Assembly (NCBI GenBank): GCA_907163375.1
Contig: CAJQUW010005287.1
Location: forward strand, 1-64,000
Source of the DNA: Prostheceraeus crozeri
Taxonomy: Eukaryota; Platyhelminthes; Polycladida; Euryleptidae
Direction of reading: 5' to 3'
DNA: 64,000 nt
The position numbers and the translations under genes were made by a program. The notes under the pieces are model-generated. The model saw only the letters and a program-made list of their open reading frames with translations. It made no database searches and was not told the DNA's origin. Below, piece by piece: positions 1 to 64,000 of this stretch (the first letter of the stretch is position 1; the number at the start of each line of letters is the position of its first letter).

Positions 1-30
1 AGATAGAGCCATTTTAAGTTTTCTTCCGAG

Positions 31-40
31 CATATATAAA
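31..40 (+). promoter_or_regulatory. TATA box, possible promoter of the Cys-rich gene
   Basis: The string catatataaa is followed about 40 bases later by a possible first exon ending in gacgag, then GTAAGC, a good splice donor at about 81. An acceptor-like tctcag sits two bases before the ATG at 632. A short leader exon and a 550-base intron would fit, but splicing is inferred only. Confidence 0.35.
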
Positions 41-372
41 CCCCCGACAACGTAAGTCTGATCACTTCATCGAAAGACGAGGTAAGCGACGGTCGTCGCT
101 CTGAGCTCCCGATATCGGGTGCAAAGGACTCTATCTTTTGAAGTAGGCAAGCTATCTTGCTACTTCAAAGTTTGTATGATAGAGTTTGATAGTGTCTTTA
201 CTACTGATAAAATTTTTTAAAAGTAGTATGAGTAGTAAAATGCGGAATTTTTTAAAAATTCTTAATTTTCACTTTTTTCAAAGTTTTAACATATAGACTA
301 AGGTTTTCAAGTATCCTGAGTTCAAATCTGCTATCAGATTTGAAATTTAACTAAGTCTAAGGCAGCTTTGAG

Positions 373-556
373 GGGTTAGATCCCAGCTACTGATCACTAC
401 CTTTGACTCGGCGTTCCTGTTACCACTTCGGGGCAGTGACAATGATGTCTTCAGCTGTAAAGAGCGGGTATCGGGGAAGATCTCTCACTTCCCTAGTGAT
501 CGGTACAAGGCCTTCGGGCTGTCGACGGGATCGAGTGCCACTCACTACACTCTTTA
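373..556. repeat. Module C, left-arm copy
   Basis: This GC-rich block matches 15,963-16,165 in reverse complement with few changes. It carries the family signature CGGCGTTCCTGTTACCACTT, related to modules A, B and D described on the right arm. Two frames are open across it, so it could be an exon or a structured RNA segment. It lies inside the putative leader intron of the Cys-rich gene. Confidence 0.7.
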
Positions 557-631
557 GGAATATGACTGTACTACATGATTCCAAACTTATACAAATTTCA
601 TTATCTTACAGTTAACGATAAAATCTCAGGC

Positions 632-1212
632 ATGGCCAATGACAAAAATAGAAAATATCATATCAAGATGTGCACATGTGGGCGAGTTAATCGCAGTGCG
701 GACGCCAAGGCTCATGTCAAGAAGGCGGGCACCGGCCACATGATTGTCTTGAATAGGGTTGCGTGCGTGAAGTGTAGAGTGCTGAAGGGTGATGAGGATG
801 AGGCGCGTTTTTACAGAGTGCATGCTGACTGTAGTGGTGGTTTAGTGACTGATTTGAGATTTACGCAGTTGATTGTGGAAGAGAGGGAGCGAATGTTGGC
901 GAATGTGCGAATGTGTGAAGTGTTGAGAATATTGTTGAGAATGTTGTTGAGAATGATGAGTTGGCGAGAGCGGTTGCGTCGTTGGAGGGTGAGATTGAGC
1001 GAAAGAGAGTGCTTGAGAGTGATGATGAGGATGATGTGGATTTAGATAGGGAGCGTGTGAGGAAGCGTGTGAGGAAGTTGAGCTCTTCGTCATCGGAGGT
1101 GTCCAACATCGTCATCACACACCCCCCATCGAACGAGCTCATCTTCCCCAAAGATGTGAAGAGTGGGATGAGTGGGATTCGATCGTGCAGATCGGCGAGG
1201 TGGTTGAGCTGA
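632..1212 (+). pseudogene. Cys-rich acidic/basic protein, frameshifted
   Basis: From ATG 632 the frame encodes a basic, Cys-containing domain with CTCG, CVKC and DCSGG motifs in the first 75 residues, which could bind zinc. After about position 918 the sensible reading moves to another frame (open to 1,212). That part encodes an acidic and basic coiled-coil-like tail with ESDDEDDVDLD, then an RKRVRKL basic stretch and a serine run. The switch looks like a one-base lesion or sequence error. The ATG is preceded by tctcaggc, an acceptor-like site. I do not recognise the family; a nuclear role is only a guess from the basic and acidic stretches. It has no counterpart in the right arm. Confidence 0.4.
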
Positions 1213-1220
1213 CTGAAGAG

Positions 1221-2150
1221 AAGAGGTCTATTTTTCGGCTCCAGATGGCGCATGATTTTGTTGGTTAATAAATCAGTACACTAGAGAGTTTGAAGAAATT
1301 ACACTAGGATGCAGTCTTGTGACTGAGAGTTGATAGTTGAATTAAGCAAGGTAAACTTGAAGTCGAAGGAGGTAGCGGATGAAAATATATTAGACTGAGG
1401 TGATCGTAGTGTACGACTGATCTTTGAAGAAAAAGACGCGACAGTTGGACAGAGAAAGCAATGAGGAGTGGTACTGGAGTCTCGAGAGGCGAGTACCCTG
1501 GAGCGGAGAGAACGCAATTAGAGATCAGAAGCGAAGATCTTGAGGAGTATTAGATGAAGGAGATCACATGAAAGAGTGATGTTGAGGTAGACGAGGAATG
1601 TTGAGTAGGTAGAGGACTGTGCTCGGGCGGCGGGGAAAGGGTTGGGGGCTGTGGGGAGGAAGGGGGGCGGAGTGGGTAGGGGGAGGAGGGGGGGGTCGTG
1701 CCGAGCGGGGGGGGCCGTTAGGTCTATGAAGAGGAGTGGGTGGGAGGGAGATTGGAGGTAGGGGTGGGGGCTGGGTGATGAGAGCAGCGTATAGAAAGAT
1801 TTGAGGGAGCGCGATGAGGAGGATAGTGGGAACGTGTGGAATGAGGCGATCTGAGTATTGTTTGCAGTATCTCCATCCCTATTCGGGATAGAATCCTATT
1901 TTTGGCCGGCGAGTAACACGTAAATCCAGAATTAGACGAATCCCTCCAATGCTTACCATGTCATTCCCACGAAAAAAAACTGCACCTCCAACAGCCAGCC
2001 TACGACTGCGCGCCCATTTCCACAAAATTTTCGATTCCGGAAAAACGCGCGAGACTGCCAAAGGTCAGACTATCTTGTAATATGACGGAAAGTACAATAA
2101 ATAGTATAGTCCTATTCTAATACATATACATTTTCAATTGCAGATCTTTG
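1221..2150. other. Gene-free purine-rich stretch
   Basis: No coding frame with recognisable content. The plus strand is strongly A/G-biased up to about 1,860, then becomes mixed. It has no right-arm partner. Confidence 0.5.
1623..1732 (+). other. G-rich tract with quadruplex potential
   Basis: Many runs of three to eight G occur within about 110 bases, separated by short spacers, enough for several overlapping G-quadruplexes on the plus strand. Confidence 0.6.
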
Positions 2151-2159
2151 CCCCCTTCA

Positions 2160-2345
2160 CCACCCCATCAATTCCACCATATCCCGTAGAACGACCATCG
2201 AGGTCTCTCGTTAAGGCCACCTAGAAGGCAGAGACCCTGATAGGCTACCTCCACGCGGTTTGCCTCTGGGCATTCTTCGGACCCTGCGATACTAGCTCTG
2301 ATAAGTTATTCTGAATCTGGTCTATCAATCAAACTTTGAACGTTA
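2160..2345. repeat. Spacer repeat upstream of CG1, left arm
   Basis: A degraded reverse-complement copy of about 15,345-15,480. It retains the pattern of a TGCCTCTGGGCA-type dyad, TCTTCGGAC and the ctgataag/ctatcaatc stretch. Related copies lie at 2,755-2,870 and 3,340-3,445 in this arm, and at 14,890-15,010 in the other. Confidence 0.6.
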
Positions 2346-2408
2346 ACGATTCACTTTAGAGGTATAATAACCAGTTTTCTACCGTGCTCATATTCATTTC
2401 ATTCAATC

Positions 2409-2690
2409 ATGGAGACGCCAAACGCATGCGCATCAACTCTCCTCGCGGACTAGCAGTAAGCCGAAATTTCTATTTTGAGGAGTTTTTCACAGCCTAGAGG
2501 AGCAAGACCAGAGTTTTTTAATAAACTTGCTCGAGTGCGAATCCGGCTTGCACAGCAACTGCTGTCCAAACCAACGAACACTGGCGTCACACCATTCCAC
2601 TTTCGTTAGTCACGTGCCAATTAGACGTGGAAGTCGACAGTGGCACACCAAAGAGAGAGTCAAAGAATCTCTCAGCAGAATTGTGAGTCA
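2409..2690 (+). pseudogene. CG1 left-arm copy, decayed
   Basis: Starts at an ATG in the context atcATGgagacgcc and aligns with the 88-codon gene at 15,052-15,318, but frameshifts and stops interrupt it. A TATA-like gaggtataataa lies about 50 bases upstream. Just after the aligned end is CAGGGTAAGATG, which reads as a canonical splice donor. The right-arm copy has GTGTAAG at this place, so the original gene may have continued into a second exon. Confidence 0.65.
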
Positions 2691-3459
2691 GGGTAAGATG
2701 ACCGTTACTCACCAAATGAACCTGCGCGGCTCTCTTAAGAGCCACCAGTGAGGCAAGACATGTATAGAACCTCCTCAGCGGTTTCTAGCGCCCTGGGCCG
2801 GTCCGTCGCGGACACTGGCGCATACTATCTCATAGAGTCTGAATCGGCTGATCAGTCAACGTTGAACATTATGCAGTCGAGATTGCTATCCCTACAAGCG
2901 TCTCTGATTTCGTGTTGAGCATTCATTGTTGATAACCCTATATAAAGCTCCGAAGTAATTGTAACGCTTCTCATTCATTTTGAATTCACTGACGGAAAGC
3001 GACATCTGTGCCTAGACAACCAAAAATCCCCCCCGAACATCACCAGAGATGAAGCACCATCTCCCGCCATTCCACGGTTCGTCAATCCGTTCGGACGAGT
3101 GGGATGAGAGATGAGAAGAGAGGGGAAGAAATCAACGAGGATCGTTGGGACTGGATGAAGTGTGAGGACTCCAAATACCACCCGCATCCAAAGGTGACCA
3201 CGCAGTGTCTCCATACCGCCACGTGCGGTGTATAGGGTCTATGACAACTAACGTCATAAAGGTGTACCCATTGCACTATTCCTCCAATAGTCAATTTACA
3301 CACGGCCCCCCGAGAACGCAAGCCATCGCTCTCTTAAGGCCAGCACCATGGGGCAAGACATGATAGAACTCACTCCTCGCTGTTTGCCCTGGGCAGTCTT
3401 CGGACTGGCGAATATATCATTAAGTTGGAATCTGCTATCAAGTCAACTTGAACCGTTGC

Positions 3460-3700
3460 ACAATGGAAGTTCGGTGTAATACTTTCCTTTCGACGGGCGC
3501 GTTCCTGTAGAAGGGCGGCGGTGATAACCCGTAGCTATGTATACCGCAAGGGACATTCGGCAATGGTCATTTGTTAAACCTCTCTGCGTCATGTTTGCAA
3601 GTGATTGCCTCTGTCTCAACGTAGTATGCATTCGCGCCAGGGCGACATTTAGCCAACTGTCGAAGGTTGCCTAAAACTTTCCATTGCATACGTTATGAGA
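3460..3700. repeat. Module A, left-arm copy
   Basis: Reverse complement of about 14,690-14,890 with scattered single-base insertions. It contains the family signature around gacgggcgcgttcctg and the shared tctgtctcaacgtagtatgc segment. Confidence 0.7.
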
Positions 3701-3804
3701 ACCATGAGTTCTACCTGTCTCTATCAATGAGACGAATTGATGAATGGACTGAAATGGGAGGACACTCACGCGCCACACGCAACATAACACACTTCTCTCT
3801 TCCG

Positions 3805-4150
3805 TAGTCTAACAAGCTCTTTACACATGGATCGCAGTCGATTGCTATCCCTGTATCAGAAGTGTAAGCTATCTTAATTATATTTGACACTATTTTAATC
3901 TACCATCATCGTCCATATGAAATGATTTTTAGATTTACAAGTTAGACTAAGCGTGCTACTATTTCCAAATGAAAAAGTATACATGGTTAAATCATCCACT
4001 TAAGCCCATCCGTAGTCTAACAAGCTCTTTACACATGGATCGCAGTCGATTGCTATCCCTGTATCAGAAGTGTAAGCTATCTTAATATTATTTGACACTA
4101 TTTTAGTCTACCATCATTTCGTCCATATGAAATGATTTTAGGATTTACAA
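3805..4150. repeat. Tandem 207-bp duplication upstream of CG2, left arm
   Basis: The block beginning gtagtctaacaagctcttta occurs at about 3,805 and again at 4,012, each followed by the ctatccctgtatcagaagtg and ccatatgaaatgatttt segments. The same tandem pair sits in reverse at 14,222-14,560. Confidence 0.8.
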
Positions 4151-4210
4151 AACGGGTGATCCGTAACTAAGGGACCCGTTACTAAGGGTCGGGCCCCTTT
4201 AGAGGAATAT
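4150..4210 (+). promoter_or_regulatory. GGGTCC element and TATA box of CG2, left copy
   Basis: Three GGGACCC/GGGTC-type repeats (acgggtgatccgt, gggacccgttactaa, gggtcgggcccctttagag) precede aatatataag. This is the counterpart of 14,159-14,216. Confidence 0.6.
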
Positions 4211-4273
4211 ATAAGAAGGAGTTTGCAATGTAGATGAATATACGCGTTGAAGAAGGACTACTCAGATTACAAT

Positions 4274-4867
4274 ATGGCCAGAAGCCGGTGAAAGTAACGA
4301 TATCTACAACGTCAGCATCAACGTCAGCATTCAACGTCAGCTCACGTCAGATCTATTTTCTTCCCATTGCTTCGGGATCGGAGTACCTGACAATGGTGTA
4401 TCGAGATATTTCCCCCTTTTCGCTGGGGATGTGATCCTATCAGATAAGATATTCATAGTGTGGTGGTCAAGCGGGGGGATTGTGGTACCGACAGAGACTC
4501 ACATATTTCCAACTACGATTGACACCTTTTTATTTTACTAAATCACCTTGTATATCGTATACATTCAAGTCACGAATGACCCACGGAGAAGCCACTATAC
4601 ATGGAACGAGATGTGCCTATGTACGAAGGGGATGTAATTTTGGGGTACTCCCCTACACGAATGTGATTTTACGTCGTGCCCACCAGGATGGGTGGATGCT
4701 GGAAGGGTGGCACGGGGGCGTCTGTGGAAGTTGAACATCATTCAAAGCCACTCATGGACCCACCGTATGAGACGCAACGATTTCGTCTAGATGGTGAAGC
4801 AATGGATTCGTGTTCATTCCCAACGGATGGTACAGGAGACATTGATGAAGAGAGAGGTGATTTATAA
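4274..4867 (+). pseudogene. CG2 left-arm copy, frameshifted
   Basis: Aligns along its length with the intact 199-residue gene at 13,503-14,102. Frames change repeatedly because of single-base insertions, often in homopolymers: ttcccccttttc against ttccccttttc, and a lengthened G-run near 4,475. Both halves of the internal duplication are recognisable in pieces. The error pattern resembles unpolished long-read sequence as much as ordinary decay. Confidence 0.75.
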
Positions 4868-5072
4868 GGTCCTTTAGTGGAATAAGTGGGAATTTGTATT
4901 TCAATGAACTTTTTATGTATATATTGAATGAACTTTTATTAATAAACATGCCTTCATCACATGTGATCATTTTCCTTTGAGTCTAATAACTATAATGAAT
5001 AGGATGGTATTAGAAGAAGAATGGATTATGGGTTAAATAAGTTAAGTGAAAATAGATGGGAATATAATCATC

Positions 5073-5654
5073 ATGAGTGAAGGTTCCAGAGTGTGAGGTT
5101 CCAGAGTGTAGAGGTACGTTATCCAATACGTCATTGGAAAGGTAAATTTTGGAATATCACCGTACCATTCCAATTATTTCATGGAGACAAGCTATTTCAG
5201 AGACGACGAAAACTGTGTAGTGATTATCACGCCGTAACGATAGAATTGGAAAATGAAATAATTCCAACGTATATTGACACATTCTATTTTGCAGTAACAC
5301 CGACATATCAGCATCCTATTACAACCACGGTGGAGAAACCGAAAGAATGTCTTTATTTTGAAAACGTGATTTAATTTCCAATGTATGAAGGAGATGTAGT
5401 TATATCATGGAATCCTACAGGAAAACATGTAGTCGCGATCTCCAGGTAGAAAGCGTGAAGAAGGAGGAGGTTATGGCACGGGCTATGTATAATAGTATAT
5501 CAACATACTCCAGAAGTGTATAAAAACGACCCGAAATTGGACACGACGGATTTCGTTTGGATTATGGTTTTTGAGAGAAGAAGGTGTGGGTTCAGATTCT
5601 TCATACTGATACATTGACTGACATTGAATGGACGGGTGGCCAAAAACGAGGTGA
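5073..5654 (+). pseudogene. CG3 left-arm copy, frameshifted
   Basis: Starts at ATGAGTGAAGGTTCC and matches the intact gene at 12,789-13,343. It has an early frameshift, and a long piece is open between 5,093 and 5,374, covering the first repeat and the IDTFYF motif. The rest is broken by insertions, including one next to the ERD motif. Confidence 0.75.
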
Positions 5655-5747
5655 TTTCAGGGTCCCTGAAGGGGGGACCCATGAAGGGATCGGGTCCTTT
5701 GAGAGATGTATTAAGAGTGGATGAAAATGAGTGTTCACAATCATAAT

Positions 5748-5996
5748 CCTGGTAGAAACCAGAGAAGAGTTGAGAGTAAGGCAGCGTGCGGAATGAAGAC
5801 CATCAAAACAAATGATTGAAAGGATATAAGAGGAGAAGTCTATAAATCGAAGAATCCAGGACGATCAGGAGAGTGTGTTGGGACACATGCGACTTTGTGC
5901 TGCTGGGAAAGCGACGATAGTTGAGTCATCAACGAAATCAACATTATGGGAGAGATTGGATTGTGGAGGGACCGATAGAGGACCCGATACTTTTAG
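5748..5996 (+). pseudogene. CG4 left-arm copy, start codon lost
   Basis: Matches 12,457-12,696. The start ATG has become CTG (atcCTGgtagaaac), and small indels follow. The GGACCCGAT tail is kept, because it overlaps the next promoter. Confidence 0.7.
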
Positions 5997-6091
5997 AGGA
6001 CCAGATAATTTTGAGGACCCGATCCACTAAAAATGTATATAAATGACTTTTGGAAATCATTTACTTCATATTTAGGACTTGAGCTAGTGAA

Positions 6092-6590
6092 CAAGCCGAC
6101 GTTACGATTGATCCAACCTTTACCGGATTCGCATTCCCGAAGTGTTAGTGCCAGAGAGCGACGATGGAAGATGGCCAACTGATCTTCCGTCTGGATGGGG
6201 GGCATCGAGGCCGATTTGAGTGAATTGACTGATGAAGGACTTCCAGAGTTGGTGACGCCTACCCCGATGGACAATCTTCCTCCAAGGTTTTCACAGAGGA
6301 CATTACAACAGTTGGACAGATTTTTAAACTTCACCATCTTTCCAGTCGGACGAATTTTAGTGAAATGACGGATGAAGAGTGGGTGACGTACGAAAAGGAG
6401 AAGGAGAAGACGGGGAGATAATCACCCTAAACTGAGGCCGGATCTCCGGTGGTCCCATTCGGGATTACGTATGCTTATGCCCACAATTGCCGCATCGACA
6501 GTTTCATGGAGGCATTTCATCAGAATCACAATATACGCCGTGGAGGTGGATTTGGTGGATGAAGCGTTGGTGCATGCCATGATTGAACAG
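6092..6590 (+). pseudogene. CG5 left-arm copy, start codon lost
   Basis: Matches 11,862-12,359. The ATG is replaced by AAG (gaacAAGccgacg) and several indels break the frame. The acidic motifs and the SEMTDEEW segment are still readable. Confidence 0.7.
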
Positions 6591-6758
6591 TGTTTTCTCA
6601 TGATTTACTTTCTCATGATTACTTTCTCGTGTGTGCTTCTTCAATAAACTATACATGGTAAGCCTTGATTCTTTATGAATGAAAAGACTGCTAGTTTGGG
6701 GAGGGTAAGGTATGTAGAAGTTTAAGTAATCATAATACCATAGCAGATTGTATGAATC

Positions 6759-7115
6759 ATGCCATGTTATAGACGAAGACGAAGACGTCAGAGAGGGGGT
6801 ATTCTTTTCCCTTAGCGGGAATGCTTTGGTAAACACTTTTGCAGGAAACTATTACAAAAGGGTGTTTCACGACATATTAGCAAAGGAAAGCCGATTTAGA
6901 CGTATTACGCGAAAGCGCTATAGTAACAGTGAATGGAATGTTATTTATGACAATGCCATATTCGTACTAGACGAAGACGCAGGACGAAGGACGGACGTCA
7001 GAGGATTTCGGTCTTATCCATTTCAATTTTACCACGTTGTCCTTAATAAATAGTAATGCAAAGTAATGACACATCGAGATCATAGGTGCAGGTTCCTACA
7101 TTGCTGCATAGATTT
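6759..7115 (+). pseudogene. CG6-CG7 left-arm copies, decayed
   Basis: Both short Arg-rich genes are present in order, beginning at ATG 6,759 and ATG 6,953, matching 11,572-11,727 and 11,381-11,542. The CGA/AGA codon runs are interrupted by inserted bases (gacgcaggacgaaggacgg). As a result the frames fuse into an unrelated 101-codon reading frame that should not be taken as a gene. Confidence 0.7.
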
Positions 7116-7179
7116 GGGTGGACGAATAAGATTTACTAGTTTGCAATTTAGGACTAAGCGTTCTATTATTTGTAAATGA

Positions 7180-8455
7180 AAGATATAAAGTTTCAATAGT
7201 TAACACGTTAAAAATAAAGTTTCAATAGTGTGTATGTTAAGAATAAAGTTCTATCTGTTTCTATGTTAGAAATAAAATGAAGGTTCATCAGTTTACAAGT
7301 TAAGAATAAAGTTTTATCTGTTTGTATGTTAGACATAAAACAAAGTTTCAACCGTTAACAAGTTAAAAATAAAGTTTCAATAGTTTACAAGTTAAAACTA
7401 ATGTTTCAATAGTGCGTATGTTAAGAATAAAGTTTTATCTGTTTCTATGTTAGAAATAAAATGAAGCTTCACCAGTTTACAAGTTAAGAATAAAGTTTTA
7501 TCAGCTTGTATGTTAGAAATAAAATGAAGTTTCACCAGTTTACAATTTAAAAATAAAGTTTCAATAGTGTGTACGTTAGAAATAAAGTTTCAACCGTTTA
7601 CAAGTTGAAAAATAAAGTTTTAACAGTGTCTACGTTAGAAATAAAGTTTTATCTGTTGTAAAGTACGATCGTAGGATTTACTAGTTGCAAGTTAGACTCA
7701 GCATTCTACTAGTTGTAAATGAAAATATCGTTTCAACAGTTTACAGATTAAAATAAACTTTTAACAGTGTGTACGTTAGAAATAAAGTCTTAGCTGTTTA
7801 TATGTTAGAAACAAAATAAAGTTTCAACAGTTTACAAGTTGAAAAATAAAGTTTCAACAGTGTGTACGTTAGAAATAAATGAAAGTAAAAACTTCATCGT
7901 ATGAGTATTCAAAGCATGTTTTGTAAATCAAATGTGTGTAGTCCTGACATGATAGAATCGCGTTAGAAATAAAGTTTCAGCCGTTTACAAGTTAAAAATA
8001 AAGTTTCAACGGTGTGTACGTTAGAAATAAAGTTTTAGCTGTTTATATGTTAGAAACAAAATAAAGTTTCAACAGTTTACAAGTTGAAAAATAAAGTTTC
8101 AACAGTGTGTACGTTAGAAATAAATGAAAGTAAAAACTTCATCGTATGAGTATTCAAAGCATGTTTTGTAAATCAATTGTGTGTAGTCCTGACATGATAG
8201 AATCGCGTTAGAAATAAAGTTTCAGCCGTTTACAAGTTAAAAATAAAGTTTCAACGGTGTGTACGTTAGAAATAAAGTTTTAGCTGTTTATATGTTAGAA
8301 ACAAAATAAAGTTTCAACAGTTTACAAGTTGAAAAATAAAGTTTCAACAGTGTGTACGTTAGAAATAAATGAAAGTAAAAACTTCATCGTATGAGTATTC
8401 AAAGCATGTTTTGTAAATCAATTGTGTGTAGTCCTGACATGATAGAATCAAACTT
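7180..8455 (+). repeat. AATAAA-bearing minisatellite, left arm
   Basis: Units of about 29-31 bases alternate between a TTTACAAGTTAAAAATAAAG form and a GTACGTTAGAAATAAAGTTT form. Almost every unit carries AATAAAG on the plus strand, the same sense as the left-arm genes that run into it. Near the centre the units are organised in a higher-order repeat of about 243 bases that includes gagtattcaaagcatg and agtcctgacatgatagaa. Confidence 0.9.
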
Positions 8456-8495
8456 GACAAAACGCGTTTGTCAAGCTTAATTCTATCATGTCAGG
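8440..8495. other. Dyad centre of the giant palindrome
   Basis: The sequences tcctgacatgatagaat and attctatcatgtcagga flank AACTTGACAAAACGCG and TTTGTCAAGCTT. This gives a nearly perfect hairpin around CGCG at 8,463-8,466, with a one-base offset and one mismatch. Confidence 0.9.
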
Positions 8496-11340
8496 ACTAC
8501 ACACAATTGATTTACAAAACATGCTTTGAATACTCATACGATGAAGTTTTTACTTTCATTTATTTCTAACGTACACACTGTTGAAACTTTATTTTTCAAC
8601 TTGTAAACTGTTGAAACTTTATTTTGTTTCTAACATATAAACAGCTAAAACTTTATTTCTAACGTACACCGTTGAAACTTTATTTTTAACTTGTAAACGG
8701 CTGAAACTTTATTTCTAACGCGATTCTATCATGTCAGGACTACACACATTTGATTTACAAAACATGCTTTGAATACTCATACGATGAAGTTTTTACTTTC
8801 ATTTATTTCTAACGTACACACTGTTGAAACTTTATTTTTCAACTTGTAAACTGTTGAAACTTTATTTTGTTTCTAACATATAAACAGCTAAAACTTTATT
8901 TCTAACGTACACACCGTTGAAACTTTATTTTTAACTTGTAAACGGCTGAAACTTTATTTCTAACGCGATTCTATCATGTCAGGACTACACACATTTGATT
9001 TACAAAACATGCTTTGAATACTCATACGATGAAGTTTTTACTTTCATTTATTTCTAACGTACACACTGTTGAAACTTTATTTTTCAACTTGTAAACTGTT
9101 GAAACTTTATTTTGTTTCTAACATATAAACAGCTAAAACTTTATTTCTAACGTACACACTGTTAAAAGTTTATTTTAATCTGTAAACTGTTGAAACGATA
9201 TTTTCATTTACAACTAGTAGAATGCTGAGTCTAACTTGCAAACTAGTAAATCCTACGATCGTACTTTACAAACAGATAAAACTTTATTTCTAACGTAGAC
9301 ACTGTTAAAACTTTATTTTTCAACTTGTAAACGGTTGAAACTTTATTTCTAACGTACACACTATTGAAACTTTATTTTTAAATTGTAAACTGGTGAAACT
9401 TCATTTTATTTCTAACATACAAGCTGATAAAACTTTATTCTTAACTTGTAAACTGGTGAAGCTTCATTTTATTTCTAACATAGAAACAGATAAAACTTTA
9501 TTCTTAACATACGCACTATTGAAACATTAGTTTTAACTTGTAAACTATTGAAACTTTATTTTTAACTTGTTAACGGTTGAAACTTTGTTTTATGTCTAAC
9601 ATACAAACAGATAAAACTTTATTCTTAACTTGTAAACTGATGAACCTTCATTTTATTTCTAACATAGAAACAGATAGAACTTTATTCTTAACATACACAC
9701 TATTGAAACTTTATTTTTAACGTGTTAACTATTGAAACTTTATTTTTAACCTGTAAACGGTTGAAACTTTGTTTTAATTCTAACATACAAGCAGATAAAA
9801 TTTATTCTTAACTTGTAAACTGGCGAAACTTCATTTTATTTCTAACATATAAACAGATAGAACTTTATTCTTAACGTACACAATGTTGAAACTTTATTTT
9901 TAACGCACAAAGCGCTTAAACTTTATTTCCATCATACACACTATTGAAACTTTATTTTAATCTGAAACTTTATTTTTAACTTGTTAACGGTTGAAACTTT
10001 GTTTTATGTCTAACATACAAACAGATAAAACTCTATTATTAACTTGTAAACTGATGAAACTTCATTTTATTTCTAACATAGAAGCAGATAGAACTTTAAT
10101 CTTAACATACACACTATTGAAACTTTATTTTATTTTTAACATACAAACAGCTAAAACTTTATTTTATGTCTAACATACAAACAGATACAACTTTATTATT
10201 AACTTGTAAACTGATGAAACTTCATTTTATTTCTAACATAGAAGCAGATAGAACTTTATTCTTAACATACACACTATTGAAACTTTATTTTTAACGTGTT
10301 AACTATTGAAACTTTATTTTTAACTGTATACGGTTGAAAACCGGTTTTTAATTCTAACATACAAACAGATAAAACTTTATTCTTAACATACACACTATTG
10401 AAACTTTATTTCTAACGTACACACTATTGAAACTTCATTTTTAACTTGTAAACTGGTGAAACTTTATTTCATTTCTGACATACAAGCAGATAAAACTTTA
10501 TTCTTAACTTGTAAACTGGTGAACCTTCATTTTTATTTCTAACATATAAACAGATAGAACTTTATTCTTAACATATACACTATTGAAACTTCATTTTTAA
10601 CTTGTAAACGGTTGAAACTTTGTTTTAATTCTAACATACAAGCAGATAAAATTTATTCTTAACTTGTAAACTGGCGAAACTTCATTTTATTTCTAACATA
10701 GAAACAGATAAAACTTTATTCTTAACATACGCACTATTGAAACATTAGTTTTAACTTGCAAACTATTGAAACTTTATTTTTAACTTGTTAACGGTTTAAA
10801 CTTTGTTTTATTTCTAACATACAAACAGATAAAACTTTATTCTTAACTTGTAAACTGATGAACCTTCATTTTATTTCTAACATAGAAACAGATAGAACTT
10901 TATTCTTAACATACACACTATTGAAACTTTATTTTTAACGTGTTAACTATTGAAACTTTATTTTTAACCTGTAAACGGTTGAAACTTTGTTTTAATTCTA
11001 ACATACAAGTAGATAAAATTTATTCTTAACTTGTAAACTGGCGAAACTTCATTTTATTTCTAACATATAAACAGATAAAACTTTATTCTTAACATACGCA
11101 CTATTGAAACATTAGTTTTAACTTGTAAACTATTGAAACTTTATTTTTAACTTGTTAACCGTTGAAACTTTGTTTTATTTCTAACATACAAACAGATAAA
11201 ACTTTATTCTTAACTTGTAAACTGATGAAACTTCATTTTATTTCTAACATACAAACAGATAGAACTTTATTCTTAACATACACACTATTGAATTTTTATT
11301 TTTAACGTGTAAACTATTGAAACTATATCTTTCATTTACA
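8496..11340 (-). repeat. AATAAA-bearing minisatellite, right arm
   Basis: Reverse-complement continuation of the left array. Units read CTTTATTTTTAACTTGTAAA on the plus strand, so AATAAA lies on the minus strand, the sense of the right-arm genes. The first 800 bases mirror the left arm almost exactly, including the 243-base higher-order unit. The outer part is about 1.6 kb longer than the left array and more varied. Short open frames here are artefacts of the repeat. Confidence 0.9.
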
Positions 11341-11380
11341 AATAATAGAACGCTTAGTCTAAATTGCAAACTAGTAAATC

Positions 11381-11542
11381 TTATTCGTCACCAAATCTAT
11401 GCAGCAATGTAGGACCTGCACCTAGATCTCGATGTGTCATTACTTTCATTACTTTATTAAGGACACGTGGTAAAATTGAAATGATAAGACCACCCCTCTG
11501 ACGTCGTCTTCGTCTTCGTCTTCGTCTAGTACGATATGGCAT
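11381..11542 (-). CDS. CG7, Arg-rich 53-residue peptide
   Basis: From ATG 11,542 the frame starts MPYRT, then nine consecutive arginines, RQRGG-type residues and a hydrophobic stretch, ending GDE. An ATG two codons upstream (11,548) is possible, but the chosen one aligns with CG6. The two genes share the plan MP-aromatic, poly-Arg, QRGG, hydrophobic segment, so they are tandem paralogues. Small Arg-rich peptides with a hydrophobic centre resemble the DNA-condensing core peptides of adenovirus-like viruses (mu/pX type). That is an analogy of composition, not a proven homology. It is the last gene before the AATAAA array, which can supply its polyadenylation site. The Arg run is encoded by an AGACGA repeat. 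Confidence 0.6.
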   Translation of the reverse strand: MPYRTRRRRRRRRRQRGGLIISILPRVLNKVMKVMTHRDLGAGPTLLHRFGDE

Positions 11543-11571
11543 TGTCATAATAACATTCCATTCACTGTTAC

Positions 11572-11727
11572 TTAGCGCTTTCGCTTAATACGTCTAATGG
11601 CTTTCCTTGCTATATGTCGTGAAACACCCTTTGTAATAGTTCCTGCAAAATGTTTACCAAGCATTCCCGCTAGAGGTAAAAGAATACCCCCTCTCTGACG
11701 TCTTCGTCTTCGTCTATAACATGGCAT
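11572..11727 (-). CDS. CG6, Arg-rich 51-residue peptide
   Basis: From ATG 11,727 the peptide begins MPCY, then six arginines, QRGG, a hydrophobic LLPLAGMLG segment, a middle with H and K, and a basic C-terminus RRIKRKR. It ends 30 bases before the CG7 start, so the two may share a transcript. The bipartite basic, hydrophobic, basic arrangement suits a nucleic-acid-binding or membrane-active peptide; a virion core or nuclear-localised role is inferred. The gene is too short for ordinary gene finding, but it is supported by the paralogue and by the decayed left-arm copy at 6,759. Confidence 0.6.
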   Translation of the reverse strand: MPCYRRRRRRQRGGILLPLAGMLGKHFAGTITKGVSRHIARKAIRRIKRKR

Positions 11728-11816
11728 GATTCATACAATCTGCTATGTATATGATTACTTAAACTTCTACATCCCATACCCTTTCATTCAAAAGAATCAA
11801 GGCTTACCATGTAAGT

Positions 11817-11822
11817 TTATTG
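11817..11822 (-). terminator. Poly(A) signal after CG5
   Basis: AATAAA on the minus strand, 40 bases beyond the CG5 stop codon. Confidence 0.6.
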
Positions 11823-11861
11823 AAGAAGCACACACGAGAAAGTAAATCATGAGAAAGTAAA

Positions 11862-12359
11862 TCATGAGAAAACACTGTTCATATCAATGGCATGCACCAA
11901 CGCTTCATCCACCAAATCCACCTCACGTCGTATATTTGATTCTGATGAAATGCGTCCATGAAACTGTCGATGCGGCAATTGTGGGATAAGCATACGTAAT
12001 CCCAATGGGACCACCGGAGATCCTGCCCTCGAGTTAGGTGGATTATTCTCCTTCTCCTTCTCCTTTTCGTACGTCACCCACTCTTCATCCGTCATTTCAC
12101 TAAAATTCGTCCGACTGGAAGATGGTGAATTTAAAAATCTGTCCAACTGTGTAATGTCTGGTGAAAACCTTGGAGGAAGATTGTCCATCGGGGTAGGCGT
12201 CACCAACTCTGGAAGTCCTTCATCAGTCAATTCACTCAAATCGGGCCACGATCCCCATCCAGACGGAAGATCAGTTGGCCAGTCTTCCTCGTCGCTCTCT
12301 GGCACTAACACTTCGGGAATGCGAATCCGTAAAGGTTGGATCATCGTTACGTCGGGCAT
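11862..12359 (-). CDS. CG5, acidic 165-residue protein
   Basis: Starts MPDVTMIQ at 12,359, 49 bases downstream of a TATA box. An upstream in-frame ATG (12,365) is less likely to be used than this one, but cannot be excluded. Residues 18-60 are acidic and Pro/Trp-rich (ESDEEDWPTD). There are two related segments, SELTDEGL (42-49) and SEMTDEEW (87-94), then a charged EKEKEKENN run and a moderately basic C-terminal half. No membrane segment or enzyme motif is visible. Acidic composition with repeated short motifs would suit a transcriptional activator or adaptor, but I do not recognise a family. Three GGTCCTCTAAAAGGTATC-type repeats lie just upstream of its TATA box, and a poly(A) signal follows. 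Confidence 0.65.
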   Translation of the reverse strand: MPDVTMIQPLRIRIPEVLVPESDEEDWPTDLPSGWGSWPDLSELTDEGLPELVTPTPMDNLPPRFSPDITQLDRFLNSPSSSRTNFSEMTDEEWVTYEKEKEKENNPPNSRAGSPVVPLGLRMLIPQLPHRQFHGRISSESNIRREVDLVDEALVHAIDMNSVFS

Positions 12360-12407
12360 GTTCACTAGCTCAAGTCAAAATATGAAGTAAATGATTTCAA
12401 AAGTCAT

Positions 12408-12487
12408 TTATATACAGTTTTTAGTGGATCGGGTCCTCTAAAAGGTATCAGGTCCTCTAAAAGGTATCGGGTCCTCTATCGGGTCCC
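12408..12487 (-). promoter_or_regulatory. CG5 promoter: TATA plus repeated GGGTCC element
   Basis: Minus-strand TATATAAATG is preceded by four copies of a GAGGACC(C/T)GAT motif spaced about 20 bases apart: at 12,428-12,440, 12,448-12,460 and 12,467-12,480, with a fourth just beyond. The copies overlap the last codons of CG4. Confidence 0.7.
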
Positions 12488-12696
12488 TTCCACAATCCAT
12501 CTCTCCAATAATTTGATTGTCGTTGATGACTCACTATCGTCGCTTTCAGCACAAAGTCGCATGTGTCCTCACACTCTCTGATCTTCTCTGGATTCTTCGA
12601 TTTATAGGCTCTCCTCTTATATCTTTCAATCATTTGTTTGATGGTCTTCATCTCCTCACGCTGCCTTACTCTCAACTCTTCTCTTGTTTCTACCAT
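12457..12696 (-). CDS. CG4, 79-residue basic helical protein
   Basis: Start MVETREEL at 12,696, the first ATG after the TATA box at 12,729-12,735. The body is a charged helix (about residues 3-35) followed by a segment with two cysteines (ECEDTCDF). The C-terminus WKGPDRGPDTF is encoded by the GGACCCGAT repeats that also form the CG5 promoter, so coding and regulatory sequence overlap. No family recognised. Confidence 0.55.
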   Translation of the reverse strand: MVETREELRVRQREEMKTIKQMIERYKRRAYKSKNPEKIRECEDTCDFVLKATIVSHQRQSNYWRDGLWKGPDRGPDTF

Positions 12697-12728
12697 GATT
12701 ATGATTGTGACACTCATTTCATCCACTC

Positions 12729-12785
12729 TTATATACATCTCTCAAAGGACCCGATCCCTTCATGGGTCCCCTTCAGGGGACCCTG
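12729..12785 (-). promoter_or_regulatory. CG4 promoter: TATA plus GGGTCC dyads
   Basis: Minus-strand GTATATAAG is preceded by GGGTCCTTTGAGAG, CATGAAGGGATCGGGTCC and GGGGACCC copies within 45 bases. The element starts right after the CG3 stop codon. Confidence 0.65.
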
Positions 12786-12788
12786 AAA

Positions 12789-13343
12789 TCACCTCGTTTG
12801 TCCACCCGTCCATTCAATGTCAGTCAATGTATCAGTATGAAGAATCTGAACCCACACCTTCTTCTCAATATCCAAACGAAATCGTCGTGTCAATTTCGGT
12901 CGTTTATACACTTCTGGAGTATGTTGATATACTATATACATAGCCCGTGCCAAACCTCCTCCATCTTCACGCTTTCTACCTGGAGAACGTCGAATACATG
13001 TTTCTGTAGGATTCCATGATATAACTACATCTCCTTCATACATTGGAATGTAATCACGTTCAAAATAAAGACAGTCTTTCGGTTTCTCCACCGTTGTTGT
13101 AATTGGATGCTGATATGTCGGTGTTACTTCAAAATAGAATGTGTCAATATACGTTGGAATTATTTCATTTTCCAATTCTATCTTACGGCGTGATATCACT
13201 ACACAGTTCTTCGTCTCTGAAATTATCTTGTCTCCATGAAATAATGGAATGGTACGGTGATATTGCCAAAATTTACCTTTCCAATGACGTATTGGATAAC
13301 GTACCTCACACTCTGGAACCTCACACTCTGGAACCTCACTCAT
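12789..13343 (-). CDS. CG3, 184-residue duplicated-domain protein
   Basis: Start at ATG 13,343 (MSEVPECEV), about 35 bases after a TATA box; an in-frame GTG farther upstream is not a likely start. The N-terminus has a tandem PECEV repeat encoded by a 15-base duplication. The protein has an internal duplication: TIPLFHGDKII (31-41) and YIPMYEGDVVI (98-108), each followed by a beta-rich stretch and an Arg-containing segment. It is a clear paralogue of CG2, sharing IDTFYF, EKP, ERD and RFRLD at matching places. No catalytic motif is visible. A beta-sandwich structural or binding protein is likely from the pattern, but no family is recognised. Confidence 0.7.
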   Translation of the reverse strand: MSEVPECEVPECEVRYPIRHWKGKFWQYHRTIPLFHGDKIISETKNCVVISRRKIELENEIIPTYIDTFYFEVTPTYQHPITTTVEKPKDCLYFERDYIPMYEGDVVISWNPTETCIRRSPGRKREDGGGLARAMYIVYQHTPEVYKRPKLTRRFRLDIEKKVWVQILHTDTLTDIEWTGGQTR

Positions 13344-13376
13344 GATGATTATATTCCCATCTATTTTCACTTAACT

Positions 13377-13387
13377 TATTTATACCC
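13377..13387 (-). promoter_or_regulatory. CG3 TATA box
   Basis: Minus-strand GGTATAAATAA lies about 35 bases before the start codon. Unlike CG2, CG4 and CG5, no GGGTCC element precedes it. Confidence 0.55.
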
Positions 13388-13463
13388 ATATCCATCTTCT
13401 TCTAATACCATCCTATTCATTATAGTATAACTCAAAGGAAAATGATCACATGTATGAAGTATG

Positions 13464-13469
13464 TTTATT
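13464..13469 (-). terminator. Poly(A) signal after CG2
   Basis: AATAAA on the minus strand, about 35 bases past the CG2 stop codon, inside a short T/A-rich region. Confidence 0.6.
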
Positions 13470-13502
13470 CAATAAAAGTTCATTCAATATATACATAAAA
13501 GT

Positions 13503-14102
13503 TCATTGAAATACAAATTCTCCACTTATTTCACTAAAGGACTTATAATCACCTCTCTCTTCATCAATGTCTCTGTACCATCCGTTGGGAATGACACGAA
13601 TCCATGCTTCACCATCTAGACGGAATCGTTGCGTCTCATACGGTGGGTCCATGAGTGGCTTTGAATGATGTTCAACTTCCACATACGCCCCCATCCACCT
13701 TCCATCATCCACCCATCCTGGTGCACGACGTATCATCATTCTTGTAGGGGAGTACCCCAGAATTACATCCCCTTCGTACATAGGCACATCTCGTTCCATG
13801 TATAGTGGCTTCTCCGGTGGGTCATTCGTACTTGAATGTATACGATATACAGGTGATTTAGTAAAATAAAAAGTGTCAATCGTAGTTGGAAATATGTGAG
13901 TCTCTGTCTGTACCACAGCCCGCTTGACCACCACACATGATATCTTATCTGATAGGATCACATCCCCAGCGAAAAGGGGAATATCTCGATACACCATTGC
14001 AGGTACTCGATCCCGAAGCAATGGGAAGAAAATAGATGCTGACGTTGATGCTGACGTTGATGCTGACGTTGTAGATATCGTTACTTCACCGGCTACTGCC
14101 AT
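13503..14102 (-). CDS. CG2, 199-residue duplicated-domain protein
   Basis: Starts MAVAGEVTIS at 14,102, the first good ATG after the TATA box. Residues 11-23 are a Ser/Thr/Ala repeat encoded by a nine-base unit. The core contains two similar halves, with RDIPLFAGDVIL (39-50) and RDVPMYEGDVIL (104-115) about 65 residues apart, each followed by a basic stretch. IDTFYF lies between them and RFRLD near the end. It is a tandem paralogue of CG3. The pattern of alternating hydrophobic residues suggests an all-beta fold. I do not recognise the family; capsid, decoy and receptor-binding roles are all untested possibilities. It is intact here and broken in the left arm. Confidence 0.7.
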   Translation of the reverse strand: MAVAGEVTISTTSASTSASTSASIFFPLLRDRVPAMVYRDIPLFAGDVILSDKISCVVVKRAVVQTETHIFPTTIDTFYFTKSPVYRIHSSTNDPPEKPLYMERDVPMYEGDVILGYSPTRMMIRRAPGWVDDGRWMGAYVEVEHHSKPLMDPPYETQRFRLDGEAWIRVIPNGWYRDIDEERGDYKSFSEISGEFVFQ

Positions 14103-14158
14103 ATTGTATCTGAGTAGTCTTCTTCAACGGTATAATTCATCTACATTCAAACTCCTTC

Positions 14159-14216
14159 TTATATATTCTCTAAAGGGGCCCGACCCTTAGTAACGGGTCC
14201 CTTAGTTACGGGACCC
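14159..14216 (-). promoter_or_regulatory. CG2 promoter: TATA plus GGGTCC repeats
   Basis: Minus-strand ATATATAAG is preceded by GGGTCGGGCCCCTTTAGAG and two GGGACCCGTTACTAAG-like repeats. Confidence 0.65.
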
Positions 14217-14221
14217 GTTTG

Positions 14222-14560
14222 TAAATCTAAAAACATTTCATATGGACGATGATGGTAGATAAAATAGTGTCAAATAAATTAAGATAGCTTACACTTCTGA
14301 TACAGGGATAGCAATCGACTGCGATCCATGTGTAAAGAGCTTGTTAGACTATGGATGGGCTTAAGTGGATGATTTAACCATGTATACTTTTTCATTTGGA
14401 AATAGTAGCACGCTTAGTCTAACTTGTAAATCTAAAAACATTTCATATGGACGATGATGGTAGATAAAATAGTGTCAAATAAATTAAGATAGCTTACACT
14501 TCTGATACAGGGATAGCAATCGACTGCGATCCATGTGTAAAGAGCTTGTTAGACTACGGA
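14222..14560. repeat. Tandem 205-bp duplication upstream of CG2, right arm
   Basis: The block from taaatctaaaaacatttcat to aagagcttgttagactac is present twice, starting near 14,222 and 14,428. It mirrors 3,805-4,150. Confidence 0.8.
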
Positions 14561-14689
14561 AGAGAGAAGTGTGTTATGTTGCGTGTGGCGCGTGAGTGTC
14601 CTCCCATTTCATTCCATTCATCAATTCGTCTCATTGATAGAGACAGGTAGAACTCATGGTTCTCATAACGTATGCAATGGAAAGTTTTA

Positions 14690-14895
14690 GGCAACCTTCG
14701 ACAGTTGGCTAAATGTCGCCCTGGCGCGAATGCATACTACGTTGAGACAGAGGCAATCACTTGCAAACATGACGCAGAGAGGTTTAACAAGATTGACCAT
14801 TGCCGAATGTCCCTTGCGGTATACATAGCTACGGGTTTCACCGCCGCCCTTTACAGGAACGCCCGTCGAAAGGAAGTATTACACCGAACTTCATT
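14690..14895 (-). repeat. Module A (right arm), possible exon or structured RNA
   Basis: Contains, on the plus strand, tactacgttgagacag, aacatgacgcagagaggttt and ttacaggaacgcccgtcgaa with aggaagtattacac. Modules B and D share these in the same order and C shares part. On the minus strand a frame is open through most of it. It is flanked by ctgatagcagattcaactta-type AT-rich dyads. Confidence 0.6.
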
Positions 14896-15015
14896 TGCAA
14901 CGTTCAAGTTGACTGATAGCAGATTCAACTTAATGATAGTATTCGCCAGTCCGAAGACTGCCCAGGGCAAACCGCGAGGAGGTTCTATCATGTCTTGCCC
15001 CATGGTGGCCCTTAA
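14895..15015. repeat. Spacer repeat with gactgcccagggca, copy 1
   Basis: The segment gactgatagcagattcaact to tcatgtcttgccccatggtg recurs at 15,374-15,480 with few changes, and in the left arm. Confidence 0.8.
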
Positions 15016-15051
15016 GAGAGCCGATGGTTCGTTCTCGGGAGTAACGTCATC

Positions 15052-15318
15052 TTACACCCTACCAATTCTGCTGAGAGAGTCAAAGACTCTCTCTTTGGTA
15101 GCACTGTCGACTTCCACACTAACTGGTACATGGCTAAAAAGTGGAATGTAGCGCCATTCCGTTGGATTGGCAGCAGTTGCTGTCATCGGATTGCCAATCC
15201 GAGCAAGATTATTAAAAACTCTGTCTTGCTCCTCTAGCCTGACAAACTCCTCAAATAAATTTCGCGGCCTTAACTGCGGTCCGCGAGGAGAGCTGACTTG
15301 ACTGTTCGGCGTCTGCAT
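15052..15318 (-). CDS. CG1, 88-residue protein with an internal repeat
   Basis: Starts MQTPNSQVS at 15,318, about 30 bases after a TATA box. Two related segments, DRVFNNLARIG (about 33-43) and ERVFDSLSRIG (about 76-86), enclose a Pro/Ser-containing centre. The frame stops right after the second repeat, where the left-arm copy shows a GGTAAGAT donor. The gene may therefore once have been, or may still be, spliced to a module downstream. No family recognised. Confidence 0.5.
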   Translation of the reverse strand: MQTPNSQVSSPRGPQLRPRNLFEEFVRLEEQDRVFNNLARIGNPMTATAANPTEWRYIPLFSHVPVSVEVDSATKERVFDSLSRIGRV

Positions 15319-15345
15319 GATTGAAATGAAATGAGAGGCAGTGGT

Positions 15346-15353
15346 TTATATAC
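15346..15353 (-). promoter_or_regulatory. CG1 TATA box
   Basis: Minus-strand GGGTATATAAACC about 30 bases before the CG1 start codon. Confidence 0.65.
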
Positions 15354-15373
15354 CCCTCTAATGCGACGCAACG

Positions 15374-15480
15374 TTCAAGTTGACTGATAGCAGATTCAAC
15401 TTAATGATAGTATTCGCCAGTCTAAAGACTGCCCAGGGCAAAGCGCATTGAAGGCTCTATCATGTCTTGCCCCATAGTGG
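15374..15480. repeat. Spacer repeat with gactgcccagggca, copy 2
   Basis: Second copy of the block at 14,895-15,015; it lies directly upstream of the CG1 promoter. Confidence 0.75.
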
Positions 15481-15654
15481 CCGATTATACGGTAGTGTGT
15501 TAGTAGATTTCAATCATTGAAAAGGGAAGATGAGAATCATTTCATTTGTCTCATCAACGTTTATCATGGGAACAATCATTGAAGGGACATCTAATGAATT
15601 ACATTTCACTCTACTCCATATCATAAAGACTAACCTTTGTCGAATGGCTGAAGT

Positions 15655-15860
15655 ACTCTGACCTGGCGAGAGAAAGCGTCACGTTGAGTATGAAGTCGAA
15701 CGCCCAACATGAGCAACGGCTCAGAGGTTTCGGTCTAACAAACGACGAACAACCCGTGCAACACAATCCCTCTACGGCAGTACCCGCCGTCCCGAAGGAA
15801 CGCTCGAGCAAAGGAGGTATTACAGCGATGATGTGCTTTATGAGTAGAAGTGAATCTCTT
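15655..15860 (-). repeat. Module B (right arm only)
   Basis: Shares with D the plus-strand strings cccaacatgag, ggtttcggtct or ggttacggtct, cgccgtcccgaaggaac and tattacagc. On the minus strand a frame open from 15,880 to 15,611 encodes SCWAFD-like and LNV residues. A similar series can be read in D in one frame, which favours coding origin. It is followed by cttgatagcaagagactatt dyads. Confidence 0.6.
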
Positions 15861-15962
15861 GATAGCAAGAGACTATTCAACTAGATAGCAAGTCAAAAAT
15901 AACCTGATAGCAGGACAAATGTATAGTCAGTAATTTACACTTAGTGAGGAATGATAGATTTG

Positions 15963-16165
15963 AGTGTAGTGAGTGGCACTCGATCCCGTCGACAGCCCGA
16001 AGGCCTTGTACTGATCACTAGGGAAGTGAGAGATCTTCCCCGATACCCGCTCTTTACAGCTGAAGACATCATTGTCACTGCCCCGAAGTGGTAACAGGAA
16101 CGCCGAGTCAAAGGTAGTGAACAGTAGCTGGGATCTAACCCCTCAAAGCTGCCTTAGTCTTAGTT
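15963..16165 (-). repeat. Module C (right arm)
   Basis: Counterpart of 373-556. It shares with A, B and D only the ccgaag-aacaggaacgcc-aaaggtagt portion. Long open frames cross it on the minus strand in two phases. It is followed by the dyad aaatctgatagcagattt. Confidence 0.65.
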
Positions 16166-16329
16166 GAATTTGAAATCTGATAGCAGATTTGAACTTCGCA
16201 TACTTGAAAACCTTGAGGAAACATCCCAAGTTGTTGCTTTGATCAGCTTGATAGCAAGCCGTAGAGAGCTTGATTCACCAGCGTTTTGCAATGGAGATGT
16301 TTAGAGGCCACCCATGACAAGATAGCTAA

Positions 16330-16515
16330 GACTCAACCGATTGGCGTTCAAAGTGCTACGTTGAGAGCTGTGTCAAATGCCCAACATGAGACATGAGTTG
16401 TCCCAGCGGTTACGGTCTTAAATATGACACATTCCCTTGCCACACTTATCACTACGGCATCGTCCGCCGTCCCGAAGGAACACCCTGTCAGTGGAATATT
16501 ACAGCAAAACTCTCC
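16330..16515 (-). repeat. Module D (right arm, outermost)
   Basis: Plus-strand signatures gctacgttgagagctg, cccaacatgagacatgag, cggttacggtctta and ccgtcccgaaggaacacc align with B. Its outer edge has no left-arm partner, so the palindrome ends between C and D. Confidence 0.6.
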
Positions 16516-16900
16516 GTGTCTTGCTCGCTTTCAGTGAAAAGCCGCTTATACCATGAGAAGACTGGCTCAGACATCATTAAAAATGCTTTCATTGACTTCA
16601 GCAGGGTCGAAAACCCCAGAAAACCTCCAAAACTAGTGAATTTAAAATTTTCAACTTTTTAGCACTACTTATGAAATTTTATAAGTAGTCCATCACTTAG
16701 GGCAGGTCAATAGCGACCGAACCTTTTTTGAATCAAGTCAAACGGACTTGTAGAAGCAAAGTTACGAGCCTTTAAAGTTTTGGAGTCTTTTATGGCCTGG
16801 AGACGAAGGCCATCTCCTGGCGAACCTCTAAGTCTGACGCCTTAGCTGATATCAGCAATGAAATTTTCTAAGTCGGTTTCTTACAGAAACTTGGAATTTG
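16516..16900. other. Gene-free stretch
   Basis: No coding signal or recognisable repeat; AT-rich, lying between the palindrome and the satellite block. Confidence 0.4.
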
Positions 16901-16919
16901 GAATGTCCGAAGCTATCAT

Positions 16920-19560
16920 CGGAGCTCAGAGAGACGACCTACCTCTGACAGTCGTTCTCCTCTAAATGACAAGTCTCCGTTGGTTCCCAGCTTATATAGT
17001 GTGTGGCGATCAGCTGATGACGTAATACCCATCATCCAAACACTAAAAATCCCGTCTATCTCCGGTTCTAGTGCTCCGATTGAGCTGGAAATACACCATT
17101 TCCATGTAGAATTTGACGCTGAATCCGAATCTGGCCTCCGTTTTCCCATCCGATGCTTCGTTTTGGCTCTACAGTAGGCAGCCATCGCAAAAATTCTAAC
17201 TCTGTCGTTTTTCCGAAAAATGTTGAAAATTTTTCTCGCCGATGACTTGAAACTCTCCGATTGACATGAAACTCACCATATAGATAAAGAATCTGACGCT
17301 GATTCCAAATCTGAAATCCGTTTTCCAATCCGATGCTTCGTTTTGAAGCTAGAGCCCAAAACGTCCCAAATTCTAACTCTGTCGTTTTTCACCAATGTCC
17401 GAAAATCTTAAATGGCATCTCACATCTAAACGAAGACAGATAGGAACAAGCCGATTCTTTCACTGAATTTGTCTCACTCTTAGCTTTCAAACGAGCTATT
17501 GCACGACAAAATCCGTCCACTGGAAGCCAAAATCGAAGCAAGCTGTCCAGAGGGGGGGGGGGGGACGTCAGTGAAAATTTTTTCTCTCCGATTGAGCTGG
17601 AAATACACCATTTCCATGTAGAATTTGACGCTGAATCCGAATCTGGCCTCCGTTTTCCCATCCGATGCTTCGTTTTGGCTCTACAGTAGGCAGCCATCGC
17701 AAAAATTCTAACTCTGTCGTTTTTTTCGAAAAATGTTGAAAATTTTTTCTCTCCGATTGACTTGAAACTCACCATACAGATAAAGAATTTCACGCTGATT
17801 CCAAATCTGAAATCCGTTTTCCAATCCGATGCTTCGTTTTGAAGCTAGAGCCCAAAACGTCCCAAATTCTAACTCTGTCGTTTTCACCAATGTCCCAAAA
17901 TCTTAAATGGTGTCTCACATCTAAACGAAGACAGATAGGAACAAGCCGATTCTTTCATTGAATTGGTCTCACTCTTAGCTTTCAAACGAGCTATCGCACG
18001 ACAAAATCCATCCACTGGAAGCCAAAATCGAAGCAAGCTGTCCAGAGGGGGGGGGGGACGTCAGCGAAAAATTTTCTCTCTCCGATTGCTTTCAAATTCA
18101 CCATACAGATGCAGAATTTCACGTAGATTCCGAATCTGGCCTCCGTTTTCTCATCCGATGCTTCGTTTGGGCGCTACACACCAAAACGTCCCAAATTCTA
18201 ACTCTGTCGTTTTTTCGAAAAATGTTGAAAATTTTTCTCTCCGATTGACTTGAAACTCACCATACAGATAAAGAATTTCACGCTGATTCCAAATCTGAAA
18301 TCCGTTTTCCCATCCGATGCTTCGTTTTGAAGCTAGAGCCCAAAACGTCCCAAATTCTAACTCTGTCGTTTTTCGCCAATGTCCCAAAATCTTAAATGGC
18401 GTCTCACATCTAAACGAAGACAGATAGGAACAAGCCGATTCTTTCAGTGAATTTGTCTCACTCTTAGCTTTCAAACGAGCTATCGCACGACAAAATCCGT
18501 CCACTGGAAGCTAAAATCGAAGCAAGCTGTCCAGAGGGGGGGGGGACGTCAGTGAAATTTCTAAATTTGATGAAAAATGTTTTGGTGACGGTCCCAGGTC
18601 GAAATTCCACACTTTGGAAAATTTTCAAAATTTTACCCATACAAAGTCACTCTGACACTTAGGATTTTTTCAGGTAAGCGAGCTCCGACCTAAAATCTTG
18701 TAACCGCTCTAACTTTTGAACGAAGACAGATAGGAACAAGCCGATTCTTTCACTGAATTTGTCTCACTCTTAGCTTTCAAACGAGCTATTGCACGACAAA
18801 ATCCGTCCACTGGAAGCCAAAATCGAAGCAAGCTGTCCAGAGGGGGGGGGGACGTCAGCGAAAAATTTTTTATCTCCGATTTCGCTGGAAACATCCTTCC
18901 TAACCCAAAATTTCACGTAGATTCCGAATCTGGCCTCCGTTTTCTCATCCGATGCTTCGTTTTGGCTCTACAGTAGGCAGCCATCGCAAAAATTCTAACT
19001 CTGTCGTTTTTTCGAAAAATGTTGAAAATTTTTTCTCTCCGATTGACTTGAAACTCACCATACAGATAAAGAATTTCACGCTGATTCCAAATCTGAAATC
19101 CGTTTTCCCATCCGATGCTTCGTTTTGAAGCTAGAGCCCAAAACGTCCCAAATTCTAACTCTGTCGTTTTTCGCCAATGTCCCAAAATCTTAAATGGCGT
19201 CTCACATCTAAACGAAGACAGATAGGAACAAGCCGATTCTTTCAGTGAATTTGTCTCACTCTTAGCTTTCAAACGAGCTATCGCACGACAAAATCCGTCC
19301 ACTGGAAGCTAAAATCGAAGCAAGCTGTCCAGAGGGGGGGGGGGACGTCAGCGAAAAATTTTTTATCTCCGATTTCGCTGGAAACATCCTTCCTAACCCA
19401 AAATTTCACGTAGATTCCGAATCTGGCCTCCGTTTTCTCATCCGATGCTTCGTTTGGGCGCTACACACCAAAACGTCCCAAATTCTAACTCTGTTAAAAT
19501 TTTGAAGAAAAATTTTTTCTCACCAATTGCCTTGAAACTCACCCTACCGATGCAGAATTT
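16920..19560. repeat. Composite G-tract satellite, about 490-bp unit
   Basis: Blocks ending tccagagggggggg followed by gacgtcag recur at about 17,551, 18,041, 18,533, 18,839 and 19,330, mostly 490 bases apart with one short unit of 306. Within each unit the phrase aattctaactctgtcgtttt occurs twice and catccgatgcttcgtttt twice. The minus-strand frames that cross several units (KRSIGWENG-type strings) repeat with the DNA and show no protein features, so I treat them as by-products. Confidence 0.85.
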
Positions 19561-19604
19561 TACGGTGAATCCGAATCTGGCAGCCATTTCACCATCCACG
19601 ACAA

Positions 19605-19705
19605 CCTAGACGGTCGCCCACGTTAACCTAGACGGTCGCCCACGTCAACCTAGACGGTCGCCCACGTCAACCTGGACGGTCGCCCAAGTCAACCAGGCGG
19701 TCGGA
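19605..19705. repeat. 25-bp tandem repeat
   Basis: Four to five copies of cctagacggtcgcccacgt with small changes. Confidence 0.85.
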
Positions 19706-19729
19706 CCAACTCACTCGAGTCTCACACTC

Positions 19730-19895
19730 TGACGTTCCAGAGGGGGGGGGGGAGTCAGCGAACATGTTGTGAACCAACCTGGCCGGCACACCACGACAGA
19801 CCACAACCTCTGTCGTTCCAGAGGGGGGGGGGGCTCAGACCCGAAGCACCACGGCGGCCGACCACGACACTCTGCCGTTCCAGAGGGGGGGGGGC
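19730..19895. repeat. G-tract repeats
   Basis: Three copies of a gttccagaggggggggg block spaced 60-75 bases apart. The last ends 15 bases before the Polinton fragment. Confidence 0.8.
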
Positions 19896-19911
19896 GCCGG
19901 TCGAGTGTTTG

Positions 19912-20097
19912 TCATTTGCTTACTACTGCTGTTGCTGTATAAATTATAAGATTATTATAATCTAAAAAGTTTGGTGTCATGAGAATTTTAAATAATAGAT
20001 AAGTTTTTCCACAACCTGAACGACCACAGATAGCTGATAAAACTTTATTGGATAAGCTTGAATGATGATTAAATTTCACCTTTTTGTTCAAAGACAT
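19912..20097 (-). pseudogene. Polinton packaging ATPase, N-terminal fragment
   Basis: Encodes the first 60 or so residues of a protein close to the one at 38,203-38,970, including the Walker A motif GRSGCGKT and the NFLDYNNLIIYT segment. It then ends abruptly in unrelated sequence. It is an old or partial copy from a related element, not a working gene. Confidence 0.85.
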
Positions 20098-20109
20098 TTA
20101 TATCATATC

Positions 20110-20890
20110 ATTTTATCTTTGGTACGAACTGATGCTCATACTTCACGCAACGGAACGAAGTTCTGCGAGAGATTTACACTTCTCGCAACAAAAGATCCAT
20201 CATTATTTCTTCGCCTCCAAAATTTATTTCCTTTCTCATCTGTCATTCTAATGCTAATTGAATTGATTGTTTTTCTTGTAGCTGGAAAATATATTAATGA
20301 TTTTGGGATTACATTCATACTACAACCAATTGGCACTGAAAATGCAGGATAACTGAAAATATTATTTGCAAGTTTTCCATTAACATAACCACCTTCTATT
20401 ATGTCACAGTGAACGTTGATTGAATTTATTTCAGTTATTTTATGGTATTTCACTTATGTGAAAACTTTGATTATAGACTTTCTTTTTGAATCCTAGTAGT
20501 TTTGATGAACACCTGTCAATGTTGAAATCAACTTGATGATTTTCATCTAAAGTAAGAGAAAATTTATTAACTGCTGGTTCGACTGCGAAATGTAATTGTT
20601 TCTTGTCTTTAAATTGAACACCTAAACGTCTCTTTATTTCATTTGAGATTGATTCAACTTCATAAGATCCAGGAAGAAAAGTCAATCCTTTCCAGGTTTT
20701 ACCTTTATCATTATAATACTTGAATTGGTCATTTACATTTTTGATAATATTTTAAATCGCATTAAATGTTGAAAAACTAGTTAGTGCTACTTCATAATGT
20801 TTGCCTTGTTCTAAATGAAGAATAGGGTCTAAACTACAAGTATGTGATAAATTAGTTGATGAATTTTTATGTCGCACTAAATTTTTGATG
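20110..20890 (-). pseudogene. Polinton penton-like minor capsid gene, broken copy
   Basis: In order with the ATPase fragment, as in the complete element (37,324-38,112). Readable blocks are LPGSYEVESISNEIKRRLG, VEPAVNKFSLTLDENHQV, and the C-terminal part with NSINVHCDIIEGGYVNGKLA. It is interrupted by stops (TAA near 20,755) and frameshifts near 20,455 and 20,215. It lacks the first 30-odd residues or so. Both sides of the fragment are satellite-like G/C tracts. Confidence 0.85.
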
Positions 20891-20994
20891 ACCTTAAAAT
20901 ATCAATAAGATTTTCTAAATGATAATTTATTTATTCTAACTCTGTTGTGTTCATTTGTTAACGAAATTTTCACACATCGTAAGTAGTAAGTAAA

Positions 20995-21180
20995 TCTACA
21001 CCACTGGACCGCGCAAGATGGCCGCCATCGCTGACGTCCCCCCTGTCAGACGAGTCGGCCGTGGTCCGCCGCCGTGTTGCTTCGAGTGTGACGCCCCCCT
21101 CCTGTCAGACGAGTTGGTCGTGGTCCGCCACCGTGTTGCTTCGAGTCTGACGTCCCCCCCCCCTCTGGCCCGACGACGTA
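20995..21180. repeat. Duplicated C-tract unit
   Basis: Two copies of a unit with ctgtcagacgag and gtggtccgccgccgtgttgc, each bordered by CCCCCCC, mirror the G tracts on the other side of the Polinton fragment. Confidence 0.7.
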
Positions 21181-21319
21181 GCGAGAGGTGGTTTGTGATG
21201 CGCTCTCCAGGTTGGCGTGCACTTGTAAGAGCGGAAATCTACAACTTTTACAATATCAGAGCCTACAAATTGACAACTTTCGGAAATCAACAACCGGTGT
21301 CGATTTCCGATAACTAGAG

Positions 21320-23015
21320 ATCAAGTTTTCTGCGTCGTCATTAGCTTTTTTCCAAAGGTCTACATATCAATCACGAGATAGATGTTTATGCAAGGGAATT
21401 GTTTACTTTCATGCAAAAATATTGTGGAATAAAGCAGCAGAGTATAGTTGACTTTTGTACAGTAAATCGACAACCGTACAAATTTTTGTATTGTTTGACT
21501 ACGGCATTTAGAATTAAGGTCGGTAAAACAAAATCTCGAATTATTTGATATTTCGCAATAATGTGAAACTAACGCGTTTATCGTTATTAATTGTGCATAG
21601 TCTAATAGAGCGCATAACTACCCGTGGTTTCTGAAATCCCATCAATGAGATGAGTGTTACAAACCGTTGTGGTGATGATATGATATTGGACTGATATTTT
21701 TCTTCTTTGTGGTTGCTTAGCAAATGTTCGTGTGAGAGACATACTTCAGCGTTATCATAAGCAGTAAAATGCTTTTAGTATGCACCAAGTAGAAAGTTGA
21801 TTACAGATATTCCCATTATTGGTATTCTACTGTCATCAGTACTTTGGCATGTCATGAACATGATGTAAACAGGTTTACACATGCAGACGTTAGGAGATAG
21901 GCCAATACATCCGCTGAAATAGCTACCACATGATTATATGTGGAGCACGAAATTACGGAAAATTGAATTAAACTCAACATGTTTGTCATCAACAAGATAC
22001 TATTACCATTTGTGAGAAACTATAGACTTTACGAAATTCTCTAAACATCTTGATTTCTGATCAAACTCATGAGGCAATCTTAAGTAAAGTCATTCCATTT
22101 TTATCAGATTTTTGTTTATTGTATTGAGCATGCTAGTTCCATGTGGTAAGGGAGGGAGAGGCTACATTTACCGTCAATGCTTGGACTCCATTGCTTTTAA
22201 AAAGAGCATGAAATGATGCTTTTGTACGATTGTATTCGATATTTTGAAGGCAAAGTTTATTTCCTTGTTAAAACCGTGCGAGTATGGAAACTACTACGTA
22301 TCTGTGAATATTCTCAAACTCCACTGATTGGCTGATATCGCAGAACATCAAACTCTACATTTTGCAACAATCTACTCTTTTCAACGCAATTGCAGTTTTC
22401 GTGTATTGAATTAAGGTTCTAGAAAATTAGTTATTCATGATTATTATGATTCCCGCGAAATTTTTTGTCTGAATAAAGAAATTCAGGCTTTCATGTTAAT
22501 CCGTATAAAATGTGCGAAATAATCGTGTGTGGTTATTCGCAAGCTGTAACATGATTGGTTTATATCACAACATCACATTTGTAGATATTATTTCTCAACA
22601 GTTGTAGGTAGACCTACTGTATGTAATTCAAGTTTCTGGATAAATTTCGTAGGTATGATCACTGTGAATAGAGCGGATGTATTTTATAAGTTGAGTGCCG
22701 GCATGTTTCTTTCTTGTCATCTATGGTTATAGGAATCTAGTTTCCAAAATTTTCAGTCAAGTACATTAAGACCACAACTGCGTTGAAGAATGTATAACCA
22801 TAATTTCGATAATTTGTGATATTAACCAATCATATTACTGTGTATGTGTTAAGTATATTGGCCTATATTACTGACTTTTACCGCTGCTTGTGCATTATTT
22901 TTCCGCTTGGGAATAAACCTGGCACAATATTTACACAAGATGATCAAGTTAAAATTGATTAGACCCATAGTGCACGTCGGATAGAGCGCCACCTGATGCA
23001 TGCGTCAACTGTATT
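21320..23015. other. Gene-free AT-rich sequence
   Basis: No open frame with protein-like content and no repeat that I can define. Confidence 0.5.
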
Positions 23016-23019
23016 TTTT

Positions 23020-24000
23020 CATGTAAATTTCAATAATGATTAGGCAAACCGAACTGTTCCAAGCACAGTGCTAGGGCTTCCAAATAACAGACTCGACATC
23101 TTTTGGAAGATAATGGATTTCCTACACGTGTGGTAATTTTTGATGGATAGTGATCTAGCTGAGGATTTGCTGGCACCGCTGTTAAACGAGGACGACCTCC
23201 ATGTACACTGTCTTGTACACCACCTTGAGATATCCAATATCCGATAGTTTTCGATGGTGTAGCCGAGGTATGTCACATTTCCACCTGGATGCCGGTAAAC
23301 TATGCAAGAATTTCTATGAATTATATGAATCAGATGCAATCCGTAATACCATGTGCAGGATTTCCTGTTAAAGTTGTAGTGATACATAGAGGCATCCAAG
23401 AAGTCGACAACTCCATATTGGTATTGTAACGAAGGACGAGACTTGGGTTTAAAAACTCCAACACGACTTTATGGTCGGTCTCTTGTTCAGAGCCATGGTA
23501 AACAGAAATGCAGCATTTTGTAAAGTCTGTTTCCGTAATGCATCTTTCTCCATGCTCGAACCTTCACCCTCATCGTACGCCTGTCAAACACAATATTATT
23601 CGACCACAGTTTCAAAGTAGAAAATATTTCATCTGTTAAAAAGAGATTGATAAAAAAGGATTGTCGTCTGCGTTTTCTGCACATTGTATCGACAGATTCA
23701 AGCCGGTCAATCCTGCAAACTCAGGCAAAGGTTCTGGTCTGTGATCGTTTTCACCAAGTTACAAAATGCCAACCATGTCAGGGAGTTAGATATGATGTTA
23801 TTTTCTCATCTTCACTGTCAGACGTCGATATTTCATCACTACCGCTTTCACCATCATCAGTACCGACAGCCGCATCATCAAAACCTAAGTTTCGAATCGC
23901 AGCCATGAATACATTTCTGCGTGGTCTTTGCGAAGCCATTTCAATCAAAATATTGAGTGATTTAGTAAAATGCAACAAGATTGTTAGCTTCATCAACTCA
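23020..24000 (-). pseudogene. piggyBac-like transposase relic
   Basis: Three pieces in order on the minus strand fit a piggyBac-type (PGBD) transposase. They are an acidic N-terminal segment (GTDDGESGSDE, 23,996-23,778), a FLTDEIF...WSNN segment (23,684-23,487), and a C-terminal segment with VDFLDASMYHYN, then WYYGLHLIHIIHRNSC-type residues and a Cys-containing end near 23,040. The middle with most of the catalytic aspartates is missing or unrecognisable. Similarity is by pattern, from memory of the family. Confidence 0.5.
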
Positions 24001-24019
24001 GTGAACTTTAATCAAATAT

Positions 24020-24980
24020 ATAAACCTGAATCTTTGCATTGAGACACACAATTTCGTTACATAAATTGCATAACATTATCAACGTGACGGGCACCGCCAA
24101 TCATATTGTCTGTCGAATGTTAGGGAGCGCGATCACATTGATCTGCTATGCATTAGCATCCGTGTCAACTGATGCGAAAGGGTTAAGCGTATTTCGTCGG
24201 TGTACTGCATTTGGAGATCATTACTCCTCTCCCTGTGTTTTAGGGAGATAGTATGCTAGCTCTGACAATACTGGTTTGTTCTTATCCGCCGAGTTTGATT
24301 TTATTATATGAGCTGAGTTATCCACCCATCAGCGCAACAATAAAAGGTCACCCAATCGGCACGTTTGAACCAACGTATATTCCTAGTTAAAAACTGGAAC
24401 ATTCTTGAACATTGTGTGACGACTAGTTTCCTGGGATGCTTGTGATAAAGTAAATTAGGTATTTAAGCATCTGATAGGTTGGGAATTGTAATTGAGATGA
24501 TAAAGACTAGTAGGAGACTGTTATACAAGAGATAGCACTTGTTCAATAAGTTGTCAATATCTGACAAGGTCACAACCTATGGATATAACTACTTGTCATC
24601 GATCTGAGAGGGATTGAGCTTTCTGCAGATATCATCCCCGTATCACATCAAAATATACTTTTATTCGACATTTTGAGTCTCAGCATTTCATGAATTCACG
24701 CGTATTCTGGTAGGTAAAAATACTGTCAGTTTTGTTGGAGAGACCACTTCAGAGAAAAATGCTTGGAGAAACTCACAGTAACAGAAGGAATACATACGTG
24801 CGGATATTTTAAGGAAAATATTGTATTTTAATTAACGCTGTGTGACATTTGACCATGTCTGAAGGACATTTTTCGAAAAATTCTCTAAAAGACTTCAGAT
24901 TCCCCTAAATTTCTGGGCAGCAACACTTCTTTCAAAACTATCGCCATATTTCAATCATTTTTCAATTGTTGGCCCAAGGA
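24020..24980. other. Gene-free sequence
   Basis: No coding signal seen; the downstream part may be the 3-prime untranslated region of the LINE that follows on the minus strand. Confidence 0.4.
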
Positions 24981-24986
24981 TGGCAC

Positions 24987-25012
24987 TATATATATATATA
25001 TATATATATATT
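24987..25012. repeat. (TA)n microsatellite at LINE 3-prime side
   Basis: About 12 TA units lie 35 bases beyond the LINE stop codon on its 3-prime side. Several non-LTR clades end in short simple repeats, so this may mark the element end. Confidence 0.7.
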
Positions 25013-25046
25013 CGTATGAAATGTACAGTGATAAAGAGAAAGAAAG

Positions 25047-28000
25047 TTAAACACAAAGATCAGTTTCACGAAGCCACGTGCGTAAGTCACGATCGACGGT
25101 CTTCAGGTCACCACACATTCCAATTACAGGACACATCAGGACGTGTTCACTAGTTTGAACGTCTCCGCATCTGCAGGAATCACTTGAGGACAGACCGATC
25201 TTATGCATGAATGCAGCGAATCTGCCGTGTCCAGATCGGAGGCGATTCAGGAGGACCCACTGTCCTCTGGGGAGATCGGACCCGGGAGGATGGTAAGCCG
25301 GTTCGGATATGAAGCGCCGAAGTCCGTGACTCGCCTGCGTCCATTTTCGTCTCCATTCATCTGCAGCCCATGAGTTGGAATAGGTTGTTGATAGTGGGAT
25401 AAGGCCGTTGTGTCGTCTGGATAGAGGGTTGCGTGACTTAAGTGTTCTTGATGGTCGGTCGTTGGCGAAGAGCTTCTTATGCAGCAGGTGGTCACTGTCC
25501 GAAGCTCTTTGGTGAAGTCGTATCGCGAGTCTTTCGCGGCGGATGTCAGGAGGTTCAATGCCACTCAGAATGGGCAGGATGTCAATTGGTTTACTGCGTA
25601 TACAACCAGAGATTAGTCGCATAGTGTCATTTAGAGCGCAGTCTATCTTCTTGGAGTGGGTACTCTGCATCCAGATTGGAGAGCAATACTCCGCGCTGGA
25701 GTAGCACAGAGCAAGGGCGGAGGTTCGAAGCACAGAGAACTCAGCGCCCCAACGGCAACTAGCGAGGGTGCGTAGTATTGAATTACGGGCGTTGATCTTG
25801 GCTGCGACTTGTTTAAGGTGTTGCCCGTACGTAAGTGATCGGTCTAGCGTTATGCCGAGGTACTTCGGAGAGATAACAGGTGAGATGACTTTCCCTCGTA
25901 AATGGACGTTTAACTGTTTGTTGGCCTGACAGTTCTTGAGATGAAAAACACTGCATACTGTTTTTTCGGCATTTAGTCTTAGTCTCCATCGATGAAAGTA
26001 ACAAGTCAGTTTGTCAAGGTCATTGCTAAGTGTCCGCTCGATTTCGGTAGTAACGTTTCCTTTAGTTAGTAGGGCTATGTCGTCAGCGTAGATATACTTA
26101 TGGCTAGTCGTAACAGGTAAGTCGTGAGTGTAGATGTTGAACAGCAATGGTGCAAGTACAGAGCCTTGTGGTAAGCCATTACGAAGAAAACGACGTCGAG
26201 ATGACTGCCCACGGAGATTGACCACAAAGCTTCGTTGACTAACCAGTGTCATAATCATTTTGACCATGTGCTTAGAGGGAATGGTTTTCAATAACTTCAA
26301 GTTAAGACCTCGTAGCCATACTGTGTCGTATGCGGCTGAAAGGTCGATAAAAACAGCACCAGCAAAAACGTTTTCTTCATAGGCATCTTCGATGTCTTCA
26401 GTTAGCAAGGCAACTTGATCAGTGGTACAGCGGTTAGGGCGGAAGCCGGCCTGTTCATGAGGAAGAACAGATTCGACGATGGGAGTGATACGGTTGTAGA
26501 TCAGACGCTTGAACAGCTTGAATGCGATGCAAAGTAAACTGATCGGCCTGTAGCTGGTGGGAGAATCCTGAGGTTTATTTGGCTTCAGGACGGCTATAAC
26601 TTTTGCAGTTCTCCAGATTTTAGGAATTTTGTGAGATTTTAAGCAGGTTGTGAAAAATGATGTCAGCCATGCGATGTATAAATCTGTCAGGTTTTTGTAG
26701 AATTCAGGATGGAGGTTATCCGGTCCTGGGCTTTTTCCGCTTTTACTGAAGTGGATTGCGCTGCAAATTTCTTCCTCCGAAAAGTTGTAGCAGAGATCGA
26801 TGTCAGCATATGGGGCATTCCAGGAAGACTTGAGATCGTAGTTTACTGTGCGTGTGAAAGCTTTATCTGGACTGGAATACTTTCCACTAGACAGGAGGCT
26901 GTGAGCGATTTGATTTGGTGTAACAGGAGTCACGGTGGTGGTTACAGTTGTTCGGGCCGTTAGTTTATTCAGAGTGTTCCGCGCTTCTCTGCTTGAGTGC
27001 TTCATATCGATCTTATCAATGGATGATAGCCAGCGAGCTTGTCTGCGAGTATTGATGTACTTGATGAGTTCGTTTGCAGACTGCTTCTTTTCTTCTAGTG
27101 AGACGGATTGCTCATGTTGACTAGCGAGTTCAGAGCATTTCTTGTCCCAGCAAGGTATATATGTCTTCCTGTAGCCACGTGGGATAGAGAATTTGGCTGC
27201 TCGGATTATGGCGCGTTGAAATTCCTGGAAGTTGTAATCGACGTTTGGCAGAGATGGGTCTGGGAGGTCATAGTTAGTTAACAGCTCCTTAAATTTCTCC
27301 CAGTTTGCCTTCCGAAAATTCCATCTTGGGAGATGACTTGTGGCCGTTGTTGAGATGTCGGCTGGGTGGGTAATCAGTGTCGGTCGGTGTTGAGATTTCG
27401 GGAAATTCGGTAATACCGTACGAGTTGGGAGTGGTAGGAGGCTCGTCGTATCGGAGCTGAAGAATGTAAGATCTGGATTCGTATACGAATCCCAGGCGGC
27501 TGAGTGAAATGTTTTGGGCTGCTTGTTGTCATACAGGAGTTGGAGATCACCGTTGGAAGCCCATTCTGAGATGGAAATACCGTTAGAGTCGTTTTGACGA
27601 TATCCCCATCTGCAATTATGACTGTTGAAGTCCCCAGAGTAGATGACGGGATGTGGCAGGATAGGAGGTAATTGAATGTTCGTGTTAGGAGGATTGTACA
27701 CGTTCACAACAGTTAATGCATCGCCAATTTTTGTAGCTACCCATTCGGTTAATTGGTTGGGGCTAGATTTTGCTACAAATAAAGCTGACATATTGTCTCT
27801 GACAAGAGTAGCAATTCCATAATGAGGATGATGTATTGCGTCCGCGAGGAAAAATCCAGAGATGTTGATGTCATTGTCGCATTTGGTATGAGTCTCTTGT
27901 AGAAGAATGACTGAGATGGCGTGCCGGTAGCAGATATTCTGTATAACCTCGCACTTGGCTCTGGTCAGGCCTTCTACGTTGAGTTGGAGGATGCTCGGAC

Positions 28001-28100
28001 CACTTGCGGCTAGGAAGCCAGAAGTGTCGTTTCGGCTGAGATCAGGAGGTTTGGTATTGTTTGGAGCGTTACACGTATTGTACATTTCTGTTGTTGACAT
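25047..28100 (-). CDS. Non-LTR retrotransposon ORF: endonuclease plus reverse transcriptase
   Basis: An uninterrupted 1,017-residue polyprotein. Residues 35-245 form an apurinic-endonuclease-like domain: LQLNVEGL, LLQETH, SGDFNSHN at about 155-162, and SQHRP at 236-240. Reverse transcriptase follows at about 495-740, with FIDLSAAYD (584-592), NGLPQGSVLAPLLF (641-654) and the catalytic YADD (671-674). Near the C-terminus a CRCGD...SEHVLMC segment looks like a zinc-binding knuckle. The layout suits the Jockey/CR1-like group of single-strand-nicking LINEs that prime DNA synthesis on the target. No ORF1 is seen upstream. The intact frame suggests a recent insertion. Confidence 0.93.
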   Translation of the reverse strand: MSTTEMYNTCNAPNNTKPPDLSRNDTSGFLAASGPSILQLNVEGLTRAKCEVIQNICYRHAISVILLQETHTKCDNDINISGFFLADAIHHPHYGIATLVRDNMSALFVAKSSPNQLTEWVATKIGDALTVVNVYNPPNTNIQLPPILPHPVIYSGDFNSHNCRWGYRQNDSNGISISEWASNGDLQLLYDNKQPKTFHSAAWDSYTNPDLTFFSSDTTSLLPLPTRTVLPNFPKSQHRPTLITHPADISTTATSHLPRWNFRKANWEKFKELLTNYDLPDPSLPNVDYNFQEFQRAIIRAAKFSIPRGYRKTYIPCWDKKCSELASQHEQSVSLEEKKQSANELIKYINTRRQARWLSSIDKIDMKHSSREARNTLNKLTARTTVTTTVTPVTPNQIAHSLLSSGKYSSPDKAFTRTVNYDLKSSWNAPYADIDLCYNFSEEEICSAIHFSKSGKSPGPDNLHPEFYKNLTDLYIAWLTSFFTTCLKSHKIPKIWRTAKVIAVLKPNKPQDSPTSYRPISLLCIAFKLFKRLIYNRITPIVESVLPHEQAGFRPNRCTTDQVALLTEDIEDAYEENVFAGAVFIDLSAAYDTVWLRGLNLKLLKTIPSKHMVKMIMTLVSQRSFVVNLRGQSSRRRFLRNGLPQGSVLAPLLFNIYTHDLPVTTSHKYIYADDIALLTKGNVTTEIERTLSNDLDKLTCYFHRWRLRLNAEKTVCSVFHLKNCQANKQLNVHLRGKVISPVISPKYLGITLDRSLTYGQHLKQVAAKINARNSILRTLASCRWGAEFSVLRTSALALCYSSAEYCSPIWMQSTHSKKIDCALNDTMRLISGCIRSKPIDILPILSGIEPPDIRRERLAIRLHQRASDSDHLLHKKLFANDRPSRTLKSRNPLSRRHNGLIPLSTTYSNSWAADEWRRKWTQASHGLRRFISEPAYHPPGSDLPRGQWVLLNRLRSGHGRFAAFMHKIGLSSSDSCRCGDVQTSEHVLMCPVIGMCGDLKTVDRDLRTWLRETDLCV

Positions 28101-28140
28101 TAGTTTCCCCGATGATTAGTCGAGTACTTACGAGGGGGAC

Positions 28141-28640
28141 CACGAGAAGGTTGGCACTAACAATCGCAAACATTGACTTGATTCAACCTCTACAGAAATA
28201 ATTACTTTCCTCGCCCAATCACAGACCGAGATCACGCGCGCGTGTGCTCATGATTTCCAAGAATTCGTGAATGGCTGACTGCTCGGCGGTGCCATTTAGT
28301 GCATGCAGTCGACATAGGAGATATCCGTTCTATGCGAGGATCGCACGAAAGTAGATTCGAACTCGGTGATTAGTGTCAATTCAATATCCAACTGTATGTT
28401 AGTAAAATTTAAATAAACGAATACACAACATGAATATTCCTCTAGATCCTCCATGAAAATGTAAACAGAAGGCTCGCATACTCACCGATCAAATGTTCCT
28501 TAAACATTGCATTAATAACACATGCTGTCATCAGAAGACAGCAAATTATGTAAACCGCAAGTCTCATCATGAATTCAGCAGCGAAATCGAATTTCAAAAA
28601 TGAATTTAATATTTCAAATGATGCAAGACAAATTCTTAAA
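28141..28640. other. Gene-free sequence
   Basis: No gene seen. It probably contains the LINE 5-prime end and then host DNA; no target-site duplication could be identified. Confidence 0.4.
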
Positions 28641-28648
28641 AATACATT

Positions 28649-30440
28649 TCAGATGTTGAAGTTGTACATAACTCGATGAAATCTCATTCGAAATAGACTT
28701 TGACTGTCTGATGTGTGTCTCAAGTAATTTCAAATGATGTCTAGATAATCTCTGAGCTGAATGCTTTGCTGGGGTAGAGTGCTTTGAAAAATGCAGCTAT
28801 CTGTCGTCTTGAGTGTGTTGATTTCCGGCTCTCACACGTTTCAGATGTTGAAGTTGTACATAACTCGATGATATCTCATTCGAAATAGACTTTGACTGTC
28901 TGATGTGTGTCTCAAGTAATTTCAAATGATGTCTAGATAATCTCTGAGCTGAATGCTTTGCTGGGGTATAGTGCTTTGAAAAAAGCAGCTATCTGTCGTC
29001 TTGAGTGTGTTGATTTCCGACTCTCACACGTTTCAGATGTTGAAGTTGTACATAACTCGATGAAATCTCATTCGAAATAGACTTTGACTGTCTGATGTGT
29101 GTCTCTAAGTAATTTCAAATGATGTCTAGATAATCTCTGAGCTGAATGCTTTCCTGCGGTAGAGTGCTTTGAAAAAAGCAGCTATCTGTCGTCTTGAGTG
29201 TGTTGATTTCCGACTCTCACACGTTTCAGATGTTGAAGTTGTACATAACTCGATGAAATCTCATTCGAAATAGACTTTGAGTGTCTGATGTGTGTCTCTA
29301 AGTAATTACAAATGATGTCTAGATAATCTCTGAGCTGAATGCTTTGCTGCGATAGAGTGCTTTGAAAAATGCAGCTATCTGTCGTCTTGAGTGTGTCGAT
29401 TTCCGACTCTCACACGTTTCAGATGTTGAAGTTGTACATAACTCGATGAAATCTCATTCGAAATAGACTTTGACTGTCTGATGTGTGTCTCAAGTAATTT
29501 CAAATGATGTCTAGATAATCTCTGAGCTGAATGCTTTGCTGGGGTAGAGTGCTTTGAAAAATGCAGCTATCTGTCGTCTTGAGTGTGTTGATTTCCGGCT
29601 CTCACACGTTTCAGATGTTGAAGTTGTACATAACTCGATGATATCTCATTCGAAATAGACCTTGACTGTCTGATGTGTGTCTCTAAGTAATTTCAAATGA
29701 TGTCTAGATAATCTCTGAGCTGAATGCTTTGCTGGGGTAGAGTGCTTTGAAAAATGCAGCCATCTGTCGTCTTGAGTGTGTCGATTTCCGGCTCTCACAC
29801 GTTTCAGATGTTGAAGTTGTACATAACTCGATGAAATCTCATTCGAAATAGACTTTGACTGTCTGATGTGTGTCTCAAGCAATTTCAAATGATGTCTAGA
29901 TAATCTCTGAGCTGAATGCTTTGCTGGGGTAGAGTGCTTTGAAAAATGCAGCTATCTGTCGTCTTGAGTGTGTTGATTTCCGGCTCTCACACGTTTCAGA
30001 TGTTGAAGTTGTACATAACTCGATGAAATCTCATTCGAAATAGACTTTGACTGTCTGATGTGTGTCTCAAGCAATTTCAAATGATGTCTAGATAATCTCT
30101 GAGCTGAATGCTTTGCTGGGGTAGAGTGCTTTGAAAAAAGCAGCTATCTGTCGTCTTGAGTGTGTTGATTTCCGACTCTCACACGTTTCAGATGTTGAAG
30201 TTGTACATAACTCGATGAAATCTCATTCGAAATAGACTTTGACTGTCTGATGTGTGTCTCAAGTAATTTCAAATGATGTCTAGATAATCTCTGAGCTGAA
30301 TGCTTTGCTGGGGTAGAGTGCTTTGAAAAATGCAGCTATCTGTCGTCTTGAGTGTGTTGATTTCCGGCTCTCACACGTTTCAGATGTTGAAGTTGTACAT
30401 AACTCGATGAAATCTCATTCGAAATAGACTTTGGCTGTCT
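28649..30440. repeat. 193-bp tandem array, about 9.3 copies
   Basis: Units begin cagatgttgaagttgtacat at about 28,649, 28,842, 29,033, 29,226, 29,418, 29,610, 29,805, 29,997, 30,189 and 30,380. Copies are roughly 95 percent alike by eye, and the last decays. Variants such as aaaaaatgcag or aaaaaagcag, and gttgatttccg or gtcgatttccg, are shared by non-adjacent copies, which suggests expansion by blocks. Confidence 0.95.
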
Positions 30441-30449
30441 CAAGTATTG

Positions 30450-31050
30450 TCAAATGATGTCCAGAATATCCCTGGGCTGAATATTTTGTTGATGTGGCAT
30501 AGTGAATGAATTCCAGTAGCTTCTCCTCTTTTTGCTGGTGCTGTTTTCCCGGTTTTCGTTTTTGTTTTTTGTTGAAGTTGTCTACACCTCGATGAAATCA
30601 TTTCAGGTACATGCTTGTGTTTATTTGCCTCAATGTCTCGGATTCGTTGATCAGAGCTGAGTCGACTGGCTGCATTTCTCCTGGATTGGCCTTATTTCCA
30701 TTTGAATTTGATTTTATGCTGAAATGCTCCATAATAATTGAAATCAGCTTGTGCGTCCAGGAAATCCACACCTTACTCTATGATCTGATATGAGAGTCGA
30801 TTTAATTATTATTGATGTCGATTTCCTGTTTTTCATCCGATCATGATAGGAATTTCAAATAGCTCTCTTTTGAATTCTACAGTTGAGACTGAGCTCATGG
30901 TTGCTGACATTAATCAAATAATTATTGTCAACGTTATGAACGTCCGTATTAATATTTTTAGAGCATTTTTTGTGGTTGTAGATTTCCGGTGGGTTGTCGA
31001 CTTCCTGTTTCTACAATTATATGTGGTGTGCCGGCCAGGTTGGGAGGGTG
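30450..31050. other. Gene-free sequence
   Basis: No supported gene. The first 40 bases still resemble the 193-bp unit. Confidence 0.4.
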
Positions 31051-31064
31051 GAATGTCGGTGTCG

Positions 31065-31690
31065 GAGCTCACCTGAAAAAATCCTAAGTGTCAGAGTGAC
31101 TTTGAATGGACAAAATTTTGAAAATTTTCCAAAGTGTCGCATTTCGACCTGGGACCCTGACCAAAGTTTATTTCATCAAATTTCACTGACCCCCCCCCCG
31201 ACAGCGATTTTCTCATTTTGGTTCTAGTGGATGGATTTTGTCTTATAGATACTCGTTTGAAAGAGGAGAAAAAACTGCTCGGTGACATTTTGTTGCGAGT
31301 CAATCGGACCAGTTGTTCAAAAGTTAGAGCTGTTACAAGATTTCACGTCGGAGCTCACCTGAAAAAATCCTAAGTGTCAGAGTGACTTTGTATGGACAAA
31401 ATTTTGAAAATTTTCCAAAGTGTCGCATTTCGACCTGGGACCCTGACCAAAGTTTTGTTTCATCAAATTTCATTGACCCCCCCCCGGCACCGATCTTCTA
31501 ATTTCGGCTCTAGTGATCGTAGAAAGTCGTGCAATAGCTCGTTTGAAAGCTAAGAGTGAGACAAATTCAGTGAAAGAAGCGGCTTGTTCATATCTGTCTT
31601 CGTTTAGATGTGAGACGCCATTTAAGATTTGGGAGATTGGCGAAAAACGACAGAGTTAGAATTTCCCAAGAAACAGCTCCAGCGGGCGAA
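31065..31690. repeat. Satellite-related duplicated block
   Basis: The segment cctaagtgtcagagtgactt through gggaccctgaccaaagttt, ending in a C tract, is present twice (about 31,080 and 31,365). It matches, in reverse complement, sequence at 18,560-18,690. The following 31,535-31,660 also matches the satellite at 18,360-18,500 in reverse. Confidence 0.8.
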
Positions 31691-31783
31691 CGAAGGCTCG
31701 GATTGGTAAATGGAGGCCAGATTTGGAATCAGCTTGATGTTATTGTCCAATTAGGATCATCATCCAATGAGAATCAAGCATTT

Positions 31784-31792
31784 CTATATAAG
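31784..31792 (+). promoter_or_regulatory. TATA box of the spliced gene
   Basis: ctatataag follows two CCAAT-like motifs (gtccaatt at about 31,745 and atccaatga at about 31,762). It lies about 100 bases before the start codon, and a CT-rich leader follows. Confidence 0.6.
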
Positions 31793-31890
31793 TAGCGAGC
31801 CTTCCACAGTGAGAATCATTCCATCGTTGAATCACACGAGTGACGGACGCACATTTTCTCTCTCTCTCTCTATTCTATTATCCAACTAAA

Positions 31891-32665
31891 ATGGTAAGTC
31901 GCTACTTCCCTCCCTCTCCTCCCTTGAACGTAAACTGAATACAATCTTTTTCATTTTCAGGCATCTACTCCATCTGCTGCACTAGTAGGACAAAATGGCG
32001 GTCAAACGTTACAAGGTTCGCTACGATCAGATCATCTACAACTGAGGCCAGTGGAAGAAACAACAAAGGTACATAATCCTACACCGCTACAGCGTAAATT
32101 TAAACAAGTCTTGCGTTATGACGATCATGGCGTAGTACTCCAAACGGGAATGCTCCCTTCCACGGATGTCAAGATAATGCACAATCAGTATGGGGACTAC
32201 ATACTGATCCCCGTGAGTCCGTACATTCACCACCAACTTGATATTATTGAGGAGTACGTGACATTAAATATGGACATTCCTACTCCTCTTGCTCAAGAGT
32301 GGAAGGCGAGAGATGACAAGGATACTCCCTATAGAAAGATTTGGGATGGTCATCAAATTTGCCTACCGGTATCACATTGGTGCACTTACTATAAGAAGGA
32401 GGGAGATCATTCAACATCCATCACATGCGACGAGCTCGGAGAAGGTACTTGGGATATCCTTTTCAAAGTGAATGGGCTATATTATGGTCGGCACAAGGAT
32501 AATAAAATAGCCTCGCTCTCCATGCATATGGAATCCATCCTATATATTCCAAAACCACCCAACGTGGATGACATAATTGATCAAATCCTTAACAGCAGTG
32601 GTACGAAGCGCAAGTCGGAGAAGAATGCTGCATCAAAACGCAAATCAAAGAAGGAGAATTACTAG
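31891..32665 (+). CDS. Spliced gene with intron after the ATG, 235 aa, unknown
   Basis: ATG at 31,891-31,893 is followed at once by GTAAGT. The intron (31,894-31,960) ends ttttcattttcag, and exon 2 continues GCA TCT ACT in frame to the stop at 32,665. The N-terminus is ASTPSAALVGQNGGQ, the middle is a beta-like region with IHHQLDIIEEYVTL and LPVSHWCTYYKK, and the C-terminus is a lysine-rich tail (KRKSEKN...KRKSKKEN) that looks like a nuclear signal. No enzyme motif is seen and I do not recognise the family. The good promoter, intron and open frame argue for a real gene, part of a compact cluster with the RING and exonuclease-like frames downstream. Confidence 0.65.
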
Positions 32666-32699
32666 TCCTTTCCTAACTCTACCCTATGACAATTCGCTT

Positions 32700-32825
32700 A
32701 TGTGCTTTGAGTGTCGTAGACGTGGTCTTATTAGATACATTTTACTTCTTCGTTGCCATCATATCATTTGTGTATTTTGTCGTGAAAAGCATCGATGTAA
32801 CTCTTCATTTTGTAATATGTTATAG
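32700..32825 (+). CDS. RING-like zinc-finger mini-protein, 41 aa
   Basis: From ATG 32,700 the frame encodes MCFEC, an 11-residue loop, then RCHHIICVFC, and a later CNSSFC. The spacing C-x2-C...C-x-H-x3-C-x2-C...C-x4-C is that of a RING-type cross-brace, shortened at the end. The reading frame is open upstream to 32,577, overlapping the end of the preceding gene in another phase, so it may be an exon of a longer product. RING domains usually recruit E2 ubiquitin-conjugating enzymes; whether this short one folds is uncertain. Confidence 0.5.
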   Translation: MCFECRRRGLIRYILLLRCHHIICVFCREKHRCNSSFCNML

Positions 32826-32859
32826 AACGTTTCCTTGGATGTGTAAATTTCCGTTTTAG

Positions 32860-33270
32860 GCTTCTATCATCATTTTTATGGATTGTGAGGGTGAACCTGT
32901 ACAGGAGCTCAGTGCTATTGCTATGAACAATTGGACATATCAGATTGTTAGTGTCTATCATCAACATGCCAATTGCGATCCCAATGTTGATCAATGGGCG
33001 AGAAAACACATTCATGGACTTAATCTGAAACATTTGCAAGACTATGGCTTTTCTTGTGAGAGTGCTCTTCTTATTGACTTTAAACGATGGTTAGCTGCTT
33101 TCAATGTTATACGCATCTTTTGTAATAATCCTGGTAAGGAGAGGAAAGTATTTCCCAATCTAATCATTGATGATATTTTGCTCCCGCCTTGGGATAGTAG
33201 AGTGAATCAACACTACCATGAAGTCACGAAACGTTTTAAGGATTTGTGCGTTCCTATTAGTAGTATATAG
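32860..33270 (+). CDS. DEDD-type exonuclease-like exon, interrupted by Polinton
   Basis: Directly after an acceptor-like ccgttttag the frame reads ASIIIFMDCEG, then PVQELSAIAM. A hydrophobic strand ending in D-x-E, followed by a helix with E, is the ExoI signature of DEDD (RNase-T/DnaQ-like) exonucleases. A possible ExoII region lies around LLIDFKRW and VIRIFCNNPG. The usual H-x4-D ExoIII segment is absent. The frame runs into the Polinton left terminus and stops there at a TAG within the repeat. Start choice is open: ATG 32,878 follows the strand, but splicing at 32,859 is more natural. Confidence 0.5.
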   Translation, partial: ASIIIFMDCEGEPVQELSAIAMNNWTYQIVSVYHQHANCDPNVDQWARKHIHGLNLKHLQDYGFSCESALLIDFKRWLAAFNVIRIFCNNPGKERKVFPNLIIDDILLPPWDSRVNQHYHEVTKRFKDLCVPISSI

Positions 33271-33814
33271 TGTGACATCCGGCGCGACGCTTCGCTTCGC
33301 TTTGCTTCGCTTCGCTTGCGCCGGATGTCACACTTTTGCGGGTTTTTTTCAAAAAATCAAAATTTCAAAAATTTCAAAAATTTAGGTAGACTTCAAATTT
33401 CACGTGGCCGAAGGCCGAAGGGCGAAAATTTGGGCGTTTTTAAAAATACCCAATTTTCAAATTTTTCAAAATCTCAAATTTGAGAATTACAATTTTCACC
33501 CCCAAAATCATGACCGTTCAAGGACACCGAAAATCATAAAAGTTAAGAATCACAAATTTGAGATTAAGATCATTTTTTTACTTTGAAAATCATGACCGTT
33601 CAAGGACACCGAAAAAATCATAAAAGTTAAGAATCTCAAAATTTGAGAATTACAATCGGGCGAAGCCCTAGAACCTTCGGTTCGATTTTCATTGCTTAAA
33701 TCATGACCGTTCAAGGACACCAAAAATCATAAAAGTTGAGAATTTCAAATTCATGAATTTTATCCATCTTTCAGGTTTTTAAAATATATCATGTGACTAA
33801 TAATATTTCTTTAA
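33259..33814 (+). repeat. Polinton left terminal inverted repeat
   Basis: Matches 50,300-50,855 in reverse complement almost base for base. The outer part holds a 16-bp inverted repeat (33,270-33,285 with 33,318-33,333) around a CTTCG pentamer run. The inner part has four copies of atcatgaccgttcaaggaca and two GC hairpins at 33,658-33,683. Confidence 0.95.
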
Positions 33815-34112
33815 GAATGTAACACAATCTCTCACAATGCCTGTTATTGTTACTGCTTTGCACTCAGATGTTCACTCAATTGTAGAGAACATCTGCTTCT
33901 CGCATTTATGAATAAAAGGCATTTCAGTGTAAAGAGCTGTGACCTCCAACTCAAACATTTGAAAGGAAACAATGTATGAAAGAACAAACAGCTGCTACAC
34001 CCACTTATTCATTTGTAAAGACGTGGCATATAATTACAGCATGTAGGAAGTAAGACTTCATTTACAATTCCATTAATCATAACTAGTGACTGTTTTCTTT
34101 CCTTATTGCAAA
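33815..34112. other. Subterminal non-coding stretch
   Basis: No gene seen before the first open frame. Confidence 0.4.
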
Positions 34113-34718
34113 ATGCCAAAACGTACTGCCGCAGAAGCTTTTTCGTTTTACATGCCGATTTTACTAAACTTAATTAAAGAAGAGCACAAGGAAACTGCGA
34201 ATAAATACTTTGAAGAGTGGAAGTTAGAAATTCAATCGAGAAAGAAGAACAAATTGGACTCTCAAAAACAAGTGGAGGATATTACAGTAAAAATAGAACA
34301 GTATCTTAACACTACTACAATTCCTCAGTTCAATGTTACAAAAGAACATTTCATTACCATCGAAGATAGTGCTACTATGATTTCAAAACTGATTGCAAGT
34401 GATAAAGTACACCATGGGTCGTTGCTGAGAAGTGCTGCTTATCAAGGTTATGGATTTAAAAGAATTCTGGAATTGAGTGACAATAAAAAAAACAGATTTG
34501 TGGCAAACTTGGAACTATTTAGAATTTCCTATAACGTAAGTTATTGTTATTTCTTGATGAACTTATCAGATCTAATTCTACCACACGTATTATTTTTAAA
34601 TTCATCAATGCCCATTAGTTTTGTTAGAAAACATTTTAAAGAAATCAAAATTTATATAGAAAAATTGAATCAACCGACAACTATAGAAGAAATGAGGTTT
34701 GGTTCCCAAGATGAATGA
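34113..34718 (+). CDS. Polinton unknown protein 1, 201 aa
   Basis: Starts MPKRTAAEAF at 34,113; an ATG nine codons upstream is weaker. It is lysine-rich and helical in the first 80 residues. A middle segment, FITIEDSATMISKLIASD, is followed by a region with several aromatic residues. There are no membrane segments and no enzyme motif. It lies just inside the left terminal repeat, a place often used by element-specific accessory genes. Not recognised. Confidence 0.6.
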   Translation: MPKRTAAEAFSFYMPILLNLIKEEHKETANKYFEEWKLEIQSRKKNKLDSQKQVEDITVKIEQYLNTTTIPQFNVTKEHFITIEDSATMISKLIASDKVHHGSLLRSAAYQGYGFKRILELSDNKKNRFVANLELFRISYNVSYCYFLMNLSDLILPHVLFLNSSMPISFVRKHFKEIKIYIEKLNQPTTIEEMRFGSQDE

Positions 34719-34789
34719 ACATTAACTGTGTTGTTTCACTTTTTAAGATATGTGCAATGTACATGCATATTTGATGTATACATATTTAT

Positions 34790-35345
34790 GAAGACTTATT
34801 TATAAGTAGTAACACATTTTGGATTATTTTGAAATGTAATTAAATTTCCTTTTGTTCTCCAGTCTACTACCATGAGACTGCTATTGTATAGATCTATATT
34901 TCAGTATGTAACATAATCTTTGATATTTAAGAATGATTCATGGAACTTAGTAGTAACGCATTTTGGATTATTTTGAAATGTAATTAAATTTCCTTTTGTT
35001 CTCCAGTCTCATGGTAGTAGACTGACATTGTACAATTGTATGATAAGATTGATTGTTGTATTATTATATTTGGTATTTAAGAATGATTCATGGAACTTAG
35101 TAGTATTGCATTTTGGATTATTTTGAAATGTAATTAAATTTTCTTTTGTTCTCCAGTCTCATGGTAGTAGACTGCTATTGTATAGATCTATATTTCAGTA
35201 TGTAACATAATGTTTGGTATTTAAGAATGATTCATGGAACTTAGTAGTATTGCATTTTGGATTATTTTGAAATGTAATTAAATTTCCTTTTGTTCTCCAG
35301 TCTACTGATAGTAGACTGACATTGTACAATTGTGTGATAAGATTA
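34790..35345. repeat. Four-copy tandem repeat with micro-inverting hairpin
   Basis: Copies of about 140-150 bases contain gcattttggattattttgaa and ccttttgttctc. Each has a CAGTCT...AGACTG hairpin (34,860, 35,004, 35,154, 35,298), whose nine-base loop is inverted in the first copy relative to the second and third. Confidence 0.85.
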
Positions 35346-35428
35346 ATTGTTGTATTATTATATTTGATGCAAAATACACTGCCGTTGTTTTCATTTTCCT
35401 GTACAAGAAGTAGACATTATTACAGTTA

Positions 35429-35625
35429 TTGGAATTTATTTCATTTAAAATGAATGATGAAAATCCGACAGTTATACTGAGTAATATAGGTGATATATTA
35501 CCTCAGGTTAATAACATGACTGAGTTCTTAGAAATATACGACAAACAAACAACTACGTATTTCGATTTAAATAGCATTTCAGAAGATTGTTTTCAAAATA
35601 TTTATTCAAAATATTTCTTTAAAAA
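35429..35625 (+). pseudogene. Protease N-terminus remnant (duplicate)
   Basis: Encodes MTEFLEIYDKQTTTYFDL, very like INEFLKLYGTQTTTNFDL at the start of the protease gene at the other end of the element (50,156). It then runs into unrelated codons and overlaps the next gene. It appears to be a truncated duplicate made when terminal segments were copied. Confidence 0.55.
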
Positions 35626-36306
35626 ATGGAAGAAACAAAAATGGAAGAAACCGCAAGAATATATCCTTCGTTATCATATGAACGTAGTTCTACTTTAATG
35701 GACATTGAAAAGATTAACATTGAAAAACACAAAGATAGAGTACGCTATATGAAAGATAAGGAATCTCAATTATTATTAAGATTAGAGCATTATAAAAAAT
35801 TAAGAAAGAGATGGACTAAAGTTAAGAATGTAACACAAGGAATTGGCATATTCTTAACAATAAGTTTAAGTGCTTTAACAATTGTTATATCTTCTGGTGT
35901 TTTAGTAATTCCAGTAGTTGCTACAGCTTTAACAGGTACGGGCGTTTTTGCAACTTCACTTGTTACAATGTTAGATAAATCTTTAATAACTAAGAAACGA
36001 AAATCATTAAAAACTAAGCATTTACATATTAAAGAAGTCTATGATAAACTACATTACTACTTTCAAAGAGTATGTGATGATAATGTTATTACGTTAGATG
36101 AGATTGAAAAATTTGATCAAATAGCTAATAAAGCTAATAAAACGCCATTTCATTTAAAGTCCGAAAAAGTTGATGATAAGAATAAACAGGATGGCAAAAT
36201 TTCTAGTGATGGCAAAATTTCTAATGAAGAAAATGACAAAATTTTTTTAGAAGAGCTAAAAACTTTAAGCGAAAATTTAAGCAAAACTTTATTAAACAAA
36301 ACTTAA
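35626..36306 (+). CDS. Polinton unknown protein 2, membrane-associated, 226 aa
   Basis: Start MEETKMEETARIYP at 35,626 in the context tttctttaaaaaATG. A charged helical region (about 25-70) leads to a long hydrophobic, Gly/Ala/Val/Thr-rich stretch (about 72-118), enough for two membrane passes. A basic patch (KKRKSLKTKH) and a soluble helical tail with a DGKIS repeat follow. It could be a membrane-active virion component, a class seen in Polintons, but I do not recognise it. Its first 25 codons are duplicated in reverse at 50,229-50,300. Confidence 0.7.
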   Translation: MEETKMEETARIYPSLSYERSSTLMDIEKINIEKHKDRVRYMKDKESQLLLRLEHYKKLRKRWTKVKNVTQGIGIFLTISLSALTIVISSGVLVIPVVATALTGTGVFATSLVTMLDKSLITKKRKSLKTKHLHIKEVYDKLHYYFQRVCDDNVITLDEIEKFDQIANKANKTPFHLKSEKVDDKNKQDGKISSDGKISNEENDKIFLEELKTLSENLSKTLLNKT

Positions 36307-36412
36307 AGCGAAAAGATGTCAAACAACAAAGCAATAAAAAAATAATTTGTTCAGTAAAATGTTTTTGCTGTATTCCAATGTTACCACAAAATTCAAATAT
36401 TATATTTTAAAA

Positions 36413-37234
36413 ATGGATAAAATTAGAGCTGATAATTTTAAAAGAATAAAACAATTAGAAGAGTTAATAAAACAAAGAAATATTATGAAAGAAAATCATC
36501 TTCAACAAAGAATGATAAAGGCTGGTATTCAATCTGATATGTTTGAAAAAATGCAGCAAACCGAGCAAGTAAAAACTGATTTTGAAAAAACTATGGAACC
36601 ATTTAAAACTCTTGAAAAAGAACTTACAAATAATGATAAACAAATTGATATAACAGATCCAGAGCACAAAACTATATTAGATGACTATGGATTACTAGAA
36701 TCAAACATTAATAAGAAATTACCAAAATCTATGCAATTTGAACATTCTATTTCATTTATAGATGGAAAAACAATACCTAGATTTTATCTCGGACAAAAAG
36801 AAATATTTCCACAACCTTTTCGAGGTATAATTTTTTCACCAGATAAATCTCCTTTTAATTTAGATAGAAATTTTGTTGATCTTTTAAGAGGAGCAGATTT
36901 AAATAATTATGCTGTAGAAGATCTCATAAAATATAAAGCTATGTTAGACAGAGTTGGTGCAGTAAAATCTCTTAGACGTTATAAACAATTAGAAAATTTA
37001 TTATCAACGGGAGTTAAAGTAGGGAAAGGTTTATCTGAAAAACAGAAAACTGAAACAACTGTATTTTTACCAGATGATCCACAAGAATTACTAAATAGAT
37101 TAAATATTTTAATATCTGCAATAAAAGAAGGACATAATTCTAGTTTCAATGAAATTCATGCTATATTGAAAAGACTGTTAGAAAAGAAGATTCTAAATGA
37201 AGAGGATTATAAAAGTATAACCGGACATCTCTGA
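36413..37234 (+). CDS. Polinton unknown protein 3, coiled coil, 273 aa
   Basis: Start chosen at MDKIRADNFKRI (36,413) because it has the attatattttaaaaATG context shared by its neighbours; the frame is open 22 codons upstream. Residues 1-90 are strongly helical and charged. A central part with FIDGKTIPRFYLG and PFNLDRNFVDLLRGAD follows, and a helical end. The stop codon lies in the loop of a perfect GGACATC-TCT-GATGTCC hairpin. Possibly a structural or minor virion protein; family not recognised. Confidence 0.7.
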   Translation: MDKIRADNFKRIKQLEELIKQRNIMKENHLQQRMIKAGIQSDMFEKMQQTEQVKTDFEKTMEPFKTLEKELTNNDKQIDITDPEHKTILDDYGLLESNINKKLPKSMQFEHSISFIDGKTIPRFYLGQKEIFPQPFRGIIFSPDKSPFNLDRNFVDLLRGADLNNYAVEDLIKYKAMLDRVGAVKSLRRYKQLENLLSTGVKVGKGLSEKQKTETTVFLPDDPQELLNRLNILISAIKEGHNSSFNEIHAILKRLLEKKILNEEDYKSITGHL

Positions 37235-37323
37235 TGTCCTCCAGGGCTTCGCCCGTAGCTGAAATATGTTGTTGTTTTTAATTTTTTATAAAAAAAATAT
37301 TTATTTAAAATTTTAACTAAAAA

Positions 37324-38112
37324 ATGTGTTCAGCAGATTTAGACAAAATTAATAATCATTTAGAAAAATTGACAGAGATTTTGGGTTCATCAAAATTTAG
37401 TACGACGTTAAAAATTATAACAACTACTTCATCACACACTTGTAATTTAGAACCCATTCTACATTTGGAACAAAATAAAAATTATCAAATTGCATTGACT
37501 AGTTTCTCTACATTTAACACTATTCAAAACGTTATCAAAGATGTGAATGATCAATTTAGATATTCTACTGATAAAGGCAAAACGTGGAAAATATTAACTT
37601 TTCTTCCTGGTTCTTACGAAGTTGAATCAATATCAAATGAAATTAAGAGACATTTAGGTATACCATTTAAAGATAAGAAACAATTACATTTTGCAGTTGA
37701 ACCGGCAGTTAATAAATTTTCTCTTACTTTAGACGAAAATCATCAAGTTGATTTTAATCATGATAGATCATTGTCAAAGCTATTAGGATTTAATAAACAA
37801 ACCTATAGTCAAGGTTATCATTTAGGTGAGAAGATTCCAAAAATAACTGAAATAAATTCAATTGTTGTACATTGTGACATTATTGAAGGAGGATATATAA
37901 ATGGTAAATTATCAAATTTAATATTCAGTTTTCCAGCTTTTACTGTACCCATTGGTTATAGATTAAATGTATTTCCACAAACATTAATATATTTTCCTAT
38001 TACAAGAAAAACTATTAACAACATTGGCATTAGAATCACTGATGAGAAAGGACAAGAAATAAATTTTGGAGGTGAAGAGATTATGATAGATCTTTTGGTT
38101 CGGGAGGTATAA
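37324..38112 (+). CDS. Penton-like minor capsid protein, 262 aa
   Basis: Start at 37,324 in ttaactaaaaaATG. After a helical N-terminus the protein is beta-rich: TFLPGSYEVESISNEIKRHL, then VNKFSLTLDENHQV, INSIVVHCDIIEGG, and an end with FGGEEIMIDLLVREV. Polinton and adintovirus penton proteins have this single-jelly-roll layout, with a conserved ITDEKGQEI-FGGEEI type ending. It would form the five-fold vertex of the capsid. It lies directly upstream of the ATPase, as in the decayed fragment at 19,912-20,890, showing that this gene order is stable across elements. Confidence 0.8.
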   Translation: MCSADLDKINNHLEKLTEILGSSKFSTTLKIITTTSSHTCNLEPILHLEQNKNYQIALTSFSTFNTIQNVIKDVNDQFRYSTDKGKTWKILTFLPGSYEVESISNEIKRHLGIPFKDKKQLHFAVEPAVNKFSLTLDENHQVDFNHDRSLSKLLGFNKQTYSQGYHLGEKIPKITEINSIVVHCDIIEGGYINGKLSNLIFSFPAFTVPIGYRLNVFPQTLIYFPITRKTINNIGIRITDEKGQEINFGGEEIMIDLLVREV

Positions 38113-38202
38113 ACTCCCACGCGAAGCTAGAGAAGTTTAATTTTCTTCTTCTTCTTTAAAAACAAAAAATAAAAAAATAAAAATAAAATTTTTTATTAAA
38201 AA

Positions 38203-38970
38203 ATGAGTGAAGTGCTACCATTAAATAAAAAAAAACTTAAATTTAATCATCATCCAAATTTATCTAATAAAGTTTTGTCAGTTATTTGTGGAAGATCAGG
38301 TTGTGGAAAAACATATCTATTATTTAAAATTTTAACGACTCCAAATTTTTTGGATTATAACAATCTTATAATTTATACAACAACGGCAGAACAACCCGTC
38401 TATCAATTTTTAAAATATGGATTTGAAAATAATCTTAAAAAAACAGCAATTGCTTCATTATTCAAAGAATATGAAAAATCTGAAGATGAAGAAGAAATAA
38501 GTTCGTGGTGTGAAGAAGCAACAAAAAATAGTCAGTTAGTAGAATCTAATAAAAATAACCATATAAAGATACAATTAATAGATGATAGTGGTAATATGCA
38601 AGATCCTAGTAAACTAGATAAAACAATGAAACATTGTGTAATTTTTGATGATTGTGTTAATGATAGAAATCAGTCAGTTCAGAGAAATTATTTCACAAGA
38701 GGTAGACATAATAACTGTAGTGTTTTTTATTTAACACAAAGTATGTATTCATTAGACGGAAGTGTTATTAGAAAGAATGCAAATATATTTATACTATTTG
38801 AAATAAATGCAAGAAACTTAAGTGATTTGTTAAGAGATTTATGTGTAAGAAATAAAGATGAATTTAAACAATCGTGTAATAATGCTTGGTCAAAAGATTA
38901 TGGATTTATCACAATTAATATTGATAAAAAAATTCATGATAGAGTTATCGAACAATTGTTCTCTGACTAG
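38203..38970 (+). CDS. FtsK/A32-type genome-packaging ATPase, 255 aa
   Basis: Start MSEVLPLNKKK at 38,203. Walker A is GRSGCGKT at about residues 29-36. Walker B is CVIFDDCV at about 145-152, followed by a sensor-like RGRHNNCSVFYLTQS. These are the marks of the A32-like packaging ATPases of Polintons and large DNA viruses, which drive DNA into the capsid. Length is normal for the family. A 5-prime context of ttttttattaaaaaATG matches neighbouring genes. Confidence 0.92.
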   Translation: MSEVLPLNKKKLKFNHHPNLSNKVLSVICGRSGCGKTYLLFKILTTPNFLDYNNLIIYTTTAEQPVYQFLKYGFENNLKKTAIASLFKEYEKSEDEEEISSWCEEATKNSQLVESNKNNHIKIQLIDDSGNMQDPSKLDKTMKHCVIFDDCVNDRNQSVQRNYFTRGRHNNCSVFYLTQSMYSLDGSVIRKNANIFILFEINARNLSDLLRDLCVRNKDEFKQSCNNAWSKDYGFITINIDKKIHDRVIEQLFSD

Positions 38971-39078
38971 GCTTCGTCTCGAGGGCTTCGCCCCGCCTGA
39001 AAGTCGATAGAAAATTTTCGCGGAGTGACCGAATAATTTTTTCTTATAAATTTTTTGTTAATAAAAATAAAAAAAAAT

Positions 39079-39384
39079 ATGTTGAATGCTTACAAGATAG
39101 AGCATGTACCAGTTTTAAAAGATTATCGCCATCCTACAAATCCTGTAAATTCGAAGAAAGAAGTTAGATTTTATTATCATCATAAATACGTAGCGCTCGT
39201 TACAGATTATAAAACAAAACATGGTATTAAACCGTGTGTTAAAACAAAAGACTTTCCACTTTGTTTAAGAAGTTTCCGAGTATTTTTGGCGTATAATAAT
39301 TTATGGTGGTTGGTTAAGAAAGAACATTTAACAGCACATGAATTAGAAACATTACATCAATTACATATTCCTGTGTATATGTAA
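39079..39384 (+). CDS. Polinton unknown protein 4, 101 aa
   Basis: Start MLNAYKIEH at 39,079, preferred over an ATG eight codons upstream that lies in a poly-A run. It has aromatic and basic residues throughout (EVRFYYHHKYVAL, RVFLAYNNLWWLVKKEH) and a short helical end. Two cysteines occur, but no zinc pattern. Not recognised. Hairpin repeats occur on both sides (38,983 and 39,390). Confidence 0.55.
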   Translation: MLNAYKIEHVPVLKDYRHPTNPVNSKKEVRFYYHHKYVALVTDYKTKHGIKPCVKTKDFPLCLRSFRVFLAYNNLWWLVKKEHLTAHELETLHQLHIPVYM

Positions 39385-39433
39385 AAACGGAACCGAGGTT
39401 CTATGTAAAAATTCATTTTTTCTTTTAAAAAAT

Positions 39434-42400
39434 ATGAATCGTGAAATGTCTCTCGGACAAACGTCTAGGATTGATGAATTAATCAAGAAACAAACTGCTG
39501 AGTTTGATGCGCAAATTAAACATAGTAAACGTAGTAAACGTATTAAAAAACAGAAACGTACTAGGCGTAGTATTAGACGTAATACTAAAAAACAGAAACG
39601 TGGAACAAAAGAAATATTAGAAACTCCTATTACTGATATCTTTTTTGATGATAGAATTAAGGATGAGCTTGGTGATGATTTATGTAATTTATTTAATCCA
39701 AATGAAATTAAATATGAAAATGTATCTTTTATTAATGTAGTAAATGATATGCGGAAACTTTTAGCAAATGGTAAAATTATTAATTTACTTGGAAAAGTTA
39801 TTAAAGATCAGGAAAATATAATTCAAAATTTTTACGTAACCTTCTATAATAAAAAATCATTTGAAACATGGTTTTCGAATCTGGATGAGAAATCCGATGC
39901 AAACGAATGGATTTTTACAGGTAATATTAAATATGAAGATTTTGGAATGAAGTTAGTACAAAGATCGCATAGAGGGGCAGGGATTAATATGAAATATAGA
40001 ATCAAAGAATATTTCGGTGAATATTGTTATATTCCTTCTGAAGATTTTTGTTTTATTAAATGTTATAATGTTTTACGAGGTTTTAATGAACAACAAGGAG
40101 AAATGATGAAAGAAATGTTTAATAATTTTTTATATAAAGAGAAAGCCACATCTAGAACAGGAGTAATGTCAAACTGCAAATTTTCTCAATTCAATAAATA
40201 TTTTGGAGAATGTGTTCAATATTATAGTCCTGCCAATCGTCATTTAAATCCTAGAGGAATTGAAACGTTTCATAATTATGTTTATTACAATTATTTTCAC
40301 GCAGGTTCAACAATTGGTCACTATTGTTTAATTAATAAATCTCATAAATTAAAAGCTATTAGAGAAATTGAAAATAATTTCAAACCCATATATAAAACAG
40401 TTACTGATGAAAATCTAACAACGCGTCCATATAAAATCATAACAAAGAAAAAAATTGACTATGGTTCAACATATATTTGGGATCTCGAAACTTTTCCCGA
40501 TCCTAACTGTTCAACAGATCATCCTATTCCTTACGCTGTAGGAGCTATTAATTTTAATAAATTTATATGTTGTTTACCGAAACAAAGATTGAAAGAATTA
40601 GAAACACGTTTGTTAAGTGATATGATTAAAATTAAACGATCAAAAGATGAAGATGAAATTAAAAAACTTAAAAAGCAGATTAATGAGTATAATAATTTAA
40701 CTGAATTAGAATTTAATAAACTTCAAAATTGTGTGAAAATATTTACGAGAACTGAGGATGATGAATGTTCGATCGGGGGAAACCCAGAGGACGTATGTCC
40801 GATCCATCAATTTTTTAAAACTCTTGGAAAATTTAATTATTCTAGAGTAACTTTAATAGCTCACAATTCATCAGGTTTTGATTCCTATTTTCCGATAAAA
40901 GCTAATTTTAAATTATCTAAACCGCCTCTTAAAACTTCAAGAGGAATATTGACTGCTTCATTACAAAATCCTTATACAACTGAATGTGTTAGTAGATATA
41001 TTCAAAAATCTCTTAGATTTAAAAACAATATGAAAAAAGATTCACCGTCAGGTAAATTAGCACTTCAAACTATTATAATGAAATGTAGTTATCAACATGT
41101 AAAAACAAGTCTTTCTAAATGGTGTGAGAATTTTAAAATTCCTACGAATGTGTGTAAATTAAATTATGAAATTGGAGACATAACACATGAAAATTATAAA
41201 GAAAAAGAAAATGAATGGAGACCATATTTAGTTAACGATATTCTTTCTTTAGCTTTTTGTATCTACAAATATAATAATGTTATGCGAGATTTAGTTGGTG
41301 AAGATATAACTACTAATTTAACATCCTCTGCTTTAACATTTAACGGTTGGATGAAAAGCGTACAAAATGACAATGTAAATATTCATTCTCATATAGATTT
41401 ATGGGCTAGAAATTATATTAGAAAATCTGTTAAAGGTGGAAGAGTTTCAGCAAATATAAGAAAATACATATCGCCATTTTGTAGCATCTTGTTACCAATA
41501 TTAAAACAGTATTTACCTGGTCGCTGCGCTGGGGGGACTTTGTCCCTTGGTCGCTGCGCTGGGGGGACTTTGTCCCTTGGTCGCTACGCTGGTGGGGCTT
41601 TGTCCCCTGGAAGTAATTTAATAGATTTAATGAAACAGTATCGAGATTTAGGAGATAAAACTGAAATTTGTAAGAAAATTTCAAATCAACTACTTGAACA
41701 AAAAAATGAATTTCTAATGGCTTTTGATGCAACATCTTTATATCCATCAGCTATGTATGATGAAAATTCAGAATACCCTAAAGCTGAATCAGCTAGAAAA
41801 TTTCGTCAAGAAGAAGAGCGGGAAATAGTATATAAATTTAATACTCAAACATTTAGACCTAAAACTGGAATATTCTCTGTTGTGTTTCAATATCCGAATG
41901 ATATGTTTTTCCAACCAGTTCCTATAAAAGATAAAGTTAAAAACCAAAATAATAATTCTCATGTAAAAGTAATCAGGTTTAGAAATGGTATATGTTATGA
42001 TGTATTAACTTCTGTAGACATACAAGAAATTGTTAGATGTGGGGGAAAAATCTTACATATTACTGATGGTATAATTTATGAAAAAAATTATCAAGTTTCA
42101 CCATTTCGAAATTATATTGAAAAACTTTTTAATTTGAGAAAAAGATATAAAACAGAAGGAAATACTGTAGGTGATGAGTTAATTAAATTATTGATGAATT
42201 CGCTATATGGCAAAACTGTGCAAAAAGATATAACCACTAAATATCATTTATGGAATGAGAATACATTGAGAAAAAATTTCACTCAAGAAGTAAAAGATTA
42301 TGAAAAATTAAATGATGAACAATATTTAGCGAAAGTAGAAATGGAAGATGATGAATTTCTCAAAACTAATATTGTAAAAGATGGGAAGACGTCATTCATG

Positions 42401-43000
42401 CCATCACACTTAGGTTCTTTCATTCTTTCTCACTCTAGAAGAATCATGAATAACTTTATTTTAGAAATTAATGGTTTCAAAGAAAAATACATTCATTATA
42501 CAGATACTGATTCAATATATATTTCCAATGAGCTCTTTAATAAATTAGATGCTGCTGGATATGTTGGTGGGGAATTGTGTCAAGGAAAAAATGATTATGG
42601 AAATGGTGGAATTATTTTTGCAATGTTTATTGCTCCTAAAATAAAATATTGTATTACTGTAGATGAACAAGGGAGACTTAGTGAAAAGAAAACATTCAAA
42701 GGATATTCACAAGATAAAGTAAAAGTAGAAGATTTTCTAAAATTATATTCGGGGAAAACATTATCGACTACAGTTAATAAACCATGGAAAAGATCTTTAG
42801 AAACTGGAATTAGTATTCCTGATAAAAATAATAATACTGAAGAAAAAAAATTTTCTGGTCAAATAAATATTCTTAAACGTCAAGCACCTGACGAAAATGA
42901 AATTATGTTACCTTATAACGGAGAAGATATTCAAGCTGAAATATTTCAAACAATCATCTGTGAGAGTAATTTAAGTGATGATGATGACACGTGGGAATAA
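39434..43000 (+). CDS. polB: Protein-primed family B DNA polymerase, 1,188 aa
   Basis: Replicates the element using a terminal-protein primer, as known for Polintons. Residues 28-58 are very basic (KRSKRIKKQKRTRR). Exonuclease motif I is DLETFPDP at about 349, and another exonuclease motif is AHNSSGFDSYF at about 475. Polymerase motif A is DATSLYPSAMY at about 763, motif B is LMNSLYGKT at about 920, and motif C is YTDTDSIYI at about 1,021. All are intact. Between the exonuclease and polymerase parts a 30-residue insert, encoded by three 30-bp copies at 41,519-41,608, adds GRCAGGTLSL repeats. It is in frame and probably on a surface loop. Start at 39,434 in ttcttttaaaaaatATG. Confidence 0.96.
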   Translation: MNREMSLGQTSRIDELIKKQTAEFDAQIKHSKRSKRIKKQKRTRRSIRRNTKKQKRGTKEILETPITDIFFDDRIKDELGDDLCNLFNPNEIKYENVSFINVVNDMRKLLANGKIINLLGKVIKDQENIIQNFYVTFYNKKSFETWFSNLDEKSDANEWIFTGNIKYEDFGMKLVQRSHRGAGINMKYRIKEYFGEYCYIPSEDFCFIKCYNVLRGFNEQQGEMMKEMFNNFLYKEKATSRTGVMSNCKFSQFNKYFGECVQYYSPANRHLNPRGIETFHNYVYYNYFHAGSTIGHYCLINKSHKLKAIREIENNFKPIYKTVTDENLTTRPYKIITKKKIDYGSTYIWDLETFPDPNCSTDHPIPYAVGAINFNKFICCLPKQRLKELETRLLSDMIKIKRSKDEDEIKKLKKQINEYNNLTELEFNKLQNCVKIFTRTEDDECSIGGNPEDVCPIHQFFKTLGKFNYSRVTLIAHNSSGFDSYFPIKANFKLSKPPLKTSRGILTASLQNPYTTECVSRYIQKSLRFKNNMKKDSPSGKLALQTIIMKCSYQHVKTSLSKWCENFKIPTNVCKLNYEIGDITHENYKEKENEWRPYLVNDILSLAFCIYKYNNVMRDLVGEDITTNLTSSALTFNGWMKSVQNDNVNIHSHIDLWARNYIRKSVKGGRVSANIRKYISPFCSILLPILKQYLPGRCAGGTLSLGRCAGGTLSLGRYAGGALSPGSNLIDLMKQYRDLGDKTEICKKISNQLLEQKNEFLMAFDATSLYPSAMYDENSEYPKAESARKFRQEEEREIVYKFNTQTFRPKTGIFSVVFQYPNDMFFQPVPIKDKVKNQNNNSHVKVIRFRNGICYDVLTSVDIQEIVRCGGKILHITDGIIYEKNYQVSPFRNYIEKLFNLRKRYKTEGNTVGDELIKLLMNSLYGKTVQKDITTKYHLWNENTLRKNFTQEVKDYEKLNDEQYLAKVEMEDDEFLKTNIVKDGKTSFMPSHLGSFILSHSRRIMNNFILEINGFKEKYIHYTDTDSIYISNELFNKLDAAGYVGGELCQGKNDYGNGGIIFAMFIAPKIKYCITVDEQGRLSEKKTFKGYSQDKVKVEDFLKLYSGKTLSTTVNKPWKRSLETGISIPDKNNNTEEKKFSGQINILKRQAPDENEIMLPYNGEDIQAEIFQTIICESNLSDDDDTWE
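41519..41608 (+). repeat. Three 30-bp GC hairpin repeats inside polB
   Basis: Copies of ggtcgctgcgctgggg plus gactttgtccctt; each has a GGGAC-TTT-GTCCC hairpin. GC content is far above the surrounding gene. Confidence 0.95.
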
Positions 43001-43135
43001 TAATTTTTTTATTACATCTAAAAATTTTATAACATCTAAAAACTTATTACATCTATAAACTTATTACATCTATAAACTTATTACATCTAAAAACTTATTA
43101 CATCTAAAAATTTTATTACATATGAAAATATATTT
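43001..43135. repeat. AT-rich 17-bp tandem repeat
   Basis: About seven copies of ttattacatctaaaaa variants lie between the convergent polB and the minus-strand gene, where transcripts from both sides would end. Confidence 0.85.
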
Positions 43136-43188
43136 ATCGAATATTTTGGTATTTTCTATTAAGTTTTAGCATATAATGTTCTATAATA

Positions 43189-44520
43189 TTAAGTTTCATC
43201 ATATAATGTTTTATCAAAAGATAATTTAAATTTATTTTCACTAACTATTGATTCTTCATCATCATCAATTGATTCTTCATCATCATCATAAAATGTTTCT
43301 TCAACATCATAAATTACACTTTTTGGGATTGGATACCTTTTCCTGATAGGATACCATTCTCTTATTGGAATATCTAACTCTAAATTACATCTTTTATCTG
43401 ATAATAATATAATAGAGAAAAATATTGGTCTTTGATCTTTTTTGGAAAATTTAATAACACCACCATAATCTGTATCACTTTTAGTTTTTATTAAAGATGA
43501 TAAAATTTTAAATTGATTAGATGTAAATCCTAATTTAAATTTTGTAGACCCAACACATAGTTGTCTAACAGTATCTTCAACTATACCATCATTATTATTT
43601 TCAATTGTAAGAAAATGAAATTTAGATAAATTTTTATAATTACTAATATTTTTATAATCTTTTTTACCATTTACACCTTTTTCAGATGTTTCAGAATCAT
43701 CATTTATATTATCATCATCTAAATTATTAGCATCTATATTATTATCATTATTATTATAAGATTCTTTAAGATCGGGCAAAGCCCTAGAACCTTCGGTTCG
43801 TTTATTATGATTATGGTCATTGTTAATAGTATAAGGTGTGGTCCACATATATATCTTTTCTTGCTGCGCCAATCCGTTAATATAAGACTTCAATAAATTA
43901 ATATTTAAATTGGAATACAATCCTATATACGTATCATCATCATATCTTTGGGGCATTTCTAATGTTTCTTGTTTATAAATTGTGTCTCTATAATAAACTT
44001 GACATAATAATTCTTCATTATGTTTTTTACTCTCTATGTGAATGTTATATTGATTTTGTTCATCAACAAATAATCTTATTTTTTCTTTGGAAAAAGATTT
44101 TAATTTTTTAACTAATTCTTTAATATTAATATAATTAATAATTTTAGTTTCTATCCAATCAGTATTACTAATCGGCAAAACTGCTCTAATAAAACCATAA
44201 ACATTATTATGACCTATTATAACCATATTTTCTTTATTTAATTCCACATAAGCTACATCATTATATTTACTAACAATATCCATAAATTTAATAAATGGAT
44301 CCCCCGGAAATAAACAATAATTAGTTTCTATAGAAGGTAAACCTTTAGTCTGTTCTCTAAATATTTCGGCTTGTAATTCAAACAAAAGATTAACATCTAT
44401 ACATGGATTATTATTATTATTATTAACAAAACATTTATTTTCAAATCCCGTTGATCTCGTCGAATAAGAAGAACAGGATGATGCGGGCGAATATAATTTT
44501 TTTAAATTTGGATTTTCCAT
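43189..44520 (-). CDS. Polinton unknown protein 5, 443 aa
   Basis: The only long minus-strand gene in the interior. N-terminus MENPNLKKLYSPASSC, with Ser and Asn runs. Two folded-looking parts are separated by an Asn/Asp-rich linker: residues 40-210, with MVIIGHNNVYGF and FSKEKIRLFVDE, and about 290-400, with KLGFTSNQFKILSSLI and FSIILLSDKRCN. Two similar beta-alpha halves loosely recall DNA sliding clamps or processivity factors, but this is a weak impression. The linker contains an inserted hairpin pair (43,774-43,799) read as KRTEGSRALPD. The C-terminus is acidic (DDDEESIDDDEES). Confidence 0.7.
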   Translation of the reverse strand: MENPNLKKLYSPASSCSSYSTRSTGFENKCFVNNNNNNPCIDVNLLFELQAEIFREQTKGLPSIETNYCLFPGDPFIKFMDIVSKYNDVAYVELNKENMVIIGHNNVYGFIRAVLPISNTDWIETKIINYINIKELVKKLKSFSKEKIRLFVDEQNQYNIHIESKKHNEELLCQVYYRDTIYKQETLEMPQRYDDDTYIGLYSNLNINLLKSYINGLAQQEKIYMWTTPYTINNDHNHNKRTEGSRALPDLKESYNNNDNNIDANNLDDDNINDDSETSEKGVNGKKDYKNISNYKNLSKFHFLTIENNNDGIVEDTVRQLCVGSTKFKLGFTSNQFKILSSLIKTKSDTDYGGVIKFSKKDQRPIFFSIILLSDKRCNLELDIPIREWYPIRKRYPIPKSVIYDVEETFYDDDEESIDDDEESIVSENKFKLSFDKTLYDET

Positions 44521-44624
44521 CTTTTTATTTTTATTAGAAAAAATTTTATTTTTTTATTTTTATTAGAAAAAATTTTATTTTTTTATTTTTATTAGAAAAA
44601 AATTTATTTTTTTATTGTTAAAAA
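44521..44624. promoter_or_regulatory. Divergent promoter region with 30-bp repeats
   Basis: Three copies of a ttttttatttttattagaaa unit lie between the divergent genes at 44,520 and 44,625. This is probably a bidirectional control region. Confidence 0.55.
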
Positions 44625-45512
44625 ATGATGTTACCAAATGTTGGTGGAGGTGCATATATCCCGAATAATCGTGAATTAGAAATAGAGATAGAAAATTATA
44701 TCATGAAAACTGGAGACGTTTTATCTGGTCCATTGCATCTTTCTATTCTTCCGCAACAAAATACAGAGTTAACAAATAAACAATATGTTGATACACAAAT
44801 CAATGATTTAATGGAAAAATATATAAACGATGTTTTGGTTCCACTGATGAATGAATTAAAGTTGCTAAAACTTAATGACAAATCATTAAACGAAAAATTA
44901 TTAAAACTTGATAAAAAGGATAGAGAGCTAGAAGCAGATATAGCAAAACTTTTTAAAAAGATTTCTGAACAATCAAAAATTTTAATATTACTTTCTTTAA
45001 ATTTAAAATTTGCAGTCATTAAAAATAAACATCAGATCAAAATGTTAGAAGAACAATTAGAAGATGAAATAGAAAAACTTCCTGAAAGAATTAAAAAAAA
45101 TTTAAAGCAGTTACAAACTACATTCCAAAAAAGTGTTGATGAATTAAGTTCTAAAATTACTCAACAAATGAAAAAGATGAATAGAATAATAAATGAAGTA
45201 AACTCACTTAATGAAAAAGTTGATAAAATGAAAAATCTTAAAATCAATTTAGAAAATGAATTAAAGAAAAATTTACAAGAAAACTCTAAAGAAAATAAAG
45301 AACAGTTAGATTCTGTTAAAAGACAATTAGATGTTCTTAGAATTAAGTTAAATGCTCTTAAAACGGCGTTGAAGATTAATCAGCAGAAAATGCAAGTTAA
45401 TAGAAAAGAAATTAAAGTACATCACACGCTGCTTGACGCAATAGATAAAGTGCAACAGTCAATTAATAAAGTTATCTCGAAGTTGTTGTCCATTCACAAA
45501 CGTAAATCTTGA
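44625..45512 (+). CDS. Putative fibre protein with tail-fibre motif and coiled coil, 295 aa
   Basis: Start MMLPNVGGGAYIPN at 44,625 (gttaaaaaATG). Residues 26-58 read MKTGDVLSGPLHL, then LTNKQYVDTQI. Repeats of the type M-x-GD-L-x(n)-NK-YVD are typical of phage tail-fibre and collar proteins. The rest (60-290) is an almost continuous coiled coil, rich in K, E, L and N. A short attachment motif followed by a long coiled coil suits a trimeric spike or fibre attached to the penton, but this is inferred. No knob domain is visible, so the C-terminus could be an anchoring end instead. Confidence 0.6.
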   Translation: MMLPNVGGGAYIPNNRELEIEIENYIMKTGDVLSGPLHLSILPQQNTELTNKQYVDTQINDLMEKYINDVLVPLMNELKLLKLNDKSLNEKLLKLDKKDRELEADIAKLFKKISEQSKILILLSLNLKFAVIKNKHQIKMLEEQLEDEIEKLPERIKKNLKQLQTTFQKSVDELSSKITQQMKKMNRIINEVNSLNEKVDKMKNLKINLENELKKNLQENSKENKEQLDSVKRQLDVLRIKLNALKTALKINQQKMQVNRKEIKVHHTLLDAIDKVQQSINKVISKLLSIHKRKS

Positions 45513-45538
45513 TCGACGAAGTCTTGGGTTTCTAACCT

Positions 45539-45660
45539 ATCGGAGCGAAGCTCCTCGAGGCTTTAGCCGATCGGACCAAAGGTCCTCAGGTTACTAACCA
45601 ATCGGAGCGAAGCTCCTCGAGGCTTTAGCCGATCGGACCAAAGGTCCTCAGGTTTCTAAC
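45539..45660. repeat. Two 62-bp hairpin-cluster repeats
   Basis: Each unit holds GGAGC-GAA-GCTCC, GGC-TTT-AGCC and GGACC-AAA-GGTCC hairpins in a row. The GC-rich block lies in AT-rich intergenic DNA. Confidence 0.95.
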
Positions 45661-45705
45661 CAATCGTAAATATTTTTTCTCAAAAGTCAAATTTAATCCT
45701 AAAAA

Positions 45706-46218
45706 ATGCCTATAATTTATAAACACAATCTTAAACATTTTGCTTCAAATCAAAAAATTGCTCATGAACCACGTATGAATCCTGTTTATCATTATGATAA
45801 TTGAGAAACAGTCGGAACACAAAAGTTCCTAGGCACCGCAGGTGCCGTTCACACGGAAGGAGCTGGGATCTTCTCTGGTATTGGTAGTATCGTTAACTTA
45901 ATTAAAAATAATAAAGATTTGATTACATCTGCCGCAAAAGGAGCAGCTGCTATAGGTAGTACAGCTAGTGCAATATCAAATGCTGTCAAGTCTCAAAACA
46001 AATTAAAACAACTAGAAGCTATTCGTAAACTTAGGAATGATTCCGAAGAACTAAAAAATTTAAAAAAACTTTCAGAGGAAACAAAAAATAAAATTGCTAA
46101 CATTGCTGTTGGGGAACCCTTGAGGAGCGGAGCTCCGTCTGATAGTAAACATAATGAAAATAAAAATAATAAAAAAACAATTGAAGAAATAAGAGGTAAT
46201 GGGCTAGCAAAATTCTAA
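45706..46218 (+). pseudogene. Small hydrophobic virion-type protein with in-frame TGA
   Basis: From ATG 45,706 (atcctaaaaaATG) a frame of 32 codons ends at TGA 45,802-45,804, then continues open in the same frame to 46,218. Downstream there is a Gly-rich hydrophobic part (GAGIFSGIGSIVNLI), an Ala-rich segment (AAKGAAAIGSTAS) and a charged helical tail. Because both sides are open and in frame, the TGA is either a single inactivating change or is read through. Two hairpin repeats (45,832-45,846 and 46,124-46,136) lie within the coding frame. A membrane-active minor capsid role is possible from composition only. Confidence 0.6.
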
Positions 46219-46310
46219 AATTATATTTTAGTAAAATTTTTTAGTAATTTTTTAGTAAAATTTTTTTCTGTCTGTGAGAAAAACAAAAAGACAAATTATT
46301 TTTTATAAAA

Positions 46311-47645
46311 ATGTCTTCGCTTATCGAAAATAAATTTAGATTAGACGATCCTCCGTTCGTCAGTAATAATCAAAAAAAGAATGACTATATAAGAATTGCT
46401 ATGAATCCCGGATCTTCCAGTAGAGTAAATACTGGTGGTGATTTAATTTTTGAAGTTGATAATCAGCAGAGTTATATATATTTACCTGATTCGTTTTTAC
46501 ATTGTGAATATTCTTTATATAGTGATGCTAATTTTACAACACCATTACCAGAAACCGATAATATTGCACTAGAGAATAATTTTTTTCCGAGATTATTTAC
46601 ACAAATGCGTTTAGATGTTGCAACTCAAAATATAGAAACAATAAGTGATTCTCCAGGTGTAATTGATACAATGCTTAGATTTATAACAATTGGTGAAAAT
46701 AATAAAAAGTATGAAATCGAAGGTTGGTTTCCTGATACTAATGATGGTATAATTGTTGATGATTTAACTCACGCTGGAACAGATGCAGCAGGAATTGCGA
46801 AAGATGTAGAAAATATTGCAAAACATTTAAATAAAACAAATAATGAAGCATATAAAGAAAGACGTGAATTTAACAAGAAAAGTAAACAGACAGTTAATTG
46901 GTCATTGTCTCCATTATTCGGATATTTAGATTATGATAAAATATCATATCAATTAAAATTTAAATTAATAATTCATCGTACAGCAAATAATGAATTAATC
47001 TTTTTTGGTAAGACTGGGAAAAAAGCATATTTAAAAATTGATAGACTTGAATGGTGGATTAAGCATATTACTCCTAGTTTAGAGGTTGAAAAAGCTATTG
47101 CAAAAAGATTAAATACTAACAAACCAATTCCAGTAAATTTTCTAAAGCGTACTGCTAGTTCAGTAACTTTTTCCGAACAAAGATTTAACTGGCATTTTAC
47201 TAGAACTGCGAATACTCCAAGATATTTATTACTAACATTTCAAAGAAATAATTCTCCAAGTTTTGATAAGAACAACAATATTTTTCATATTAATACAATT
47301 CGAAGTTTACAAGTTTCATTAAATCAAACCCGTTATCCAATTGATCCATTAAGATTCGATGATACCAATAATCAATTTATGGAAGGATATGATTCTTATC
47401 GAAATCTTTGTATAGAATTTGGAGTTGAACCACAATTAACTCCTGGAGATTGGAGACATTTATATCCTGTTTTCTGTTTCGATTTAAGTGCACAATCTGA
47501 AGATATTATTAAAAATGGTTGTGATGTAACAATTAATATTGAAAAGAAAGATTCCACAACTTCATTGATAGCTCATGGTTTATTGCTAGAAGATGTAAAA
47601 TATTCTATTGAAATTCTTAATGGAAAGATGACTAGGATAAGTTAA
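46311..47645 (+). CDS. Major capsid protein, double jelly roll, 444 aa
   Basis: Start MSSLIENKFRLDDPP at 46,311 in attttttataaaaATG. The sequence has the pattern of Polinton and adintovirus major capsid proteins: an N-terminal strand region with YIYLPDSFLHCEYSLY, DSPGVIDTMLRFIT at about 118-131, and a second beta-rich half containing NWHFTRTANTPRYLLLTFQR and DPLRFDDTNNQFMEGYDSY. About 440 residues is normal for two jelly rolls, which trimerise into hexon-like capsomers. There are no breaks, and the order with neighbouring virion genes is typical. Confidence 0.85.
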   Translation: MSSLIENKFRLDDPPFVSNNQKKNDYIRIAMNPGSSSRVNTGGDLIFEVDNQQSYIYLPDSFLHCEYSLYSDANFTTPLPETDNIALENNFFPRLFTQMRLDVATQNIETISDSPGVIDTMLRFITIGENNKKYEIEGWFPDTNDGIIVDDLTHAGTDAAGIAKDVENIAKHLNKTNNEAYKERREFNKKSKQTVNWSLSPLFGYLDYDKISYQLKFKLIIHRTANNELIFFGKTGKKAYLKIDRLEWWIKHITPSLEVEKAIAKRLNTNKPIPVNFLKRTASSVTFSEQRFNWHFTRTANTPRYLLLTFQRNNSPSFDKNNNIFHINTIRSLQVSLNQTRYPIDPLRFDDTNNQFMEGYDSYRNLCIEFGVEPQLTPGDWRHLYPVFCFDLSAQSEDIIKNGCDVTINIEKKDSTTSLIAHGLLLEDVKYSIEILNGKMTRIS

Positions 47646-47649
47646 TTAA

Positions 47650-47765
47650 AATTTTTTTCATAACTAGAATAGATTAAAAATTCTTAACTTAAAATTTTTT
47701 CATAACTAGAATAGATTAAAATTTTTTCATAACTAGAATAGATTTAAATTTTTGATAACTTAAAA
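47650..47765. repeat. Three-copy 25-35-bp AT repeat
   Basis: The unit ttttttcataactagaatag occurs three times between the major capsid gene and the next gene. Confidence 0.9.
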
Positions 47766-47778
47766 TTTTTTATTAAAA

Positions 47779-48236
47779 ATGTCGCAAGCGAAAAGTAATA
47801 TTAATAATAAAACTGTTGAATTAAAATTACGTAATTTTGTTGACAAAAATACCCCTAAAACTATTACTATTAATAAAAAAAAGTATTACATAAGTAAACC
47901 AATGATAGAGAATATTCAATTACAAGAAGAAAAGAATGGCGGGATTCTCCCATTAATTCCACTAATAATAGGAGGCATAGCTGCAGCAGGAAGTGTTGCA
48001 GGTGGGACAGCTGGTATTGTCCAAGCAGTAAATAAAAATAAATCAGAGAAAGCAGCATTAGAAGAACAAAAAAAAAGGGTGAAGGAGTAGTAGATAATTT
48101 TATTAGTAAATTAAAATTAGTTGATGAAGGAAAACGAGTTCTTAAAAATATTCTCCACAATGTTGATGATTTAATTGAAATTAAAGAAACTAAAGATGGT
48201 TCTGGAATATATCTAAGTCCTAGTATGATTCGGTAA
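47779..48236 (+). pseudogene. Small transmembrane virion-type protein, frameshift at a poly-A run
   Basis: From ATG 47,779 (ttattaaaaATG) the frame encodes a basic N-terminus, a hydrophobic Gly/Ala-rich segment (LPLIPLIIGGIAAAGSVAGG) and a charged helix. It stops soon after nine A residues at 48,068-48,076. The next frame continues without a stop to 48,236 and ends DGSGIYLSPSMIR, a GxGxYL-type ending common to small Polinton virion proteins. A one-base slip at the A run, real, programmed or a sequencing error, would explain both parts. Confidence 0.65.
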
Positions 48237-48288
48237 TAACCTCAGGACCTTTGATCCATAAGGTAAAGCTTTTATTTTATCTTTTAAA

Positions 48289-49659
48289 ATGAATTCCACA
48301 AATTCCGAAAATTTAATTAAATTAAAAATTTCTAATTTAGATTTATTGAATTATCTATTGAACAAAAATAAAAACTCACATTGTCAGCATATTGGAGGTG
48401 ACAAGAACAAAGTTCCATACCACTTCGGTGGTGATATACAAAAAACATTAGAAAACTTTCCTGGATTTATTTGGAGTAAATATTCGAAAGAAAAAGATCT
48501 TCCTGGTCATTCATATACCGGCCCAGGAACTCGATTAGATATAAGACTAGATGAGAATAATAATCCGAAACCAGGTGAAGAACCAATAAATAGAGTAGAT
48601 GCCGCCGCTTACAGGCATGATTTAGCTTATCGAAATCATGATCTAAGTTCTCGACATGCAGCTGATAAGAAGATGATACAAGAATTAGATAGTATTCAGA
48701 ATCCTACATTTAGAGAAAGAATTGAAAGAATGTTTGTTAAGAAAGCTTTACAAGCTAAAATATTATTCGGTCAGGGTTTAAATGAAACTAATAACCCTGA
48801 GAGCAACGCTCGAACTAATAACTCTGAGAGCAACGCACGAACTAATAACTCTGAGAGCAACGCTCGAACCTACGCGTCCGAAATCCACAAGGAATATAGA
48901 AGGCCTAAATATTTATTGAAAGTAAAAGTATTTAATAAAGATGATATTTGGAGTGCTGATCTTATTCATATGCCGAATGAAAGGGACTACAAATACGCAT
49001 TGACCGTTATAGATTTATATACACGATACGCTTGGGTAAAGCCTTTAAAAAATAAAAGTGGTCTATCAGTTAAATATGCGTTTGAAGGAATCTTTAAAGA
49101 AAGTAATAGAAAGCCAAGGAAATTGTTTGCTGATAAAGGATCGGAATTTTATAACCGAAACGTTCAGCCACTATTTGAAACTGTTTATTCAACTGAAAAT
49201 GCAGGGAAGGCCGTAGTGATAGAAAGATTCAATCGGACGTTGAAAAATATAATTTTCAAAAAATTTACTCAGCAAGGAAATCAGAAATGGTTGAAGATAT
49301 TACCAGGAGTTGTAGAAGAGTACAATAATAAAGTTCATTCTGGTATTGAAGAAACTCCAAAGAATGCTTCTGACGACCCTGATCTAGTACGAAAGAAAAT
49401 ATTCGAGAATAATAATTTGAATGAGAGTAATCCGAATTTGCAGAAACTTAAGCCGAAATTTAAAATTGGAGATAGAGTTAGAATATTTAAATATAAGAAT
49501 AAATTTGAAAAAGGCTTCGTCGGATACTGGACGAAAGAGATATTTGAAATTTCTAAAATAAATCAAAGTTATCCGATTACTTACGAAATCAAAGATTTAG
49601 ATGATGAAGATATCAGAGGCCGATTTTATCAAAATGAATTACAACGAAGTGATTTTTAA
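48289..49659 (+). CDS. Phospholipase A2-like domain fused to retroviral-type integrase, 456 aa
   Basis: Start at 48,289. Residues 70-135 carry YTGPGTRLD (calcium-loop type), then DAAAYRHDLAYRNHD, with the His-Asp pair expected for parvovirus-type PLA2 at about 109-110. A linker follows, made of three nine-residue repeats (ESNARTNNS), encoded by 27-bp units at 48,800-48,870. Residues 215-340 are an rve-type integrase core with D224, D282 and E312. The D-E gap is 29 residues rather than the common 34-35. A C-terminal SH3/chromo-like GDRVRIFKYKN region ends the protein. No N-terminal HHCC zinc finger is present. The integrase would insert the element; the PLA2 part would act on membranes. The fusion is uninterrupted. 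Confidence 0.88.
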   Translation: MNSTNSENLIKLKISNLDLLNYLLNKNKNSHCQHIGGDKNKVPYHFGGDIQKTLENFPGFIWSKYSKEKDLPGHSYTGPGTRLDIRLDENNNPKPGEEPINRVDAAAYRHDLAYRNHDLSSRHAADKKMIQELDSIQNPTFRERIERMFVKKALQAKILFGQGLNETNNPESNARTNNSESNARTNNSESNARTYASEIHKEYRRPKYLLKVKVFNKDDIWSADLIHMPNERDYKYALTVIDLYTRYAWVKPLKNKSGLSVKYAFEGIFKESNRKPRKLFADKGSEFYNRNVQPLFETVYSTENAGKAVVIERFNRTLKNIIFKKFTQQGNQKWLKILPGVVEEYNNKVHSGIEETPKNASDDPDLVRKKIFENNNLNESNPNLQKLKPKFKIGDRVRIFKYKNKFEKGFVGYWTKEIFEISKINQSYPITYEIKDLDDEDIRGRFYQNELQRSDF

Positions 49660-49693
49660 TTATCATTATTATTATTAGGCGTAGCCATAGAAC

Positions 49694-50156
49694 CTACGGT
49701 TCGTTCAATTCTAACATTATATCTAGAAATGGTACTCCTTTTTGTAATTTGTACAAAACGTATAAACATAATTGTCCACAATAGGTAGTGCCTGGTGTTT
49801 GAATTTGAAACGTATTGTATGTTCCCGTTCCAAGTAATTCTGTTACTTCATTTGTAGGGGGCAAACCGTATGAATCAAAATAATAGTTCTGCTGATGATT
49901 TGATGATTCTGCCTGCTGACCAATGTACGCCTTTTTGGTCTGAAGTGTGAAGATTGGTTACGAAATTTACAGTTATTGATGGAACTTTGTTCCGGGAACT
50001 GAAGGTTCCTGTTGGCTTATTTTTTAGGAATTGTAATTCGTCTCTCATTAGAACATGAAAATTCTTTATTCCTAATTCATTTGCGATTTTCTTTAGGTCG
50101 AAATTTGTCGTAGTTTGCGTTCCATATAATTTTAAAAACTCATTTATGTTGTTCAT
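49694..50156 (-). pseudogene. Adenain-type cysteine protease, one frameshift
   Basis: Start at 50,156 in ttttttattataaaATG. The first frame runs through KGVHWSAGR, holding the catalytic His, and stops after about 93 codons. The next part, in a frame shifted by one, has FDSYGLPP (catalytic Asp region), then YCGQLCLYVL with the catalytic Cys, ending at 49,694. Order and motifs are those of adenovirus and Polinton maturation proteases. The break lies near 49,880. A GGAAC-TTT-GTTCC hairpin insert at 49,981-49,993 lies in the coding region. It could be a sequencing error, since everything else is well conserved. Confidence 0.8.
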
Positions 50157-50228
50157 TTTATAATAAAAAAATTTCTTAAGGGACCCCTAGAAGTCAGAAG
50201 GGACCCCTAGAAGTTAGAAGGGAGGGGG

Positions 50229-50300
50229 TAGTAGAACTACGTTCATATGATATTGAAGGATATATTCTTGCGGCTTCTTCACTTTTGTTTCTTCCACTTT
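50229..50300 (-). repeat. Reverse duplicate of the unknown protein 2 gene start
   Basis: On the minus strand it reads gtggaagaaacaaaagtgaa through catatgaacgtagttctact, matching 35,625-35,696 with a few changes. It lies immediately inside the right terminal repeat. Confidence 0.85.
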
Positions 50301-50855
50301 TAAAGAAATATTATTAGTCACATGATATATTTTAAAAACCTGAAAGATGGATAAAATTCATGAATTTGAAATTCTCAACTTTTATGATTTTTGGTGTCCT
50401 TGAACGGTCATGATTTAAGCAATGAAAATAGAACCGAAGGTTCTAGGGCTTCGCCCGATTGTAATTCTCAAATTTTGAGATTCTTAACTTTTATGATTTT
50501 TTCGGTGTCCTTGAACGGTCATGATTTTCAAAGTAAAAAAATGATCTTAATCTCAAATTTGTGATTCTTAACTTTTATGATTTTCGGTGTCCTTGAACGG
50601 TCATGATTTTGGGGGTGAAAATTGTAATTCTCAAATTTGAGATTTTGAAAAATTTGAAAATTGGGTATTTTTAAAAACGCCCAAATTTTCGCCCTTCGGC
50701 CTTCGGCCACGTGAAATTTGAAGTCTACCTAAATTTTTGAAATTTTTGAAATTTTGATTTTTTGAAAAAAAACCGCAAAAGTGTGACATCCGGCGCAAGC
50801 GAAGCGAAGCAAAGCGAAGCGAAGCGTCGCGCCGGATGTCACACTATATACTACT
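50300..50855 (-). repeat. Polinton right terminal inverted repeat
   Basis: Reverse complement of 33,259-33,814, with the same terminal hairpin (arms 50,781-50,796 and 50,829-50,844) and GC hairpins at 50,431-50,456. Confidence 0.95.
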
Positions 50856-50857
50856 CT

Positions 50858-50917
50858 GGTGACAAACATAATGCACACGTATTGCTGTCACTTGTTAAGT
50901 ATGCGTATCGCATTTAA
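50858..50917 (+). pseudogene. Possible 3-prime remnant of the interrupted exonuclease-like gene
   Basis: Right next to the Polinton end a 19-codon open stretch reads GDKHNAHVLLSLVKYAYRI, then stops. Its position and the HNA motif suggest it was once joined to the frame ending at 33,258. The usual Asp of an H-x4-D ExoIII motif is not present, so the link is tentative. Confidence 0.3.
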
Positions 50918-50919
50918 GA

Positions 50920-52625
50920 CAGTTAACGAGACAGTTTTTTTGAACGTAGGCTAATTCCAGTACTAAATCATTTCTAGAGCCTATAACTCAAGAAAATTAT
51001 CACGCAATGAAGTAGAGAAGTAGGCACATCTTTATCAGCTAGCTTGGCATGTAATAAAAAACTATTAATTGAGGACTGCTATGCCTGTAGAGGTACCCAG
51101 AAACAAGAATACTAGACATTATTTCAATCATTAGACAGGAGTATGATAATAAGCCAGTTTAGAGGTTAACTTTTAGAAAAATAGGCGTACTACGAAAAAG
51201 CCGGCCTATGCCGGCCCCGGCCTGAAAAATCCGGCCGGCTTCCAGCTCTGATTCATATACAAGTACTACTCTAAAACGTTTAGATGTCTCATTAAAATAC
51301 AATTGGATTTGAATATTTGAATCTATGTCTATGATTGCATTCATTCTTTTGATGTCGAAATCTGCGTATGCATCCATTATTTAATATTCGCGCGCTAAGT
51401 TTCTTAAGCACAAGTCCAAGTGAAATTGGTGCAACATTAAACTCATGAGCTCTTCATTAAGTAGCTAATGAGCTACTTAAGTAGACTCGAACTCAACTAG
51501 CCGTATGAGTATGATGTGCGAGCACAGTACATAACATACAAGGACGAGTGACATGCAAACGCACTTCCTGATCGTTGACATGCAATCGATGCCGTAACAT
51601 GTTCGTGGGATAACTGAAACTTAGTGATTCTTATGGTGTTTTAACACAGTGTAGCTTAAGTTGGCAAGTAGGACTGTATATATACTGTATACAACATATG
51701 CCGTGAATTACAAAATAACGGGACCGAACGTCAGAGGTGGACAGAAGAAGACATGGTGCCACAATGTCAAGAGAGATCTTGAGCCCCTGCATCTGGACCC
51801 TCAATCGACGCAAGACCGAACAGAATGAAGAAGACACATCCATCCCGTCAACCGACACAACCCCAATGTCCAACCCTCGAACCTGGGGAAGAAGAGACAA
51901 TAAACGAAGAGAAAGAGTAAGCAAGTAACTTTCAAGATTCATTCATAAACGCCATATAAGCAGGAAGGTAAGTCGCCATCTTATACATTTCTGGAGTTGA
52001 AGAGAAAATCCCTCGCTCAATTTCTCAAAAATTGACATATTTGAATAATATTGGTTCCGTATTAGGCTGAGGGATTGAAATCTGAGATGGATCATCACAA
52101 AATTATTTTTCTCACCTGCCATATATGGCAATCATGTCGCCATTTTGGATTTGTAGGCCTACAGAAAACTGCCCTCGATGAAAAATTTTGAACTTGTAGG
52201 TCCATACGAACCTACAAAAGTGGAATCTAAGCCGGGTCCTGTTAGACCACTAATTGTTTTCGGGTACACCGTGATATATTTTGTGTCGATATAAATTGTG
52301 CACGAGAGCATGCCCAAATATAATATCATTCTACCCGCCAGAAACAACTTACATTTCCATTTTGATTGCATCTGATCCCTGCATTTGATCGTGATCATGT
52401 GGAATCCTTTCCGCAATTCGGATACTGGAAATATAGAAGACTCATGTTACAATCTTGAAAGAGCCGATGTTGTCAGGCGAAATTTGCATTCATGTTGAAC
52501 AGACCTATACAAATCACAAATTTTGCATAAAGTCACTAAGTATAAAACTGTCGGCGTTGATTACACTGACAAACTCCTTACTATAGTCTTACTAAGCAGT
52601 CTCACTTGAGCACCTTCCGTACTCC
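50920..52625. other. Gene-free flanking sequence
   Basis: No supported gene. A GCCGGCC-rich mini-palindrome cluster lies at 51,200-51,240. Confidence 0.45.
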
Positions 52626-52629
52626 GTAA

Positions 52630-53290
52630 TCTAACTGCCATGGTAGACTAACTTATTGACGACTTGAACCTCCTCATGTTGTATTCTCATCTCGATATCA
52701 GGGTCTGCTTCTGTTCCCATGCACATGGCTTTCGTTTTTCCCACATTGATCTGTAGACCGAATGACTGAGCGTCGCTACGAACCCGATCTACGCTCCACT
52801 GAAAGGCCTCCGCACTAACTTCGATCAGTCACTGTCGTCAGCATATCGAATGTCACTAAGTTTTGAACCATAGATCGACACAATCCTTGACAATACCTGA
52901 GAATCCTGGAGCACGCGCTCCAAATAGATGATGAAGCGGAGAGGCGAAAATGGGTCCCGTTGCTGAACGCCTTTCTTTTGGTTGAACCAGTGGCTGCAGT
53001 GCGCATTGCTGCAGCCACTTTGATATGCACTTTGGATCACTCTATTGAGTTTTACCGGCACTCCTTAAGACTTGAGGATCTTCACATGATATCCTGTCTG
53101 ACGCTGTCAAACGCCTTTCTAAAATCAATGAAGCAGTGCCAAATCTCTCTCTCTCCTACTTTCCACTCAGCGCTTCTTCCCGTAACCGCAGTGTGAGAAT
53201 CTGCTGTACTGTACGTCTGTCGCGTCGGAATCCATTCTGTCTTTCTCCATCCCAGAAACGCCTTCTTCTCAGAGAGGACCTTCTCCATCT
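52630..53290 (-). pseudogene. Reverse transcriptase fragment of a dead LINE
   Basis: Minus-strand pieces in two frames show HCFIDFRKAFDSVRQDIM, then GVQQRDPFSPLRFIIYLERV, IRYADDS, and farther on FGLQINVGKTKAM. These are RT motifs in the right order, with frameshifts between them. It is distinct from the intact LINE at 25-28 kb. Confidence 0.75.
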
Positions 53291-53299
53291 CAGAGGGCC

Positions 53300-53940
53300 C
53301 TTCCCTATCTCCGAGAGGACGTTCTAAATCTCAGAGGCCTTTCCCAATTTCAGAGGTGCCCTCCTCCATCCCAGAAGCGCTCTTTTTGCATTGTAAGAGA
53401 GGTCCTTCTGCACATCTGAGGGCCCTCCTGCATCTTAGAAGGCCTTTCTCAATCTAAGAGGCCTTTCTTCATCTCGGAGGATTTTATGTCTAAGAGGGTC
53501 CGTCCTCTATCTCAGAGGTGATCTCCTATATTTTACAGGGCCATTTCATGATCTCAGATAGGCCTTTCTCAGCATCAGAAGGACACTCCTCCATCTCAAG
53601 GGGCCCTTCTGAATCTCAGATGACCGCCTCCTCTCAATGACAGAGGGACCCTTATCTATCTCAGAGGGTACTTTTTCTATCTAAGATGAGCGCCTCCTCT
53701 TAATCACAGAGGGCCTCTTCTCTATTTGAAAGAGGCCCTTCTGTATCTCAGAGGTGTCCTCCCTCATCCCAGAACCGCCCTCTTCTCATTTCAAGAGAGG
53801 CCTTTTGCATATCAGAGGAGCCCATTCTATCTCAGATGGATCTTCTCCATCTCGCAAGGGAGCCTCTTCTCAATCTCAGAGTTGATCTTCCTTGTCTCAG
53901 AGGGTCCATCCTCGATCTAAAAACGGCCCTTATCAATCTA
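53300..53940. repeat. Degenerate CTCAGAGG-type repeats
   Basis: Imprecise repeats of tctcagagggccctt-like units, without fixed spacing; the worn edge of the array that follows. Confidence 0.7.
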
Positions 53941-55183
53941 AGAGGGCTCATCTCTGAGATATGACCTTCTGCTTCTCTGAGTGGCTGGTCTCTGTCTCAG
54001 AAGGGTCCTTGTCCATCTCAGAGGAGCCCATCTGTTTCTCAGAGTGTGTGGTCTATGTCTCAGAGGGGTCCTTCTCCATCTGAGAGGAGGCCCTCTGTTT
54101 CTCAGAGTGTCTGGTCTGTGTCTCAGAATGGCCCTTGTCCATCTGTGATGAACCCTTCTGTTTCTCAGAGCGGTTGGTCTCTGTCTCAGAAAGGTCCTTT
54201 TCCATCTGAGTGTAGCCCCTCTGTTTCTCACAGCGGTTGGTCTCTGTCTCAGAGGGGTTCTTGTCCATCTGTGATGAGCTCTTCTGTTTCTCAGAGTGTG
54301 TGGCCTCTGTCTCTGAGGGATCCTTATCCATCAGTGAGAAGACCCCCTGTTTCTCCGAGTGGCTGGTATCTGTCTCAGACGGGCCCTTTTCTATCTGAGT
54401 GTAGCCCCTCTGTTTCTCGGAGCGGTTGGTCTCTGTCTCAGAGGGGTCCTTTTCCATTTGAGCGTAGCCCCTCTGTTTCTCAGAGTGTGTGGTCTATGTC
54501 TCAGAAGGGTCCTTGTCCATCTGTGATGAACCCTTCTGTTTCTGAGAGCGGTTGGTCTCTGTCTCAGAAAGGTCCTTTTCCATTTGAGCGTAGCCCCTCT
54601 GTTTCTCAGAGTGTGTGGTCTATGTCTCAGAAGGGTCCTTGTCCATCTGTGATGAACCCTTCTGTTTCTCACAGCGGTTGGTCTCTGTCTCAGAGGGGTT
54701 CTTGTCCATCTGTGATGAGCCCTTCTGTTTCTCAGAGCAGCTGGTCTCTTTCTCAGAAGGACCTGTTTCTATCTGAGAGGAGCCCATCTGTTTCTCAGAG
54801 CGGCTGGTCTATGTCTCAAAGGGGTCCCTATCCATCTGAGAGGAGCCTATATGTTTCTGACAGCGGTTGGTCTCTGTCTCAGAGGAGCCCTTGTCTATCT
54901 TAGAGGAGCCCTTCTGTTTCTCAGAGTGTGTGGCCTCTGTCTCTGAGGGATCCTTATCCATCAGTGAGAAGACCCCCTGTTTCTCCGAGTGGCTGGTATC
55001 TGTCTCAGAGGGGTCCTTTTCTATCAGAGTGTAGCCCTCTGTTTCTCGGAGCGGTTGGTCTCTGTCTCAGAGGGGTCCTTTTCCATTTGAGTGTAGCCCC
55101 TCTGTTTCTCAGAGTGTGTGGTCTATGTCTCAGAAGGGTCCTTGTCCATCTCAGAGGAGCCCATCTGTTTCTCAGAGCGGTTG
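53941..55183. repeat. 60-bp minisatellite, left part
   Basis: About 20 units of 60 bases with cttctgtttctcagagcggt and tggtctctgtctcagagg. The length is a multiple of three and lacks stops, so frames are open on both strands for hundreds of bases: SVSQSGWSLSQRGP type on plus, DPSETETNRSEKQ type on minus. Continues at 63,408. Confidence 0.92.
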
Positions 55184-55224
55184 CAGGCCTCCCACGCCGT
55201 CTCAGAAAAAAAATTTAGGTTTTT

Positions 55225-56118
55225 TAGAAAATGTCTATCTTCATGTCAGATATAAAAATACGTATAAAATTTTTTGGGTTTATAATTGTTTTCCTATATC
55301 TATGTTTATATACTAAATGTATCATGCAAATCTCTGCATTTTGAATTTATGCCAGTTCAATATTTACATACATTTCACCAAAAATTTTACTGATTGGTGC
55401 TAAATGCATACCGAAACCACCATTTAATTTATGAGTAAGAGCGTGTACCAAACACCTAATCTTGCAATTGGACCAACCCCTCACCATTTTTATTTGATAA
55501 TTTTCAGTCGGTTCAATGTATATGAAAAAAGTTTAACTAAAGCTATTCAATATGAGAAATTCATGTGTACAAGCAATGTAATCCACTTGTGGACTGCTTA
55601 AAATTATTAGATTATTTTGCTATTCTAGATTTATATTCAGAAAAATGTAAAATCACAAATATTGTCCGAAAAAGTTATAATATTGATGAAATTTCTCATC
55701 AAATATAAAACAAAAAATCAACTTTGGCTAACTACCAAATGATAATATAAGTATCTACGGAATGTAAGGAACGAATTACATGAATGTCTCTTGATTGATA
55801 AATTACAAAAGAAGGATTATCATGTAGTAGCGTCGTTGATGCAAATAATGAGTGATAGTGGACAAAATATTTCAAAATAGCCTCAAAGTATTCCGATGTA
55901 GCCTACATAATTATGATTAAGTCCTGAATATTAGGATAATAACCGTTAAGGACTCTTTTCTTTGACTACCTTTATACTATGATCCAGGTTTAACCGATTG
56001 ATGAATAAACATCATCATATACTATATGGAGAAGGTTTATATCAGAATATCAATATGCTACTTCGACACTAAGTTATTTGCATCATTTCGGTAATTGATT
56101 AAGGAATCTGCACTGCAT
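55225..56118. other. Non-coding 3-prime part of the hAT-like element
   Basis: AT-rich, no gene seen. Confidence 0.5.
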
Positions 56119-59100
56119 TCATAACAAATCACTTCGCCTTTTCTTTAATTGTACAATGTCTTCTGCCAGTTTCCTTTTCCGGTCCATTCCCATTTCGATT
56201 TGTGAACTGGCCATTTGAATTTTCTGAGTGGAGAGAGGAATAGCTCGCATAGCAGTCTGTAGTTTTTGATTACCCTCAACGATAATGTTTTCGGCAACTT
56301 CCATGGCTTGCTCCAGTCGACAAATTTCACCATCGATTTGACATACTTCATTACTTTTCATAGCAACTGGTTGATTGCTTACCTCCGACTCAGCTTCAGA
56401 CAATTTTCGCTTGGCATCAAGATCAGCGTGGTATCGTCTGCGTGAAGCTCGGACAGATCGAATCAAAGTATCGGTGATGGCAAATTTCATCTTTCCACCA
56501 ACTCGGATAAGTTCATCCTTCACATTTCGTAAGGCTATTAAGGTATCCTCATTCAAGGAAGTTCCATGACTTTGAAGAATAGCCTTATTCAAGGAAAATC
56601 CATGTTCGGGTCCAGCATTCCCATGGGATATTGATAGGACACATTTTATTAGAGCTGATAACTGAGGGAACCGGAGACGTCCATTTTCTTTCAAATCAAA
56701 CACAAGTTGCCAATACGCATCAATAGGCTTTTCAAAGTCAATATTGTCATCGTCAATTGTACACCAGTCATTTTCGAGATTTTTCCAGTACGACTTCTGT
56801 TGATAGGAGCTCACAGCAGCTGCCGTCTCCTCGAACCATTCTGATGGAATTGCTGCAGTTTGGTAATCCTGCCATTGACATCTGATCATGTCGCAAATGT
56901 CCTCAATTGCGGTACCACTTGGTACGTTGAAAATTTGCTGAACATCATTGGACAGAGAAGGCAGTATATTGAGGGCCAATCGAGAAACCCCCACCAACGA
57001 TCCTTTTTGGAGTCGTTTTTGAGGGCTGATGAACTGTGCTGATTTTATAATTCTGTTCGACAACGGCAACGTTGACTGCAATTGAGTAACAGCTCTCACA
57101 TAAAATTTCAAGCACCGCTCTTGTACCAACTTTCTCGTTTCGGCGGGAACACTCAGTTGTACCAGGAAAGACATGGCCCGAGTCCCAATATCAATTTTGT
57201 CGACACGTTTATGATGTGTCGTAAAATCAAGAGACGAAAAATCGTTTCCCGAGAGGGGTTTCCTGCTGCCGTCATCAGATGTTTTTGTGATCCATGATTC
57301 TTTCATGAAGTTCTTGGCGATTCCGTATACCAGCGACAGCATCCTGTCATACAAGTGATGAATCATTGGCTTATTGGTTTGGAGCACTCTCACGTAAGTT
57401 TCAAATTCACTTGCAGCAAAGGCCAAAAAGCTAAGGAAGACTTGCGACAAGTCATCATTCAATATCTGCAAAAAGTAAATGAGCAAATTATTTAACTCAT
57501 AAAATCGCAGATTAAGCAATCTTACCGAGAAGCGTAATTACAAGTATCAATTGTTTGAACAGAAACCATCGTTTTTTTAAACATGTGTGTAAACTTTGTG
57601 TAACTCTTAATCTGCTGATTAATTTCTCATTCTGATTATCAATTTCGATTACAATAAACATCTCTCCCTCCCTCTCTCTAGGTCTACCAGTACATCAGTA
57701 TTGCTTCAAGAGAATTCCATTAACTATAGACCCATTTGCATACATTTCAAATGTTCAACTATCAATAGGAAAGACTTGTATCTTCCATGAACAAATCATA
57801 CATTTTAGATCTACATGTATAATAATATTTTATCGTATTTCATTCTATCAGTAGTCTATTCAAGATCAATAGAACGAACTGGAAGATGTTAGTCATAAAG
57901 TAATCAAGTTTCATCTCTCAACTGAGTGCATGCGTAAGATTAATAATACTTCTGACAATAATTTGAAATTATGTTAAGTATTTGTAGCTTAAACCGAAAA
58001 ATTCTTAAAATAACTTCAAACTCACCTTTACAATCCTCTGATATCGATTGGTGTTTTTCACTTCTCTCTTGAAATTAGCTTGTAATGGAATAAAAACAGT
58101 GAAGTACTGCTTTAAGTTTGAATATTGTTCCAAAATTCGCAGACAAGCTTTACGCAAGGAAAGCCATCTCGAGGTTACATGCTTGACAGCGAAATGAGGC
58201 TCTAGATCTGTGAAAGTTTGCATCATCAAGTAGTCCTCTCTACGAGCGGCAGACTGTTTGAAAAAAGCCGAAACATCAGTAACGAATACATCAATATCGA
58301 AATCCATCTCTTCAATTCCTTTACGAAATGCGTTATGGACCTTGTGGAGTGTACATGTCCCTACATCAATTATGCTTGTCTGATGTTTATCGACAAGCTC
58401 TTGACGAAGTCGTCCTTGGAAAGCTTGGTTGACGTTAGGTCCGTCCATCCCAATGTGTAAGAGAAGTTGTGGAGTTGTTTTCATTTTGGTTATCACTTCA
58501 AAGAAATGGTCTATTAGATCATCACTATTACAATGACCGACGAACAATGACGTACAATAGATTGAAATAATCCTATTTTCACTGGGCGACCAGTACTGTA
58601 TGTAAGCATCATATTGCTTCTTCACTTGAGACGTAGTGGTCTCATCAAATTTGAAGGTATATGGTACGTTCTGTAAATCATTCACTTTACATTCAGAAAC
58701 ATACGGAGAAATACCATGCTGAATAACATATTTCACTTTTGTTTCGCCCATTTGGTAGTTCTTGGCAATAAGTGAATCAGGAAATATTTCCTTGTACAAC
58801 TCACTGTCTTCAGTTGCACTAGCTAATGAGTAATTTGATTCAACAAATTTAAGGGCAATCAACGTCTCTGCTTTGGTGACTTTGTACTCGGGCGAAAACA
58901 TAGAAGTTGCAGTAAGTTGAGTATCTTTTCCCATTACCAACTGAGATTGCTTCTTATTTCCAGCACTTTTCTGGAATATGCTGACTGCTTTCTGGTGTTT
59001 TACACCCTTTTCGTGCAATTTTATCTGCGCAGCGCCCGATTTATCGATCTTAAACGATTTCGAACAGTATGTACACATCGCAGAATACTTGTCCGCACTA

Positions 59101-59174
59101 CATGGCTTGATAAATGGAAATTCCTTTTCCCAGTTAACACAATACGAAGTAATACTGTGACTTCGGTCCGACAT
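56119..59174 (-). CDS. hAT-family (ZBED-like) transposase, two exons
   Basis: Exon 1 runs from MSDRSHSITSY at 59,174 to 58,026, ending GTAAAG before GTGAGT. The intron is 58,025-57,466, with acceptor tttttgcag. Exon 2 runs from 57,465 to 56,119 in frame, giving about 830 residues. Near the N-terminus, C-TYC and a later H...H spacing form a BED-like zinc finger (MCTYCSKSFKI). FKFDETT at about 175 may hold a catalytic acid. Exon 2 holds the hAT dimerisation region, ISHGNAGPEHGFSLNKAIL. A lysine-rich C-terminus ends the protein. An acceptor-like ttttcag before the ATG suggests a further leader intron. Uninterrupted exons suggest a young element or a domesticated gene. Confidence 0.85.
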
Positions 59175-59279
59175 GTTGTTTCTGAAAAGCAAAAAATAAT
59201 TATCTTCACAATTGTACAATTTCTTTAAATTGATAAATTCAAATAAAATACAGAGTCGTACGTAAATTTGCAAACACAT

Positions 59280-60479
59280 GTATAGGGGTCAATACACGTA
59301 AAATGTTCACTAAGGCAAAAAATTTAGATTCGTACTTTGACATTGATTTTTTGTGGTGATAATACATACCCTGAAGAATATAAGACTTGAGTAGCTTGAT
59401 GTTTGGAGATACTATAGAACAGTTTAAGTTATTTGAGAAAGTGTTTTATAAGGAAAGTGAACATGACCTATTTTCAATGTAACCTTTCATCCAAGATTTA
59501 TTGCGAAAAGAAGCATTCAAATCAGCTTGTGTTTATTTACTTTATAACTTCAGTTTAGTAGCTTAAATGGCGGGATGTCTATCTTTTTCTATTCATGCCG
59601 ATCTGTTAAACATCTTTAGTCGCACGAATAGTATATCTACAGGGTGTCACACTATTGATATGCGGTGGACAAGTAGAGATAATTCAAATAATCACTGTAT
59701 CAGCATGTGAATGATTTGTTTTTATGCATTTAAATCATCGTATCATGGAAATAGTCTGTCTACCGTGTGCCACATAATTGATATGTGGCGGAGCGTGAAA
59801 TCATAAATTCAATATGAGGTACCTGAAAAGATAAGTTTTCAAGTTACGCAAACAAAAATTCTCTGAGATGGCGTTCCTGACACGCACTTTAGTAATTTTA
59901 AGTCGTTTAACATTATGTCAATCCACATCAAAAGGCGATGTATCAATTTATAAAAATATCAAATTTTCTCGAAAGTGGGGTACCTTGGACCACCGTATTT
60001 TGCTGGGTAATGTTTACCAACATTTTTTAGCAGTATGCCTTAAATCATAGGAAAAACAATCATAAATCATAAAACCTACATCTTTGCATTTTGCATACAG
60101 TTTAAGATCAGTGGAGATTGAGCCTTTTTCCAAAACTGGTATTCATGCAATGGACAAATCACTGGTGCTGCGAAGATTCCCGAACAGTACTATTTCTTTG
60201 ACCACTTATGAACGTGAAACTTATGAAAATCCACAGCAAAGTTTACTTTAAGATCTAAGTTGTAAATTTGATTTCAAATCACGACATTACTAACAGTCGA
60301 AGCAAGTCTTGTGGGGAAACATGTATGATGAGGTAATTGAATTATGATGCTGAGCATATTCAAGACTAGACAAGTATTCATACTGTAAGCTATGCAGTAA
60401 ACGTCAAATATGAAACTCAAATATACCGGTATATACATATAAATTCCAAAATGAACAGAAAAAACAATGTTCATATATA
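59280..60479. other. Gene-free segment of the hAT-like element
   Basis: No coding signal; may hold the transposase promoter on the minus strand. Confidence 0.45.
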
Positions 60480-62217
60480 CGTGGTGTGATCCAAAATGTC
60501 CCGGACTAACCTACTTGCAGATAACCTGTGATAACGAATACTACTTCAGATGTAAATTTAGGTCTTTAAGGCATGAGAAATATGGTCGCCGAAATTTTTC
60601 CGGTCAGTTTTCTATTTTTAAAAAATATTTTTACATTTTAACATGAATTTCTGTATTTTCTGAATTGATCGAGATCCGATTTGTCTTATTGTTATAGTTA
60701 GATTGATTTTGATTTGTAACTTATTTGACGGATATCTTTGCCATGAATATTGCACGTCTTTTGTTAATTGCTTCATGTGTTACGATATCAATCAGTGAAG
60801 TTCATTCAGCACGCATTCATTAAGAAATCCGTGTCAACGATGGTTCTTTGTTCTATCAGTTTTCATGATGGATGTGACAAGCGTGTCTTCAGTCGAATAT
60901 CGCAGTGTGATACGATACCTCCTGATCCGCGGCTTCGCTAATGGTGACATTCTAAAGGAATTAAGCCTGGCATATGGAAGCAAAGCTCCATCGAGAACTA
61001 CTGCTTATTTCTGGATAAGCGAATTTAAACGCGGAAGACAATCTGTGGAGCAAGATTTTTCAACTGTTGGTCGGCCGCAGGAGATTCCGGAAGAGAAATC
61101 GAGTCAGTGCGATGAAGTGATTACAGCACACAGAAGGATAACCATCCGTGAGTTGTCAAGAGAGTTGCGAATCAGTTATCACTCCTGTCATGACATCATC
61201 GAAAGACTTGGATATCGCAAACTGGCATCACGTTTCGTACCGAAGTTTCTGTCACCTGAAATGAAGGAGAACAGACTTCTGGCGGCACAGTCAAATTTGG
61301 ATCTCCTCGAAATGCACGGAGATCAGTTTCTGAACTGCATCCTTACAGAGGATGAAACACCTTTAAGTTTGTATCTGCCTCAAAGTAAGCGAGAATCTGC
61401 AGAGTGGCGAAAATCAGGCGAGTCTGCCCCTTTGAAAATGCGATCCGGAACATCACATTGCCGGTCGTTGATGCTGACGGTCTTTTGGAACGCTTCGGGA
61501 ATCCAACTGGTTGACTTTGCGGATAAAGGAGTAAGAATCAATAGCGAATATTATTCCAATCTGTTATCTGAAGCGAGGAAGAAAATAAGAAAGCCACGAA
61601 ACATTCCCCTCTACTTGCTTCATGACAATGCTCCGATTCACACCTCGCAGGAGACAACCAATGCCTTAACGAGAAACGGATTTCAACTATTGAGCCATCC
61701 TCCTTATTCACCTGACTTGGCCCCAAGTGACTTCTATCTGTTTAGATTCCTCAAAAAGCATCTTCGTGGACACCATTTTGAATCGCCAGTTGAACTGCGG
61801 GATGCAGTTACTGAGTTTTTTGATTCTTTGACACCGGAATTTTTTCATAAAGCTTTTTGTGAATTGAGACTTCGTTGGCAAAAAGTGACGAATGCTAACG
61901 GCTCATACATTGAAAAGTAAACTGTTTTCTGGAACAAAACATTTGTTTTTCCGTTAATTATTAGTCAGGTTATTAGTGATAGCTTAACTGTCAAGTTAAT
62001 CTAAATATATTAATTCTAAATCGCTAGAATTTATAGGAAAATCTTGAAATTCAGACAAAAATGTTTGAAAATTTTGAAAAAATAGAAAACTGACCGGAAA
62101 AATTTCGGCAACCATATTTCTCATGCCTTAAAGACCTAAATTTACATCTGAAGTAGTATTCGTTATCACAGGTTATCTGCAAGTAGGTTAGTCCGGGACA
62201 TTTTGGATCACACCACG
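60480..62217 (+). mobile_element. Intact mariner-like element, 1,738 bp
   Basis: Ends CGTGGTGTGATCCAAAATGT and its inverse are flanked by TA (60,478-60,479 and 62,218-62,219), the mariner target duplication. The inverted repeats extend about 140 bases inward. It is nested in the hAT-like element. Confidence 0.95.
60865..61920 (+). CDS. Mariner transposase, 351 aa
   Basis: Full-length frame. The N-terminal 110 residues form paired helix-turn-helix DNA-binding domains (FWISEFKRG, GRPQEI linker, TIRELSRELRISY). Catalytic region: ILTEDETPLSLYL with the first Asp, then LHDNAPIHTS with the second, and PPYSPDLAPSDFYLF with the third about 34 residues later, giving the DD34D class. The LAPSDF motif is typical for mariner and SETMAR proteins. 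No stop or frameshift, and intact inverted repeats, so it may be active. Confidence 0.95.
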   Translation: MMDVTSVSSVEYRSVIRYLLIRGFANGDILKELSLAYGSKAPSRTTAYFWISEFKRGRQSVEQDFSTVGRPQEIPEEKSSQCDEVITAHRRITIRELSRELRISYHSCHDIIERLGYRKLASRFVPKFLSPEMKENRLLAAQSNLDLLEMHGDQFLNCILTEDETPLSLYLPQSKRESAEWRKSGESAPLKMRSGTSHCRSLMLTVFWNASGIQLVDFADKGVRINSEYYSNLLSEARKKIRKPRNIPLYLLHDNAPIHTSQETTNALTRNGFQLLSHPPYSPDLAPSDFYLFRFLKKHLRGHHFESPVELRDAVTEFFDSLTPEFFHKAFCELRLRWQKVTNANGSYIEK

Positions 62218-62219
62218 TA

Positions 62220-63393
62220 TAAAACGAACAATAACACGATGTACATGAAGTAACAAGAACGTCTTACTTTGTGTTTGAAATATCCTTTCCACTTTCGGAA
62301 TATCTTATTCAATTTGTCCATTGAAATTTATGCAGTTAACGTCAAAAGTAGCAAATTGGAAATTCGAAATTTTGCAGAAAAAATCGGATAGATCGGCTGG
62401 TGAAAAATCGGTACGAAAAACGATTTATTCAAAGTTCATAATATCAACGTTTCATCTAACGATTCAGAAACGATACTTCTGAAATATAAGAGTCAAATTT
62501 CATCGTTGGAGAAAATCAGTCAAAATTAAGCTGTGCCGATCATTGCATGAGTACATAGTTACACGTAGACAATTAACTGTAATAGTCAATTAGGTCAACA
62601 AACGGGTTTTCTAATTCAAAATATTCAAAAGCCTCAGACACAGAAAATGTTTCTACCTTAGGTCGCATTCTTGAATGCTCAACTTGTACTTAATACTTCA
62701 AAATCAAATAGTGAATAATTTAATCTAAATTCGTACTTGAGTGCAACAAAACGACACAAAGAAAACCAATGGTTTCAAGAAAAAGGTACATTAACATGCA
62801 TCAACTTGAACAAATATCAAAAATTCTAAGGTCCCATAGTTTCTAAAGCAAAGTGTCAGTGTTAATGCATAAATAAAACCATCCGCTCATAGAGAAATGT
62901 CAGACTTGTCAATATGATATCAGGCATACGGAGCTTGCTTCGCCACAGCATGAAATCATCATAGGAATAGAAAAAAATGCTACCACAGCTATTCTCATTT
63001 CCACCATTTCGTTCAATTAAACTATCCATCACAACAGTGAAAATGAAATAAAGAAAAACATATCTGAAAATCCGTCTCTGCAATGTAGCTGGACAATTAT
63101 AACATGCAATTATATCGGAAATAAGACAAATTACACAGCTCGACATGATTTAAAATCTAATTCAATGTTAAGTGTAAAATCCTCTTAATAATGTGAATGC
63201 TGTGTATCGAAATCGAAGTTATTTAAAGATTTCTATTTGTTGATATCAAATAAATAATATTTACGTTCACTGAAAAATGTATATTACGAATTAAAGTTTT
63301 AGGTTTTTTTAGGTTTACATTAAAAATTTAGGTCAAATTTTAGATTTTTCCTTGAAAATACTAAAATTTAGGTTTTTTTAGGTTTTTAGGTCA
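62220..63393. other. Non-coding 5-prime part of the hAT-like element
   Basis: No supported gene; ends with repeated taggttttttaggt motifs before the terminal repeat. Confidence 0.45.
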
Positions 63394-63407
63394 GCGTGGG
63401 AGGCCTG

Positions 63408-64000
63408 CGGTTGGTCTCTGTCTCAGAGGGGTCCTTTTCTATCTGAGAGGATCCCATCTGTTTCTCAGAGTGTCTGGTCTATGTCTCAGAATGGCCCTTG
63501 TCCATCTGTGATGAGCCCTTCTGTTTCTCAGAGCGGCTGGTCTCTTTCTCAGAGGGGTCCTTTTCTATCTGAGAGGATCCCATCTGTTTCTCACAGCGGT
63601 TGGTCTCTGTCTCAGAGCCCCTGTCTATCTTAGAGGAGCCCTTCTGTTTCTCAGAGCAGCTCATCTCTGTCTCAGAGGAGCCCTTGTCTATCTTAGAGGA
63701 GCCCTTCTGTTTCTTCGAGTGGCTGGTCTCTGTCTCAGAGGGATCCTTGTCCATCTGTGAGGAGCCCTTATGTTTCTCAGAGCGGCTGGTCTCTGTCTCA
63801 GAAGGGTCCTTGTCCATCTGAGAGGAGCCCATCTGTTTCTCGGAGTGGCTGGTCCCTGTCTCAGAAGGACTTTTGTCTATCTTAGAGGAGCCTTTCTGTT
63901 TTTTCAGTGTCTGGTCTCCGTCTCAGAGGGGTCTTGTCTATCTCAGAGGACCTCCACTCTATCACATGTTAACAATTCCATATGTCAGATGAACCCATTT
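63408..64000. repeat. 60-bp minisatellite, right part
   Basis: Same unit as 53,941-55,183, continuing at the position where the transposon interrupted it, and degenerating after about 63,950. Confidence 0.9.

Follow-up and report, generated by a model that had tools for sequence, protein, structure and literature searches.

A dispersed palindromic element in Prostheceraeus crozeri: a probable Maverick satellite with predicted ribozymes behind histone-type stem-loops

The 64,000 nucleotides analysed here (the window) are from the polyclad flatworm Prostheceraeus crozeri (assembly GCA_907163375.1, contig CAJQUW010005287.1, or C4395) and start at the first base of the contig, where a long inverted repeat is found (Table 1). 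Its main arms (left 3309-8376, right 15039-10156) match at 88.8% and an outer 253-bp pair (300-552 and 15962-16214) at 96.8%; outside 3309/15039, the two arms differ in content. The original prediction, made from the letters alone, had described a palindromic pair of gene cassettes here, and the inverted repeat, its palindromic centre, and the direction of the genes toward that centre are all real. The limit it set at 16220 was too narrow, as the element ends at 19927, and the DNA beyond that point matches a Polinton elsewhere in the window at 70.7% over 413 columns. Of the minisatellites it took to be terminal, those at 7-11 kb are central, but subterminal repeats do exist at approximately 17.1-19.4 kb.

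Table 1. Features of the palindromic element in the window
Feature	Position	Strand	Description
This element copy	1..19927	.	left end cut off by contig start
Gene Z, 5' part	575..1045	+	in error-rich left arm; intact 396-aa copy at L012:6628-7818
Stem-loop and ribozyme, left arm	2728..2829	+	custom model 27.8 bits, E 7e-6; Histone3 19.3 bits, below gathering
Stem-loop and ribozyme, left arm	3318..3428	+	custom model 107.3 bits, this copy being among the model's three rows
Central array, left half	7185..8461	+	AATAAA: 30 gene-sense, 0 antisense
Loop at palindrome centre	8462..8466	.	5 nt; flanks mirrored at 118/120 bases
Central array, right half	8467..11342	-	AATAAA: 72 gene-sense, 0 antisense
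CGg	11381..11548	-	55 aa, Arg-rich core-like peptide; same protein in C7994
CGf	11572..11727	-	51 aa, Arg-rich core-like peptide; same protein in C7994
CGe	11862..12359	-	165 aa, acidic, pI 4.4
CGd	12457..12738	-	up to 93 aa; TATA box overlaps first ATG
CGc	12789..13343	-	184 aa, CGb paralogue
CGb	13503..14102	-	199 aa, with internal repeat of about 30 residues
HDV-like ribozyme R1	14933..15001	-	P1 7 bp, P2 7 bp, P3 3 bp, P4 5 bp, J4/2 GCGAA
Histone-type stem-loop	15007..15022	-	6-bp stem, 4-nt loop; ends 5 nt before predicted ribozyme cleavage site
CGa	15052..15318	-	88 aa; TATA 34 nt upstream
Ribozyme R2	15404..15473	-	diverged in P3/L3/L4; own stem-loop decayed; no Rfam match
Right-arm subterminal tandem repeats	17074..19445	.	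sequence repeats
Right terminus GCTTACTACT	19918..19927	-	inner flank homologous to C7994 terminal region; beside decayed Polinton ATPase gene copy

Seven intact open reading frames (ORFs), CGa to CGg, lie in the right arm and point toward the centre. The claim that both arms carry these seven genes stands for the right arm only, the left-arm frames being broken, and a clean arm at another locus, C7994, encodes nine: six ahead of an AATAAA-rich array and three with stem-loop and ribozyme ends. The two genes that the prediction had missed, Z (396 aa) and X (83 aa), had no match seen in the window's right arm. The expected tandem paralogues are CGb and CGc (40%), and the expected arginine-rich core-like peptides are CGf and CGg, which have the stretch RRRRRRQRGG in common. 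A TATA box for most genes was borne out in part: TATAWAW occurs 34-63 nt upstream of four of the seven (CGa, CGb, CGc, and CGe), against a chance level of 9.5% of random positions having the motif within 70 nt. For CGd, the motif lies 18 nt upstream only if the second ATG is taken as the start; since it overlaps the first ATG, translation probably starts further in.

That the region is compact, palindromic, and virus-like and that its proteins are unrecognised was supported, as all matches of the element's ORFs to Pfam, PHROG, and NCBIfam were weak or below cut-off. No Pfam family reached its cut-off among 12 sequences representing 10 distinct element ORFs, a scan that set aside smaller and antisense ORFs, and no gene for mobility, polymerase, ATPase, or capsid was recognised among the palindrome's listed ORFs. 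Sequence searches of the PDB with CGb/CGc, CGf, and CGg gave nothing below E 0.29; a collection of 5.8 billion proteins, queried with CGb/CGc, CGe, and the ORF at 575-1045, yielded no hits other than CGc and CGe of the window itself. Scans of viral contigs, genome contigs, and phage and plasmid records were likewise fruitless, and predicted structures of CGb and CGc had mean pLDDT values of 34 and 36. CGf and CGg probably serve as core peptides of the virion, akin to protein X.

The left arm of the window is error-rich sequence at the start of a contig. Its frames are broken by a surplus of small insertions (103 insertion versus 16 deletion events, one of the latter being an alignment-end gap), and 68 of its 201 substitutions are transitions. 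By contrast, natural decay in the same window shows 2 insertion versus 4 deletion events, with 119 transitions among 231 substitutions.

The inverted repeat is one copy of a multi-copy, dispersed, mobile palindrome of 22.5-24.4 kb, the size range of copies bounded at both ends. When the cassette was sought elsewhere in the 2.05-Gb host genome, as the original prediction had proposed, 226 candidate CGe matches were recovered, 40 of 40 scored being 100% identical; CGe occurred as a convergent pair on 16 contigs and as a single match on 8. The palindrome with its constant terminus was identified at seven loci besides the window, and bounded copies start with 5'-AGTAGTAAGC; candidate ends number 2,833. 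Both ends were read at five loci, four of which (C7994, C3127, C4255, and C10595, the last read by eye) have an identical 6-bp target duplication, whereas C650 has two different end variants, with differing 6-mers and no duplication. The two arms mirror each other at 99.7% in C7994, 99.8% in C3127, 98.9% in C4255, and 96.8% in C650 (main matches), and more patchily in C9732. Compared with the window's right arm, the inner gene block was 100% identical in 7 of 12 arms (both arms at six other loci) and 99.1-99.9% identical in the other 5, while the subterminal repeats differ from copy to copy. The central motif recurs at six of the seven other loci, with 118-119 of 120 bases mirrored in four and 46 in C4255 and C10595; at C9732, a scripted search detected no satisfactory centre, and when the array there was halved at its midpoint, 13 antisense AATAAA fell in the left part.

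A link to Mavericks is provided by a further element, C130, which has the palindrome's terminal repeats at both of its ends (99% over 642 bp), 23.3 kb apart. Two of its domains pass Pfam cut-offs, rve (1.3e-10) and Chromo (6.2e-7), together an rve-chromo integrase; genes resembling those for protein X (Adeno_PX, 0.0026), a protease (Peptidase_C48, 0.0012), and an ATPase (Pox_A32, 0.026) remain below them, and no polymerase was seen within the 10 kb read. CGf and CGg compared with the core-like proteins of C130 gave a best z of 5.2 among 135 pairs, a weak and composition-biased signal. Autonomous Mavericks/Polintons encode an rve integrase, PolB, an ATPase, and a double-jelly-roll capsid. The Polinton in the window carries this set, C130 may be an autonomous element too, and the palindrome has none of the set among the 10 distinct ORFs scanned. 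What the palindrome does have is what would mark a non-autonomous element: ends in common with C130 and, at four of five loci (C650 differs), a 6-bp duplication, Maverick target duplications being 5-6 bp according to the part of PMC8547959 consulted. The palindrome is thus likely non-autonomous, the satellite of a Maverick/adintovirus whose ends it shares, with C130 as the likely helper.

Other origins fit these observations less well. A folded-back long read that copied one arm as the mirror of the other would account for an insertion-biased left arm at the beginning of a contig, and such an artefact may still distort the window copy. As a general explanation it is refuted by the copies at multiple loci and has next to no credibility: convergent CGe pairs occur on 16 contigs, outer arms are mirrored at five loci, the 6-mers are identical at four of five, and the window's own arms are unlike in content outside 3309/15039. 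The original prediction likened the region to the end of a large DNA virus or to a head-to-head integrated dimer, and a concatemer junction of an integrated hairpin-ended virus (pox- or asfar-like) could indeed present a palindromic centre flanked by tandem repeats with genes pointing toward it. This reading is very improbable and is not supported, because seven other loci have the same terminus and four of the five read have identical 6-bp duplications. The constant outer ends with, mostly, target duplications indicate a unit bounded on the outside rather than one that extends outward into a large viral genome and its core genes, and no core virus gene was recognised among the element ORFs scanned. 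An independent family of palindromic transposons, moved by another enzyme and having acquired Maverick ends by later exchange, is unlikely, if distinctly less so than either of these. The variable subterminal repeats and the end variants of C650 without duplication are in its favor, but the ends agree with those of an element encoding an rve integrase of its own, and a duplication of 6 bp suits that class.

Three outer genes of the palindromic element, Z, CGa, and X, have a histone-like stem-loop and a hepatitis delta virus (HDV)-like ribozyme at the 3' end. A descriptor comprising P1, the P2 pseudoknot, P3/L3, P4, and the catalytic J4/2 matched at 2 places in the window, at none across 30 block-shuffled windows, and at 30 in 17 fetched pieces; stem-loop and predicted cleavage site are separated by 5 nt in all 30 copies. 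R1 scored below gathering against both Rfam HDV models (27.5 bits against 50, and 26.5 against 44), as did the stem-loops against Histone3 (18.1-19.3 bits overall, 18.1 for the one beside R1, against 34). Six scanned loci have two to three ribozymes per arm, with only 2 in each C4255 arm and in the C9732 left arm. Covariation gave no support in a noisy-row alignment (in 112 of 500 shuffles, pairs with both partners altered were at least as numerous), pseudoknot-free folding was unremarkable (z of -0.95 and -1.28), and a genome search with the 118-bp ribozyme stretch, which skips very common words, returned no candidates although copies exist. A 50-aa ORF with a Kozak-like ATG over R1 (14851-15003) was rejected as a gene, as its counterpart at R2 stops after 17 aa and has only the first 8 residues in common with it. 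HDV-like ribozymes are known from retrotransposons, including their 5' ends, from Chilo iridescent virus, and from CPEB3 (PMC8256844, in the part consulted), and those described here could be remnants of a retrotransposon 5' end of the R2 or RTE kind with no part in gene ends. This is improbable, though the least so of the alternatives considered: the same stem-loop and the same 5-nt spacing recur in 30 of 30 copies found, and in C7994 the predicted cut falls 48-137 nt past a stop codon, with more element genes beyond.

Taken as a working whole, the satellite would be inserted by the integrase of its helper and replicated by helper proteins starting from both identical ends. Its near-identical copies probably reflect a recent spread through the host genome; conversion-driven homogenisation could also keep them alike. 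The six inner genes run into dozens of sense AATAAA before the centre, an array that would block read-through into the mirror arm, and such read-through would yield a giant hairpin RNA. A stem-loop with a predicted cut 5 nt on suggests that the Z, CGa, and X mRNAs are probably ribozyme-cut, keeping the stem-loop instead of poly(A). Chances are about even that this palindromic Maverick satellite forms histone-type, non-polyadenylated mRNA ends by its own predicted ribozyme, at the very position where the histone machinery would cut, and shields its mirror arm with poly(A) signals. In the portion of PMC6303110 consulted, histone mRNA is termed the sole known metazoan mRNA with a stem-loop end, its major cut being 5 nt past the stem-loop.

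Like replication-dependent histone mRNAs, the predicted ends have a 6-bp stem, a 4-nt loop, ACC past the stem, and a predicted end 5 nt on; unlike them, they involve a predicted ribozyme cut, non-histone genes, and a loop of CUUA rather than the model UUUA. The double-pseudoknot layout and L3 UCCUCGC, which fits the HDV model consensus, are those of HDV-like ribozymes, but those of the element differ in that they follow coding genes, come immediately downstream of a histone-like stem-loop, and number two to three in each arm of the six loci scanned. With Mavericks/Polintons and adintoviruses the element shares terminal inverted repeats, a 6-bp target duplication, ends (those in common with C130), and arginine-rich core-like peptides, while differing in that the entire element is one palindrome, with no recognised integrase, polymerase, ATPase, or capsid gene and a gene set that has no known relatives. 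Among adenoviruses, symmetric recombinant genomes such as Ad12 SYREC are palindromic derivatives that keep the ends of their helper, as this element appears to; unlike Ad12 SYREC, the palindrome here resides in a genome in multiple copies and repeats genes of its own. Neither a palindromic Maverick nor a ribozyme behind a histone stem-loop was found in the literature searched.

Long palindromes are generally viewed as unstable, a view with which a mobile, near-identical, gene-bearing palindrome of 23 kb fits oddly. The element would offer a naturally occurring Maverick virus satellite whose candidate helper resides in the same genome. If the proposed 3' ends are real, messages of the outer genes could engage the host stem-loop-binding protein with no need for U7 or poly(A), and the paired ribozymes and stem-loops would be a second way of making mRNAs that end in a stem-loop.

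The long inverted repeat claimed in the original prediction is present in the window, centred on a 5-nt loop (see the table below for coordinates). The seven open reading frames of the right arm all lie on the minus strand and are oriented towards this centre, with 2,259 of the 2,722 bp from CGb to CGg being coding. The prediction that seven genes occur in the same order in both arms, pointing to the centre, held for the order, but the left-arm frames are broken. These breaks comprise 103 insertion and 16 deletion events, with transitions accounting for 68 of 201 substitutions (some of them slips of the alignment). By comparison, natural decay of a Polinton fragment elsewhere in the window has produced 2 insertion events, 4 deletion events, and 119 transitions among 231 substitutions. 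Judged from the sequence, the left-arm breaks look like sequence error. The first base of the window is the contig start. The outer part of its right arm is rearranged, and sequence comparison matched no part of it to gene Z or gene X, two further arm genes read at the palindrome locus C7994.

Copies of the cassette elsewhere in the host genome, for which the original prediction had proposed a search, were found: CGe yielded 226 candidates, and all 40 that were scored were 100% identical. Among these 40, 16 contigs carried a plus/minus pair, always convergent and 4.5-7.5 kb apart, and 8 carried a single match; the error-rich left CGe copy of the window is absent from them. The sequence sample comprised parts of six loci (17 pieces) and one 10-kb piece each from C10595, a further palindrome locus, and C130, the helper candidate contig. 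At the six loci, the inner gene block was 100% identical to the window right arm in 7 of 12 arms and 99.1-99.9% identical in 5. A second comparison gave zero mismatches over 2.5-2.8 kb in six chosen arms and one mismatch in C10595. Mirroring of arms within a locus was observed at five loci.

The element boundary starts 5'-AGTAGTAAGC at six loci. Identical 6-mers flank both ends at four of the five loci read at both ends, namely C7994 (22,620 bp), C3127 (23,629 bp), C4255 (23,658 bp), and, read by eye, C10595 (24,440 bp between listed ends; interior partly read). The fifth, C650 (22,543 bp), has unlike 6 bases outside its ends, which are different variants. A single end each was read at C1869 and C9732. 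Mavericks are described as leaving 5-6 bp duplications at insertion (PMC8547959). The right end of the window element adjoins a decayed Polinton ATPase gene.

As with the original prediction, which recognised none of the proteins, profile searches of eight window frames against Pfam, PHROG, and NCBIfam returned nothing at curated cut-offs, nor did four further C7994 frames against Pfam. Searching a large protein collection with CGb/CGc, CGe, and the 575-1045 frame recovered nothing beyond CGc and CGe of the window itself, in records from contigs of ≤5,447 bp. The predicted tandem paralogues were recovered as CGb and CGc (40% shared); the internal repeat of CGb was reached by 0 of 1,000 shuffles, and the weaker one of CGc by 4 of 1,000. 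Likewise, the predicted Arg-rich, core-like peptides correspond to CGf and CGg, which have RRRRRRQRGG in common (0 of 1,000 shuffles). RRQRGG also occurs in a core-like protein of C130, with weak comparison scores.

Two HDV-like ribozyme candidates, R1 and R2, were identified in the right arm. Rfam in permissive mode over 17.3 kb matched HDV at R1 (E 0.23). When 801 bases were searched, R1 was covered over its full length by two HDV models, at 27.5 bits (E 0.086) and 26.5 bits (E 0.011); neither reached Rfam gathering. These models leave unpaired the 7-bp P2 of R1. R2 had no Rfam match, and the remaining 46.7 kb of the window gave no HDV match at E up to 2. A descriptor specifying every helix located just two places in 64 kb, namely R1 and R2; applied to both strands of 30 block-shuffled windows, it matched nowhere. 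R1 and R2 differ in 8 of 70 columns, all within the 19 columns of P3/L3/L4 (P = 8e-6, for a region picked post hoc). Pair counts for covariation do not exceed shuffles, and pseudoknot-free folding of the stretch is ordinary. On the 17 pieces of the six loci, the descriptor found 30 copies of 2 distinct sequences, each (30/30) preceded by the same stem-loop ending 5 nt before the predicted cut. At C7994, Rfam HDV and Histone3 models match all three stem-loop/ribozyme units, with scores below gathering.

Coordinates of features in the window and at locus C7994
Feature	Sequence	Position	Remark
Gene Z	C7994, left arm	172628-173818	ribozyme candidate at 173956
CGa	C7994, left arm	174115-174381	ribozyme candidate at 174430
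Gene X	C7994, left arm	174646-174897	ribozyme candidate at 174950
Central loop	window	8462-8466	5 nt
Hairpin past CGc stop	window	12763-12788	6 bp, 4-nt loop; read by eye
~200-nt module	window	14640-14880, 15665-15910, 15962-16214, 16340-16560	four diverged copies
R1	window	14933-15001 (-)	
R2	window	15404-15473 (-)	
Right end of element	window	19927	
Host repeats	window	25047-28115, 58005-59288, 60799-61920	
Maverick fragment	window	31419-33258	cut by Polinton at 33259
Polinton	window	33259-50855	
PolB repeats	window	41518-41610	three, 30 bp, in frame

In the clean left arm of C7994, the X unit is followed by CGb, CGc, CGd, CGe, CGf, and CGg, in that order. Ribozyme number varies, with two in each arm of C4255 and two in the left arm of C9732; C10595 has gene X in tandem, and the stem-loop/ribozyme stretch is matched behind both copies (L038:1-2105); the unit number is variable. 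In the window, AATAAA/ATTAAA lies ≤200 nt past the stop of CGb, CGe, CGf, and CGg and is absent from that interval in CGa, CGc, and CGd; transcription of CGc and CGd may run on to the signal of CGe. The central array has 50-66 sense AATAAA per half and zero antisense at five of six loci; that of C9732, split at its midpoint, has 40 sense copies in one half and 54 in the other, plus 13 antisense ones, and the window halves have 30 and 72 sense and zero antisense. The presence of two gene classes with unlike 3' ends suggests two modes of expression.

Additionally, the hairpin directly past the CGc stop overlaps a GGACCC box that also lies ahead of CGb, CGd, and CGe. The non-coding module, a candidate RNA or promoter element, has a predicted RNA fold common to three of its four copies, in which both bases are changed at 5 pairs.

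Further along the window lies a different, apparently autonomous Polinton encoding an A32-like ATPase, a PolB with internal repeats, a double-jelly-roll capsid, and an rve integrase that carries a fused phospholipase A2-like domain; its ends are AGTAGTATATAG and its flanking 6-mers are unlike (CCTATT/CTGGTG). The host repeats, called ordinary, include a non-LTR-type reverse transcriptase, a mariner-type transposase, and an ORF without Pfam match that we take to be hAT-like.

The terminal 642 bp gave 2,833 candidates in the host genome. Among the 41 matches listed, ends at 324074 and 347392 of C130 enclose an element with another interior, the gene content of which was assessed from 10 kb. One protein passes Pfam cut-offs for both rve (1.3e-10) and Chromo (6.2e-7); further proteins match Adeno_PX (0.0026), Pox_A32 (0.026), Peptidase_C48 (0.0012), and, at 0.045, the adenovirus protease family Peptidase_C5, all below these cut-offs. 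A 428-aa protein without Pfam match presumably resembles hexon, and no polymerase was seen in the 10 kb. The Maverick fragment in the window, a 94.6% copy of the end of the C130 element, belongs to the C130 type of Maverick, which shares the palindrome's ends. Because it rests on common ends, the relation of the palindrome as satellite to the C130 element as helper is one that we infer. Confidence in the working model is set marginally lower because most C130 matches are below Pfam's cut-offs; the element quite probably behaves like a palindromic defective genome, which would have kept its ends from the helper.
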